Source: an uncultured Leptolinea sp. (lineage in GTDB: Bacteria; Chloroflexota; Anaerolineae; Anaerolineales; Anaerolineaceae). Taken from it: 45,873 nt of DNA. A program made the position numbers and the translations under genes. Under the pieces are notes generated by a model. The model was not told the DNA's origin, did not search any database, and saw only the letters and a program-made list of their open reading frames with translations. The DNA lies in NCBI GenBank assembly GCA_903828565.1, contig CAIKMQ010000021.1, positions 1 through 45,873 on the forward strand. Direction: 5' to 3'. Shown piece by piece: positions 1 to 45,873 of this stretch; positions within the stretch are counted from its first letter, which is position 1, and every line of letters begins with the position of its first letter.

Positions 1-293
1 AGAGTGAACTGGTTAATGCCATTGCTATGGAAGCTGCATCGCGCGCGATGAACAAACGAGTATATGCAACCATAAAGCGCATCGCAAATAATGAGCCTGA
101 ACTGACCCCAGAAAAACCAGCCGCTGAAGAAATTGCGGATCAACCTGCTGGTGATGAAGAAGCCAAACCGAAACAGCAGAAAGTAAAGAAAGAAACAGCA
201 GCGAAAGCAACCGCGAATGAGCCTGCGGTTAATGAAGAAGTCAAACCAACCCCTCGGAAAGCAAAGAAAGCAGCATCAAACCAGGAAGGATAG
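1..293 (+). CDS. C-terminal end of a trigger-factor-like protein (5' truncated)
   Basis: The reading frame is open from base 3 and ends with TAG at 291-293, so only about the last 96 residues are visible. They start with a short helical, Ala/Arg-containing stretch and continue as a low-complexity tail rich in Glu, Lys, Pro and Ala, in which blocks such as [10 protein letters not shown] and EEAKPKQQK repeat. The stop lies 7 nt before clpP. Trigger factor genes often precede clpP, and charged low-complexity tails are common at the end of trigger factor, so a Tig C-terminus is the best guess. No PPIase or ribosome-binding domain is in view, so the call rests on context and tail composition. Confidence 0.5.
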
Positions 294-300
294 GGATACT

Positions 301-909
301 ATGCTTGGTTCACCAATCAAAGATGTTGTACCATTTGTAATCGAATCATCCGGACGCGGCGAAAGAACCTATGACATCTATTCACTGCTTCTCAAGGAAA
401 GGATAATTTTCCTTGGAACCGGAATAGATTCTCAGGTCGCCAACGTCACTGTCGCCCAGCTGCTGTTCCTGAGCCGGGAAGATCCAGAGAAAACGATCCA
501 CATGTATATCAACTCTCCAGGTGGAGAGATATATGCTGGATTTGCGATCTATGACACAATGAAAATGATTCCCAATCCCATCAGCACGTATGCGATCGGT
601 GTATCCGCCTCCTTTGGAACGATCCTTCTCTCCGCAGGAACCAAAGGACAGCGTTATGCCCTACCCCACTCCACTATTCATATGCATCAACCTCTGGGTG
701 GTACGCAGGGACAGGCTTCAGATATTGAAATTCATGCACGTGAGATCTTACGACTACGTTCACGACTTAATGAAATCCTTGCCGATAACACCGGTCGTCC
801 GCTGGATGTTATTGAGGTAGATACTGAGCGTGATTTTTATATGGATGCAAAGCAGGCTGTGGAATACGGTCTTGTGGATGAAGTTCTAAAAAATAAAAAC
901 GAACAATAA
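301..909 (+). CDS. clpP: ATP-dependent Clp protease proteolytic subunit ClpP
   Basis: A 202-aa serine peptidase subunit that forms the tetradecameric chamber fed by ClpX or ClpA/C. The catalytic triad is visible: Ser104 in GVSASFG (usually AASMG; here Phe replaces Met after the Ser), His129 in HMHQPLGG and Asp178 in DTERDFYM. The INSPGG segment at residues 70-75 is typical of the family. The ATG at 301 is chosen because it has an AGGATAGGGA SD-like stretch just upstream and fits ClpP length; an in-frame start at 217 would lie inside the preceding gene and add 28 non-homologous residues. It follows the trigger-factor-like gene by 7 nt and ends before a strong hairpin. Confidence 0.95.
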
Positions 910-927
910 GAGCAATAACTATGCGCA

Positions 928-961
928 ATAACAGCCGGATAGGTGACTATCCGGCTGTTAT
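928..961 (+). terminator. Perfect 15-bp hairpin after clpP
   Basis: ATAACAGCCGGATAG at 928-942 pairs perfectly with 947-961 around a GTGA tetraloop. The tail is AATACTCC, not a U-run, so it may stabilise an mRNA end or reduce read-through rather than act as a classical intrinsic terminator. The next gene starts 22 nt later. Confidence 0.6.
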
Positions 962-982
962 AATACTCCTACGGAGATACAT

Positions 983-1783
983 ATGTTGGATTTTTCTGCC
1001 GAGGCGATCCGCGCCTTGATTTTGGACATGGACGGGGTGTTATGGCGGGATTCCGAGGCGATCGGTGATCTAGCTGCAATCTTTGAACGCATCAATGATT
1101 TGAAGCTTCAAGTTGTCTTGGCAACGAACAATGCAACACGCCGCCCATCTCAGTATATTGAGAAGCTGGCTGTTTTCGGAGTAAAACTCACTGAATCGCA
1201 GATCGCAACCTCAGCTCAGGCCGTTCTCGTCCATCTAAAGGACCGCTATCCCGTGGGATGCCCTGTCCATGTTATCGGCATGGATAGCTTGAAAGAACAA
1301 ATATGCGATGCCGGCTTTGTTCAATCTGAATCGAATGTGAAAGCTGTTATTGTCGGAATTGATCGACATATCACATACGAAAAGATCCGATTGGCCAGTA
1401 CTTTGATTCGCGCAGGAGCAGAGTTTATCGGTACCAATCCAGACAAGACTTTCCCTACACCACAAGGGCTGGTTCCTGGAGCCGGATCCATCATTGCCGC
1501 GGTTGCAGCAGCCGCAGAAACCGAACCCTTATTTGTGGGAAAACCGGGCACTCTTTTAATGGATGTTTCCCTCTCGAAATTGAAGGGGGTGGATAAATCG
1601 CAAGTTCTTATGGTGGGTGACAGATTGGATACAGATATTGCCGCCGGAATTCATTTTGGATGCCGCACAGCCCTGGTACTATCCGGTGTGACCTCAATAG
1701 AAACGCTATCTACTTCACAAGTAAAACCTGATTATGTTTTTTCAGACCTATCCGATCTGGTAGGGGTGCAGGCGAATGGATAA
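983..1783 (+). CDS. HAD-superfamily hydrolase, NagD/p-nitrophenyl phosphatase type
   Basis: A 266-aa phosphatase of the HAD superfamily. Motif I is DMDGVLWRD (nucleophile and acid/base Asp), motif II is ATNNATRRP, and motif IV is MVGDRLDTDIAAG near the C-terminus. The middle section (about residues 80-190) fits the C2 cap of the NagD/phosphoglycolate phosphatase branch. The substrate cannot be told from sequence: sugar phosphates or phosphoglycolate are usual. The start ATG has GGAG about 8 nt upstream. The gene overlaps rlmN by 8 nt, so the two are probably translationally coupled. Confidence 0.85.
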   Translation: MLDFSAEAIRALILDMDGVLWRDSEAIGDLAAIFERINDLKLQVVLATNNATRRPSQYIEKLAVFGVKLTESQIATSAQAVLVHLKDRYPVGCPVHVIGMDSLKEQICDAGFVQSESNVKAVIVGIDRHITYEKIRLASTLIRAGAEFIGTNPDKTFPTPQGLVPGAGSIIAAVAAAAETEPLFVGKPGTLLMDVSLSKLKGVDKSQVLMVGDRLDTDIAAGIHFGCRTALVLSGVTSIETLSTSQVKPDYVFSDLSDLVGVQANG

Positions 1784-2810
1784 AATCCACTTGCTATCGC
1801 TAAGTATTTCTCAACTGAATGAAATGATCCAGTTGATAGGTGAACCTGCATATCGCAGCAAACAGATCTGGCAGGCTGTATATTGCCAGAAATCGTCAGC
1901 GATCCAGGAAATGACCGCCTTATCATCATCCTTGCGGGTGAAACTCGAGGAAACCTGCACCCTGTCGGTACTCCAACCATCGGCTGAAGCTAGATCTACT
2001 GATAAACAGACAGTGAAACAGCTGTTTATTACCCCGGATGGAAACAAGCTGGAAACTGTTTGGATGAAATACAACGAACGCGACACACTGTGCATTTCCA
2101 CACAGAGTGGCTGTGCAATGGGATGTACTTTCTGCGCGACAGGCCAGATGGGCTTCTCAAGAAATTTGACTGCCGGGGAAATTGTTGAGCAGGTGCTGTT
2201 CTTTGAGCGAAAACTAAATATAATAGAAAGAAAAGTAACAAATATAGTATTCATGGGCATGGGTGAACCTTTTCACAATTATGAAGAGGTGATGAAAGCC
2301 ATCCAGATCCTCGGTGATGAAACTGGTTACAATCTTGGCTCCCGCCGAATGACCATTTCTACAGTTGGATTGATTCCTCAGATCAAGCGTTTCTCAGCAG
2401 AAAGATCACAGGTCAATCTGGCAATCAGCCTGCATGCGATCGATGACCCCACCCGTTCGAAAATGATGCCTGTCAATCGCAAATATCCTATAGACGATCT
2501 TCTCGCGGCCTGTAAAGAATACGTGGATAATACGCATCGCCGAATCTCTTTTGAGTGGGCTCTGATCGAGGGAGTCAATGATGATATTGCAACAGCAAAG
2601 AAACTTGCGATACGGCTAAAAGGTATTCTCTGCCATGTAAACTTGATACAATTAAACCCTACCAGGTATTTTGCTGTGCGAGGATCCAACAAAACCCGGG
2701 CGCTTGAATTCATGCATACATTACAAGAAGCAGGTATACCCGTTTCGATTCGATTAAGACGAGGTATTGATATCAATGCAGGTTGCGGACAACTTGCATC
2801 ATCACAATAG
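1776..2810 (+). CDS. rlmN: Dual-specificity 23S rRNA/tRNA adenine-C2 methyltransferase RlmN
   Basis: A 344-aa radical SAM enzyme that methylates C2 of A2503 in 23S rRNA and A37 in some tRNAs. The cluster motif CAMGCTFCATGQMGF (CxxxCxxC) lies around residue 113, followed by the family segments VFMGMGEPFHNY, GSRRMTISTVG and NLAISLHA. The conserved late cysteine is in DINAGCGQL near the C-terminus; it forms the methyl-carrying and covalent intermediates. Length is normal. It overlaps the upstream HAD gene by 8 nt and is followed 9 nt later by ftsY. Confidence 0.95.
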   Translation: MDKIHLLSLSISQLNEMIQLIGEPAYRSKQIWQAVYCQKSSAIQEMTALSSSLRVKLEETCTLSVLQPSAEARSTDKQTVKQLFITPDGNKLETVWMKYNERDTLCISTQSGCAMGCTFCATGQMGFSRNLTAGEIVEQVLFFERKLNIIERKVTNIVFMGMGEPFHNYEEVMKAIQILGDETGYNLGSRRMTISTVGLIPQIKRFSAERSQVNLAISLHAIDDPTRSKMMPVNRKYPIDDLLAACKEYVDNTHRRISFEWALIEGVNDDIATAKKLAIRLKGILCHVNLIQLNPTRYFAVRGSNKTRALEFMHTLQEAGIPVSIRLRRGIDINAGCGQLASSQ

Positions 2811-2819
2811 GGATATTGC

Positions 2820-3725
2820 ATGGCATCTATCATCGAGAAATGGAAAAGCAGCCTTGGTAAAACCCGCAGCCAGGCTTTTGGCCGGATAACCACACTGCTG
2901 GGTGGCAGTGAGATCTCCCATGAAACCTGGGAGGAGCTGGAAGCAACCCTTATTCAGGCGGATATGGGTCATCGCACTGCAAACTCAATCACTTCATCTC
3001 TCAAGCGTATCACTGAATTTGATGGGATCACAACACAGGAGGCTTTCAATCTGGCACTCGCGAAAGAACTGAAAGGGCGTTTATTGGATTCCCCTTACAG
3101 GTTGCCTGATGAAAGTCCGGTTGTGATCCTTGTGGTGGGAGTGAATGGATCGGGAAAAACCACCAGTATTGCGAAGCTTGGTGCTTATTTCCAAAATCAG
3201 GGAAAGAAAGTCATGTTTGCAGCTGCGGATACTTTTCGCGCTGCAGCAGTTGACCAGTTGAAAGAATGGGGAAAACGATTGTCCATACCTGTCATATCAG
3301 GCCAGGAAGATGCAGACCCTGGTGCAGTCGTTTTTGATGCTGTCACGGCCGCAAACAACAAAGAAATGGATGTTTTACTGGTAGATACAGCCGGCCGGTT
3401 GCATACACGCTTCAATTTGATGGAAGAGCTAAAAAAAATCTACCGGGTATGCGACAAAGCACAACCCGGATCCCCTCATTCGGTCTTTCTGGTATTGGAT
3501 GCAACCACCGGCCAAAATGCATTTCAGCAGGCAAAAATATTCAAAGAAGCAGTACGAGTAGATGGTATCATACTGGCGAAGCTGGACACATCCGCCAAAG
3601 GCGGCATGGCTTTTGCCATTCAGGATGAGTTAAACCTCCCGATCTACTTTACTGGTCTCGGCGAAGCGGTTCAAGATTTCTCGGAGTTTGATACGGATAA
3701 ATTTATTCAAGGAATAATTGATTAG
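2820..3725 (+). CDS. ftsY: Signal recognition particle receptor FtsY
   Basis: A 301-aa SRP-type GTPase that docks SRP-ribosome complexes at the membrane. An N-domain helical bundle occupies about residues 1-85. The G domain shows GVNGSGKTTSIAKLG (G1), DTFRAAAVDQL (insertion box), DTAGRLHTRFNLMEEL (G3), AKLDTSAKGG (G4) and GLGEAVQDF (G5). The long acidic A domain of E. coli FtsY is absent, as in many Gram-positive and Chloroflexota-type proteins. The start ATG follows AGGGATATTGC. The gene is followed by prfB after 17 nt. Confidence 0.95.
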   Translation: MASIIEKWKSSLGKTRSQAFGRITTLLGGSEISHETWEELEATLIQADMGHRTANSITSSLKRITEFDGITTQEAFNLALAKELKGRLLDSPYRLPDESPVVILVVGVNGSGKTTSIAKLGAYFQNQGKKVMFAAADTFRAAAVDQLKEWGKRLSIPVISGQEDADPGAVVFDAVTAANNKEMDVLLVDTAGRLHTRFNLMEELKKIYRVCDKAQPGSPHSVFLVLDATTGQNAFQQAKIFKEAVRVDGIILAKLDTSAKGGMAFAIQDELNLPIYFTGLGEAVQDFSEFDTDKFIQGIID

Positions 3726-3742
3726 AAAAAGGAATTTGCATC

Positions 3743-4835
3743 ATGGAAGATATCGTTTTGCGCTGCCAGCAGGGTTTACAGAAAACATTGACGATTATGG
3801 AGCATCTTTGACTTTCCTTTGTTAGAAAAAGAATTGGCAGAACTAAAGCTACGCGCAGAAGCCTCTGACCTGTGGAATGAAAGAGAAACCGCTCTTGCAT
3901 TGATGAAAAAGATCAGCGAACTGGGATCCCTGATCTCAGAATGGCGCGGCTTGGAAAAGAAGTTCAAAGATCTGATGGAATTGGCTGAGTTGGATGATGA
4001 AAACCTCCGAGCAGAACTGGAGGCTGAAGCGATTTCCGCAGAGCGAGAATTAGCCAGACATGAACTGACGGCCCTTTTCACTGGAGCTTACGATCGCGGG
4101 AATGCACTTGTCACGATTTCACCAGGTGCTGGAGGTACGGAATCTCAGGACTGGGCTGCCATGTTGATGCGGATGTATTTGCGCTGGATGGAAAAGCGCG
4201 GATATAAAACGGATGTGATCGACCTCACAGAGGGAGAGGAAGCAGGGATCAAAACCGTTACAATATCTGTGGATGGCTCTTATGCCTACGGATATTTGAG
4301 AGCAGAAAAAGGGGTACATCGCCTGGTTCGCTTATCGCCATATGATGCAGCACATAGAAGGCATACTTCCTTTGCCCGTGTAGAAGTTCTCCCGGCAGAT
4401 GAAGGTGCAGGTAATGAGATCACAATTAATCCTGAAGACTTAAAGATAGATATTTACAAGTCATCAGGTGCCGGTGGACAGAATGTGCAGAAGAATGCCA
4501 CAGCAATACGGATTACGCATCTGCCAACACATATTGTTGTTAGCTGTCAGAATGAGCGTTCACAATTGCAAAACCGCGAGAATGCCATGAAAGTACTGAG
4601 AGCACGGTTACTCGAGATCAAAGAAGCTGAGGAAGATAAGCGTTTGGCAGAATTGCGTGGTGTATTTGTTAAAACAGAATGGGGTAGCCAGATCCGCTCA
4701 TATGTACTGCATCCCTACCAGATGGTGAAGGACCACCGAACTGATTACGAAGTTGGCAATGCCCAGTCCGTCCTTGAGGGCGATCTGGATGGTTTCATCG
4801 AGGCATACTTGCGTCGTAGCAATACTGTAGATTAA
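3743..4835 (+). CDS. prfB: Peptide chain release factor 2 with programmed +1 frameshift
   Basis: RF2 recognises UGA and UAA. The ATG at 3743 opens a 22-codon frame ending in CTT TGA C (3806-3812); skipping the T at 3809 continues in the +1 frame to TAA at 4833-4835, giving 363 aa, close to 365 in E. coli. The GGQ peptidyl-hydrolysis motif is residues 244-246 (GAGGQNVQKN). The anticodon-like tripeptide, SPF in most RF2, reads SPY at 198-200. An SD-like AAAAAGGAAT precedes the ATG. The frame from TTG 3819 alone would lack the first 25 residues. The stop overlaps that of the convergent pfkA gene. Confidence 0.96.
3799..3812 (+). promoter_or_regulatory. RF2 autoregulatory +1 frameshift site
   Basis: The signal is GGAG (3799-3802), a 3-nt spacer CAT, then CTT TGA C. 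The internal SD-like element three bases before CUU and the UGA-C context match the E. coli prfB recoding site. When RF2 is scarce the ribosome slips from CUU to UUU and makes full-length RF2, so the factor regulates its own synthesis. Confidence 0.95.
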
Positions 4836-5800
4836 TCGAGTATTCTCGCCAGGTTAATCAATCTTGGATCCAGTTGTTTTTTCTTCGCAACTACTTCCGC
4901 CAATGGAGTAGTTCTAATTTCGCCGTCGATCAATCCGACTAGAACACTGTATTCATCCTTTTCCAGACAATCCACTGCGGCTTCGCCAAAACGGCTGGCA
5001 AGAATTCTGTCAAAAGCTCCCGGTGCCCCACCCCGTTGAGTGTGCCCGAGAATGGTTGCTCTGATTTCGAAACCCAAGCGTTCATGATGTTTAGAAAAAT
5101 AAGCAATCAGATTTTCCGCGTTATACTTTGCACCTTCCGCCACTACCACGATCGCGTGTCTTTTTCCAACTTCGTAAGCATGCAATAAAGTAGCTGCCAA
5201 CTCTTCAGGGTCCGTTTCAATCTCAGGTAGGGTGATCGCTTCCGCCCCGCCGGCTAATCCTGCCATTAGGGCCAGATAGCCGCAATCACGCCCCATTACT
5301 TCGATTAGAAATGCCCTTTTATGCGAGGAAGCTGTTGTCTTCAGGCGATCAATGGCTTCTAGGGCAATATTCAACGCAGTATCCACACCGATACAGATCT
5401 CAGACCCGTAGAGGTCATTATCAATAGTGGATGCTATCCCCACGACAGGGAAGCCCAATCTTGAAAGGGCATAGTTTCCGGTTTGGGACCCATTCCCACC
5501 GATAACGATAAGGCCTTCAATAGCATTTCTCTTTAATTGATCAAGGGCGATTTGTTGTCCTTCCAAAGTGCGAAATTCAGGACAACGAGCACTGCCGAGA
5601 ATAGTACCTCCACGTTGGATCATTCCGCCAACATCGCGTGTCTTCAGCAGATTGATTGAGCCGCTTATTAGGCCTGAATAACCATCCCTTACCCCGAATA
5701 CCTGCCATCCCTTCTGGGCACCGCACCTCACAACTGCCCGGATGGCTGCATTCATGCCTGGAGCGTCACCTCCACTAGTTAGAACAGCAATTCTCTTCAT
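4832..5800 (-). CDS. pfkA: 6-phosphofructokinase (ATP-type, group A)
   Basis: A 322-aa glycolytic enzyme phosphorylating fructose 6-phosphate. Visible motifs are LTSGGDAPGMNAAIR at the N-terminus, TIDNDLYGSEICIGVDTA (catalytic TIDND), EVMGRDCGYLA and LGHTQRGGAPGAFDR. Residue 104 is Gly in GGNGS (101-105), which points to ATP rather than pyrophosphate. Residue 103 is Asn where E. coli has Asp, a position near Mg-ATP. The ATG at 5800 has AGGG 6 nt upstream; an in-frame start at 5896 would add 32 hydrophobic residues with no PFK counterpart. Its 3' end overlaps that of prfB by 3 nt. Confidence 0.93.
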   Translation of the reverse strand: MKRIAVLTSGGDAPGMNAAIRAVVRCGAQKGWQVFGVRDGYSGLISGSINLLKTRDVGGMIQRGGTILGSARCPEFRTLEGQQIALDQLKRNAIEGLIVIGGNGSQTGNYALSRLGFPVVGIASTIDNDLYGSEICIGVDTALNIALEAIDRLKTTASSHKRAFLIEVMGRDCGYLALMAGLAGGAEAITLPEIETDPEELAATLLHAYEVGKRHAIVVVAEGAKYNAENLIAYFSKHHERLGFEIRATILGHTQRGGAPGAFDRILASRFGEAAVDCLEKDEYSVLVGLIDGEIRTTPLAEVVAKKKQLDPRLINLARILD

Positions 5801-5823
5801 CGGGAACCCTCCGATTAATATGA

Positions 5824-5852
5824 TTAACATTGTACCAATAAAAGAATACAAT
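5824..5852 (+). promoter_or_regulatory. Candidate sigma70-type promoter for the oxidoreductase operon
   Basis: TTAACA (5824-5829), a 17-nt spacer and TACAAT (5847-5852) lie between divergent pfkA and the 5875 gene. A start near 5859 would leave 16 nt before the GTG at 5875 or 40 nt before the ATG at 5899. Confidence 0.45.
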
Positions 5853-5874
5853 AGGATGAAACCACCAATCATGC

Positions 5875-8004
5875 GTGAAAGGAACATCAGATCCATCCAT
5901 GGCCGATTACCGATTGCACGATCACCCTATTCTACCAATTCCAAGTCGTAGACAATTTCAAGTAACCTGGGATGGTCAACCTGTCACGGCTTTAGAAGGG
6001 GACACAATTGCTGCGACCCTCTTCGCTAATGGAATTCACTCGTTTGGATTCCACCACAAGGATGGATCTCCACAAGGTATTTATTGCGCCAACGGCCAGT
6101 GTTCACAGTGCATGGTGCTGGTAAATGGTAAACCAGTGAAGGCTTGTGTTGAAAAAACCTCACCGGGTATGAGTATACTTCCCACGCGAGGGTATCCTAC
6201 CCTTCCGCAAATAAAAGGCAACACCAGCACTGCACCGATTCGGGAGATCAAAGTTCCGGTATTGATCTTAGGGGCTGGCCCCGCAGGTCTTTCAGCAGCT
6301 TTGGAGCTAGGCAAACTTGGAATTGCATGCCTGCTGGTGGACGACAAAGATCATCCAGGCGGAAAACTCGTCCTTCAAACACACCGTTTCTTTGGATCAA
6401 TTAATGCTGTTTATGCAGGCACCCGAGGTATTGATATCGCTCGAAAGTTGACTCAGGAGTTAAGCGCTTTCCCTTCCGTAGAGATCTGGACATCCACTAC
6501 TGCTCTGGCTGTCTTTCAGGATAAGAAAATTGGAGTTTTGAAAGATGGCAAAGAGTATGTCCTCATTCAACCTGAGGTTCTTCTTGTAGCTACCGGAGCT
6601 AGAGAGAAAGCTCTCGCATTCAGGGGAAACACGCTACCTGGCGTCTTTGGAGCTGGAGCCTTTCAAACAATACTAAATCGGGATTTGATAAAACCATCAG
6701 AGAACCTCTTTATTGTAGGTGGCGGGAATGTCGGTTTGATCGCCGGTTATCATGCTTTGCAGGCTGGCATTCATGTCGTTGGTTTGGTAGAAGCCATGCC
6801 GGAATGCGGCGGTTACCGGGTCCATAGAGACAAGCTGACACGCATGGGTGTTCCCATATACACCTCACATACCATCCTGAGTGCGAATGGTGATAGCCAT
6901 GTTTCTTCTGTCAGCATTGCCGCTGTAGAGCGTGATTTCCGCGTAATATCCGGTACAGAACGATCCTTTGAATGCGATACTGTCCTGATCGCAGTGGGTT
7001 TGGATCCAGTGAACGAGTTTTATGCTAAAGCAAAAGAATTCGGAATCCCTACTTTTGCTGCGGGTGATGCCGAAGAGATTGCAGAGGCATCAGCTGCCAT
7101 ATTCTCAGGAAAGATCAGAGGGTTGGAAATTGCCAGCATGTTGGGATTAAAGACTGGTGACATACCCAAATCCTGGTATCAGACAGCAGAAGTTTTAAAG
7201 TCCCGTCCGGGGAAGACAGGCAGCGAGGAGCTTCCCGAACTTTTCAGGGGTGTAACTCCCGTACTCCACTGCACTCAGGAAATACCCTGTAATCCCTGTG
7301 CATCCATTTGCCCTCAGGGATTGATCTACATCGACCGATCAGATATTCGAGCTGTGCCTAAATTTCTGGGTGATAATTTTTGTTGCAGTGCTTGTGATAA
7401 GTGTGTCACTGTCTGCCCGGGATTAGCGATCACCCTGGTTGATTTTCGTAACGATCAGCAATCTCCCATAGTTTCCATACCTTATGAATTTCAGTACGGC
7501 GCCCATCAAAAAGGGGATGAAGTCACGGTGATGGACACCGCTGGTAATGATCTTGGGCTGGCGCTGGTTCAGGATGTGAGCACTATCGAAGGGAATGATC
7601 ACACCTGTATCGTTAAAGTTACGGCTCCATCCGATTATGCCCGTCAGATCGCAGGTATTCGGGTACAGGAACCGGTGGTTACCATGCCGATGGATCACTA
7701 TGTCGAGCATATAACAGACGATACGATTATCTGCCGTTGTGAGCGTGTGACTGCTGGCGAGATCCGCGCATTGATCCGAAATGGTTATCGTGATTTGAAT
7801 GAGATAAAAACCGTTACCCGGGCCATGATGGGTGCTTGCGGATCAAAAACATGTCATTCTTTAATTTACAGGCTTTTCGTAGATGAAGGGATAGATCCCA
7901 GTAAGATAACAGATCAAACTAAACGCCCAATATTCATCGAAGTTCCCCTTGGAACCTTTGCCAATTGTGAAAACCTGGATGGTGATTCCCATGAGCCTGC
8001 ATAA
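5875..8004 (+). CDS. Iron-sulfur FAD/NAD(P)-binding oxidoreductase, amino/imino-acid dehydrogenase subunit
   Basis: A 709-aa multi-cofactor electron-transfer protein. In order: an N-terminal 2Fe-2S domain like that of sarcosine oxidase alpha (CANGQCSQCMV, about residues 70-95), an FAD/NAD(P) disulfide-reductase fold (LILGAGPAGLSAALELG near 130 and a second GGGNVG near 280), two ferredoxin-like Cys clusters (CTQEIPCNPCASICP and CCSACDKCVTVCP, about 465-520), and a C-terminal BFD-like 2Fe-2S module (CRCERV and CGSKTC, about 620-660). This layout matches the alpha subunits of dye-linked proline or hydroxyproline dehydrogenases. The GTG at 5875 is the longest start; the ATG at 5899 with AAAGGA 15 nt upstream is possible. 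It overlaps the next gene by 14 nt. Confidence 0.82.
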   Translation: MKGTSDPSMADYRLHDHPILPIPSRRQFQVTWDGQPVTALEGDTIAATLFANGIHSFGFHHKDGSPQGIYCANGQCSQCMVLVNGKPVKACVEKTSPGMSILPTRGYPTLPQIKGNTSTAPIREIKVPVLILGAGPAGLSAALELGKLGIACLLVDDKDHPGGKLVLQTHRFFGSINAVYAGTRGIDIARKLTQELSAFPSVEIWTSTTALAVFQDKKIGVLKDGKEYVLIQPEVLLVATGAREKALAFRGNTLPGVFGAGAFQTILNRDLIKPSENLFIVGGGNVGLIAGYHALQAGIHVVGLVEAMPECGGYRVHRDKLTRMGVPIYTSHTILSANGDSHVSSVSIAAVERDFRVISGTERSFECDTVLIAVGLDPVNEFYAKAKEFGIPTFAAGDAEEIAEASAAIFSGKIRGLEIASMLGLKTGDIPKSWYQTAEVLKSRPGKTGSEELPELFRGVTPVLHCTQEIPCNPCASICPQGLIYIDRSDIRAVPKFLGDNFCCSACDKCVTVCPGLAITLVDFRNDQQSPIVSIPYEFQYGAHQKGDEVTVMDTAGNDLGLALVQDVSTIEGNDHTCIVKVTAPSDYARQIAGIRVQEPVVTMPMDHYVEHITDDTIICRCERVTAGEIRALIRNGYRDLNEIKTVTRAMMGACGSKTCHSLIYRLFVDEGIDPSKITDQTKRPIFIEVPLGTFANCENLDGDSHEPA

Positions 8005-9151
8005 TACCTTTGACGTGATCATTATCGGTGCAGGGTCTATAGGCACCCCGGCTGCTTATTATTTGTCTAAAGCTGGCCTAAAAGTGGTTGTTTTAGATTC
8101 AGGTGCCAGTGTTGGGCAGGGATCAAATAAGAAAGCCATCGGAGGAATTCGAGCAACCCATTCAGACCCTGCGAAGATCCGTCTGGGTTTGAGGAGCATT
8201 GAGATCTTCTCAAACTGGCAAAAGGATACTGGTGATGATATCGAATGGAACCGTGGTGGATATTGTTTCCCGGCTTACAGGGACAGAGAAGAGAAAATCC
8301 TCAAAGATCTGCTAACTATCCAAAAGAAATATCCTCTCAAGATAGAGTGGTTGGATTTCAAGTCGCTGCTGGATATCGTACCGGATTTTTCAAAAGATGG
8401 ATTGCTTGGAGGCATTTACTCTGCTGATGATGGAAATGCATCTCCTCTTTTAGCTATACACTCGTTTTATGTCCATGCACTGAGGTCCGGTGCTGTGTTC
8501 CAATTTAATGAAAAGATCATTGGAGTTCTTTCACAGGCAGGCAAGGCGACAGGAGTTCGTACAGGAACAGGGAAGTATTTTGCACCTGTTATTATCAATG
8601 CTTCCGGTGCCTGGGCTAAACCTATATCCAATCTCTATGGGGATGATATGCAGGTAGTACCAGATTCGCACGAATCAGCTGTCACGGAATCGGTGCAACG
8701 GTTCCTGGGGCCTCTGGTAGTGGATATCCGGCCATCCCCTGGATCTGCGAATTATTACTTTTATCAACACGCCACAGGGCAGGTGATCTTCTGTATCACG
8801 CCCAGCCCAAATATCTGGGGTGAAAACACTCAGGAAACCAGTGATTTTCTTCCGATGGTTGCACGCCGGATCGTTGAATTGATGCCTCGGCTTAAGAATA
8901 TTCGGGTTCGCCGTACCTGGAGAGGCTTATATCCTATGACGCCGGACGGGTTCCCCCTGATCGGTTGGTCCCGGGCTACCGCGGGGGTACTGAATGCAGT
9001 GGGATTTTGCGGACAGGGTTTTATGCTTGGGCCAGCAACAGGGGAATTGCTTACCAGAATGGTCACGCAGCAAACAACAGCCGATGATGCGGAGACTCTG
9101 TTGCAATTATTTCCCTACCGAGACTTCAATTCCACAGAACAATTAAAATGA
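7991..9151 (+). CDS. DAO-type FAD-dependent oxidoreductase (sarcosine/proline/D-amino-acid dehydrogenase-like)
   Basis: A 386-aa flavoprotein of the DAO superfamily. The N-terminal dinucleotide fold is VIIIGAGSIGTPAAYYLS, followed by the KKAIGGIRATHSD segment seen in sarcosine oxidase beta-like proteins. The C-terminal GLYPMTPDGFPLIG and GFCGQGFMLGPATGELL elements contact FAD. It very probably forms a heteromer with the upstream protein, passing electrons from the amine carbon to iron-sulfur centres. The ATG at 7991 is preferred over one at 7949 because it places the nucleotide-binding fold at the usual position and overlaps the previous stop by 14 nt, implying coupling. The substrate is not deducible: sarcosine, proline, hydroxyproline or a D-amino acid are candidates. 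Confidence 0.82.
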   Translation: MSLHNTFDVIIIGAGSIGTPAAYYLSKAGLKVVVLDSGASVGQGSNKKAIGGIRATHSDPAKIRLGLRSIEIFSNWQKDTGDDIEWNRGGYCFPAYRDREEKILKDLLTIQKKYPLKIEWLDFKSLLDIVPDFSKDGLLGGIYSADDGNASPLLAIHSFYVHALRSGAVFQFNEKIIGVLSQAGKATGVRTGTGKYFAPVIINASGAWAKPISNLYGDDMQVVPDSHESAVTESVQRFLGPLVVDIRPSPGSANYYFYQHATGQVIFCITPSPNIWGENTQETSDFLPMVARRIVELMPRLKNIRVRRTWRGLYPMTPDGFPLIGWSRATAGVLNAVGFCGQGFMLGPATGELLTRMVTQQTTADDAETLLQLFPYRDFNSTEQLK

Positions 9152-9161
9152 TGGAGTTTCA

Positions 9162-10259
9162 ATGGAAAATGAGAAGCGAATACCCACCCACGATCTTCAG
9201 AATTTCACGATCGATGTATTTCTTAAAGTCGGCGTCCCGCCAGCTGATGCACAAATATGCGCTGATGTCTTGCTAACATCAGATCTGAGAGGGATCGAAT
9301 CTCATGGCATGAGCAGATTAAAGATGTACATCGACCGTATACTGGATGGACGGCAGAAAGCCGTTACGAAGATCGATATACTACGTGAAACTCCAGGAAC
9401 CGCCCTGCTGGATGGCAATCATGGTATGGGTGCCGTGATCGCAACGACAGCTATGCGCATGGCCATAGAAAAAGCAAAGGTAGTAGGCACCGGAACTGTA
9501 GCTGTAACCAATTCCACCCATTTTGGCATCGCTGGTTATTATCCACTCATGGCCGTCAAGGAAAACATGATCGGTATCACGGTCACAAACACCCGCCCAT
9601 CTACTGCGCCGACATTTGGGGTACAACCTCTCCTCGGAACTAATCCCATAGCATTCAGTGCACCTACTGATGAAGAGACTCCCTTCCTTTTTGATGGAGC
9701 AACACCGATCATCCAGCGCGGAAAAGTAGAAGTCCATGCGAGAAAAGACTTAGCACTACCATCCGGATATGTGATCGATGAGACAGGCAAGCCTGCAACC
9801 GACCCGCAGAAGATACTGAAGGGATTAAACAATGACACCAATGCCTTTCTACCACTAGGTGGTGCCGGGGAGGAATTCGGTGGACATAAGGGATATGGCC
9901 TGGCAACAATTGTAGAGATACTAAGTGCGAGCCTACAGAATGGCTATTTTCTGTTGGATTTGATCGGGTTTGATGCAAATGGCGCAAAAAGGCCTTTTGG
10001 CTTGGGACATTTTTTCCAGGCGATCTCAATTGAAGCATTTACAGACCCTGATGATTTCAAGAGAACCACAGGTGATATCCTCAGAACCTTAAGGAATTCT
10101 AGAAAAGCCGAAGGACAAGAGCGGATCTATACAGCTGGAGAAAAAGAGAGCGAAGCGCAAAAGATCAACAGTGTAAAAGGGATTCCCGTATCTCCTAATC
10201 TGGTTGAAGAGCTGAACACTCTCGCAAAAAATCTCGGGATGCAAAATTACCAGTTCTAG
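9162..10259 (+). CDS. Ldh2/MDH2-family NAD(P)-dependent oxidoreductase
   Basis: A 365-aa member of the malate/L-lactate dehydrogenase-like family, which also contains ureidoglycolate dehydrogenase (AllD), sulfolactate dehydrogenase and delta1-piperideine/pyrroline-2-carboxylate reductase. Family marks are the RGIESHGMSRL segment near residue 48, NSTHFGIAGYYPLMAV near 110, LLGTNPIAFSAPT near 160 and GGHKGYGLATIVEILS near 245. It starts 10 nt after the FAD gene with GGAG upstream. In this context a role as imine reductase or alpha-hydroxy-acid dehydrogenase acting on the product of the FAD enzyme is plausible. This inference depends only on gene order. Confidence 0.8.
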   Translation: MENEKRIPTHDLQNFTIDVFLKVGVPPADAQICADVLLTSDLRGIESHGMSRLKMYIDRILDGRQKAVTKIDILRETPGTALLDGNHGMGAVIATTAMRMAIEKAKVVGTGTVAVTNSTHFGIAGYYPLMAVKENMIGITVTNTRPSTAPTFGVQPLLGTNPIAFSAPTDEETPFLFDGATPIIQRGKVEVHARKDLALPSGYVIDETGKPATDPQKILKGLNNDTNAFLPLGGAGEEFGGHKGYGLATIVEILSASLQNGYFLLDLIGFDANGAKRPFGLGHFFQAISIEAFTDPDDFKRTTGDILRTLRNSRKAEGQERIYTAGEKESEAQKINSVKGIPVSPNLVEELNTLAKNLGMQNYQF

Positions 10260-10281
10260 CTTTGATATCCACCTGTACCGT

Positions 10282-10287
10282 TATAAT
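10282..10287 (+). promoter_or_regulatory. Candidate -10 element upstream of rel
   Basis: A perfect TATAAT lies 38-43 nt before the likely start codon at 10325. No convincing -35 is seen at 16-18 nt (TTGATA at 10262 is only 14 nt away). Confidence 0.3.
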
Positions 10288-10324
10288 ACAACCATAACGC
10301 TTTCGGCGTATTGGAGTATTGCAG

Positions 10325-12553
10325 TTGTATCTGGAAACCCTATTACAAAATCTTCCTGATTACTATACGGGCTTAGACCGTGAGTTGTTAACACGCGCCT
10401 ATCAATTTGCTGAGAAAGCACATCACGATCAAAAAAGAGTTTCCGGGGAGCCATACATCTCACATTGTGTTGCAGTAGCCACAATTTTGGCTGAGATGAA
10501 AGTTCCGCCGGATGCAGTTATTGCCGGGCTTTTGCATGATACTGTTGAGGATACTTCAGTCACCCTGGATGACATCAGGAAGAATTTTAGTGACGAAATT
10601 GCCAAAATGGTTGATGGCGTCACAAAACTCACCAATCTCCCAAGAGTTTCACGCGGCGATCAGCACATCGAAGATAACCTGAATGGCTCATCGACAGCTG
10701 ATAGCGAAAATGGAGACACGGCGTACAATGAACAAGGTCAAAAAAGCAGAAAAAGGGATCTGGCTTCAGAGACATTAAGGAAGACTTTCCTGGCTATGGG
10801 GGACGATATTCGTATCGTTCTGATCAAACTAGCAGACCGACTTCATAACATGCGCACTCTGAATTACATGCCCGAGGTAAAGCGCAAAAGGATCGCGAAA
10901 GAAACACTGGATATTTTTGCACCGCTTGCCAATCGTCTCGGTATCTGGCAAATGAAATGGGAACTTGAAGATCTCGGTTTTCGATATACCAATCCCGAAA
11001 AATACAAGGAAATCGCAACCCAGCTAAATGAGAGGCGTGTCGATCGGGAAGAGCAAATACAGAAAACCCTTCGGAATTTAAAACAAGTAATTGAAGCCGC
11101 CGGGATTAAAGTAGAGATTACCGGTCGGCCAAAACATATCTATTCGATCTACAAGAAAATGCAGGAAAAAGGGCGTTCCTTTGAAATGGTCATGGATTTA
11201 CGCGCTGTCCGTCTGATCGTACCAGATATCCCATCGTGTTATGCTGCCCTGGGGGTGATTCATACCAAATGGCGTCCCATCCCCCATGAGTTTGATGATT
11301 ATATTGCCGCCCCAAAGGATAATTTCTATCAGTCCCTACATACCGCTGTCATTTATGATGATGGAAAACCACTGGAAGTTCAGATCCGCACATCTGAAAT
11401 GCACCAGAACGCAGAGTATGGTATCGCCGCCCATTGGAGATACAAGGAAGGCCGAAAACGGGACGACGAGTTTGAACAGAGGATCAACTGGCTAAGGCGC
11501 CTAATGGACTGGCGAAAAGACGTTGACGATGCATCTGAGTTCATCGATGGCATGAAAACGGACGTCTTTCAGGATCGCGTGTATGTCTTCACTCCAAAGG
11601 GTGACATCATTGACCTGCCGAGCGGGTCCACCCCATTGGATTTTGCCTATCATGTCCATACAGAAATTGGCCATCGTTGCCGCGGAGCAAAGATTAATGG
11701 CAAATTGGTTACGTTGGACTTCCGGCTGAAGACTGGCGATCAGGTTGAAATCCTTACCGCAAAACAAGGTGGGCCTTCACGTGACTGGTTGAATACCAAT
11801 TTAGGGCTGGTAAATACCCAGAGAAGCCGCGCGAAGATCAAACAGTGGTTCAAGAAACAAGACTGGGAACAAAATGTCGCCCAGGGTAAAGTACAGATCG
11901 ATAGAGAATTACGCCGACTGGGGTTGGAATCAATCGATGCGAACCACCTGTCACAGGAATATGAGTATAAAAATGTGGATGACTTCTATGAAGCCATCGG
12001 GTGTGGTGATCTATCGCTCGGGCGCGTGATCGCCCGGATTTCTGACCTCACAAAGGGAAAAGAAGAAGACATCCTCGCACCTCACCCAGCCACAGATACA
12101 AAATCGACTAGCGATTCTGTGACTGTGCTTGGCCTCAAGGGCATGCTCACGAGTGTTGCCAGATGTTGTAACCCGGTACCCGGGGATGACATTATTGGAT
12201 ACATCACTAGGGGGCGGGGAGCTACTATACACAGGCAGGATTGCCCGAACATCCTTCGCCTGAAAGGTGATTCAGAAAGGATCGTCAAAGTTTCCTGGGG
12301 AGAAGTACGCAATACTACACCAGTGGCTGTTGAAGTGAAGGCTTATGATAGGCAGGGATTATTAGGAGATATTTCGAACATACTCAACAATGAGTCAATC
12401 AATCTGAGCGACATCAGCTTAAAAAACAACCACAATATTGTTTTGATCAAGATGGTACTTGAGGTCAATGATCTCGTTCAGCTGAGCCGTGTACTAACAC
12501 GCATTGAGAGCTTGCAAAATGTAATGGAAGTTCATCGTCTCAGGCCAGGATAA
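10325..12553 (+). CDS. rel: Rel-type (p)ppGpp synthetase/hydrolase
   Basis: A long RelA/SpoT homologue of about 742 aa. The HD hydrolase domain has HDTVED at residues 71-76, with the partner helix LADRLHNMRTL further on, so hydrolase activity should be intact. Between them is a low-complexity insert (around residues 113-148) rich in Asp, Asn, Gly, Ser and Lys. The synthetase domain shows EFDDYIAAPKDNFYQSLHTAV (EFDD at 322-325). A TGS domain (VFTPKGDIIDLPSGSTPLDFAYHVH) and a C-terminal ACT domain (VEVKAYDRQGLLGDISNIL) follow. The TTG at 10325 has GGAG 8 nt upstream; an in-frame TTG at 10319 is too close to that SD. It controls the stringent response. Confidence 0.93.
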   Translation: MYLETLLQNLPDYYTGLDRELLTRAYQFAEKAHHDQKRVSGEPYISHCVAVATILAEMKVPPDAVIAGLLHDTVEDTSVTLDDIRKNFSDEIAKMVDGVTKLTNLPRVSRGDQHIEDNLNGSSTADSENGDTAYNEQGQKSRKRDLASETLRKTFLAMGDDIRIVLIKLADRLHNMRTLNYMPEVKRKRIAKETLDIFAPLANRLGIWQMKWELEDLGFRYTNPEKYKEIATQLNERRVDREEQIQKTLRNLKQVIEAAGIKVEITGRPKHIYSIYKKMQEKGRSFEMVMDLRAVRLIVPDIPSCYAALGVIHTKWRPIPHEFDDYIAAPKDNFYQSLHTAVIYDDGKPLEVQIRTSEMHQNAEYGIAAHWRYKEGRKRDDEFEQRINWLRRLMDWRKDVDDASEFIDGMKTDVFQDRVYVFTPKGDIIDLPSGSTPLDFAYHVHTEIGHRCRGAKINGKLVTLDFRLKTGDQVEILTAKQGGPSRDWLNTNLGLVNTQRSRAKIKQWFKKQDWEQNVAQGKVQIDRELRRLGLESIDANHLSQEYEYKNVDDFYEAIGCGDLSLGRVIARISDLTKGKEEDILAPHPATDTKSTSDSVTVLGLKGMLTSVARCCNPVPGDDIIGYITRGRGATIHRQDCPNILRLKGDSERIVKVSWGEVRNTTPVAVEVKAYDRQGLLGDISNILNNESINLSDISLKNNHNIVLIKMVLEVNDLVQLSRVLTRIESLQNVMEVHRLRPG

Positions 12554-12579
12554 TCGTTCGTACAACCCTCCGCTGAACC

Positions 12580-12608
12580 TTTACACAATCAGGCGCATGA
12601 TGTAAAAT
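12580..12608 (+). promoter_or_regulatory. Sigma70-type promoter before the VKOR-family gene
   Basis: TTTACA (12580-12585), a 17-nt spacer and TAAAAT (12603-12608). Transcription would begin near 12615, only about 6 nt before the ATG at 12621 and 30 nt before the in-frame ATG at 12645, which bears on start choice. Confidence 0.55.
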
Positions 12609-12620
12609 CGCAGCCTGAAT

Positions 12621-13073
12621 ATGGCAGAAAGAAAAATATCACGAATGAACACAAGGCATTGGGGGTTACTCCTCTCCAGTATAGGTTTATTTGATTCCGG
12701 TTACCTGTCATGGATACAGATCAGTCACTCTGTTGAGAAATGCATCCCCGGCCTGGGTGATTGCGCAACGGTTAATGCTTCCAGTTATTCAAGGCTATAT
12801 GGAGTACCGGTCGCATACTTGGGATTCCTAACATATTTTGTAATATTCACTGTATTGCTCATTCAGCCGCGATTTGTAAAGTTCTCTAAATTTGAAAATT
12901 ATCTGCTTTTTGGAATAACAATGACCGGTTTTCTTTTTTCAGTGTACCTTACCTATGTTCAGTTCGGCCTGTTGAAAGCTTTTTGTCCATATTGCCTGCT
13001 TTCAGCAGGTACTACAACAGGCTTATTTATCCTTTCGATCATCAACTTAAAAAAAGACTTCAACACTATATAG
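12621..13073 (+). CDS. Vitamin K epoxide reductase (VKOR) family membrane protein
   Basis: A 150-aa integral membrane thiol oxidoreductase. Four hydrophobic segments lie near residues 13-33, 64-82, 94-113 and 118-141. The loop cysteines Cys41 and Cys48 (KCIPGLGDC) and the active-site pair Cys122/Cys125 (CPYC) match bacterial VKORs, which reoxidise DsbA-like thioredoxins using quinone. There is no fused thioredoxin domain, so a separate partner is expected outside the window. The promoter position means translation may begin at Met9 (12645) or on a nearly leaderless message at 12621; neither has a strong SD. The next small gene follows after 9 nt. Confidence 0.88.
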   Translation: MAERKISRMNTRHWGLLLSSIGLFDSGYLSWIQISHSVEKCIPGLGDCATVNASSYSRLYGVPVAYLGFLTYFVIFTVLLIQPRFVKFSKFENYLLFGITMTGFLFSVYLTYVQFGLLKAFCPYCLLSAGTTTGLFILSIINLKKDFNTI

Positions 13074-13082
13074 GAGTTCAAT

Positions 13083-13316
13083 ATGCCGAGAATTCATTGC
13101 CACTACCTGGATTGCGTATTTATCGACGAGGGATATTGTAGCGCGGCTGCGGTTGAGTTTGAACCAGATTCAGGATGTGTAACCTACTCCCCCAATGCCG
13201 AGGCTTCCCATGAAGAGGATTGGGATGAGGAGGAAGATGAACTGGAAGAGTGGGAAGAAGCTGAGGATGATGATGAAGACGATTCTTGGATGGACGATGA
13301 CGACGAAGAATATTAG
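13083..13316 (+). CDS. Small acidic-tail protein with DUF1540-like Cys domain
   Basis: A 77-aa protein with AGGAG 8 nt before its ATG. The first 35 residues carry four cysteines (positions 6, 11, 19 and 32), resembling DUF1540-type small metal-binding domains. The second half is extremely acidic (mostly Asp and Glu with scattered Trp). No catalytic function can be proposed. It follows the VKOR-family gene by 9 nt, so the two are probably cotranscribed. The acidic tail could bind cations or basic partners; that is speculation. Confidence 0.7.
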   Translation: MPRIHCHYLDCVFIDEGYCSAAAVEFEPDSGCVTYSPNAEASHEEDWDEEEDELEEWEEAEDDDEDDSWMDDDDEEY

Positions 13317-13360
13317 ATGATATTCTTCCCTGAATTCTCTTGATATTTAGTCCATTTTCA

Positions 13361-13390
13361 TTGACAAATGTCATATTCGTTATGTATAAT
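13361..13390 (+). promoter_or_regulatory. Strong sigma70-type promoter of the cold-shock gene
   Basis: Consensus TTGACA (13361-13366) and TATAAT (13385-13390) are separated by 18 nt. The predicted start near 13397 gives a leader of about 137 nt, long as is typical of cold-shock genes. Confidence 0.8.
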
Positions 13391-13432
13391 ACGCGTAACG
13401 GTATGGCATTTGTGTTTGCAGTCGATTTTTGT

Positions 13433-13467
13433 ACTAAAGCCTAACCATACTGGTTGGGTTTTTTAGT
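13433..13467 (+). terminator. Terminator-like hairpin inside the csp leader
   Basis: CCTAACCA (13440-13447) pairs with TGGTTGGG (13451-13458) around TAC and is followed at once by six T (13459-13464). ACTAAA (13433) and TTTAGT (13462) could extend the stem. It lies about 40-70 nt into the leader and 66 nt before the csp ATG, so it may act as an attenuator or temperature-sensitive structure. Confidence 0.55.
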
Positions 13468-13533
13468 TTCTACCTCTCAGGGGCGGAAAAGCAATACACA
13501 AATGTCGAAGGTTCAATCCATAAGGAGTGTAAG

Positions 13534-13746
13534 ATGAGTGAGAGAGTTCAAGGTACTGTCAAGTGGTTCAACACCAGCAAAGGTTTTGGTTTCATCCAAC
13601 GCGCTGGGGAACCAGATGTCTTCGTCCACTATTCAGCTATAGTTGGCGATGGTTTCAAGAACCTGGAAGAAGGCCAGGCTGTAGAGTTCTCGGTCGAAAA
13701 AGGCCCGAAAGGTCTGCAGGCAACCGAAGTAAAATTACTATCCTAA
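13534..13746 (+). CDS. csp: Cold-shock protein (CspA family)
   Basis: A 70-aa single cold-shock domain. RNP1 is KGFGFIQ and RNP2 is VFVHYSAI; the start [12 protein letters not shown] is typical. It binds single-stranded RNA/DNA and melts mRNA structure. The ATG has AAGGAG 8 nt upstream. It is monocistronic, with its own consensus promoter, a long leader and a downstream terminator. Confidence 0.96.
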
Positions 13747-13766
13747 TTGTTATTATTTCCTGGAAA

Positions 13767-13791
13767 AATAGCCCTCTTATTGAGGGCTATT
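13767..13791. terminator. Bidirectional terminator between csp and the convergent membrane gene
   Basis: A ten-base-pair stem formed by AATAGCCCTC (13767-13776) and GAGGGCTATT (13782-13791) has a 5-nt loop. On the minus strand it is followed by TTTTT (complement of 13764-13768), and it overlaps the stop of the minus-strand gene. Confidence 0.75.
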
Positions 13792-14061
13792 ATTATCGGA
13801 GTGCTTGAAGGCTGAAAGCCAATATCCAAAACCTAAAAATATTACTGTCCCAAGGATCGCAAAACCTAAGTGTAATTCACCCAGCTTCCAAAAATCCCAC
13901 CTGACAACATAGCTGGATAAGCTATGTCCGCTCCAAAAACCAAAGCCGCTAAGTACTTCATAGAATATCAACCGTCCGGGACCACCGTCTTTCCATAGGT
14001 GAAAGCCGGCGCCAAACATGACTGACACCAAAAATCCAAAAAGAAGCGTAGCAATAGTCAT
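13777..14061 (-). CDS. Small membrane protein of unknown function
   Basis: A 94-aa hydrophobic protein with three likely membrane segments (about residues 2-20, 30-50 and 63-84) and a short polar C-terminus. No family is recognised. It lies 11 nt after mnmA in the same direction, so it is probably the last gene of the cysteine desulfurase-mnmA operon, and it ends in the shared terminator with csp. Confidence 0.55.
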   Translation of the reverse strand: MTIATLLFGFLVSVMFGAGFHLWKDGGPGRLIFYEVLSGFGFWSGHSLSSYVVRWDFWKLGELHLGFAILGTVIFLGFGYWLSAFKHSDNNSPQ

Positions 14062-14072
14062 AATCTATCCTA

Positions 14073-15137
14073 TTATACAATAATGCCGCCCCCCAGGCAT
14101 TCGTTATTTTTATAGAACACTGCAACCTGTCCGGGAGTTGCGATAATAGAGCTATTTTCCTCTGATCGTACTATGGCATTATTTCCATCGAGATCTACAG
14201 TACAGGGGAATGCAGTTGCTTTATATCTGACCTGAACCTCAGTGATAAATGTAGCATTATTGGGAGAATTAATCCAATTGATATTTGCTACTTTAAAGCT
14301 TTTTTTTTCAGTGATCAATTGATGACTTACATACAAGCGATTTAAGTTTGGATCTTTTGCGGATACATAATATGGAGTAGCGCTAGCTATGCGCAATCCC
14401 TTCCGCTGACCCAGTGTGTAAAAGGCTAAGCCGTCATGCCTTCCTACAACTACGCCCGTTTCATCAATGATCTCTCCCGGGTTAGCCTTTATCTGCGTGT
14501 ATTTTGCTATAAACTCCTGATATTTCATTCCGCCAAGAAAGCATAGATCTTGTGAATCCGGCAGACTGTGACTGGGCAATCCCGCTTGCTTGCTTTCAAC
14601 TCTAACTTCCTCTTTTGTCATTTCTCCCAGCGGTAGGATCGTTCGCTGAAGAAAGCTACTATCTAACATTGATAGCACATAGGACTGGTCTTTTGAATTA
14701 TCCTTCCCCCTGTATAGATGAATCCCATCCACTTCGTCGCGAAATATTTGGGCATAATGCCCCGTAGAAACTAGATCCGCTGAAAACATATCAGCTGCAT
14801 TCAGCAACATCTTCCACCGAACTGAAGCATTACACAAGACGCATGGATTTGGCGTGGTGCCAGATGAATACCCCTGTATGAAATGATCGACAACGATCGA
14901 TCTGAATAATTCCCGCGCATCCATTACGTAGAATGGAATATCCAGTTTATTCGCTGTCTGCCTGGCAACTGTTTGAGAATCCAGTGAGCAGCAACGATTC
15001 TCACCCTCTTGCGACGGTTCAGTCCATAACGTTAGCATGACGCCAATTACATCGAAGCTTTGTTGTTGCAGAATATAAGCAGCGTAAGAGCTATCGACAC
15101 CACCGCTCATCCCTACCACAACTCGTGTCTTGCTCAT
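14073..15137 (-). CDS. mnmA: tRNA-specific 2-thiouridylase MnmA
   Basis: A 354-aa enzyme that adds sulfur to U34 of Lys, Glu and Gln tRNAs. The N-terminal PP-loop GMSGGVDSSYAAYIL binds ATP; NPCVLCN carries the first catalytic cysteine and DSQDLCFL the second (persulfide) cysteine. HYAQI and GKDNSKDQSYVL are further family marks. Length is normal. The upstream cysteine desulfurase ends 3 nt before its start, which fits that enzyme as sulfur donor for MnmA. Confidence 0.95.
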   Translation of the reverse strand: MSKTRVVVGMSGGVDSSYAAYILQQQSFDVIGVMLTLWTEPSQEGENRCCSLDSQTVARQTANKLDIPFYVMDARELFRSIVVDHFIQGYSSGTTPNPCVLCNASVRWKMLLNAADMFSADLVSTGHYAQIFRDEVDGIHLYRGKDNSKDQSYVLSMLDSSFLQRTILPLGEMTKEEVRVESKQAGLPSHSLPDSQDLCFLGGMKYQEFIAKYTQIKANPGEIIDETGVVVGRHDGLAFYTLGQRKGLRIASATPYYVSAKDPNLNRLYVSHQLITEKKSFKVANINWINSPNNATFITEVQVRYKATAFPCTVDLDGNNAIVRSEENSSIIATPGQVAVFYKNNECLGGGIIV

Positions 15138-15140
15138 AGC

Positions 15141-16283
15141 TTATTGTATCTTTCCAATACATTTATAGATTGCTTGAGTCACTTGAAATACATCTTCCTT
15201 TGTCGTTGCTCTCCCAACAGTGATCCTTAAGCTACTTCTGGCATCTGCGGGTGAATATCCCAGCGCTAATAATACTGTAGATGGCTCCGGGTTTCCGGTC
15301 TTGCAGGCAGAACCGGATGAAACACAAAATCCCGCCATATCCAATGCCATTACGAGTCGATTACCATCCACACCTGGAAGAAGAAAGGAAGCATGGTTGG
15401 ACAACCTGGAAACAGGGTCACCTGTAAGGCTGGCATACGGGATCGTTGACATCACCTGTCTGATGACCTCATCCCTTAATCCCATGAAATGCACCTGGTG
15501 ATCAGTGAAGTGCTTCCTGCTCAGCTTCAAGGCTGTTGCCATCCCCACGATATATGGAACGTTCTGGGTACCAGCCCTGAGGTTTTTCTCCTGGGCACCG
15601 CCTGTTTGTGTCGGCAGTAATTCCAATCCCTTTCGTTTATATAAAAACCCGACACCTTTCGGACCATAGAATTTATGCGCTCCAGCAGAAAGCATATCGC
15701 AACCATCTGCGGTTGTGACAGTGCAATAACCCATTGCCTGAACTGCGTCTGTGTGAAACGGGATGCCCTTTAATTTACAGAGGTGCGCAATATTATTAAT
15801 CGGGTTGATTGTACCAATTTCATTGTTACCATAGATGCTGGATACCAGGGCGACATTAGAGCTGAGCATGAGCTCAAGCTTGTCTAGATTCACCATTCCA
15901 TTTTGATGTACCGGTATGAAATCAACCGTAAATCCGAATTCTTTTTCCAGTTGTCGGGCAGTTTTTAGGATTGCATCATGCTCTACCGGAGTGATTAATA
16001 TTCTTGAAGCACCATACATGCTTTTCCGCATTAGTGCCGTTCCCCGCAATGCCAGGTTATCCGCTTCTGAACCACCTGAAGTGAAGAAAATTTCAGTCGG
16101 GGAACAACCCATTATTCCTGCAATCTCTGCCCTTGCATCTTCCACGGCGGCTTCCGCTTTCTGTCCAAACCAGTGAGTGGATGAGGGATTCCCGAAATTG
16201 GAAGTAAACCAGGGCAGCATGGATGCAAGCACTTCGGGATCAACAGGTGTAGTTGCAGCATAATCAAAATAGGTGTGTTCCAT
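15141..16283 (-). CDS. Cysteine desulfurase (NifS/IscS family)
   Basis: A 380-aa PLP enzyme converting cysteine to alanine and an enzyme-bound persulfide. The N-terminus YFDYAATTPVDPEV is typical. The PLP lysine is in SAGAHKFYGPKGVGF and the mobile catalytic cysteine is in CVSSGSACKTGNPEPS. The ATG has AGGAG 8 nt upstream. The gene directly precedes mnmA, so tRNA thiolation is a likely main role; general Fe-S assembly is possible because no isc/suf genes are visible here. Confidence 0.92.
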   Translation of the reverse strand: MEHTYFDYAATTPVDPEVLASMLPWFTSNFGNPSSTHWFGQKAEAAVEDARAEIAGIMGCSPTEIFFTSGGSEADNLALRGTALMRKSMYGASRILITPVEHDAILKTARQLEKEFGFTVDFIPVHQNGMVNLDKLELMLSSNVALVSSIYGNNEIGTINPINNIAHLCKLKGIPFHTDAVQAMGYCTVTTADGCDMLSAGAHKFYGPKGVGFLYKRKGLELLPTQTGGAQEKNLRAGTQNVPYIVGMATALKLSRKHFTDHQVHFMGLRDEVIRQVMSTIPYASLTGDPVSRLSNHASFLLPGVDGNRLVMALDMAGFCVSSGSACKTGNPEPSTVLLALGYSPADARSSLRITVGRATTKEDVFQVTQAIYKCIGKIQ

Positions 16284-16299
16284 TATCTCTCCTGAGAGA

Positions 16300-16343
16300 A
16301 TTATACTTTACCGGGCACATGGCATCTCACCTTTTGTTATAAT
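16300..16343. promoter_or_regulatory. Divergent promoter region, cysteine desulfurase and phosphohexomutase
   Basis: On the plus strand an extended -10, TGTTATAAT (16335-16343), sits 30 nt before the phosphohexomutase ATG. On the minus strand TATAAT (16305-16300) lies 17 nt before the cysteine desulfurase start. No good -35 is seen for either. Confidence 0.5.
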
Positions 16344-16372
16344 TGGACTGTAATAATCCAATTGGAGGTTCT

Positions 16373-17794
16373 ATGACTTTTAAAATCGTATTCGGCACCG
16401 ATGGCTGGAGAGGTGTGATCGCTGATGATTATACATTTGCGAATGTAAAGCGCTGCACGCAGGGTTATGCATCCTACTTGCTTAAAAAAGGCAAAGCGGG
16501 GAAACCTGTTGTCGTTGGTTACGATAAAAGATTCCACTCTGAAAACTTTGCTCGGGCAGTTGCCGGTGTTCTTTATGGAAATGGCTTCAAAGTTTTCCTG
16601 ACAGATGATGCCACTCCCACGCCAGTTATCTCCTATGCGGTCGTAGATAAACACGCAGCCGGAGCTATCAATATTACCGCCAGTCATAACCCTCCTACAG
16701 ATAATGGTTTCAAAGTAAGAAATGAATTTGGCGGAGCTATCGACCCTGATGGGTTGAAAGCGATCGAAAATGGTATTCCAGATGAATTATCTGATGTCCA
16801 CGAATTACCTGTCCAGGATGGTATCAAAACTGGACAGATCGTCATCTTTGATGCGTCTACTGCATATATCGAGCACATCCATCAGCTAATTGATGTTGAA
16901 CCCATTCGACAGGCAGGATTAAAGGTTGTTGTAGATTGCATGTGGGGAAATGGGTCTGGCTGGTTCACCAGACTGCTTTCTGGCGGAAAAACCACGATCC
17001 ATGAGATCCACAATCACCGTAATCCGATCTATCCTGAAATGAAACGCCCCGAGCCGATTCCACCTAATATCAATGTTGGCTTAAAGACGACTGTGGATCA
17101 ATCGGCCGATGTCTTATTGATTACAGATGGGGATGCTGATCGCGTTGGGCTGGGTGATGAAAATGGGGTATTCATCAACCAATTACAAGCGTATGCTTTA
17201 CTGGCATACTACCTGCTTGAGATACGTGCCCTCAGAGGGCCGATCGTAAAGACCCTTTCCACCACCAGTATGCTTGAAAAGCTGGGGAAGATCTACGATG
17301 TACCTGTTTACGAAACCGGTGTCGGGTTCAAGTACGTTGCTCCCAAAATGCTTGAAACAGATGCATTGATCGGAGGGGAGGAATCTGGCGGGTACGCCTT
17401 TAAAGGTAATGTTCCCGAACGGGATGGTATTCTCGCGGGATTGTACTTCCTGGATATGATGGTACGTACTGGTAAGAAGCCCAGCCAGTTATTGAGTGCC
17501 TTATTTGAAAAAGTCGGTGCCCATTATTATGACCGGATCGACACCAGCTTCTCAGGGGATAGATCTGAAAAAGTCGATCGCATTCTGGCTGCTCATCCTG
17601 CAACGATCGGCGGGTTGGCGGTGACTGGCCTGAATACAACGGATGGTTATAAATTCACTCTGGAAGATGGTGGATGGATGCTCATTCGATTTTCAGGAAC
17701 TGAACCGATCATACGGGTTTATTGTGAAACCACGCATGGCGAAGCTGTGCAGCAAATCTTACAGGACGGGCTAAAGATCGCCGGTATCCAGTAA
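16373..17794 (+). CDS. Phosphoglucomutase/phosphomannomutase family protein
   Basis: A 473-aa alpha-D-phosphohexomutase. The order of motifs is FGTDGWRG at the start, the phosphoserine loop [11 protein letters not shown] (about residue 102), the metal loop [10 protein letters not shown] (about 250), the sugar loop [10 protein letters not shown] (about 335) and the phosphate-binding [12 protein letters not shown] near the end. It interconverts hexose 1- and 6-phosphates; glucose, mannose or glucosamine specificity cannot be decided. The ATG at 16373 has GGAGG 4 nt upstream; a frame opening at 16343 would lie inside the promoter. tatD follows after 2 nt. Confidence 0.93.
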
Positions 17795-17796
17795 CC

Positions 17797-18606
17797 TTGT
17801 TCATAGATACTCACTGCCATCTGGATATTCTTTCCAAAGATGCTAACCCCGGCGCGATATTGGATCGTGCCACTAAGCAGAATATCCAGATGGTGGTTAA
17901 TCCAGCTGTCGATATTTCTTCTAGCAAAGCTATTCTTCAACTGGCAAAGCAGTTTTCACAGGTTAAACCAGCTGTCGGAGTTCATCCGAATGATATTCAC
18001 AACCAGAGTATTGAAGAGATCATCCCGAGCCTCAACGTATTGAGCAAGGATCCTAGTATAGTTGCGATAGGTGAGATCGGGTTGGATTACTATCACCAGA
18101 ACACAGCAAAAGAGTTACAAAAGCGGGTATTTATTGAACAGCTTTTGCTTGCCCAAAATTCAAAACTAGCGGTCATCATCCATTCGAGAGAATCACTTAC
18201 GGATGTGATCCAGATCATTCAAACTCATTATCCCGCACAGAGCATGGCAGGAAATGTTCGACTACGCGGTGTTTTCCATGCATTTGAAGGAAACTTGGAG
18301 GATGCCATGGAAGTAGTAAAACTAGGTTTTTTGATTGGTATAGGCGGTCCAGTTACATATAAAAATGCAAAGGATAAGCAGCGAATCGCACGGGAATTGC
18401 CACTGGAAAGTATCGTTCTGGAAACTGATTCACCCTTCCTGTCTCCAGTACCATTTCGCGGACAAATCAATGAACCCGCAAATATAAAAATAATCGCTGA
18501 AAAAGTAGCAAATCTTAGAGAATGTGATATAAAACAGGTAGAAACAGTGACAACAATGAATGCTGATCGATTATTTTTTATTGGAGATGCACTTGTCCGT
18601 GAATGA
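17797..18606 (+). CDS. tatD: TatD-family metal-dependent deoxyribonuclease
   Basis: A 269-aa TIM-barrel hydrolase. Metal ligands are visible in FIDTHCHLD (N-terminus), GEIGLDYY (about residue 90), the mid-protein HSRES and HAFEGN histidines, and ETDSPFLSPVP near residue 209. TatD enzymes are 3'-5' exonucleases on single-stranded DNA or RNA and act in repair. The start is a TTG two bases after the phosphohexomutase stop, and the 3' end overlaps the polyprenyl synthase gene. Confidence 0.9.
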   Translation: MFIDTHCHLDILSKDANPGAILDRATKQNIQMVVNPAVDISSSKAILQLAKQFSQVKPAVGVHPNDIHNQSIEEIIPSLNVLSKDPSIVAIGEIGLDYYHQNTAKELQKRVFIEQLLLAQNSKLAVIIHSRESLTDVIQIIQTHYPAQSMAGNVRLRGVFHAFEGNLEDAMEVVKLGFLIGIGGPVTYKNAKDKQRIARELPLESIVLETDSPFLSPVPFRGQINEPANIKIIAEKVANLRECDIKQVETVTTMNADRLFFIGDALVRE

Positions 18607-19561
18607 AATTTACGCTCCGGTTCAACCCCTTCTTCAGCGCGTTGAAGGGGTCATGCAGTCGCAGGCTGAAAATTATCATCCTGACCTGAAAAATGCCTTG
18701 AACCTGATCTTATCTTCTGGCGGTAAGCGAATTCGGGCTGCCATCACCCTTCTGAGCGCAAAAATGTTGGGGGGTGAAGATGAGCCGGCAGTTATCCTGG
18801 CATCTGCAATAGAGATGCTTCACACTGCCACCCTCGTACATGATGACCTAATTGATGGGTCATTATTACGCAGAGGGATGCCAACGTTAAACTCTCAATG
18901 GTCTCCCGGCGCAACCGTCCTCACAGGTGATTTTTTATTTGCGCGGGCAGCAAAACTGGCAGCTGAAACGAACAGTGTCGCTGTTATGAGGATCTTTGCA
19001 GAAACATTGAGCATTATCGTCAATGGTGAGATCGCTCAACTTTTCTCACAACGATACCTGGCCGATAGTGAAAATTACTATTCCCGCATCTATGCGAAAA
19101 CAGCCTCATTATTTGAAACAGCATGCAAGGCATCTGCTTTACTAAGCAACTCACCTCAAAGCACGCAAGAAGCGCTTGGCACTTATGGCTACAATATTGG
19201 GGTGGCATTCCAGATAATTGATGATATCTTGGATTTCAAAGGCGAACAATTGACATTAGGAAAACCTGTTGGCAGCGATCTCAGGCAGGGATTGATCACC
19301 TTGCCAGCGCTGATCTACATGGATAGACACCCTGATGATCCACATGTGAGCATCATCCGCAATAACAATTGCCTGGACGACTTGAGCCAGACCAATCAAT
19401 TGATCCATGACATCAGCAATTCCGAGGCAATTGCGTTGTCTCTTGAAGAGGCGCATAAGTATATTCAAAATGGGATTACAGCGCTGTCTTCCTTCCCAAA
19501 TACCCCCGAAAAGAGTTCTCTGTTACAACTTGCGAACTACATCGTATCAAGGAACATATAA
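18587..19561 (+). CDS. Polyprenyl diphosphate synthase (long-chain type)
   Basis: A trans-isoprenyl diphosphate synthase of about 324 aa. GGKRIRAAITLL binds the diphosphate; the first aspartate-rich motif is HDDLID and the second DDILD, with GKPVGSDLRQGLITLP following. The residues before the first motif (EMLHTATLV) resemble long-chain synthases that make menaquinone side chains rather than FPP synthase; this is inference. The ATG at 18587 directly abuts GGAG, so an in-frame TTG at 18593, 6 nt after the GGAG, may be the true start. It overlaps tatD by about 14-20 nt. Confidence 0.9.
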   Translation: MHLSVNEIYAPVQPLLQRVEGVMQSQAENYHPDLKNALNLILSSGGKRIRAAITLLSAKMLGGEDEPAVILASAIEMLHTATLVHDDLIDGSLLRRGMPTLNSQWSPGATVLTGDFLFARAAKLAAETNSVAVMRIFAETLSIIVNGEIAQLFSQRYLADSENYYSRIYAKTASLFETACKASALLSNSPQSTQEALGTYGYNIGVAFQIIDDILDFKGEQLTLGKPVGSDLRQGLITLPALIYMDRHPDDPHVSIIRNNNCLDDLSQTNQLIHDISNSEAIALSLEEAHKYIQNGITALSSFPNTPEKSSLLQLANYIVSRNI

Positions 19562-19572
19562 ACTAAACAAAC

Positions 19573-19604
19573 AAAAAAGGCTCCATTCCTGGAGCCTTTT
19601 TTTT
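19573..19604. terminator. Bidirectional intrinsic terminator
   Basis: AAAAAAGGCTCCA and TGGAGCCTTTTTTT flank a TTCC loop. The A-run on one side and T-run on the other serve both the polyprenyl synthase gene (plus) and the GNAT-like gene (minus). Confidence 0.9.
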
Positions 19605-19608
19605 ATTT

Positions 19609-20346
19609 CTAGAGTTCAGGAACTTCGGGACAGCGGAAGTTCTCATTAGCCTTACGAACTTCATCGGTAACTTTGAAGTTCAGATCATTTCCTAGTTTCT
19701 GCTTCAAGAAATTCTTGACCGAAGAATCCCAGTACTTCTTGGTTACATAGAAGACGCGAGCGCCGCCCAGCTCATGCTGGTATTCTGGCCACGGGTAGGA
19801 AGGCTGAGCCATATCTAAACCTGCCATTCTCCAGCCGTTGTAGCTTTCGAATGTAGACCACCACTCATTGGCGCCTGCAATTTCGAGGGCGTAGTAAGTC
19901 TTTGCATAATACATGGCATAACCCAGTGAACCACGGCGAAGGAATGTCATGGTGTGAAGGCTGATGGCCAGGTTTTCATTCATAAAGCGGCCATTTGCAA
20001 AACCGGCGAGTTCGCCATCAATAAGGCCAACCAGGGTAAAGGGATCCTTCAGGCGTTTGCGATATTCGCCCAGAATTTCAGCGTAAACGCGGGCGCCAAC
20101 AATATCATAAAAATCCTTCTCGACAGCCATGACCTTCTTCATAAATTCAAGCATCGGGAGGACGTCGCTGGGTTGTGACTGGCGGATGTATAGGATCTTT
20201 TCTGTGCCATCGCGCTGCTTCAGCGGAATCATTGCCTCTGGCCAGGGTTTCAAAACCATTGGAGGTGCTTGCAGTAAAGCTTCTACTTCACGCACATCGA
20301 TTTTTAATTCCTCAACGGATACCTTTTCAGGTGGTTCAAGTCTCAT
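19609..20346 (-). CDS. GNAT-like acyltransferase
   Basis: A 245-aa protein. After a 50-residue N-terminal extension, the segment YIRQSQPSDVLPMLEFMKKV looks like the start of a GNAT fold, followed by FTLVGLIDGELAGFANG, which fits beta strands 2-4. The LRRGSLGYAMYYAKTYYAL segment could be the acetyl-CoA pyrophosphate loop and its helix, although the usual QxxGxG/A is not clear. Its partner substrate is unknown. AGGAG lies 8 nt before the ATG. It is divergent from the pyrimidine-type operon, sharing the 413-bp control region. Confidence 0.55.
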   Translation of the reverse strand: MRLEPPEKVSVEELKIDVREVEALLQAPPMVLKPWPEAMIPLKQRDGTEKILYIRQSQPSDVLPMLEFMKKVMAVEKDFYDIVGARVYAEILGEYRKRLKDPFTLVGLIDGELAGFANGRFMNENLAISLHTMTFLRRGSLGYAMYYAKTYYALEIAGANEWWSTFESYNGWRMAGLDMAQPSYPWPEYQHELGGARVFYVTKKYWDSSVKNFLKQKLGNDLNFKVTDEVRKANENFRCPEVPEL

Positions 20347-20393
20347 TCTTACTCTCCTTTATAATATGATACCACTATGGGTAATCTACTTTG

Positions 20394-20422
20394 ATTCTAT
20401 AAACCGTCAAGCAGGATGTCAA
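20394..20422 (-). promoter_or_regulatory. Promoter of the GNAT-like gene
   Basis: On the minus strand TTGACA (20422-20417), 17 nt, TAGAAT (20399-20394). Transcription would start near 20387, about 40 nt before the ATG. Confidence 0.65.
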
Positions 20423-20524
20423 GTTAGACAAAATCCCCTTCGCCTGTATTTTTGTCATATATTTTTGCTAAATAAAAGCATGACAATCATCTGATTATTA
20501 GTGATATAAGCCATACGAACTTTA

Positions 20525-20553
20525 TTGACTCGATTTTTCCAGAATGCTATACT
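20525..20553 (+). promoter_or_regulatory. Promoter of the allFG-cyclase-Mo hydroxylase operon
   Basis: TTGACT (20525-20530), a 17-nt spacer and TATACT (20548-20553). The predicted start near 20560 gives a leader of about 200 nt before the ATG at 20760. Confidence 0.65.
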
Positions 20554-20666
20554 TTTTTTGCGGCTTCTAATTGGCTGACTGTAAATACTATGGATCGAAT
20601 CTTTCACTGATTCCTAACGAGAATGCGATTGATCTCTAATTCATTACTTTTACTTCATGCTTCACC

Positions 20667-20730
20667 TGAAGACAGCTGTTTTCACCAGCAGGACGGTATT
20701 CAACTACCGCAAGCTGGTGTTTTCTGTTTT
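20667..20730 (+). promoter_or_regulatory. Leader palindrome and terminator-like hairpin (candidate attenuator)
   Basis: TGAAGACAGCTGTTTTCA (20667-20684) is an 18-bp palindrome with one non-Watson-Crick pair. It overlaps a hairpin with outer stem CACCAGC/GCTGGTG (20683-20689 and 20713-20719) and inner stem CGGTA/TACCG (20694-20698 and 20705-20709), followed by TTTTCTGTTTT. Because the two structures share bases 20683-20684 they may be alternatives. This lies 30-90 nt before the first start codon. Confidence 0.5.
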
Positions 20731-20759
20731 ATTAACCACATATTATTTTGGAGGTACCA

Positions 20760-23700
20760 ATGTCAATAATCAAGTCACAAGTCCGCACCGGTGTCTACTA
20801 CGATTCCGCATTTTTGATGCAATTGCAGCGCACCCTATCTGATCTCGATGGTGTCGATGATGCTGGCGTCATTATGGGAACAGAAGCGAATAAAGAATTA
20901 TTAGGGCATATTAATTTAGTTTCCCCTGAACTTACTGCAGCGAAACCAGATGATCTCGTGATCGTTGTTCGTGCAGATAATGAAAAAGTAGCTGATTATG
21001 CCATCAGCCAGGTGGATGAACTTCTCAAAAAGAAAAAATCCACAAGCGATTCGGTTTTCCGCCCCAAGTCAATTGAATCTGCGGTTGAAGCTTTACCAGA
21101 TTCCAGTTGGGTATTGATCTCTGTAGCCGGCCGTTATGCGGATATCGTGGCACATGATGCGCTTGATCAGGGCAAGCATGTATTTCTCTTCTCTGACAAT
21201 GTGTCTGTTGAAGCTGAGATCGAACTAAAGAAGAAATCAGCTGAAAAAGGTTTACTGGTTATGGGTCCGGATTGCGGTACTGCGATCGTCCGCGGTATGG
21301 GTCTCGGATTTGCCAATAAGGTACGCCTTGGCCCGATTGGTATGGTTGCAGCCGCCGGTACCGGGTTGCAACAGGTCTCCAGCCGCATTGCCCAACTGGG
21401 CAGCGGCATGACCTACGGTATCGGAACAGGCGGCCGTGATCTTTCGGAGAAAGTCGGCGCGAGGACCTTCAGTCAGGGTATCGATATCCTTTCCCGCGAT
21501 GATGAAACTGAGGTAATCGTACTGGTCTCAAAACCGCCTGCTCCTGCTGTCGCTGAAGAAGTACTTAAGCAGGCTCGTACAGCCAAGAAACCTGTAGTTA
21601 TCTGCTTCGTTGGTCGCACACCTTCAGTAGCACATGAAGGCAATCTCTTCTATGCCTCCAGCCTAGATAATGCAGCAGAGATCGCAGTGGAATTGACCAA
21701 GGACCTGAGCGGCAAGAATCTGAAATCAACAGCGAAAAAAGCCGATCCCAAGGTGGATGTCTCAGGTTTCGCAAAAGGACAGAAATACTTCCGCGGGTTA
21801 TTCTCCGGCGGAACATTGGCCTATGAAGCCCAGTACATTCTTGAAGATTATTTGCCCAAAGTATTAGCTAACTCCCCTCTACGCAAGGAAAACAAGCTCC
21901 CCAACTCCCTTCAGAGCGAAGGGCATTGTATTGTGGACCTGGGCGAGGATGAATTCACTGTTGGCCGTCTTCATCCAATGATGGATAATGAATTACGAAT
22001 ACGCCGTATATTGGAAGAAGCACAGGATCCTTCTGTTGCGGTCATCATGCTGGATGTCGTGATCGGATATGGTTCTCACGCCGATCCGGCCAGTGAATTG
22101 GCACCAGCTGTTGCCAAATCTTTTGAAATTGCCAAAAAAGCTGGCCGTCACCTTGAAATCGTCGCTGTTGTTACAGGCACCGATGATGATCCCCAAGGAC
22201 TGCGCAATCAGATCTCACAGATGGAGGCTGCAGGCACATGGGTCTCCACGAGCAACGATGAAGTCGTCCGTTACGCCGGTTCGATCATCAAAGCCCTCAA
22301 TCCGCAAGATGCACCTTCCGGCCATCCTGCGCCTAAAGCAACCTCCGGTGACATTGTGGTTACTACCCCGATCTTCAAACAGAGTGACCTGACCGTTTTA
22401 CGCAAGGATCTACACGCGATCAATCTTGGTCTTGAATCTTTTGCCCAGAATTTAACTGCTCAGAATGTGCCAGTGATGCATGTGGATTGGAAACCCCCGG
22501 CTGGCGGAAATGATGTTCTGATCCGCACACTGACCAAGATGAAAGAACCTACTCTGGCAACCAAGATCACGAAAGCCAATGAAGAAGCTCTCAAGCGGAT
22601 GATGGAAGCTCAGCCTGTTCTGACAGGTGTTGGCCTGGCAAAAGACTTGATCCCCGGTATGAAATCGGATCTGCTCATCCATGCTGGCCCGCCGATTACC
22701 TATGATCGCATGGCCGGCCCAATGAAAGGTGCCATCTGGGGATGCCTGATGTACGAAGGATTGGCAGCCAATATCGATGAGGCAAAGAAATTGGCCGAAT
22801 CAGGAAAGATCAAATACGAACCCTGCCACCATCATAGTTCTGTTGGCCCAATGGCTGGATTGATTGCTCCATCCTTTATGGTGTATGAAGTTGAAAATAA
22901 AAATGGTACCAACAAAGCTTATTCCGGTTTGAATGAAGGCCGCGGCAAAGTTCTACGTATGGGTGCTTACAGCCCAGAAGTTATGGCAAAGCTCCACTGG
23001 ATGAATGAGGTCATGGGGCCGGTTTTGGATAAAGCGATCAAACATCTGGGTGGTATTGATATCCGCGCAATGCTTGCAAAAGCTCTGCACATGGGTGATG
23101 ATGGCCATAACCGCCTGGATGCATGCTCCATCCTCTTTACAACTACGCTGGCTCCTGCGGTAGTAGCCGTTTGTGATGACAAGGCAACTGCTGAAGCGAT
23201 CATCAAATTCCTGGCTGAAAATGCCCTCAGCATCCTCAACCCAGTCATGGCAGCTGCAAAGACTATGGCTGACGCTGCTGCCGGTGTTGAATATTCCACC
23301 ATCGTAACTACAATGGCCCGCAATGGTACCGATTTCGGCCTGCGAGTTAGCGGACTGGGAGATCGCTGGTTTACTGGACCTGCTGGGATTGTGAAAGCGC
23401 TTTACTTCCCTGGATTTAGCGAGAAAGATGCTAACCCGGACATCGGTGATAGCGTGATCACTGAAACTGCCGGCTTTGGTGGTTTTGCTATGGCTTCCGC
23501 CCCTGCAATCGTAACCTTCATCAGCGGTACTGCCAAAGATGCTGTAAATACAACCATGGATATGTACGAGATCACCGGTGGTGAGCACAAATTCTTCACA
23601 ATCCCTTACCTTGATTTTCGTGGAACTCCTACCGGTGTGGACATCCGTAAAGTTGTAGATAAAGGTATCGCACCACGTGTAAATACTGGTGTTGCGCACA

Positions 23701-23801
23701 AAGACCCGGGAGTTGGCCAGGTCGGTGCCGGTGTTGTAAGCGCACCCATGAACATGTTCGAAGAAGCCATTCAGGCTTTTACTGAAAAGTACTCAAAATA
23801 G
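20760..23801 (+). CDS. AllF(FdrA)-AllG(YlbE) fusion, oxamate-carbamoyltransferase-like
   Basis: A 1013-aa fusion. Residues 1 to about 597 match FdrA/AllF: CoA-ligase-like folds with FSDNV, LLVMGPDCGTA (168-174), GTGGRDLSEKVG, LVSKPPAPAV, the YTVGRPHP-like segment FTVGRLHPMMD, and AINLGLESFA/WKPPAGGND at the end. Residues about 600-1013 match YlbE/AllG (DUF1116): HAGPPITYDRMAGPMKGA, PCHHHSSVGPMAGL, KALHMGDDGHNR and GLGDRWFTGPAG. In E. coli AllF, AllG and AllH together phosphorolyse oxalurate to oxamate and carbamoyl phosphate. AllH and carbamate kinase are absent here. The ATG at 20760 has GGAGG 5 nt upstream. An analogous ureido substrate is inferred. Confidence 0.88.
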   Translation: MSIIKSQVRTGVYYDSAFLMQLQRTLSDLDGVDDAGVIMGTEANKELLGHINLVSPELTAAKPDDLVIVVRADNEKVADYAISQVDELLKKKKSTSDSVFRPKSIESAVEALPDSSWVLISVAGRYADIVAHDALDQGKHVFLFSDNVSVEAEIELKKKSAEKGLLVMGPDCGTAIVRGMGLGFANKVRLGPIGMVAAAGTGLQQVSSRIAQLGSGMTYGIGTGGRDLSEKVGARTFSQGIDILSRDDETEVIVLVSKPPAPAVAEEVLKQARTAKKPVVICFVGRTPSVAHEGNLFYASSLDNAAEIAVELTKDLSGKNLKSTAKKADPKVDVSGFAKGQKYFRGLFSGGTLAYEAQYILEDYLPKVLANSPLRKENKLPNSLQSEGHCIVDLGEDEFTVGRLHPMMDNELRIRRILEEAQDPSVAVIMLDVVIGYGSHADPASELAPAVAKSFEIAKKAGRHLEIVAVVTGTDDDPQGLRNQISQMEAAGTWVSTSNDEVVRYAGSIIKALNPQDAPSGHPAPKATSGDIVVTTPIFKQSDLTVLRKDLHAINLGLESFAQNLTAQNVPVMHVDWKPPAGGNDVLIRTLTKMKEPTLATKITKANEEALKRMMEAQPVLTGVGLAKDLIPGMKSDLLIHAGPPITYDRMAGPMKGAIWGCLMYEGLAANIDEAKKLAESGKIKYEPCHHHSSVGPMAGLIAPSFMVYEVENKNGTNKAYSGLNEGRGKVLRMGAYSPEVMAKLHWMNEVMGPVLDKAIKHLGGIDIRAMLAKALHMGDDGHNRLDACSILFTTTLAPAVVAVCDDKATAEAIIKFLAENALSILNPVMAAAKTMADAAAGVEYSTIVTTMARNGTDFGLRVSGLGDRWFTGPAGIVKALYFPGFSEKDANPDIGDSVITETAGFGGFAMASAPAIVTFISGTAKDAVNTTMDMYEITGGEHKFFTIPYLDFRGTPTGVDIRKVVDKGIAPRVNTGVAHKDPGVGQVGAGVVSAPMNMFEEAIQAFTEKYSK

Positions 23802-23824
23802 CTTTTTAGCCAATGGAGGACCTT

Positions 23825-25495
23825 ATGAACCGAGAAAAATTCATTCAAATGTTGGACGATGCGAAGCTGTACGATCTGACCCAGGGATGCAGCATTTTCA
23901 CCACCCCCTGGCCATTTGAAAAAGCTTTGGAAGTACACTTCTTTAAACGCCTTACCGGTGCTTATGGCGGCGGATCTGGCGCTAATGGACAGATCTTAAA
24001 CTGGAGCAATACCGTTGGTACCCACCTTGTTGGCGAACGCGCCTTCCATTCAGGTATGCGTGCTATCTCAGATATCCCCTTGTCTGACCTTTCCGGTCAG
24101 GGTGTTGTGGCTGACATCTCTGACCTGGTGGAAGATTACGGTTTCTATACCCCCGATATGATCCTGAGCAAGGTTCAAGTGAAAAAAGGTGATATTCTCA
24201 TCATCAATACGGGATATCACAAATATTCCTGGGATCAACCCGATGTTGTGAACCCTGCCGCTCAGGGTGGTGTTGAGAACAAAGACTTTGGTTTCTATGT
24301 CCGTCACCCAGGTCCCTCACCGGAATTCTATCAGTGGGCACTGGACATGAAACTGAAGCTGATTGGCGTGGATTGTGGTTGTGTTGAACATCCAATGAAT
24401 ACCCCAATCCGCCGGTTCCATGAGCTCCACTTTAATAAAGCCGAACAAAAACTCTTGAAAGCCACCGGTAAGAAATGGGATGAAGTCTTCCCGACCGATG
24501 AGTATTACACTCTCACACACATCACCCTACCCAAAGCGCACCTGCTCTTTGTTGAAGCGATTGTGGGTGAAATTGATAAACTGAAGAACAAACGTGCATG
24601 GATCAGCATTCAACCCATCCCCTTTATGGAAGTTGAAGCAGCCTGGGCGCGCGTATTTGCATGGACCGCGCCGGATGGCATGAAGGAAGAAGAGTTCCTG
24701 AAGGAAATGGATAAAGCCGATATGCTCGACTTCTCTGTCCCCTTCAGCGTACAGACACCCCAGTGGGCAAATTATGAACCTCTGAGCGTCAAGTACACAA
24801 AACGCGTTGGTGGACAGCATTTCGGCATGGGCCGCAATGGCTCAATCTGCAATGCATCCATTCACCTGGCCACCCACATGGATGGTGAGAAGCATTTCTA
24901 TCCGAACGGTCGTTCCATAGGGCAGGTTCCTCTGGATGAATGGGTTGGCCCTGGCGTGGTTGCAGATATTTCTAAATTGGTCAGTAACTCCTCTGTCTAT
25001 ACACCGGAAATGATTGAAAGCGTCGTGGATATTTATGAAGGTGATATCCTGATCATTAAGACTGGCTGGTCCAAGTTCGGCTGGAAGAGCGAAGATTCTG
25101 ATGAATTCCGTTATATGATCAAGCATCCAGGCCCGTCTGCAGACTTCTCGCGCTGGGCTGCAAAAATGAAACTAAAGTGGATCGGTATCGACTGTGTTGC
25201 TGCCGACCATCCAATGAATACCATCCAGCGCATTTGGCATCCGAAAACCTTTGAAGAAGCAAATGCCAAATTGATCCGCGACTTCGGCAAGAACTGGGAT
25301 GAGATGTTCCCGATCGAAGAGTATTACCAGGATATGCACTATAACCTCTTTCCAAAAAAGATCGTTCATGCGGAAAATCTTGGCGGTCAGCTTGCCAATA
25401 CTCCCAGCGGACGCTACTACATTGGCTGCTTCGTGCAGAAAGCCATGGAAGCGGAATCCATGTGGGGCCGTTTTGTAGCTTTCAAAGAAGGATAA
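23825..25495 (+). CDS. Tandem cyclase-family (kynurenine formamidase/isatin hydrolase-like) protein
   Basis: A 556-aa protein made of two homologous cyclase-fold domains (about 1-270 and 290-556); both contain DLT/DFS openings, GVVADISxLV, KxGDIL-II-TG, HPGPS and DC..xHPMNT blocks. The family metal motif HxGTHxDxPxH is intact in the second half as H347-LATH351-M-D353-GEK-H357. In the first half only His67 remains: the other three positions read Thr63, Val69 and Ala73. The AENLG segment also survives only in the second half. So one half is probably catalytic and the other structural. Family members hydrolyse cyclic or acyl amides. Start ATG at 23825 with GGAGG upstream, 23 nt after the fusion gene. 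Confidence 0.85.
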   Translation: MNREKFIQMLDDAKLYDLTQGCSIFTTPWPFEKALEVHFFKRLTGAYGGGSGANGQILNWSNTVGTHLVGERAFHSGMRAISDIPLSDLSGQGVVADISDLVEDYGFYTPDMILSKVQVKKGDILIINTGYHKYSWDQPDVVNPAAQGGVENKDFGFYVRHPGPSPEFYQWALDMKLKLIGVDCGCVEHPMNTPIRRFHELHFNKAEQKLLKATGKKWDEVFPTDEYYTLTHITLPKAHLLFVEAIVGEIDKLKNKRAWISIQPIPFMEVEAAWARVFAWTAPDGMKEEEFLKEMDKADMLDFSVPFSVQTPQWANYEPLSVKYTKRVGGQHFGMGRNGSICNASIHLATHMDGEKHFYPNGRSIGQVPLDEWVGPGVVADISKLVSNSSVYTPEMIESVVDIYEGDILIIKTGWSKFGWKSEDSDEFRYMIKHPGPSADFSRWAAKMKLKWIGIDCVAADHPMNTIQRIWHPKTFEEANAKLIRDFGKNWDEMFPIEEYYQDMHYNLFPKKIVHAENLGGQLANTPSGRYYIGCFVQKAMEAESMWGRFVAFKEG

Positions 25496-25507
25496 ACATC
25501 AACATTG

Positions 25508-25542
25508 CCCGTACTGGCCTCACCAGCCAGTGCGGGTCTTTT
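25508..25542 (+). terminator. Intra-operon terminator/attenuator
   Basis: CCCGTACTGGC (25508-25518) pairs with GCCAGTGCGGG (25526-25536; one G-U pair) around a 7-nt loop, followed by TCTTTT. It lies 13 nt after the cyclase gene and 26 nt before the FAD-subunit gene. Confidence 0.75.
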
Positions 25543-25568
25543 GAGTGGCTTTCGATCGAGGAGGATCA

Positions 25569-26447
25569 ATGAAACCAGCCTCATTTGAATATTACGCCCC
25601 CAGGAGCCTTTCTGAGGCTCTGGAACAAATATCACAGGTCGGTGATGATGGCGGAAAGATCCTGGCTGGCGGCCAGAGCCTCGTCCCCGCTATGAACTTT
25701 CGTATGGCACAGCCGACTGCACTGGTAGACCTGAATGGCATATCAGAGTTATTTTACGTTCACCCCACCGATACTGGCGGTTTGATGATCGGTGCAATGA
25801 CAAGAGACAGAGTCGTTGAACTGGACGAAAATGTAAAGCTACGCGCACCTATCATTCCTGAATGTTTGCACTGGCTTGCCCACCCTACTATCCGTAACCG
25901 CGGTACTTTTGGTGGTGCTTTAGCCCATTCAGACCCAGCCGGACAACTACCCGTTGTAGCTGCCGCTCTTCAATTCAACTTCAAACTTCAATCTAAGAAG
26001 AGTGAACGATGGGTTAATGCAGATGAGTTCTTTGTGTCTGTTTATACTACTTGCCTCGAGGCCGATGAGATCCTCACTGCCATTGAGGTGCCCGCGCTAG
26101 ATAAACGTGCCGGTACCAGTTTCCAACAGGTCTCACGCCAATCTGGAGAATCCGCTCTGGTCGGTGTAGCTACTTTAATTGAATTAGATGATATCGGAAA
26201 GATCAAAGACGGCCGGATCGCATATATGGGTGTTGCGGAAAAACCTGTTATGGCTAATGCAGCCATGAGCCTGCTGAAGGGGAATAAACCAACCAACGCA
26301 CTGATCGCTGAAGCCATTCATGCAACTGTCACTGAAGAGCTGGATCCTGGAGCTGATATCCATGCATCTGTGGAATACCGCCGGCATCTTGCACAGGCTC
26401 TGGGTGTCAAATCTGTCAATGAAGCGATCGCCCGCGCGGCCAAGTAG
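25569..26447 (+). CDS. Molybdenum hydroxylase FAD subunit (CoxM/XdhB-like)
   Basis: A 292-aa medium subunit carrying FAD in the XDH/CODH superfamily. FAD loops are AGGQSLVPAMNFRMAQP (about residue 33) and TIRNRGTFGGALAHSDPAGQLP (about 105); the C-terminal CO_deh_flav_C domain includes FQQVSRQSGESALVGVATLI. It passes electrons from the iron-sulfur subunit to an acceptor (NAD+, ferredoxin or quinone; not deducible). The ATG at 25569 has GAGGAGG 4 nt upstream. It is followed by the small subunit after 9 nt. Confidence 0.92.
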   Translation: MKPASFEYYAPRSLSEALEQISQVGDDGGKILAGGQSLVPAMNFRMAQPTALVDLNGISELFYVHPTDTGGLMIGAMTRDRVVELDENVKLRAPIIPECLHWLAHPTIRNRGTFGGALAHSDPAGQLPVVAAALQFNFKLQSKKSERWVNADEFFVSVYTTCLEADEILTAIEVPALDKRAGTSFQQVSRQSGESALVGVATLIELDDIGKIKDGRIAYMGVAEKPVMANAAMSLLKGNKPTNALIAEAIHATVTEELDPGADIHASVEYRRHLAQALGVKSVNEAIARAAK

Positions 26448-26456
26448 GAGAAAAAC

Positions 26457-26939
26457 ATGAGCGACCTTATCGATATCAAAGTTAATGTCAATGGACAACT
26501 GTACGAACGTTCGGTTGAACCGCGCATGCTCCTAAGTGATTTCATCCGGTTCGAGCTTGGACTGGGTGGAACCCATGTTGGCTGCGAGCATGGTGTCTGT
26601 GGTACCTGCACCATTCTTTTCGATGGTAAACCTCAGCGTTCCTGTATCACTTTTGCGGTTCTGGCTGATGGGCATACGATCGAAACTGTCGAAAGCCTGG
26701 GAACACCTGAGAAAATGAGTACCCTCCAGCAGGCATTTCAAGAGAAGCATGGCGCACAGTGCGGTTTCTGTACCCCTGGAATCCTGATGACCATGACCGC
26801 CTTTCTAAAAGAGAATCCTCACCCGTCTGAAGAAGAGATCCGCGAGGGCATAGATGGCAATCTCTGTCGTTGCACAGGCTATCAGAATATTATTGAGGCA
26901 GTGAAGCTGGCCGCTGAGAACATGGACAGCAAAAGCTGA
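26457..26939 (+). CDS. Molybdenum hydroxylase 2Fe-2S subunit (CoxS/XdhC-like)
   Basis: A 160-aa small subunit with two 2Fe-2S clusters. The plant-ferredoxin type cluster uses GCEHGVCGTCTILFDG plus the later RSC (about residues 41-63). The second cluster uses CGFCTPGILMTM and CRCTGYQNI (about 101-140). AGGAG precedes the ATG. It connects the molybdenum centre to FAD in the complex with the two neighbouring subunits. Confidence 0.95.
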   Translation: MSDLIDIKVNVNGQLYERSVEPRMLLSDFIRFELGLGGTHVGCEHGVCGTCTILFDGKPQRSCITFAVLADGHTIETVESLGTPEKMSTLQQAFQEKHGAQCGFCTPGILMTMTAFLKENPHPSEEEIREGIDGNLCRCTGYQNIIEAVKLAAENMDSKS

Positions 26940-26951
26940 AAGGATAACCCC

Positions 26952-29306
26952 ATGGAGAAGAAATACCTTGGACAACGCGTAATAAGGAATGAAGATCCAC
27001 GCATCCTTACCGGGCGTGGTAAGTACATGGCGGATATTACCTATCACAACATGCTGCATGCCGCCTTCCTCCGCAGCGACTATCCCCATGCAAAATTAAA
27101 CAGCGTGGATATCAGTGCTGCGCTAGAAATACCCGGGGTCATCGCCATCTACACCGCAGAAGACCTCGGTGACTACTGGCATCCCGGCCCGGTCCTTGTG
27201 CCCGCACCGCATTCCATTCCAGGCATCACCGCAAATTCACGTACGCAAATCCCGATCGTCAAGGATATCATCCATCACCAGGGTGAAGTTCTTGCAATGG
27301 TAGTTGCTGAGAACCGATACATTGCAGAAGACGCTTTGGCTTCCATTTACGTGGATAGTGACCCTCTGGATGCTGTAGAAAATGTCGAAGCAGCGTTGAA
27401 GCCTGGCAGCCCTCTCGTTCACGAAGAATTAGGCACCAATATTGCCACCTATGTACGTCAGGAACGCGGCAATTTTGCCGAATGTAAAACCAAAGCCGAC
27501 CATGTCATCCATCAAAAATTCATTATGGACCGTGGCAGTGCGGGTGCAATGGAGAACCGTGGATTTTGCGCCAATTGGGATGAAGATGCCCAGCAGCTGA
27601 CCATCCACTGCAATACACAAAGCCCGTCCGGCTTGCGGAACAGTATGGCTGCCTGGTTCGGCATCCCTGAGCAACGGGTGCGAGTGGTAGTTCCGTTTGT
27701 AGGCGGTGGTTTTGGCCCGAAAGTCATGACCAATCAACCGGAAGAAGTTTTGTGTACATTCGCTTCGATCAAATTACATCGGCCAGTTAAATGGTTGGAA
27801 GACCGCGCAGAGAACTTCATCGGCACAACCGCTGAGCGTGTGCAAGTCCATGACTGTGAGATTGCCTTCAACAAAGATGGTAAAGTGCTAGGAGTTCGCG
27901 ATTCATTCTTGTACGATACCGGTGCTTTTAATCCCTATACCGCTACCATCCCCCTGAACACACAGACCCATACCACGGGTATGTACGACATCCCGGTTTT
28001 TCTCACCGAGTTCACCTCAGTATTCACAAACAAAATGATCTGCTCGCCTGTCCGAGGTGCCGGGCGAACCTATGGTGTGTTCGTCATGGAACGCATGCTC
28101 GATATGGTTGCCAGAAAACTCAATGTGGACCCTGCCAAAGTACGCGAGATCAACCTCATCGCTGCGGAAGCCAAATTCCCTCTGGAAACCGGTATTATCG
28201 CCCAGGATTTTGCACAGTTCGTACTTGATAGCGGTAATTATCCGGCCGTCTTGAAAAAAGCCAGAGAAATGATCGGCTACGAGGACTTCAAGAAGAACCA
28301 GCAGCCAAAATTTAGAGCAGAGGGCCGTTATGTTGGGATCGGCCTCGTTCTGTTCACTGAGAACACAGGCGTAGGCCCTTACGAAGGGACCAAGATCACA
28401 GTAGGTAATAGCGGCAAGGTCTTTGCGTCATCTATTTATGGAACGCAAGGACAGGGCCATTTCACGGTTTTTGCACAGATTGTTGCAGATCAGATCGGCT
28501 GCAAAGTAGAAGATGTGATCATTGAAACCGGGGATACCGACAAATTCGCCTGGGGAACCGGTACTTTTGCCAGCCGTGGAGCTACCGTTCTAGGGAATGC
28601 GTATCACCACACAGCCACCCTGGTACGCGCAAAGATCCTGGCGACTGCTAGCCGCCTTTTCAACGTACCTGAAAGCGAACTGGAACTTGGCGATGGTATG
28701 GTGAAAGTTGCGGACATGCCGGACAAATTCATTAAACTCGGCGACCTCGCCACCAAAGCCAACCCAATGCGCGGAACGATTAAACCGGGAACTGAACCCG
28801 GGCTCGAAGCGACTGGCTTCTATGCTCCACCATACGGCGCAACTGCCTACGGGGCGGCGGCAGCCATTATGGAAATTGATCCACTTTCTTTCAATATTAA
28901 ATTCCATAAATTTATCTTTGTGGATGACTGCGGCACAGTGATCAATCCCATGATCCTGGATGGCCAACTACACGGCGGCATCCAGATGGGTGTTGGGAAT
29001 GCATACTTTGAGAAGCTGGTTTATGACGAGAATGCCCAGCTCTTGAATGGTTCCCTGATGGACTATCTCATCCCACGGGCAACCGATATGCCAACAAAAA
29101 TGGAGATCGGGCATCTGAATACACCCTCCCCTCTGAACCCTCTGGGTATCAAAGGAGTTGGCGAATCGGGAACTATCCCCATTCCTCCGCTTTACTGCCA
29201 GGCGATCGAAGATGCGTTTAACCTTCCCGACCTGTTCATAACAGAAGTTCCCCTGAGCCCCAGCATTGTATATTCGTTGGTTGAAGAGGCGAAGGCAAAG
29301 AAATAA
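26952..29306 (+). CDS. Molybdenum hydroxylase catalytic subunit (xanthine dehydrogenase family)
   Basis: A 784-aa large subunit binding the molybdopterin cofactor. GRGKYMADI opens the a/b hammerhead domain, GGGFGPKVMTNQPEE (about residue 255) and RGAGRTYGVFVMERMLD (about 365) line the cofactor site, and the essential glutamate is Glu738 in KGVGESGTIPIPP. The CO dehydrogenase loop AYRCSFR is absent, so CO is not the substrate. Members of this clade hydroxylate N-heterocycles or aldehydes. Given the permease and hydrolase neighbours, a pyrimidine such as uracil is my inferred substrate. AAAGGA lies 8 nt before the ATG. Confidence 0.9.
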   Translation: MEKKYLGQRVIRNEDPRILTGRGKYMADITYHNMLHAAFLRSDYPHAKLNSVDISAALEIPGVIAIYTAEDLGDYWHPGPVLVPAPHSIPGITANSRTQIPIVKDIIHHQGEVLAMVVAENRYIAEDALASIYVDSDPLDAVENVEAALKPGSPLVHEELGTNIATYVRQERGNFAECKTKADHVIHQKFIMDRGSAGAMENRGFCANWDEDAQQLTIHCNTQSPSGLRNSMAAWFGIPEQRVRVVVPFVGGGFGPKVMTNQPEEVLCTFASIKLHRPVKWLEDRAENFIGTTAERVQVHDCEIAFNKDGKVLGVRDSFLYDTGAFNPYTATIPLNTQTHTTGMYDIPVFLTEFTSVFTNKMICSPVRGAGRTYGVFVMERMLDMVARKLNVDPAKVREINLIAAEAKFPLETGIIAQDFAQFVLDSGNYPAVLKKAREMIGYEDFKKNQQPKFRAEGRYVGIGLVLFTENTGVGPYEGTKITVGNSGKVFASSIYGTQGQGHFTVFAQIVADQIGCKVEDVIIETGDTDKFAWGTGTFASRGATVLGNAYHHTATLVRAKILATASRLFNVPESELELGDGMVKVADMPDKFIKLGDLATKANPMRGTIKPGTEPGLEATGFYAPPYGATAYGAAAAIMEIDPLSFNIKFHKFIFVDDCGTVINPMILDGQLHGGIQMGVGNAYFEKLVYDENAQLLNGSLMDYLIPRATDMPTKMEIGHLNTPSPLNPLGIKGVGESGTIPIPPLYCQAIEDAFNLPDLFITEVPLSPSIVYSLVEEAKAKK

Positions 29307-29328
29307 TCAGAAGTAAAAGGAGTAAAAA

Positions 29329-29775
29329 ATGGAAATAAAAGGCGATTATACTTTCAATGGTCCGCGTCCGGTTGTTTGGAGTGTACTGCGGGATGTTAAT
29401 ATTCTGGCTACAGCCATCCCAGGCGAAACCACATTGAAGCCCATTTCTGCAACAGAATACGAAGGCAGTATCAAATTGAAGATCGGCCCGGTCAGCGGTG
29501 TTTTCGCGGGAAAACTAACCGTTGCCGATGAAGTTGTCCCCGAGAGCTGCACCCTGATCATTGAAGGTAAAGGCGGGGCAGGGTTCGCCAAGGGAACAGG
29601 CTATATTAAACTGACTGAACAGCCTGACAACAAAACATTAATGCAATATACTGGCGAACTTGGCATTGGCGGAAAATTAGCCAGCGTCGGCCAGCGTATG
29701 ATTGACAGTGTGGCCAAAAGCATGATCAAAGGCGGCCTGGAAAAACTTGAGAAGGAGGTCGCGCAACGTTTGTAG
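29329..29775 (+). CDS. CoxG-like SRPBCC-domain protein
   Basis: A 148-aa protein of the CoxG/SRPBCC family: MEIKGDYTFNGPRPVVWSVLRD at the start, AIPGETTLKP near residue 31 and FAGKLTVADEV near 62, with a helical C-terminus ending in a Lys/Glu-rich stretch. In CO-oxidising bacteria CoxG helps to place the molybdenum enzyme at the membrane; related proteins accompany other Mo hydroxylases. It is 22 nt after the large subunit with AAAGGAG upstream, so a helper role for this enzyme is likely. Confidence 0.85.
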   Translation: MEIKGDYTFNGPRPVVWSVLRDVNILATAIPGETTLKPISATEYEGSIKLKIGPVSGVFAGKLTVADEVVPESCTLIIEGKGGAGFAKGTGYIKLTEQPDNKTLMQYTGELGIGGKLASVGQRMIDSVAKSMIKGGLEKLEKEVAQRL

Positions 29776-29804
29776 AGATTGAGTGTTATTCATCATAGAA
29801 ATGA

Positions 29805-29841
29805 AGTCTGTCTTGACAGACTGTGCTAAAATTAATTTATT
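29805..29841 (+). promoter_or_regulatory. Perfect inverted repeat overlapping a candidate promoter
   Basis: AGTCTGTC-TT-GACAGACT (29805-29822) is a perfect 8-bp inverted repeat containing TTGACA (29813-29818). A weak -10 TTTATT lies at 29836-29841 with 17-nt spacing. It may be an operator over an internal promoter for the small membrane gene and permease, or a weak stem after the CoxG-like gene. Confidence 0.45.
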
Positions 29842-29864
29842 GTAAAATCATTGGAGGATATACT

Positions 29865-30050
29865 GTGTCTGGTAAAGTTGAAGAAAAAGAATTATCTGAA
29901 GAAGAAGTAATTGGTGAAAAGCTCTCCCAGGAATACCGCACCAAGGTTTCCTTTAAGGAAAGTGCTGAATTAAGAATGGTCCTTTATGTAGTTCCGGCTG
30001 CTCTTATTCTGATCACCATTGCTGTTGTTCTTTCCAAATTAAAATACTAA
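29865..30050 (+). CDS. Single-pass small membrane protein of the operon
   Basis: A 61-aa protein starting with GTG at 29865, chosen because GGAGG lies 7 nt upstream; the longer in-frame opening at 29823 would have no SD. Residues 1-37 are strongly charged (Glu- and Lys-rich), then a single hydrophobic helix (about 38-57) ends in a short basic tail. No family is recognised. Sitting between the Mo hydroxylase genes and the permease, it could be an accessory subunit of the permease or a membrane anchor for the enzyme; both are guesses. Confidence 0.65.
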   Translation: MSGKVEEKELSEEEVIGEKLSQEYRTKVSFKESAELRMVLYVVPAALILITIAVVLSKLKY

Positions 30051-30059
30051 TTAGTACTT

Positions 30060-30090
30060 AACTGATCTGGATACAATATCCAGATCAGTT
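30060..30090 (+). terminator. Perfect 14-bp hairpin between small membrane gene and permease
   Basis: AACTGATCTGGATA (30060-30073) and its exact complement (30077-30090) flank CAA; the tail is GCTTTT. The short T-run suggests partial termination or mRNA processing that sets different levels for the permease. Confidence 0.6.
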
Positions 30091-30192
30091 GCTTTTGGAA
30101 GGAGGTGGTGTTATCGAGTAAAACCGGAAGTAAGTCGCATTTTTTGAAACAAAAATTTTGTTCAATAATTTCACTAAGGAAGGAATATTCTA

Positions 30193-31614
30193 ATGGCTGC
30201 TCAAAACAAAGTATTAGGCTATCTGCCAAATGATCAACCTCCGTTTGGCCAGTTAGTTCTTCTCGCCTTACAGCACGTGCTCACAATGTTCCCCGCTACC
30301 GTGCTCTGCGCTCTGCTGATGCACTTCGATGTATCGGTAGTTCTCACGATCACCGGCCTCGGAACCATTGTCGCCCTGCTTGGTGCCAAGTTTGCCATGG
30401 GGAAATACATTCCCCTGTATTACGGCTCCAGCTTCTCCTACATCGCTGCGGTTGCCATGGTTGTCAATGCCCTGGAACCCGGTTTAGGTTTTGGTGTTAC
30501 CGCCAAACCTGAAACCATCGCTGTTGTTCAGGCTGGTTTCTTGGCGACTGGTGTTTTGAATGTCCTTGTTGGTCTCATCATCCGCCTTTCAGGTGGTAAA
30601 GAATCCATCGACAAGGTCCTTCCTCCCATCATCACCGGTTCCGTTGCATGCACCATCGGTATTGGCCTGGGCTACACTGCCCTGACCATGGCTTCCGGTA
30701 CCTGCTGCGGTGTTGATCCTGCTGCTACCCCCGCTGTAACTTTGCAGTGGTGGGGAGTTGCAATGATCACCATGGTAGCTACGGTGCTCTTCTCTGTGTA
30801 CCTGCAGAACAAGGGCTTCATCGGAATGCTCCCGATCCTTCTGGGTGGTATCGTTGGCTACATCGCTGCTATTCTCTTTGGCCTTCGCTCACTCACCGGA
30901 ATCTTCACCTCCAACCTCTTCATTCTGCCGCATGTCACGATGCCGAACTTCGCCAGCCCGATGACTGCAACAGTTTTGATGGGTGTAGGTGTCATGGCTA
31001 TCGCCACCATCCCCGAATCCACCGCTCACCTCTATCAGATCTCCCTGTATGTTGATCACCTGGCTGAAGAACAAGGCCGCGAGAAGTATCAACTTTCCCG
31101 CTACATCGGCCTGAACCTGATGCTCGATGGTCTTGATGACATCATCAATGGTATCTTCGGCTCCACCGCCGGTACCAACTACGGTGAGAACAACTCCCTG
31201 ATGGTCATCACCCGCAACTACTCCGGCCCCGTCTTGATCGGCGCTGGCGTTATCGCGATTATCTTGGGCTTCATTGGTCCACTTCGCGATGCCGTCAATT
31301 CCATCCCGACAGCCGTTGCTGGTGGTTTGATGATCTACCTGTTCGGTGTAATCGGCATGCAGGGTATTGCTCTGATGATCGCTGAAAAAGTTAACCTCTA
31401 TGATCCCCGCCAGCTCGCAATCGGCGCCATCATCCTGGTTACTGGTATCGGTGGCACCATTGGTTACCCCAATGGTCTACCGGTTCCCCTGCTGAAGAGC
31501 GTCTTCCCCGGTGGCTGGCCGCCGATCGCGACCGGTGCTGTTGTCGGTATTCTGCTGAACCTAATCTTCATCTGGTTCAAGCCCTCCTTCGAGCGCAAAG
31601 CAGTTACCAAGTAA
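30193..31614 (+). CDS. NCS2-family uracil permease (UraA type)
   Basis: A 473-aa transporter with about 14 hydrophobic segments. It aligns by eye with E. coli UraA over its length: LALQHVLTMFPATVL, YYGSSFSYI (Phe81), IPESTAHL (Glu275, His279) and GTNYGENNSLMVITRNYS (Gly331, Glu332). These correspond to UraA Phe73, Glu241, His245, Gly289 and Glu290, which bind uracil; xanthine permeases lack the YGEN motif. One deviation: the NAT signature has Ser335 where Gly is usual. A proton symporter for uracil or a close relative is expected. GGAAGGA precedes the ATG. It is the last gene before a strong terminator. Confidence 0.9.
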   Translation: MAAQNKVLGYLPNDQPPFGQLVLLALQHVLTMFPATVLCALLMHFDVSVVLTITGLGTIVALLGAKFAMGKYIPLYYGSSFSYIAAVAMVVNALEPGLGFGVTAKPETIAVVQAGFLATGVLNVLVGLIIRLSGGKESIDKVLPPIITGSVACTIGIGLGYTALTMASGTCCGVDPAATPAVTLQWWGVAMITMVATVLFSVYLQNKGFIGMLPILLGGIVGYIAAILFGLRSLTGIFTSNLFILPHVTMPNFASPMTATVLMGVGVMAIATIPESTAHLYQISLYVDHLAEEQGREKYQLSRYIGLNLMLDGLDDIINGIFGSTAGTNYGENNSLMVITRNYSGPVLIGAGVIAIILGFIGPLRDAVNSIPTAVAGGLMIYLFGVIGMQGIALMIAEKVNLYDPRQLAIGAIILVTGIGGTIGYPNGLPVPLLKSVFPGGWPPIATGAVVGILLNLIFIWFKPSFERKAVTK

Positions 31615-31626
31615 TTGATCTGATGT

Positions 31627-31662
31627 AAAAATAATGGGCGGGTCCTCCCGCCCATTATTTTT
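31627..31662. terminator. Perfect 16-bp bidirectional terminator ending the operon
   Basis: AAAAATAATGGGCGGG (31627-31642) and its exact complement (31647-31662) flank a TCCT loop; the stem ends in T5. It closes the operon that begins at 20760, yet lies just 19 nt before the next start codon. Confidence 0.93.
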
Positions 31663-31681
31663 CTGAATTTCTGGATATCCT

Positions 31682-32542
31682 ATGAACATACTAGTCACTG
31701 GGGCTGCCGGAAAAACTGGTAAGGAAATTATCCGGCAATTAAATATAATTGGTTACTCACCTTCAATTGTCATACATTCTTCTTCCTCACTATCCGAAGT
31801 AAATCAGCTGACCATTTCGTCAATCCATATAGGTGATATAGGTTCCCCTGAATTTATTGATGATGTCCTTTCTGGTGTTGATATTATTTATTTAATTATG
31901 CCTAACATGTACTCTTCTGAGGATACTGTTGGCAGAAATATTATTTCCACTGCATCCAAATGCAACATCAAAAAGATCGTTTATCACTCCGTGCTTCACC
32001 CGCAAACTGAGGCTATGCCTCATCACTGGAAAAAATGCCGTGTTGAAGAAGCGTTAGTGTCTTCGTCAATCCGATATACAATTCTACAACCCACAGCCTA
32101 TATGCAAAACCTGCTTGGTTATAAAAATCAGATCAATTCTGGCTTGTTTGCAATGCCATATCATGAAACTTCTATGATTTCATTGGTCGATTTGATGGAT
32201 GTATCAGAAGTGGCTGCCAAAGTGTTATCAGATCAGGATGGCTGGTCTGATTATGCAACCTACGAATTAGTTGGGAGTAACCCATTATCCCAAATTGAAG
32301 TTGCCCAAGCCTTATCCAGAATCCTATGTAAACCAATTACAGCTTCTCACATACCCCATGAAATATGGGAGCAACAAGCAGCTGTTCAAAAATTGCCTGA
32401 TTACACAAGAGCAACTTTGAAATCTATGTTTAGCTTTTACTCTCAATTTGGCCTGAAAGGGTCCCCGGATACTCTCACAAAGTTACTTGGTCGAGCCCCT
32501 ACTTCACTTGATGATTTCCTGAACCGCGAGTATATTAAGTAA
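31682..32542 (+). CDS. NmrA-like NAD(P)-binding SDR-type protein
   Basis: A 286-aa Rossmann-fold protein. The N-terminal MNILVTGAAGKTGKEII is a GxxGxxG dinucleotide-binding loop of the atypical/NmrA SDR type; IIYLIMPNM and KKIVYHSVLHPQ follow, and the catalytic YxxxK of classical SDRs is not evident. Such proteins act as quinone or flavin reductases, epimerase relatives or redox sensors. It begins only 19 nt after the strong terminator, with a weak GGAT as SD. Two unknown genes follow closely. Confidence 0.75.
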   Translation: MNILVTGAAGKTGKEIIRQLNIIGYSPSIVIHSSSSLSEVNQLTISSIHIGDIGSPEFIDDVLSGVDIIYLIMPNMYSSEDTVGRNIISTASKCNIKKIVYHSVLHPQTEAMPHHWKKCRVEEALVSSSIRYTILQPTAYMQNLLGYKNQINSGLFAMPYHETSMISLVDLMDVSEVAAKVLSDQDGWSDYATYELVGSNPLSQIEVAQALSRILCKPITASHIPHEIWEQQAAVQKLPDYTRATLKSMFSFYSQFGLKGSPDTLTKLLGRAPTSLDDFLNREYIK

Positions 32543-32562
32543 ATATTATCTAGGAGGTAATT

Positions 32563-33087
32563 TTGGATCAGAATCGTTCCCAACATTATAACTACACACA
32601 TGAAACTATTCCTTATGTTTTTCATAAGAATGGTGATGAATTCTTCAAGTATCTAGAAAAAGATGGTTTGAAATTCATTAAATTCTGGTGGAAACATCTT
32701 GAAGAGAATTTAGGCACAAAGATTCTCTCATCTGCTGAAGGCCTGACCTATCAATTACGATATGCTAAGGATAAAAGCGGTATGCCGGTTTCAATTGCGC
32801 TGATCACTTTGCCTAAACCACAAACAATTGGTGAAGTGTTCTATGTCATCTGTTTAAAATACTCAGCTAAAAAGACTTTCCTTGCTCGGTTTTTCCTATT
32901 ACGTCTCCCAACCACTCGTATTCAGGCTTTACAGCTTGAAGGAACTGATGATCTAGGGAATCCAATCACCGGGTTGTACGAACTTACACCGAGAGCAAGG
33001 AATATTCGGATTCGAAATCAAGATTTCTGCTCGCTCGATGAATTCTATACTATAGTTCTATCGGATCTTCACCTGGAAAGGGCATAA
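32563..33087 (+). CDS. Conserved-looking soluble protein of unknown function
   Basis: A 174-aa protein starting with TTG, supported by AGGAGG 5 nt upstream. It has no signal peptide or membrane helix. Aromatic and basic residues are frequent (FWWKHLEENLG near residue 41; LARFFLLRLPTTRIQALQLEG near 108). No family is recognised. It lies 20 nt after the NmrA-like gene and 3 nt before a small membrane gene, so the three form one unit. Confidence 0.6.
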   Translation: MDQNRSQHYNYTHETIPYVFHKNGDEFFKYLEKDGLKFIKFWWKHLEENLGTKILSSAEGLTYQLRYAKDKSGMPVSIALITLPKPQTIGEVFYVICLKYSAKKTFLARFFLLRLPTTRIQALQLEGTDDLGNPITGLYELTPRARNIRIRNQDFCSLDEFYTIVLSDLHLERA

Positions 33088-33090
33088 ATA

Positions 33091-33450
33091 ATGGACATCT
33101 TTAAAGATACTGGAATGATCATTGTTGTCGTTGTTTTATTCATCTTCTATCTTCGAATTATGCAATTACGTGGAAAGAAAAAGAAATTAGAACATCAAGC
33201 CGCGCTTGCCCGTCTGAAAGAATCAAATAAGAAAAAAGGTTTGGTGTCTCCCTCAATAAAGAACCGAAATACCCCACCATTTGCAATTACCAGTTGGCTA
33301 CTGGTAGCTTTTGCTGTCGTGCTTATGTTGATTGGTGTGACCATTCGTTCCACAATAGTTTTCAGTCAAGCTATTGAGACGTACTGGTGGATTCCCACAA
33401 CGGCTGGTATTCTGGCTTTTCTCTTCTGTTTCAAAGTAGAAGTCAAATAA
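33091..33450 (+). CDS. Small membrane protein of unknown function
   Basis: A 119-aa protein. A hydrophobic helix (about residues 8-23) is followed by a strongly basic, possibly coiled segment (RGKKKKLEHQAALARLKESNKKKG) and two more helices (about 67-88 and 98-114). No family is recognised. It starts 3 nt after the previous stop with AAAGGG upstream and ends the plus-strand unit at a shared terminator. Confidence 0.6.
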   Translation: MDIFKDTGMIIVVVVLFIFYLRIMQLRGKKKKLEHQAALARLKESNKKKGLVSPSIKNRNTPPFAITSWLLVAFAVVLMLIGVTIRSTIVFSQAIETYWWIPTTAGILAFLFCFKVEVK

Positions 33451-33465
33451 TACCCCCCTTGATAC

Positions 33466-33498
33466 AAAGAAGCCTGGAGAAATCCAGACTTCTTTTTT
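33466..33498. terminator. Bidirectional terminator between convergent units
   Basis: AAAGAAG-CCTGGA (33466-33478) pairs with TCCAG-A-CTTCTTT (33483-33495) around GAAA with one C/A mismatch, ending in T6. It separates the plus-strand trio from the minus-strand signalling genes. Confidence 0.8.
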
Positions 33499-34333
33499 AC
33501 CTGCGAAACCCAACACGATAAATAAAGATATATATCCCAAATAGAAAGCTTGAAATAAATATCGGGTTTGTTATTCCCTTTTGTGCCTGTGTGAGATACC
33601 CCGCAATATAAGTTCCCGCCCCTACCATAACCTGCACACCACCAGGGATCAAAGGCCACCAGATGAAGTGGTCCCAGATTACCCGTGAACTGATGGTAAT
33701 GAGCACCCATCCCAGACCGAACCAAACCAGCATAACCCCTGTTTGAGCGACTGGACTATTGATCAGTAACCGCGTCCATGAGAACCCAATGCCCGTTCCC
33801 ATAGAAAGAACAATGCTGCCGGCTATGATCAAACCAAACATTTTGCGGCCAATTCCCCAGATTAAAAGCCCCATACCAACAGCCAGCCCTGTGTAAAAGA
33901 TCAAGTCTAACCAGCTGAATGCGCTCGAAGAGACTCCATAAATCAGAGAGATTAATGTCAAGGCTGGCATTAACATCCACCAGTGGACTTTTTTGAAACG
34001 TATCCAGCTGAGCAGCAGCAAAGCCAGCCATCCCAATCCCAGTGCAACGGCTTCGATCAATAAATCTGAGGATACTAACTGGAGAGAGCCGCTATTCTGG
34101 AATGATCGAAATACTGGCAAAAAGACGGCAGCCATTGTGATCGTTGTGGAGGTGATCCATCCCTGCTTACCCAGAATGATTCCAAGTATCCACTCTGTCA
34201 ATGTCGCTACTAAAATGATCATTAACGGGATTGATGTGTTTTTAGTGGTAAAACCAATAATGACCGCCTGTAGAATGATAAAACCATAGACGATTGGGTT
34301 GATTATTCCAAATCTTTCTTCAGATGATCTCAT
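33497..34333 (-). CDS. Polytopic membrane protein linked to a two-component system
   Basis: A 278-aa hydrophobic protein with about eight membrane segments and few charged residues. No family is recognised. Its ATG overlaps the response-regulator stop as ATGA, so translation is coupled to the two-component genes and a sensory or target role in that system is likely (inference). It is the last gene of the minus-strand cluster. Confidence 0.65.
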   Translation of the reverse strand: MRSSEERFGIINPIVYGFIILQAVIIGFTTKNTSIPLMIILVATLTEWILGIILGKQGWITSTTITMAAVFLPVFRSFQNSGSLQLVSSDLLIEAVALGLGWLALLLLSWIRFKKVHWWMLMPALTLISLIYGVSSSAFSWLDLIFYTGLAVGMGLLIWGIGRKMFGLIIAGSIVLSMGTGIGFSWTRLLINSPVAQTGVMLVWFGLGWVLITISSRVIWDHFIWWPLIPGGVQVMVGAGTYIAGYLTQAQKGITNPIFISSFLFGIYIFIYRVGFRR

Positions 34334-34986
34334 AGGAGCCCCTGCTGTCTTGCTTTGACAACTGCCTGCAGCCGCTCTCTCACATCCAGCTTGTTTAGTA
34401 TGTTCGTCATATGATTCTTTACAGTACCTTCAGTAATGAAAAGGATCTCACCAATCTCTTTATTACTGACTCCTGTCGATACAAGTTTGAGTATCTCAAT
34501 CTCTCTTTTTGTTAGCAGTTCAGCATTCGCTGGAGCTTCTTCTCTATTAGTTGTTGCTAAACGGGAGAATTCTGCAACTACCCTGGCAGTGGCGGATGGA
34601 AGTAAAAATAATTCTCCACGAGCAGCAGCATGGATCGCTTCGAACAGCTGCTCTGAGCTGATCTCTTTTAAAACATACCCCGCAGCCCCGGCTTTTAACC
34701 CTTCAAAGAGGTCTGCATCATCGTCAAAAGTAGTAAGAATAACTACTCTGGTTTCGGGAAACTTCTCTTTGATCTCCCTGGTCGCCCGCACACCATCCAA
34801 TACAGGCATGCGAAGGTCCATTAATACGATATCAGGGGTCAAATCCTCAACCAGGGACAGGGCCTCCAGCCCATTGGTTGCCTCTCCGACGACATCAAAA
34901 TCCGGTTGAACAGAAAGGAGAGTCTTTATTGCCTCCCTGAACAATTGCTGGTCATCAACAATTACCAGTCGGATAGGTTCACTCAT
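34330..34986 (-). CDS. NarL/FixJ-family response regulator
   Basis: A 218-aa two-domain regulator. The receiver domain has the acidic pair in IVDDQQLF, phospho-acceptor Asp57 in VLMDLRMP, and the Thr/Lys switch in ILTTFDDD and YVLKEIS. The C-terminal LuxR-type helix-turn-helix is LTKREIEILKLVSTGVSNKEIG..EGTVKNHMTNILNKLDV. The start ATG overlaps the kinase stop as ATGA, so it is the cognate partner of the upstream kinase. Confidence 0.95.
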   Translation of the reverse strand: MSEPIRLVIVDDQQLFREAIKTLLSVQPDFDVVGEATNGLEALSLVEDLTPDIVLMDLRMPVLDGVRATREIKEKFPETRVVILTTFDDDADLFEGLKAGAAGYVLKEISSEQLFEAIHAAARGELFLLPSATARVVAEFSRLATTNREEAPANAELLTKREIEILKLVSTGVSNKEIGEILFITEGTVKNHMTNILNKLDVRERLQAVVKARQQGLL

Positions 34987-36164
34987 AAAGGTACCTCGAT
35001 GAATATTCCAAACCCTCTATCAGGTAAATTCCCGTATTGGATCGTTCCACCCAGCAAGTTGATCCTTTCTTCCATACCTGTCAGTCCGTATCCCATACCG
35101 ACTTTCAATGCGCCAGTACCGTTATCTATCAGATTCAACCTAATCTGTTGAAGATTGGTGTAATCCATTCTGATCTCCACAAGGCTGGCTTTTGAATGCT
35201 TCAGTGCATTCTGTATACCTTCCTGAATAATTCGGTAAAGCGCCAATTCAATATGTGCAGGAGCTTCCCTGTACCCTCCTGTCACAGCCACCTGTATATC
35301 CATTACAGGGGTTTTGGATGATTCTGCCAGCTGTTCTACCCGTTGACTTAAAGGCTGCCTGATATCATCCTGAGCTCGCAGTGTAGTTACGGATTGCCTG
35401 ACTTCAACGAGTGCTTCTTGAGCCTGTGAGCTGGCTTTTTGCATCGTATTAAGTGCCTGGGGAGGATCTTTGAGAATCAATGTGATGGCTGCCTGTATCT
35501 GCATATGAAGGACCGTCAGGTGATGTCCCAATCCATCATGTATCTCCCGAGCCAGACGATTTCTTTCTTTCAACATTGCCAATAGTTCAGCCTGAGATGC
35601 CTGCTCTCTCAGTATTTGATTCGCTTCTTCCAGCTCAGATACCAGTGATTTGATCTTAGTATTCGCTAGATTCTCTTCCTGTTGCATTTGCATAAATAGA
35701 ATAACAAATACCTGTCCTGCAAAGAATACTGGAAGATTTGAAATCACATCAGACCAGGTTTGGGAGTAAGCATGATCAATGACCGCATACATGAAAAGTA
35801 AACCGGAGTTTAGTACCAGCATCATCCGTGGTGATAGAAGTATGACACTCTGGCCGATCAACGGGATATAGATCAATAAAGATGCTGGTGAACCTCTGGC
35901 AATTATCGCGATGCAGCTACCCAGCAAAACCTGGCAGAAGAAGTAAAGTAGACGCAACCAGGATAATGAAAATCTTGAAGCGAGTGAAAAGATATATATT
36001 CCGATGAAAATATAACTTACGCCAAGAAATATAAATATCGCGATCTCTATGCCCGAAAATGTGATGCCTGCGGCGAAGATTGAAAAGAATACCCCCAGAA
36101 CAACGACACTAAATGAAACAACTCCCCCCATGGAAACGGAACTATTTTGATAACTTGAAATCAT
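34983..36164 (-). CDS. HisKA_3-type sensor histidine kinase (NarL-partner family)
   Basis: A 393-aa membrane kinase. About five or six hydrophobic helices fill residues 10-170, then a coiled linker leads to the dimerisation helix LAREIHDGLGHHL with phospho-acceptor His209. The HATPase domain shows RIIQEGIQNALKHSKA (N box), DNGTGALKVGMGYGLTGMEERI (G1/G2). The ATG at 36164 is preferred: an extended -10 sits 6 nt upstream, whereas a GTG-type opening at 36245 would add 27 residues read across this promoter. It overlaps the response regulator by 4 nt. Confidence 0.9.
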   Translation of the reverse strand: MISSYQNSSVSMGGVVSFSVVVLGVFFSIFAAGITFSGIEIAIFIFLGVSYIFIGIYIFSLASRFSLSWLRLLYFFCQVLLGSCIAIIARGSPASLLIYIPLIGQSVILLSPRMMLVLNSGLLFMYAVIDHAYSQTWSDVISNLPVFFAGQVFVILFMQMQQEENLANTKIKSLVSELEEANQILREQASQAELLAMLKERNRLAREIHDGLGHHLTVLHMQIQAAITLILKDPPQALNTMQKASSQAQEALVEVRQSVTTLRAQDDIRQPLSQRVEQLAESSKTPVMDIQVAVTGGYREAPAHIELALYRIIQEGIQNALKHSKASLVEIRMDYTNLQQIRLNLIDNGTGALKVGMGYGLTGMEERINLLGGTIQYGNLPDRGFGIFIEVPL

Positions 36165-36170
36165 AGGGTA

Positions 36171-36179
36171 ATTATAGCA
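36171..36179 (-). promoter_or_regulatory. Extended -10 promoter immediately upstream of the kinase ATG
   Basis: On the minus strand TGCTATAAT (36179-36171) ends 6 nt before ATG 36164, so transcription would start at or next to the start codon. No -35 is seen, as is common with extended -10 promoters. Confidence 0.5.
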
Positions 36180-36264
36180 TTCAAACCTGAGGGGGAAATG
36201 ATCTCTCAGATTATAAGAAATGTATAAACCCCCTTTTTCACCCACCTAGTCGAAGTATTGCTGC

Positions 36265-37098
36265 CTATGCGAAGTGGTTGAATAAAACCAGATCGGTCAG
36301 TATATCCACAATGGACGGGTCAAATTGCCGGCCACTGTAGCGATGTAACTCGTGCAAAGCCTCTTCCTTTGAGATCGACCTGCGGTAAGCTCTTCCGTTT
36401 GTCATGGTAGTGAATGCATCTACAACTGAAAGAATGCGTGCCCCAATTGGCAACTCCTTACCAGAAATGCCATCCGGGTATCCACTGCCATCGTACCATT
36501 CGTGATGCCATCGCACGATATTTTTTATTGAGTCTAGTGATGTAGCCGGCTCCATCAGCGCCACACTAAATTCGGGATGTTGTCGCATCAATTGCCATTC
36601 ATCTGGTGAAAGTGGTCCGGGTTTTACTAACAATTCACGCGATACGATCGATTTTCCAATATCGTGCAGCCGTCCGGCTACCCCCAACATGAAAATATCC
36701 AATCCTGGTACATTCAATTGGCGGGCAATGCGCTCTACCCAGAGGCTGGTTTCTGTACTGTGATTGCTCATATCACATCTGTCCAGCAATTCAGCCAGGT
36801 CAAATAAGGATGATATGTAATTGATCTGCATCCGAGGATCGATCGGCCCGGTGAAAACGTTCAAACTTGCAAGCTCCACCTTGACGGGGGATCCGGTAAT
36901 CTCAACAAGGTTCTTTTGCCCGTCTACCGGGAACTTCTGGTTATTTAGAAAATAATAACCAATGGCATGACTGGCAGGATTGATCTCTATCGGTACAAGG
37001 ATATTCTGGGTGCATAAATCTCCCCGCTGAGTGTTTAACCCCATCCCTTCGTCACTCGCGTTATTGGACGCGTATTGGGATGCAAAATCGGCATTCAT
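36265..37098 (-). CDS. HD-GYP domain protein (probable cyclic-di-GMP phosphodiesterase)
   Basis: A 277-aa protein with a 100-residue N-terminal part of no recognised fold and a C-terminal HD-GYP domain. The metal/catalytic signatures are LHDIGKSIV, MRQHPEFSVAL, VRWHHEWYDGSGYPDGISG (the GYP motif) and ARILSVVDAFTTMTNGRAYR. The classical HD-GYP residues look intact, so hydrolysis of cyclic di-GMP is likely. There is no receiver or membrane domain. It lies 52 nt after the NHLP-like gene and about 100 nt before the kinase gene. Confidence 0.85.
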   Translation of the reverse strand: MNADFASQYASNNASDEGMGLNTQRGDLCTQNILVPIEINPASHAIGYYFLNNQKFPVDGQKNLVEITGSPVKVELASLNVFTGPIDPRMQINYISSLFDLAELLDRCDMSNHSTETSLWVERIARQLNVPGLDIFMLGVAGRLHDIGKSIVSRELLVKPGPLSPDEWQLMRQHPEFSVALMEPATSLDSIKNIVRWHHEWYDGSGYPDGISGKELPIGARILSVVDAFTTMTNGRAYRRSISKEEALHELHRYSGRQFDPSIVDILTDLVLFNHFA

Positions 37099-37150
37099 AG
37101 GTTGAACCTCTACTTCTTATTCGTTTTCCAGTATGATGGGATTTTCGCCG

Positions 37151-37468
37151 TTAGCAATAAGCGAAGCCGGCTGTTTCCTGGATCGATAGTGAATCCACCA
37201 GAGAAATGACTTCTGAGGAGAAGTGTTCCAGTGTCTTGCACTTGATCTCAGCGATTTTATGCAGAAGATTTGCTGGTAAATGGAAAGTTTCGCCACAATA
37301 ACCATATTCAATAGATTTCATCGGATTATCGAGCAAAGCTTCGCGGAAATTAGGGTTCACAATGGCCGCGCATAAGACCCGGCTTACTTCACCCATCAGG
37401 TCGGCTTTAATATCCATACCCTGGGTATTATACGAAATGCTTGTCAGGTCATAATTTGTGGTTAACAT
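37151..37468 (-). CDS. Small NHLP-clan/Os1348-like protein
   Basis: A 105-aa protein with AGGAG 6 nt before the ATG. The core NPNFREALLDNPMKSIEYGY followed by GETFHLP and a Leu/Ile-spaced helix resembles small proteins grouped in the nitrile-hydratase-like leader peptide clan that are common in Chloroflexota. There is no Gly-Gly cleavage site, and the tail ends in AGFAYC. No peptide-modification enzyme lies nearby, so a RiPP precursor is not supported; a regulatory partner of the adjacent HD-GYP protein is a guess. It overlaps the DUF5317-like gene by 7 nt, so translation is coupled. Confidence 0.55.
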   Translation of the reverse strand: MLTTNYDLTSISYNTQGMDIKADLMGEVSRVLCAAIVNPNFREALLDNPMKSIEYGYCGETFHLPANLLHKIAEIKCKTLEHFSSEVISLVDSLSIQETAGFAYC

Positions 37469-38112
37469 GGTGTTCTCCTACTCTGCTTGCTGAGTGACCA
37501 CAAGAAAATAATCACGCCAGCGGATAAAATAACATCACCTATACTAAATGCGAACTTGTAACTTAACCAGGATGGCCCGGGGAAAATATCCGTCAGAAAC
37601 AAAAGATTCGTATTTCCCTGGGGAAGGATCCTGTCTTTGGATAGTGCCAGGCGTTCACCTATCCTCCAAACTTCGAGCATGCGTTCGGGGTGTAACCTGG
37701 TCAGCGTTTCGGGGCTGATTGGCATCCATCCACCATTGCTGATGATGGCCATCAGATTTGATGCGAGACCAAGCATCATCAGCCAGAAACCAGGGGTGAG
37801 CAAATTTGCCAGGGTAAAGATAAGCAACCCTGCCATCGAGCCTACAAGGATGTATGGTAGGTACAATCCTGGTATAAGCTTTGCGGTTACCGGTATGGTG
37901 TAACAGAAGATCTGCGGTATAACAGCCAGCCACACTAACCATCCTAAACGAAGTGAGGGATATATCAGCCTGCGTCTGGTAAGCAGCGATCTCGCGGTTG
38001 TGGCGAATAAGCCAAACGCCACGGCAAATATCAAGATCATAAGACCAGAACGCACACGCCAGATTGTGATCGCAACACTATACGCCAGTGGCTCCGGGAG
38101 CGCCAGCACCAA
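37462..38112 (-). CDS. DUF5317-like membrane protein
   Basis: A 216-aa protein with about five membrane segments. The NGGWMPISPETL block, a later SKD segment, FLTDIFP and the C-terminal FSIGDVILSAGVIIFLW resemble DUF5317 proteins, whose function is unknown. The start is uncertain: TTG at 38112 or GTG at 38109, both inside the upstream 37-aa gene and without a clear SD, suggesting coupled re-initiation. Its stop overlaps the next gene. Confidence 0.65.
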   Translation of the reverse strand: MVLALPEPLAYSVAITIWRVRSGLMILIFAVAFGLFATTARSLLTRRRLIYPSLRLGWLVWLAVIPQIFCYTIPVTAKLIPGLYLPYILVGSMAGLLIFTLANLLTPGFWLMMLGLASNLMAIISNGGWMPISPETLTRLHPERMLEVWRIGERLALSKDRILPQGNTNLLFLTDIFPGPSWLSYKFAFSIGDVILSAGVIIFLWSLSKQSRRTPC

Positions 38113-38191
38113 GAACGAACAGGGTTAGCAGAACGACAATGGCTACGAAACGGAAATCGATTTTTGAAATGAAGTTAATTTTTGTGAACAT
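38078..38191 (-). CDS. 37-aa hydrophobic peptide gene
   Basis: ATG at 38191 with GAGGAG 6 nt upstream, and TAG at 38080-38078. The peptide has a basic N-terminus with Phe residues (MFTKINFISKIDFRF), one hydrophobic stretch (VAIVVLLTLFVLG) and a small-residue tail (AGAPGATGV). The strong SD is the only good ribosome-binding site before the DUF5317-like gene, which it overlaps by 35 nt in another frame. It could be a leader for coupled translation, a small membrane protein or a secreted signal peptide. Not recognised as a known family. Confidence 0.6.
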   Translation of the reverse strand: MFTKINFISKIDFRFVAIVVLLTLFVLGAGAPGATGV

Positions 38192-38261
38192 GGTTTTCTC
38201 CTCAGAACTAATTTTCACTAATTATGAGGTTGACCGGTCTCAAAACAGGCATTAAATTCAG

Positions 38262-41200
38262 CTACTTGATCAGGGAATTAAATAGTTCTTTTGTTTGTTT
38301 TGAAGGCTCAATACTGAGTTCTTCATCCAACAATTCGACACAGGTGTTGTAAAGTTTGATCAGACCGGATAGATTGCCCATAGCTGCATATACTTTGAAT
38401 GCCATGCGATAGGTATCTTCCAATAGATTATCCACCTGCAATGCCTTCTGACACTGCTCCAGAGCTGAATCCATTTGACCTAGGGCAAAATACTCCTCAG
38501 CAAGCAGTAATAAGGTAGAAATGTAATTTTGTTGAAGAACGTCTCTTAGGTTTATTGCCCAGTCTGCATCCACATCAGCCGCGTAGGAGCCGCTGTAATG
38601 CTTAATAGCGGCTTTTAGATGTGCTATCTTCTCCTGAGGATCCTTTTCCCGCAGTGCAGCCGCATTCTCTTTCAGGAATGATTCAATATCATATTCGTAG
38701 TCTAGTTTATTATTAAACCGGTAATAATCCTGTTCAAGCAACACCACATCCTTACCGACCGCCCGGCGTAACCGGTACACTGTATTTTTAAACCTGAAGC
38801 GGGCATCTTCCGGCGCGGCATCCGGCCAGAAGATCAGGCAGATCTCATCCCTTGTCATTCCCTCCGGATGTGCCAGTAACATGAAGAAAAGATGTTTCGC
38901 AGCAGCAGTTTGCCATTCACTATTCACCACAAGGTGATCATTGATCCTCACCTGTAATTTTCCCATCGAGCGGATCTGATAATGCGGTGAGGTTACATTA
39001 ATTGAAACAGAATGCTCCCGGAAGTATTTGCGTATCTGCGGCAGCTGGCTGATAAAACTACTGACAGCATTGGATATTTGATCCAGGTGCGCTGAGATCA
39101 AACTATCTTTAGCCTGATTCAAAATCGGTTGGTGATGAGCTGCGAGAGACAGCAGCCCTGCGGCGGGAACATCACTTTGCAACTTGGCCTGCAGGTATAA
39201 TGCCTGTGCCACTGCCCGGTCTTCTTTACCGGCTTGTATGGCTGCGACCAATTGATACAAGGTCGCCCGGTCACACTGAACGGACTGTCCGGCCTTCTTG
39301 AAGTACTGGGCTGCAGGTATAAGCATTTTTTCTACTTCTGCCCCCTTACCTTCGGCGAGTTTCAATCCAGCAAACTCCATGTCGCAAAGGAAGTTTTCCA
39401 TTTCAGGCCCATGACTGCCTATCACCTCATGTGCTGTTTTGATACGCTGATAACCAACAGCAAATTCTCCCTGGTATCCTGCAAGGCATGCCTGTTGGAT
39501 CAAAATATACACATGAAGGAAATGCTCCTGCACTGAGCCGGCTATGGAGAGTGCTTTTTCATAGCAGACATCCGCCAGAGGATACGACTGTAATTCAAGG
39601 TTCAGGTCAGCGATGCCTGTGAGAATATAGGCTTCCATTCGGCTGTATCGCGCCGCCGTGGCATACTTCAAAGCCTGTTGATATGCATCGATACACTGCT
39701 CATATTCGCCTAGCATCTGGTATAGAACGCCCAGATTATTCAGGAGATTCGCCAACCAGAAAGGATTATTGATCTCCTTCCAGTACTGCATGGCGCGATT
39801 GTACCAATCCCGTGCTACCAGGTAATTCCCTAACTGCTCCTGAACCAAGCCAATTTCCATCTGAACAATCGCTTCGTTCTTCCGGTCTTTGCTGTTCTGA
39901 TATTCTGCCAATCCTTTCATCAACCATCTTAAGGCATCTGCTAGTTGTCCCCTGTGGAAACTGCACAGGCCCCGGCAACGCAAAAGGTCTCCGTGAATAC
40001 CATATAGATCATGCCGTTGGCGGACAATTACTTCGCAGTGATCAATATCTGCGATCGCGCTATCCAGGTTTCCTAGTAACCTGTGCAGGTTTGCTCGTAA
40101 CGATAAAGACCTCGCCAGATGATCCTGCTCACCTGAGATAATAAACTGATTGATTGCTTGATCGTAGAGATCCAGAGCCTGTGTCTTATCCCCAAGCAGC
40201 ATGGAGATATACCCCTTGAAACTGAGCAGGTAAGGATGCTCTGTCAAAACCTCATGGGAATACGCATCGATCCATGAGGATAAAAGGGCAACCTTGCCAT
40301 CCAAAAGAATTTGATAGCCATTCTCTTCGATTAATTGGATCTGGGCAGCCGGGTCTTTCAGTTTGTCATACAGACTGTAGGCTCGCTCCCATTCTTTTCT
40401 CTGGATGCAATCCCTTGCGAGTTCTTTTTCGATCTTCCGCGCTTCAGAAGGAAATTCTTTGTATATCCTATCCTGTAGAAACTCCAGAAATAATGGATGA
40501 TACCGGATCCAATCGCCCCGCTCTCCTACGGAAAGGACAAATAGGTTGTTCTGCTGAATGGTGGACATCCACAATTGCCAGGGGATATCTTCTATAAGCA
40601 ATGCCCGCGGAAAGATGCGCTGACATAGCTCAGAATTGTATTCCTCCAACAATGAGCTCCAGAGCAAGAAGCTGCGTAATTCTTCAGGCATGGCATCAAT
40701 GATACCCAAAAAGTAATTCTCCAACCCAAAGGAGGAAACCCGTTTTAAGCGGGCACGCCCAATCTCTTCCCTCTCGTTCATTTGACTAGCCAGGACGATG
40801 CCGGTAATCCATCCCTCTGTGCGCTGGTGTATATCGAGTGCATCTGCGTCTGTCAGGACCATATGCTGGTTTTGATAATATAAATGCTTGATCTCATCCG
40901 CCTGAAAAGCCAGTTCGTTGTAGCTGATACCAGCCACTTCTGACCGTGATACCAGTATGGGCAGAACGGGCAGCGTCAGCAAGTTTCGTGAAACCAGTAT
41001 GAAATGAACATTCTCTTCGACTTCGCGCAAGATGCGATCCATAAAGGAGCGGATGGCAAGTACCCCATTGACCAGGTGGTAATCATCGATGACGACCGTA
41101 AAGTGCTCGGTGATGTGTTCATACAGGTCGCTGAGAAAGATATTAACAGCAAAATCCAGGTTCTGTTCACTCTGGTTTTCGCGCATCACCGCGATTGTTC

Positions 41201-41492
41201 TGGATCCAAAGCCGGGGTAGCGTTGCTGAATGGCAGCGACGAGGTAGATCAGGAAACGTTGCGGATTCTGCTCCAGGCGGTCCACGCAGTACCAGGCAAC
41301 CGGCATCTTGCAGCTGGAAGCATAATCCACTACCAGTGAGGTTTTACCGTATCCAGCCGGGGCTGAGATGACGATCAGTTTTTTATCCAGCACATCTCCC
41401 AGCAGGTTCGTCAAACGGGGTCGGGCAAGCAGATCCGACCTCCTTCTTGGTACTGTCACACGCGAGAGAATAATGGGGTTGTTCGAGTCCAT
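38262..41492 (-). CDS. MalT-like NTPase transcriptional regulator with C-terminal BTAD domain
   Basis: A 1076-aa regulator. The N-terminal STAND-type NTPase has ISAPAGYGKTSLVVDY (Walker A) and FTVVIDDYHLV (Walker B); a winged-helix-like region and a long stretch of TPR repeats (about residues 390-780) follow. The C-terminus is not a LuxR HTH as in MalT but an OmpR-like winged helix (RDEICLIFWPDAAPEDARFRFKNTVYRLRRAVG) plus a BTAD domain, as in SARP/AfsR regulators. The inducer is unknown. It is 70 nt upstream of the 37-aa peptide gene in the same direction, so it may control that operon. Confidence 0.88.
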   Translation of the reverse strand: MDSNNPIILSRVTVPRRRSDLLARPRLTNLLGDVLDKKLIVISAPAGYGKTSLVVDYASSCKMPVAWYCVDRLEQNPQRFLIYLVAAIQQRYPGFGSRTIAVMRENQSEQNLDFAVNIFLSDLYEHITEHFTVVIDDYHLVNGVLAIRSFMDRILREVEENVHFILVSRNLLTLPVLPILVSRSEVAGISYNELAFQADEIKHLYYQNQHMVLTDADALDIHQRTEGWITGIVLASQMNEREEIGRARLKRVSSFGLENYFLGIIDAMPEELRSFLLWSSLLEEYNSELCQRIFPRALLIEDIPWQLWMSTIQQNNLFVLSVGERGDWIRYHPLFLEFLQDRIYKEFPSEARKIEKELARDCIQRKEWERAYSLYDKLKDPAAQIQLIEENGYQILLDGKVALLSSWIDAYSHEVLTEHPYLLSFKGYISMLLGDKTQALDLYDQAINQFIISGEQDHLARSLSLRANLHRLLGNLDSAIADIDHCEVIVRQRHDLYGIHGDLLRCRGLCSFHRGQLADALRWLMKGLAEYQNSKDRKNEAIVQMEIGLVQEQLGNYLVARDWYNRAMQYWKEINNPFWLANLLNNLGVLYQMLGEYEQCIDAYQQALKYATAARYSRMEAYILTGIADLNLELQSYPLADVCYEKALSIAGSVQEHFLHVYILIQQACLAGYQGEFAVGYQRIKTAHEVIGSHGPEMENFLCDMEFAGLKLAEGKGAEVEKMLIPAAQYFKKAGQSVQCDRATLYQLVAAIQAGKEDRAVAQALYLQAKLQSDVPAAGLLSLAAHHQPILNQAKDSLISAHLDQISNAVSSFISQLPQIRKYFREHSVSINVTSPHYQIRSMGKLQVRINDHLVVNSEWQTAAAKHLFFMLLAHPEGMTRDEICLIFWPDAAPEDARFRFKNTVYRLRRAVGKDVVLLEQDYYRFNNKLDYEYDIESFLKENAAALREKDPQEKIAHLKAAIKHYSGSYAADVDADWAINLRDVLQQNYISTLLLLAEEYFALGQMDSALEQCQKALQVDNLLEDTYRMAFKVYAAMGNLSGLIKLYNTCVELLDEELSIEPSKQTKELFNSLIK

Positions 41493-41620
41493 CCGAAACT
41501 GGTAAACCTTAGGTGCGCATCCTATTCATACCAGAATATCATAGCACGTCAGTCAAGTGCTGGTTCATTTGTGATGGTTTGGAATTCTTGATATTTTGGG
41601 ATGTTTTTTGTTCGTCATAT

Positions 41621-41650
41621 AAAACGAAAACCCCCTCGTTAAAAGGGGGG
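41621..41650 (-). terminator. Intrinsic terminator of the channel gene
   Basis: On the minus strand CCCCCT and AGGGGG (41649-41644 and 41636-41631) form a stem with a 7-nt loop, followed by TTTTCGTTTT. It lies about 75 nt past the channel stop codon. Confidence 0.7.
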
Positions 41651-41723
41651 GATAATGCCAATAGCAATCTTAACATGATTGGATTATATCATTATTGCCT
41701 GACAGGTATTTAACTCGTAGTTT

Positions 41724-43619
41724 TCAATCCTCTGCTAAAACAATTAGCTTGTCCCCCTTCTTGAATATTATTGGAGTTGATTTATCCGGATTCAAGCAAA
41801 TTCCATAATTCGCTTTTGGATTCTGTGCTTCAGACTGAAGACGATAACCGATCGCAGTTTCTCCGAACTCTAAGACAGCCTCCACAACCATATAAAAATC
41901 CCTTTCGCCTTCGAGACAAAAATACCTCTCTACCGGTTTCAAATATATCTCTGAGCCATCTGAATTGAAAAGATCCTCAAAAACGCTGGCCAATTCACGC
42001 CTTTCTGAAACTTGGGCCATCATCAGACTTACAAGTTGACCTGAAACTATAAAATCATCTGCTCGGGTTACTTCTGCAAGGTTGCGATCACGGATATCCA
42101 GCATTTCGCTGACTATCGAAAAATGTGTTTTACCTTTTTCAACGATTTCTCTAAGCTGTAGCAACATCAACAGGGTTTGAGCATCTGCACGCCGTATATC
42201 TAATTTATCCGAACATAAGACTATTATATGGTCGCAATTAGTTAGGTTTCTATCCTGTAATATCTCACAGTACGCCTTCTCACCTTTGTGGAAAGTGACT
42301 TTTTCATTTCTCAAACCGCGCAAGACTTCCTTATGAGATTTATAAGCATCTGGATCATTTGCCACGACAACAACCTCAGACCCTGGTACGACATATTGAT
42401 CCAGTTCACGAACCACTTCTGCTGCTCTTTGGTTCCATCCTAGGATCAAAGTAAACTCAGGTAACAATTCCTTCGGAGGATTAATCTCAACTCTTCTAAC
42501 ACGATCGCATAATTCTGGTTTTCCATCAAGGACTATCCGCGCATCATTTTCAGCTATTAGGATAATCTCATCTCCAGACCGAATTACTGTCTGGCTAGGG
42601 GGATTCAGTTGCGCTTTCCCATCACGGGCAATCCCCAATACCGAATTCTTCCGGAAATGAGATAAGATGTCCTTATAAAACTTTCCAACCAGCTCAGGTA
42701 TTTCTCGTATATATATATCATCACCTGAAAAATTCATAAGCTCTGTGTAGATGGAAGAAAGTCCAGATTGTCTGCATGTCTGGGCAATCATGTGTGCGAA
42801 GAAACTTTCCTCTTGTATGAATGTCACCTCACCTTTACCAACGATATCCGCAACCTTCTGATTTCCAGGATGAATGATCTCAGCAGTAATGTGGTAGCGG
42901 GTTTTTCGTCTATCTGGATGATTCACGATTGCCAAGATGGTTTTTATAACTTCATAATCTGGATCCTCAATTTCAGGAGAGAGGATAATAATGGATTTTG
43001 CAGTATTCAGGCTAACAAGGGTCAGATCATTGAAATCCATCGGACAACCATTCCGGCACACGATTCGGGTATTTCTACTATCACCAATACGTTCAAATAT
43101 CTCCTCTTCCATCTCGATCTTGTCTATTTCAGACATTACCACAATACAAGCATCATGATGATTGGAATGTGCTTCGATCAATTCCGAAATGATCAAAAAT
43201 ACCTGATTAGACCATCCAAGGATCACAGTATGATCATCCTCTACCACCTCTGATCGACCTTTCCGAAGGGTGTCCAGTTTACTCTGGACTGCATTTGTTA
43301 ATATCCCGATCAGGGTACTGATGATAAACACACCACCGATGGTCACAATAAGCATGGATATGCGAAATTCCCATCCAGTATCACCACCAAATGTACCAGC
43401 ATCCAGGGTACGTACCATGCTTCGCCACGCTGCTTCAGGAAAACTTAATGGCGGCTCCAGGTCGGGTCTGATCTTAAAGGTAGTGATGATAGAACCCATC
43501 ATAATGATCAGAATGACAGAAAAGAGACCGAGTAGCTTGATCAACGCTACAGTCCCTTTTGAGAATTGATTGTCAAACCAATATTGCCAGCGTAACATGA
43601 GGCTTCTTTTTTTTGTCAT
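41724..43619 (-). CDS. CASTOR/POLLUX (DMI1)-type ion channel homologue
   Basis: A 631-aa membrane protein. Helices near residues 24-48 and 91-118 flank a pore segment with AAWRSMVRTLDAGTFGGDTGW, where DAG recalls the filter of plant CASTOR/DMI1. The next segment, LDTLRKGRSEVVEDDHTVILGWS, is nearly diagnostic of this family, and two RCK-like Rossmann domains follow (about 130-350 and 385-600; second opening FTLILGWNQRA). The plant proteins are calcium-conducting nuclear-envelope channels; the bacterial role is unknown. The ATG at 43619 has AGGAGG 5 nt upstream; an in-frame start at 43670 would precede that SD. Confidence 0.87.
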   Translation of the reverse strand: MTKKRSLMLRWQYWFDNQFSKGTVALIKLLGLFSVILIIMMGSIITTFKIRPDLEPPLSFPEAAWRSMVRTLDAGTFGGDTGWEFRISMLIVTIGGVFIISTLIGILTNAVQSKLDTLRKGRSEVVEDDHTVILGWSNQVFLIISELIEAHSNHHDACIVVMSEIDKIEMEEEIFERIGDSRNTRIVCRNGCPMDFNDLTLVSLNTAKSIIILSPEIEDPDYEVIKTILAIVNHPDRRKTRYHITAEIIHPGNQKVADIVGKGEVTFIQEESFFAHMIAQTCRQSGLSSIYTELMNFSGDDIYIREIPELVGKFYKDILSHFRKNSVLGIARDGKAQLNPPSQTVIRSGDEIILIAENDARIVLDGKPELCDRVRRVEINPPKELLPEFTLILGWNQRAAEVVRELDQYVVPGSEVVVVANDPDAYKSHKEVLRGLRNEKVTFHKGEKAYCEILQDRNLTNCDHIIVLCSDKLDIRRADAQTLLMLLQLREIVEKGKTHFSIVSEMLDIRDRNLAEVTRADDFIVSGQLVSLMMAQVSERRELASVFEDLFNSDGSEIYLKPVERYFCLEGERDFYMVVEAVLEFGETAIGYRLQSEAQNPKANYGICLNPDKSTPIIFKKGDKLIVLAED

Positions 43620-43875
43620 AATTCCTCCTGAAAAACCTGCTGGTTGTGTAATCCCACCTGTAATTTCCAATACTAATTCAGAGCAATAGCTTCTAATTCC
43701 TCTTCCCTCGAAACATATCTATGTATAATTTTACATCAATCCTATATTTGTGCACTTTAGTAATCTTTTCGCCAAAGACTTTCACATCCATTCTATAATC
43801 ATATGGTTGATAGTGCTCTTGTGGGCAATGGGTCTGGTGGCGTTATTCAACTAAGTAACGGTATTTCCCTCCCTA

Positions 43876-45873
43876 TCAGATCTCCACTACCGTTGCGCGC
43901 GTCCCTTTTGCATATTTCCATGCATATGTTCCTTTAGGTACGTGTAGCACATCAGAAGAACCAAAATTCTGCTTTTTGATTGTAACAAGGCTGCCAGGTA
44001 GGTAGAACTCCCGATTTCCCGAGGCACCAAACACTCCCCACCCAATCTCCAGGACTCCCTCAGGAATGACTAGCTTATTAATATGGCAGCCCTCAAACGC
44101 CAGATTATCAATAACTCTAATGGAATTTGGAAGAGTAAAGGATGCTAGGAGCGAACAACCACGAAATGCTCGCTGCCCGATACGATCCAATCCCTGCGGG
44201 AAATTAATTTCTACTAAGTTGTTGCAATCCTCAAAAGCCTGACTTCCTATCTCAATAATGCCCTCTGGTAGTTTAACGGAGGAGAGATTTTCACATCTGA
44301 AGAAAGTTGCGTACCCGATGTGTGTGATTCCTTGTGATATCTCAACGACCTCAACATTCATGTGATCATAAAAAATACTTTGCGTCACACCTCTACCAAT
44401 TTTAGTTACATTCATACCTTTTACTACTGAAGGGATGATGACATAAAGGTTTTTACCCCGATATTTAGTAATAGCTAGTGAATTTTCCGAAAGCGGCCTG
44501 GTTACCCAGCTTTTATCGGAGTTTTCAGGTTGAAGGTTGAATAGCGAGCCAGCACTCGCTGGCCTGTTCTGATTTTGATAATCAAGTAAAGCGGCAGTGA
44601 TCTCTGTTCGCCCTTCTCGATTGGCCAAATCAACCAGGTCAGTTATTGCATCAAGCGGTAGGGCATGATTCGTTCTATACCAGTAAAACAATGGTTGGTC
44701 ATCAGCACAAATAACCTCAGGCAATATGCGACGAGCCATGCTTTTAAGATATCTCGTATACATATTTCTTGAAGTCTCTGAAAGGCCAAAGGGTTGCTCT
44801 AATCGAAAAATCGCAAGTTTAACCTTTTCCATTGTTTGGGCGTCGCTACCACGAAAAAGCTCATCGAACTGCGAGATATTTTCTACCCCTCCAGCAAGTA
44901 ACCTCGCCGCAAATTCCTGGTAAGTATCGTCGTTTGGTATATACAATCGGCAGTGTATTTTTCTGTTATCATCCGTTAGGGCTATTGTTAAGTTATTTAG
45001 CTTACAGTTATTGTATTTTGTAATACCTAGATATTGATGCCTCCAGATTATTTCAATGGCTTGTTTACAGTCCCAAAAAGGATCACCACCAACCCTCAAA
45101 GTTCCTGCAATCTTTACTTGATGTAAATTAGCACATGAAGAAAATGCGTAATCATCTAAATGTTGTATTGTTGTTGGTATCTTTACGGTTCGGAGAGAAG
45201 AATTACCTGAAAAAGCGTGAGAGCAAATTCTTTGCGCATCATCAGGAACAATAAACTCGCTCATATTCCCAGTGTAGGCAATCAGTTTATTATTCAGTAT
45301 CAAGCATTCCTGTGAAGAGGGCTCGAACCTCAAACTGCTGCAGCCAGAGAAGGCACCAGAGTCTATCTGCGTCACACCCTCCGGGATCATCACAGATCGT
45401 AGGCTGCTGCAGCCAGAGAAGGCACCAGAGCCTATCTCCGTTATACACTCTGGGATTACTACCGATTGCAGGCTGCTGCAGCCAGAGAAGGTACCATTCG
45501 CTATCTTCCTCACCCCTTTAGGGATCACTACCGATTGCAGGCTGCTGCAGCCAGCGAAGGTACGAGATTCTATCTCCCTCACCCATTTAGGGATTACTAC
45601 CGATTGCAGGCTTCTGCAGCCAGAGAAAGCCCAATACCCGATCCGAGTCACACTATCCGGGATCACCACCGACTGCAGGCTGCTGCAGCAAACGAAGGCC
45701 TCACTCCCGATCTGCGTCACACTATCCGGGATCACCACCGACTGCAGGCTGCTGCAGCCAGAGAAGGCACTGCTCCCGATCTGCGTCACTCCCTGCGGGA
45801 TTACCACCGACTGCAGGCTGCTGCAGCCAGAGAAGGCACCATCCGCTATCTTCCTCACCCCTTTAGGGATTAC
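43876..45873 (-). CDS. BspA-like leucine-rich-repeat protein (5' end beyond the window)
   Basis: At least 665 aa, still open at 45873. It begins in view with eight 23-residue LRR_5 units (consensus VIPxGVTxIGxxAFSGCSSLQSV), then further diverged LRR units, a middle region of about 230 residues without LRR (with an ALLDYQNQ segment seen in similar proteins), then a second LRR block (about residues 485-640) and a short C-terminus ending KGTRATVVEI. No signal peptide, membrane helix or wall anchor is visible in this part. Family members are often surface or secreted binding proteins. The N-terminus is needed to decide location. Confidence 0.8.
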   Translation of the reverse strand, partial: VIPKGVRKIADGAFSGCSSLQSVVIPQGVTQIGSSAFSGCSSLQSVVIPDSVTQIGSEAFVCCSSLQSVVIPDSVTRIGYWAFSGCRSLQSVVIPKWVREIESRTFAGCSSLQSVVIPKGVRKIANGTFSGCSSLQSVVIPECITEIGSGAFSGCSSLRSVMIPEGVTQIDSGAFSGCSSLRFEPSSQECLILNNKLIAYTGNMSEFIVPDDAQRICSHAFSGNSSLRTVKIPTTIQHLDDYAFSSCANLHQVKIAGTLRVGGDPFWDCKQAIEIIWRHQYLGITKYNNCKLNNLTIALTDDNRKIHCRLYIPNDDTYQEFAARLLAGGVENISQFDELFRGSDAQTMEKVKLAIFRLEQPFGLSETSRNMYTRYLKSMARRILPEVICADDQPLFYWYRTNHALPLDAITDLVDLANREGRTEITAALLDYQNQNRPASAGSLFNLQPENSDKSWVTRPLSENSLAITKYRGKNLYVIIPSVVKGMNVTKIGRGVTQSIFYDHMNVEVVEISQGITHIGYATFFRCENLSSVKLPEGIIEIGSQAFEDCNNLVEINFPQGLDRIGQRAFRGCSLLASFTLPNSIRVIDNLAFEGCHINKLVIPEGVLEIGWGVFGASGNREFYLPGSLVTIKKQNFGSSDVLHVPKGTYAWKYAKGTRATVVEI
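45322..45873 (-). repeat. Eight tandem 69-bp repeats encoding LRR units
   Basis: Eight contiguous 69-bp units code for the 23-residue LRRs. Some blocks are nearly identical at the DNA level: the sequence around 45838-45873 recurs near 45493-45528, 345 bp (five units) away, with only two differences in 36 nt. This points to recent duplication, and the array runs off the window. Confidence 0.9.

Follow-up and report, generated by a model that had tools for sequence, protein, structure and literature searches.

The gene set of the window (the whole 45,873-nucleotide stretch of DNA analysed here) is best read as a new form of oxidative pyrimidine breakdown, and we give roughly even chances to the proposition that the window is one of two loci jointly encoding anaerobic oxidative breakdown of pyrimidine bases. 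At the second locus, in the same genome, AllH is encoded together with a single-domain cyclase, a further Mo hydroxylase, a predicted GNAT-fold protein and a Na+-pump decarboxylase. Conservation was assessed in a sample of 50 named relatives or loci, and co-occurrence in 61 family genomes, the own genome being G000.

The gene set and its conservation

An AllF-AllG fusion (20760–23801, forward strand, as are all features below unless stated) matches subunits of the AllFGH-type carbamoyltransferases, with 557 bits to FdrA (NF004760, cut-off 433) for its AllF part and 297.7 bits to AllG (PF06545, cut-off 27); its structurally solved relatives are 3dmy and 3clq. The fusion had been recognised in an earlier, sequence-only reading, although its start needed correction, the best being ATG 20760, which gives 1013 aa. 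The 560 aa hydrolase that follows (23813–25495; PF04199) was correctly assigned there to the cyclase family, but is made of two cyclase domains in tandem and not of one. Pfam scores confirm the proposed three-subunit Mo hydroxylase and CoxG-like helper, with an FAD subunit (25569–26447, in a frame open from GTG 25545; PF00941, PF03450), a 2Fe-2S subunit (26457–26939; PF01799, PF00111), a Mo-cofactor subunit (26952–29306) in which Glu738 at the catalytic position is kept, and the helper itself (29329–29775; PF06240, 74.1 bits, cut-off 22.2). A small membrane protein of 61 aa (29865–30050), with a GTG start and GGAGG upstream, has a similarly placed counterpart in 12 of the 50 named loci and is followed by a UraA-like nucleobase permease (30193–31614).

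In 34 of the 50 named loci the fusion is accompanied by the tandem cyclase and the complete three-subunit Mo hydroxylase, as had been predicted for relatives, and family scores together with this conservation show that the genes named earlier are real and correctly placed. The conserved neighbourhood is wider than the original limits of 20525 and 31662. On the left it includes the divergent, conserved gene c5 (19609–20346, reverse strand), whose 245 aa product has no Pfam or NCBIfam match and is predicted to adopt a GNAT fold. On the right are three genes conserved nearby in many relatives, encoding an NmrA-like NAD(P)-binding protein (31682–32542; PF05368), a conserved 174 aa protein without Pfam or NCBIfam match (32563–33087) and a small conserved membrane protein of 119 aa (33091–33450). 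Look-alikes of the 119 aa protein are present near the partner locus in some genomes.

That the set forms one promoter-to-terminator unit, as first suggested, is not established, because promoter-like sites are at chance level in the region (20 found versus 19.2 expected) and a strong terminator-like hairpin detected by the scanner (25507–25537) is internal to the set, 3' of the cyclase gene. The proposed promoter (20525–20553; TTGACT-17-TATACT with an extended TG) is one of these 20 sites. A long hairpin with a T-rich tail (31627–31662), noted by eye and absent from the scanner list, is likely a terminator.

Isolated cases favour the pyrimidine reading. One locus has pyrC, pyrB, pyrF/E and pyrD between AllG and the Mo hydroxylase, and in two loci malonyl-CoA synthase is the top family, below its cut-off, for a neighbouring gene. 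Against it, candidates for deamidation and CoA activation are scattered and all score below cut-offs. One gene considered as an amidase, in locus L017, was rejected, being GatA.

Two loci and an apparently shared carbamoyltransferase

AllG is present in 29 of the 61 family genomes and AllH in 28, every one of them inside those 29; the 61-genome search gave no AllH match in G030. A distant allH had been predicted, and AllH is indeed found in the own genome away from the window (G000 C32; 63.2 bits, cut-off 25); in this genome all three AllFGH subunit families are over their curated cut-offs. One set of 26 of the 61 genomes, all with AllG, has both the single-domain cyclase and the GNAT-fold protein, which are absent elsewhere, and all 18 genomes with the tandem cyclase belong to this set. 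By coordinates, AllG adjoins the tandem cyclase in all 18 genomes having that form and the single-domain cyclase in all eight without it; from this placement, a single AllFG seems to work with both cyclases.

The two halves of the tandem cyclase differ sharply. Its C-domain has a complete set of four metal ligands (H351, H355, D357 and H361), with 4/4 kept in each of the 34 copies examined, whereas the N-domain is without three of the four in the same number of copies (34/34). From these residues, the protein looks like an active C-domain joined to a conserved dead copy.

The decarboxylase of the second locus is related to methylmalonyl-CoA decarboxylase, with an mmdA-like carboxyltransferase, a biotin carrier and a Na+-pump beta subunit encoded in a row. 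The beta subunit is over its cut-off (297.5 versus 190.6, for a partial own-genome protein) and the carboxyltransferase is below that of the mmdA subfamily (767.5 versus 998.8). With coordinates read by hand, mmdA is at most about 10 kb from pathway genes in 16 of the 26 genomes; on the other hand, 55 of the 61 genomes encode a relative of MmdA, and three of the closest are in genomes without AllG (G002, G013 and G055).

A possible refinement of the pyrimidine reading, which we regard as having perhaps one chance in a few, is that the two loci are a uracil branch and a thymine branch with AllFGH and the decarboxylase in common. GNAT-fold protein copy number tracks cyclase number in relatives, and where both loci are present there are two cyclases, two GNAT-fold proteins (17 of 18 genomes) and, in many, two Mo hydroxylases; AllH is single-copy in 28/28 genomes and AllG in 25/29, and the decarboxylase family is one named for methylmalonyl-CoA. 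However, the second Mo hydroxylase (at least 54% identity) is absent from five genomes that keep both cyclases (G003, G007, G041, G057 and G058), so branch and enzyme are not matched one-to-one; G041 has no match to the window-type Mo hydroxylase either.

The interpretation first placed on the window is upheld in part. Its scheme contained neither the second locus nor the second cyclase and Mo hydroxylase nor the GNAT-fold protein, and it took no account of a dead half in the tandem cyclase.

The substrate and its alternatives

F73, E241, H245 and E290 are substrate-site residues of UraA. Alignment with 3qe7 bears out the earlier observation that the uracil-binding residues are kept in the window permease, and equivalents of all four are present in 29 of 29 permeases examined; the position of UraA Y342 is F in 20 of these 29, and the window permease scores below the NCBIfam uracil permease cut-off (226.9 versus 477). 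A permease that keeps uracil-site residues and a decarboxylase related to methylmalonyl-CoA decarboxylase fit pyrimidine oxidation to a malonyl unit. The reported lack of an AtzD-type barbiturase in the window extends to the genome, PF09663 having no match in G000. It is matched in one of the 61 genomes (G001), by a protein that NCBIfam identifies as cyanuric acid hydrolase, and this AllG neighbour was rejected as a barbiturase.

It is unlikely, at something like a one-in-four level, that the same logic of Mo hydroxylase, ring opening and carbamoyl transfer acts on a different cyclic ureide or N-heterocycle, such as hydantoin, parabanate, a ring derived from purines or an aromatic heterocycle with nitrogen. 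AllFG-type genes do occur in other contexts in this family: the neighbour of AllG is the cyanuric acid hydrolase gene in G001 and, in G010, a gene resembling dihydropyrimidinase with scores below cut-offs. Among solved structures, those nearest to the Mo subunit are CoxL and quinoline 2-oxidoreductase, which give no pointer to a pyrimidine. Against this stand the agreement of the permease site with uracil permease in 29/29 and the proximity of the methylmalonyl-CoA-decarboxylase relative to pathway genes in 16/26 genomes. The cytosine-deaminase-like gene of the own genome counts against the pyrimidine reading, as it lies outside both loci, beside a third Mo hydroxylase.

It is improbable that AllFGH has its usual role on allantoin-derived oxalurate, with the rest of the operon feeding purine breakdown, even though AllF, AllG and AllH all exceed curated cut-offs and a carbamate kinase is encoded in a purine cluster elsewhere in the own genome. 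AllE is over cut-off in none of the 29 AllG genomes, which makes oxalurate an unlikely AllFGH substrate here; moreover, the purine cluster (adenine deaminase, 8-oxoguanine deaminase and carbamate kinase) has an OTC-like carbamoyltransferase gene of its own, and the protein scans of the two loci turned up no other allantoin gene. The carbamate kinase that had been predicted to lie elsewhere does exist over cut-off (G000 C10), but in this purine cluster and not with the AllFG genes, and it is not specific to the gene set because 56 of the 61 family genomes have one over cut-off (58 have a match); among the 61, the AllG genomes G005, G037 and G053 gave no match.

A chance neighbourhood around an aldehyde oxidase or a CO dehydrogenase of the aerobic type is very hard to credit. 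The top NCBIfam name of the Mo subunit is indeed a group of CO dehydrogenase large subunits, and CoxG is encoded next to it, but its 795.5 bits fall below the cut-off of 950, P-x-RGAGR replaces the active-site cysteine loop of CO dehydrogenase in alignment with CoxL and in 33 of 33 copies, and the neighbourhood is conserved in 34 of 50 loci. Judged by these sequence features, the window enzyme does not look like a CO dehydrogenase.

A proposed pathway and its relation to known systems

Returning to pyrimidine oxidation as the best reading, we infer its reactions and substrates from the gene content, conservation, co-occurrence, metal-ligand loss and permease residues described above. Uracil or a close relative would be imported by the permease and converted by the Mo hydroxylase to a barbiturate-type ring, with oxygen from water. 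Opening of this ring by a cyclase-family hydrolase would give an acyl urea, namely ureidomalonate or, if thymine is the substrate, its methyl form. AllFG, encoded in the window, and AllH, encoded at the second locus, may then cleave this acyl urea with phosphate, giving malonamate plus carbamoyl phosphate, the latter yielding ATP through carbamate kinase. The malonyl unit would lose ammonia and be made into a CoA ester, and decarboxylation of this by the Na+-pump enzyme of the second locus is a possible second energy-conserving step.

The first enzyme of the oxidative pyrimidine pathway is uracil/thymine dehydrogenase. The pathway operates in some bacteria with barbiturase and ureidomalonase (PMC7662398, citing Soong et al. 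2001 and 2002; PMC4051656, citing Soong et al. 2001) and yields malonate and methylmalonate from uracil and thymine (review, PMC7662398). To that extent the proposed barbiturate and ureidomalonate intermediates and the malonate or methylmalonate end product are alike, but here cyclase-family hydrolases stand in place of an AtzD-type barbiturase, and carbamoyl transfer to phosphate is proposed in place of urea release. The oxamic transcarbamylase AllFGH of E. coli, which works with carbamate kinase AllK (PMC11326118), shares all three subunit families and the proposed acyl-urea phosphorolysis; in our set AllF and AllG are fused, AllH is at a distant locus, AllE is missing, and Mo hydroxylases and cyclases accompany the genes. 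Triuret/biuret clusters of nitrifiers with allFGHK (PMC12625717) likewise place AllFGH beside ureido-compound hydrolases outside allantoin metabolism, whereas here the partners are Mo hydroxylases, cyclases and a Na+-pump decarboxylase, and there is no biuret hydrolase among the proteins scanned.

The C-domain of the tandem cyclase resembles kynurenine formamidase and isatin hydrolase (PF04199) in fold and metal motif, but these structural matches are at about 13 to 21% identity, and the arrangement here is a tandem with an inactive but conserved N-domain. The decarboxylase genes follow one another as carboxyltransferase, biotin carrier and beta subunit, as in the Na+-translocating methylmalonyl-CoA and malonate decarboxylases, and differs from them in its sub-threshold mmdA match and its position beside AllH and a Mo hydroxylase.

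We tentatively propose, at somewhat less than even chances, an undescribed anaerobic pyrimidine fermentation in Anaerolineae-related Chloroflexota, in which two loci would support O2-free oxidation of uracil and thymine, with ring opening by cyclases, ATP from carbamoyl phosphate, a Na+ pump driven by malonyl or methylmalonyl decarboxylation, and an obligatory GNAT-fold enzyme. The lineage is taken to be mostly anaerobic, and the group is common in anoxic sediments and digesters. A 2021 paper describes the enzymes by which anaerobes break down pyrimidine bases as unknown, and the gene set offers candidates for the central steps of pyrimidine breakdown in this Chloroflexota group; if confirmed by assay, they would supply genes for a step now unassigned in anaerobes. 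AllFGH, a recently assigned enzyme, may gain a second kind of substrate, and the unnamed GNAT-fold family and the half-dead tandem hydrolase would have roles that are directly testable.

The window gene set and its conservation in relatives

The window is contig C21 of the source genome, G000 (2.2 Mb; completeness 99.25%), and the gene list of the sequence-only reading is right, as all of the named genes are present between 20760 and 31614. They are an AllF-AllG fusion (20760-23801), a tandem cyclase (23813-25495), the FAD, FeS and Mo subunits of a Mo hydroxylase (25569-29306), CoxG (29329-29775), a 61-residue membrane protein (29865-30050) and a UraA-like permease (30193-31614). The further proposal that these genes form one promoter-to-terminator unit stands on uncertain ground: by eye, the permease is followed by a long hairpin with a T-rich tail, but promoter-like sites in the region are no more numerous than in shuffled sequence, and a terminator-like hairpin of 12 pairs lies inside the set at 25507-25537. 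A search of window positions 19000-34000 against Rfam gave no match at gathering score. Elsewhere in the window, 43876-45858 encodes a 660-aa protein with BspA-type leucine-rich repeats.

With the fusion as query against a collection of 84,980 species we obtained 50 named loci, of which, judged by record title, 46 are from Chloroflexota and the remainder are L014, L016, L050 and L051. AllFG, the tandem cyclase and all three window-type Mo subunits are found together by tblastn in 34 of the 50, bearing out the expectation that the set is conserved as a group; several of the other loci stop at contig edges. L048 is one of the 34 but has a changed gene order, and in L002, from a metagenome-assembled Anaerolinea sp. 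genome, AllFG and the tandem cyclase are respectively 88% and 93% identical to those of the window. The permease is also found in 29 of the 34 full-set loci and is cut short in L013 and L041, and a counterpart of the 61-residue membrane protein lies at the corresponding place in 12 of the 50 named loci. AllF and AllG share a single reading frame in some relatives and are separate genes in others.

Four genes lie outside the coordinates originally proposed for the set, yet travel with it. Counted over 51 sequences (the 50 loci and the window, with the window fragment L001 left out), an NmrA-like gene accompanies the set in at least 28, the divergent gene c5 (19609-20346, minus strand) in at least 27 with two more distant copies, and the genes at 32563 and 33091 in at least 21 and at least 15, all of these being lower bounds because the simple picking of reading frames overlooked some genes detected by tblastn.

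Conserved residues were counted after short or cut copies had been dropped. In all 34 copies of the tandem cyclase examined, the four metal ligands are intact in the C-domain and three of the four are missing from the N-domain, where the positions of H, H, D and H read T/S/N, H, V and A/S. The inactive N-domain of this protein (window 23813-25495) is nonetheless strongly conserved. Among the family structures matched by a model of the tandem cyclase (mean pLDDT 79.9) are those of kynurenine formamidase and isatin hydrolase. The catalytic Glu is conserved in all 33 Mo subunits examined, none of which has the cysteine loop characteristic of CO dehydrogenase; that identity was rejected. Equivalents of the UraA substrate-site residues F73, E241, H245 and E290 are kept in 29 of 29 permeases. 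For c5 there is no match in Pfam or NCBIfam, nor any Pfam match for its copy at the second locus; the c5 model (mean pLDDT 83.1) resembles acetyltransferases of the GNAT fold, the best match being RimJ (E 1e-5; TM-score 0.50 to 0.57), and c5 is therefore predicted to be a GNAT-fold protein.

Distribution across the family and a second locus

Co-occurrence was examined in 61 family genomes, drawn evenly, related to one another and including the source genome. This sample overlaps with the named loci, since the coordinates in G038 are those of L002. Presence sets were compiled by hand from search results, with identity limits for the cyclase and Mo subunits chosen after looking at the match lists: at least 41% (E 3e-61 or better) for the single-domain cyclase, leaving out two partial matches in G015, and at least 53% and 54% for the two Mo subunits, dropping G001 (37%) and weaker matches. 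The resulting distribution is nested. AllG is present in 29 genomes; AllH in 28, every one among these 29; the single-domain cyclase and c5 in an identical 26, all with AllG; the tandem cyclase in 18, all within the 26; and the window-type Mo subunit in 17, all within the 18. The same pattern is seen when each of 40 genera contributes a single genome, c5 and the single-domain cyclase then occurring in the same 18. The exceptions are G030, with no AllH match; G001, G015 and G042, which have AllG without the single-domain cyclase; G041, where the tandem cyclase has no window-type Mo match; and G014, where a second-type Mo hydroxylase occurs without AllG. This second Mo hydroxylase (at least 54% identity) is absent from seven of the 26 (G003, G007, G023, G041, G053, G057 and G058), five of which are at least 92% complete. 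The copy number of c5 tracks the number of cyclases with the exception of G057: 17 of the 18 tandem-cyclase genomes carry two copies, and the remaining nine of the 26 carry one. In five of the 26 the only c5 is a distant one (32-34% identity), and c5 and the cyclase are on separate contigs in G022 and G026.

A distant allH had been predicted, and the single AllH match in the source genome is at C32:256969-257292, divergent from a second gene set on that contig. The latter includes a single-domain cyclase that shares 46% identity with the tandem cyclase's C-domain, a second copy of c5, a Mo hydroxylase of different type (its Mo subunit is about 27% identical to that of the window), an mmdA-like carboxyltransferase, a biotin carrier and a Na+-pump beta subunit. 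In genomes that lack the window-type locus, AllF and AllG are encoded at the second locus, ahead of the single-domain cyclase, and in some of them so is a UraA-like permease. By coordinates, AllG adjoins the tandem cyclase in each of the 18 genomes having it and the single-domain cyclase in all eight having only that one, an arrangement suggestive of a single AllFG(H) shared by both loci. Both cyclases lie no more than 20 kb apart in six of the 18 genomes carrying both, and further AllG genes are found elsewhere in G010, G032, G041 and G053.

The distant carbamate kinase that had also been predicted is present, with one match over cut-off at C10:34847-35779, but the family provides no specific link: it is matched in 58 of the 61 genomes (over cut-off in 56) and unmatched in the AllG genomes G005, G037 and G053 (87, 77 and 90% complete), and so is uninformative (one-sided Fisher p = 1.0, using the 58 matched genomes). 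Contig C10 also holds an anaerobic purine-type cluster (L055:1610-8786) of 8-oxoguanine deaminase, adenine deaminase, YgeY, an OTC-like carbamoyltransferase and carbamate kinase, continuing with genes that by eye resemble a nucleoside-type ABC transporter.

Alternative substrates and other AllFGH contexts

A natural guess for the two loci is that one is a uracil branch and the other a thymine branch. It does not fit five genomes that keep both cyclases without the second Mo hydroxylase. Oxalurate derived from allantoin is an unlikely substrate, since AllE is over cut-off in just one of the 61 genomes searched, G002, and that genome has no AllG.

AllFGH seems to have additional partners in this family, such as cyanuric acid hydrolase in G001, in agreement with the nitrifier clusters described in PMC12625717. 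In G001 (L069:1-4664) AllG is followed by a 441-aa protein without an NCBIfam match and then by cyanuric acid hydrolase, and AllFGH may there serve s-triazine or biuret breakdown. This AtzD-family gene scores above the cut-off for cyanuric acid hydrolase (555.6 vs 360) and was therefore rejected as direct proof of barbiturate chemistry. Another AllF-AllG pair, in G010 (L071:4942-13738), is accompanied by a dihydropyrimidinase-like gene, a gene of the FAH family and one that by eye resembles a nucleoside phosphorylase.

A proposed oxidative pyrimidine route

Most likely, the gene set fits an oxidative pyrimidine route. Uracil or a relative would first be hydroxylated by the Mo enzyme, and the oxidised ring would be opened to an acyl urea, from which AllFGH would move the carbamoyl group to phosphate; carbamate kinase would then yield ATP, and the malonyl-type remainder, malonamate that would first lose its ammonia and be made into a CoA ester, would be decarboxylated by the Na+ pump. 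What makes the route attractive is that ureidomalonate and oxalurate are both acyl ureas, and that malonate (from uracil) and methylmalonate (from thymine) are the end products of the known oxidative route (PMC7662398). New support comes above all from the decarboxylase: read by hand from coordinates, mmdA is no more than about 10 kb away from pathway genes in 16 of the 26 single-domain-cyclase genomes. Close mmdA genes are also found in three genomes without AllG (G002, G013 and G055), and the family as a whole in 55 of 61.

Further hints come from neighbours in individual loci. A malonyl-CoA synthase-like gene is seen in L039 and L048 (504.9 and 539.4 bits, below the cut-off of 558), a CoA-transferase in L043 (402.8, below 750) as well as in L044 and L046, which cluster with L043, and amidase-family genes in L036, L039, L042 and L060. 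In L044, AllF and AllG are separated by a nitrilase-family gene that scores below cut-offs. A cytosine deaminase-like gene follows the Mo subunit in L059 (258.8, below 438). L043:10010-23918 has pyrC, pyrB, pyrF/E and pyrD between AllG and a second-type Mo hydroxylase, and no cyclase was seen at this locus. Apparent amidases at the far end of L011, L017, L024, L025 and L032 are at least 8 kb from AllF and were not counted as support; that of L017 is GatA (604.4, cut-off 481.1), adjoined by eye by a GatC-like gene, and for those of L011, L024 and L032 the scan covered Pfam alone. Malonyl-CoA synthase is not the top family of the L047 acyl-CoA synthetase, which was likewise set aside. On contig C8 of the source genome (L077:2148-9691), a third Mo hydroxylase lies beside a cytosine deaminase-like amidohydrolase, with an ABC transporter adjacent by eye.

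No description of this gene combination appears among the literature matches listed, most subscription literature being outside their scope, and a 2021 paper gives the enzymes of anaerobic pyrimidine-base catabolism as unknown (PMC8289736). One defining enzyme of the oxidative pyrimidine pathway is the barbiturase family, and a search of the source genome found that family absent. The gene set is best described as a candidate variant of the pathway, one that would work in a similar way.
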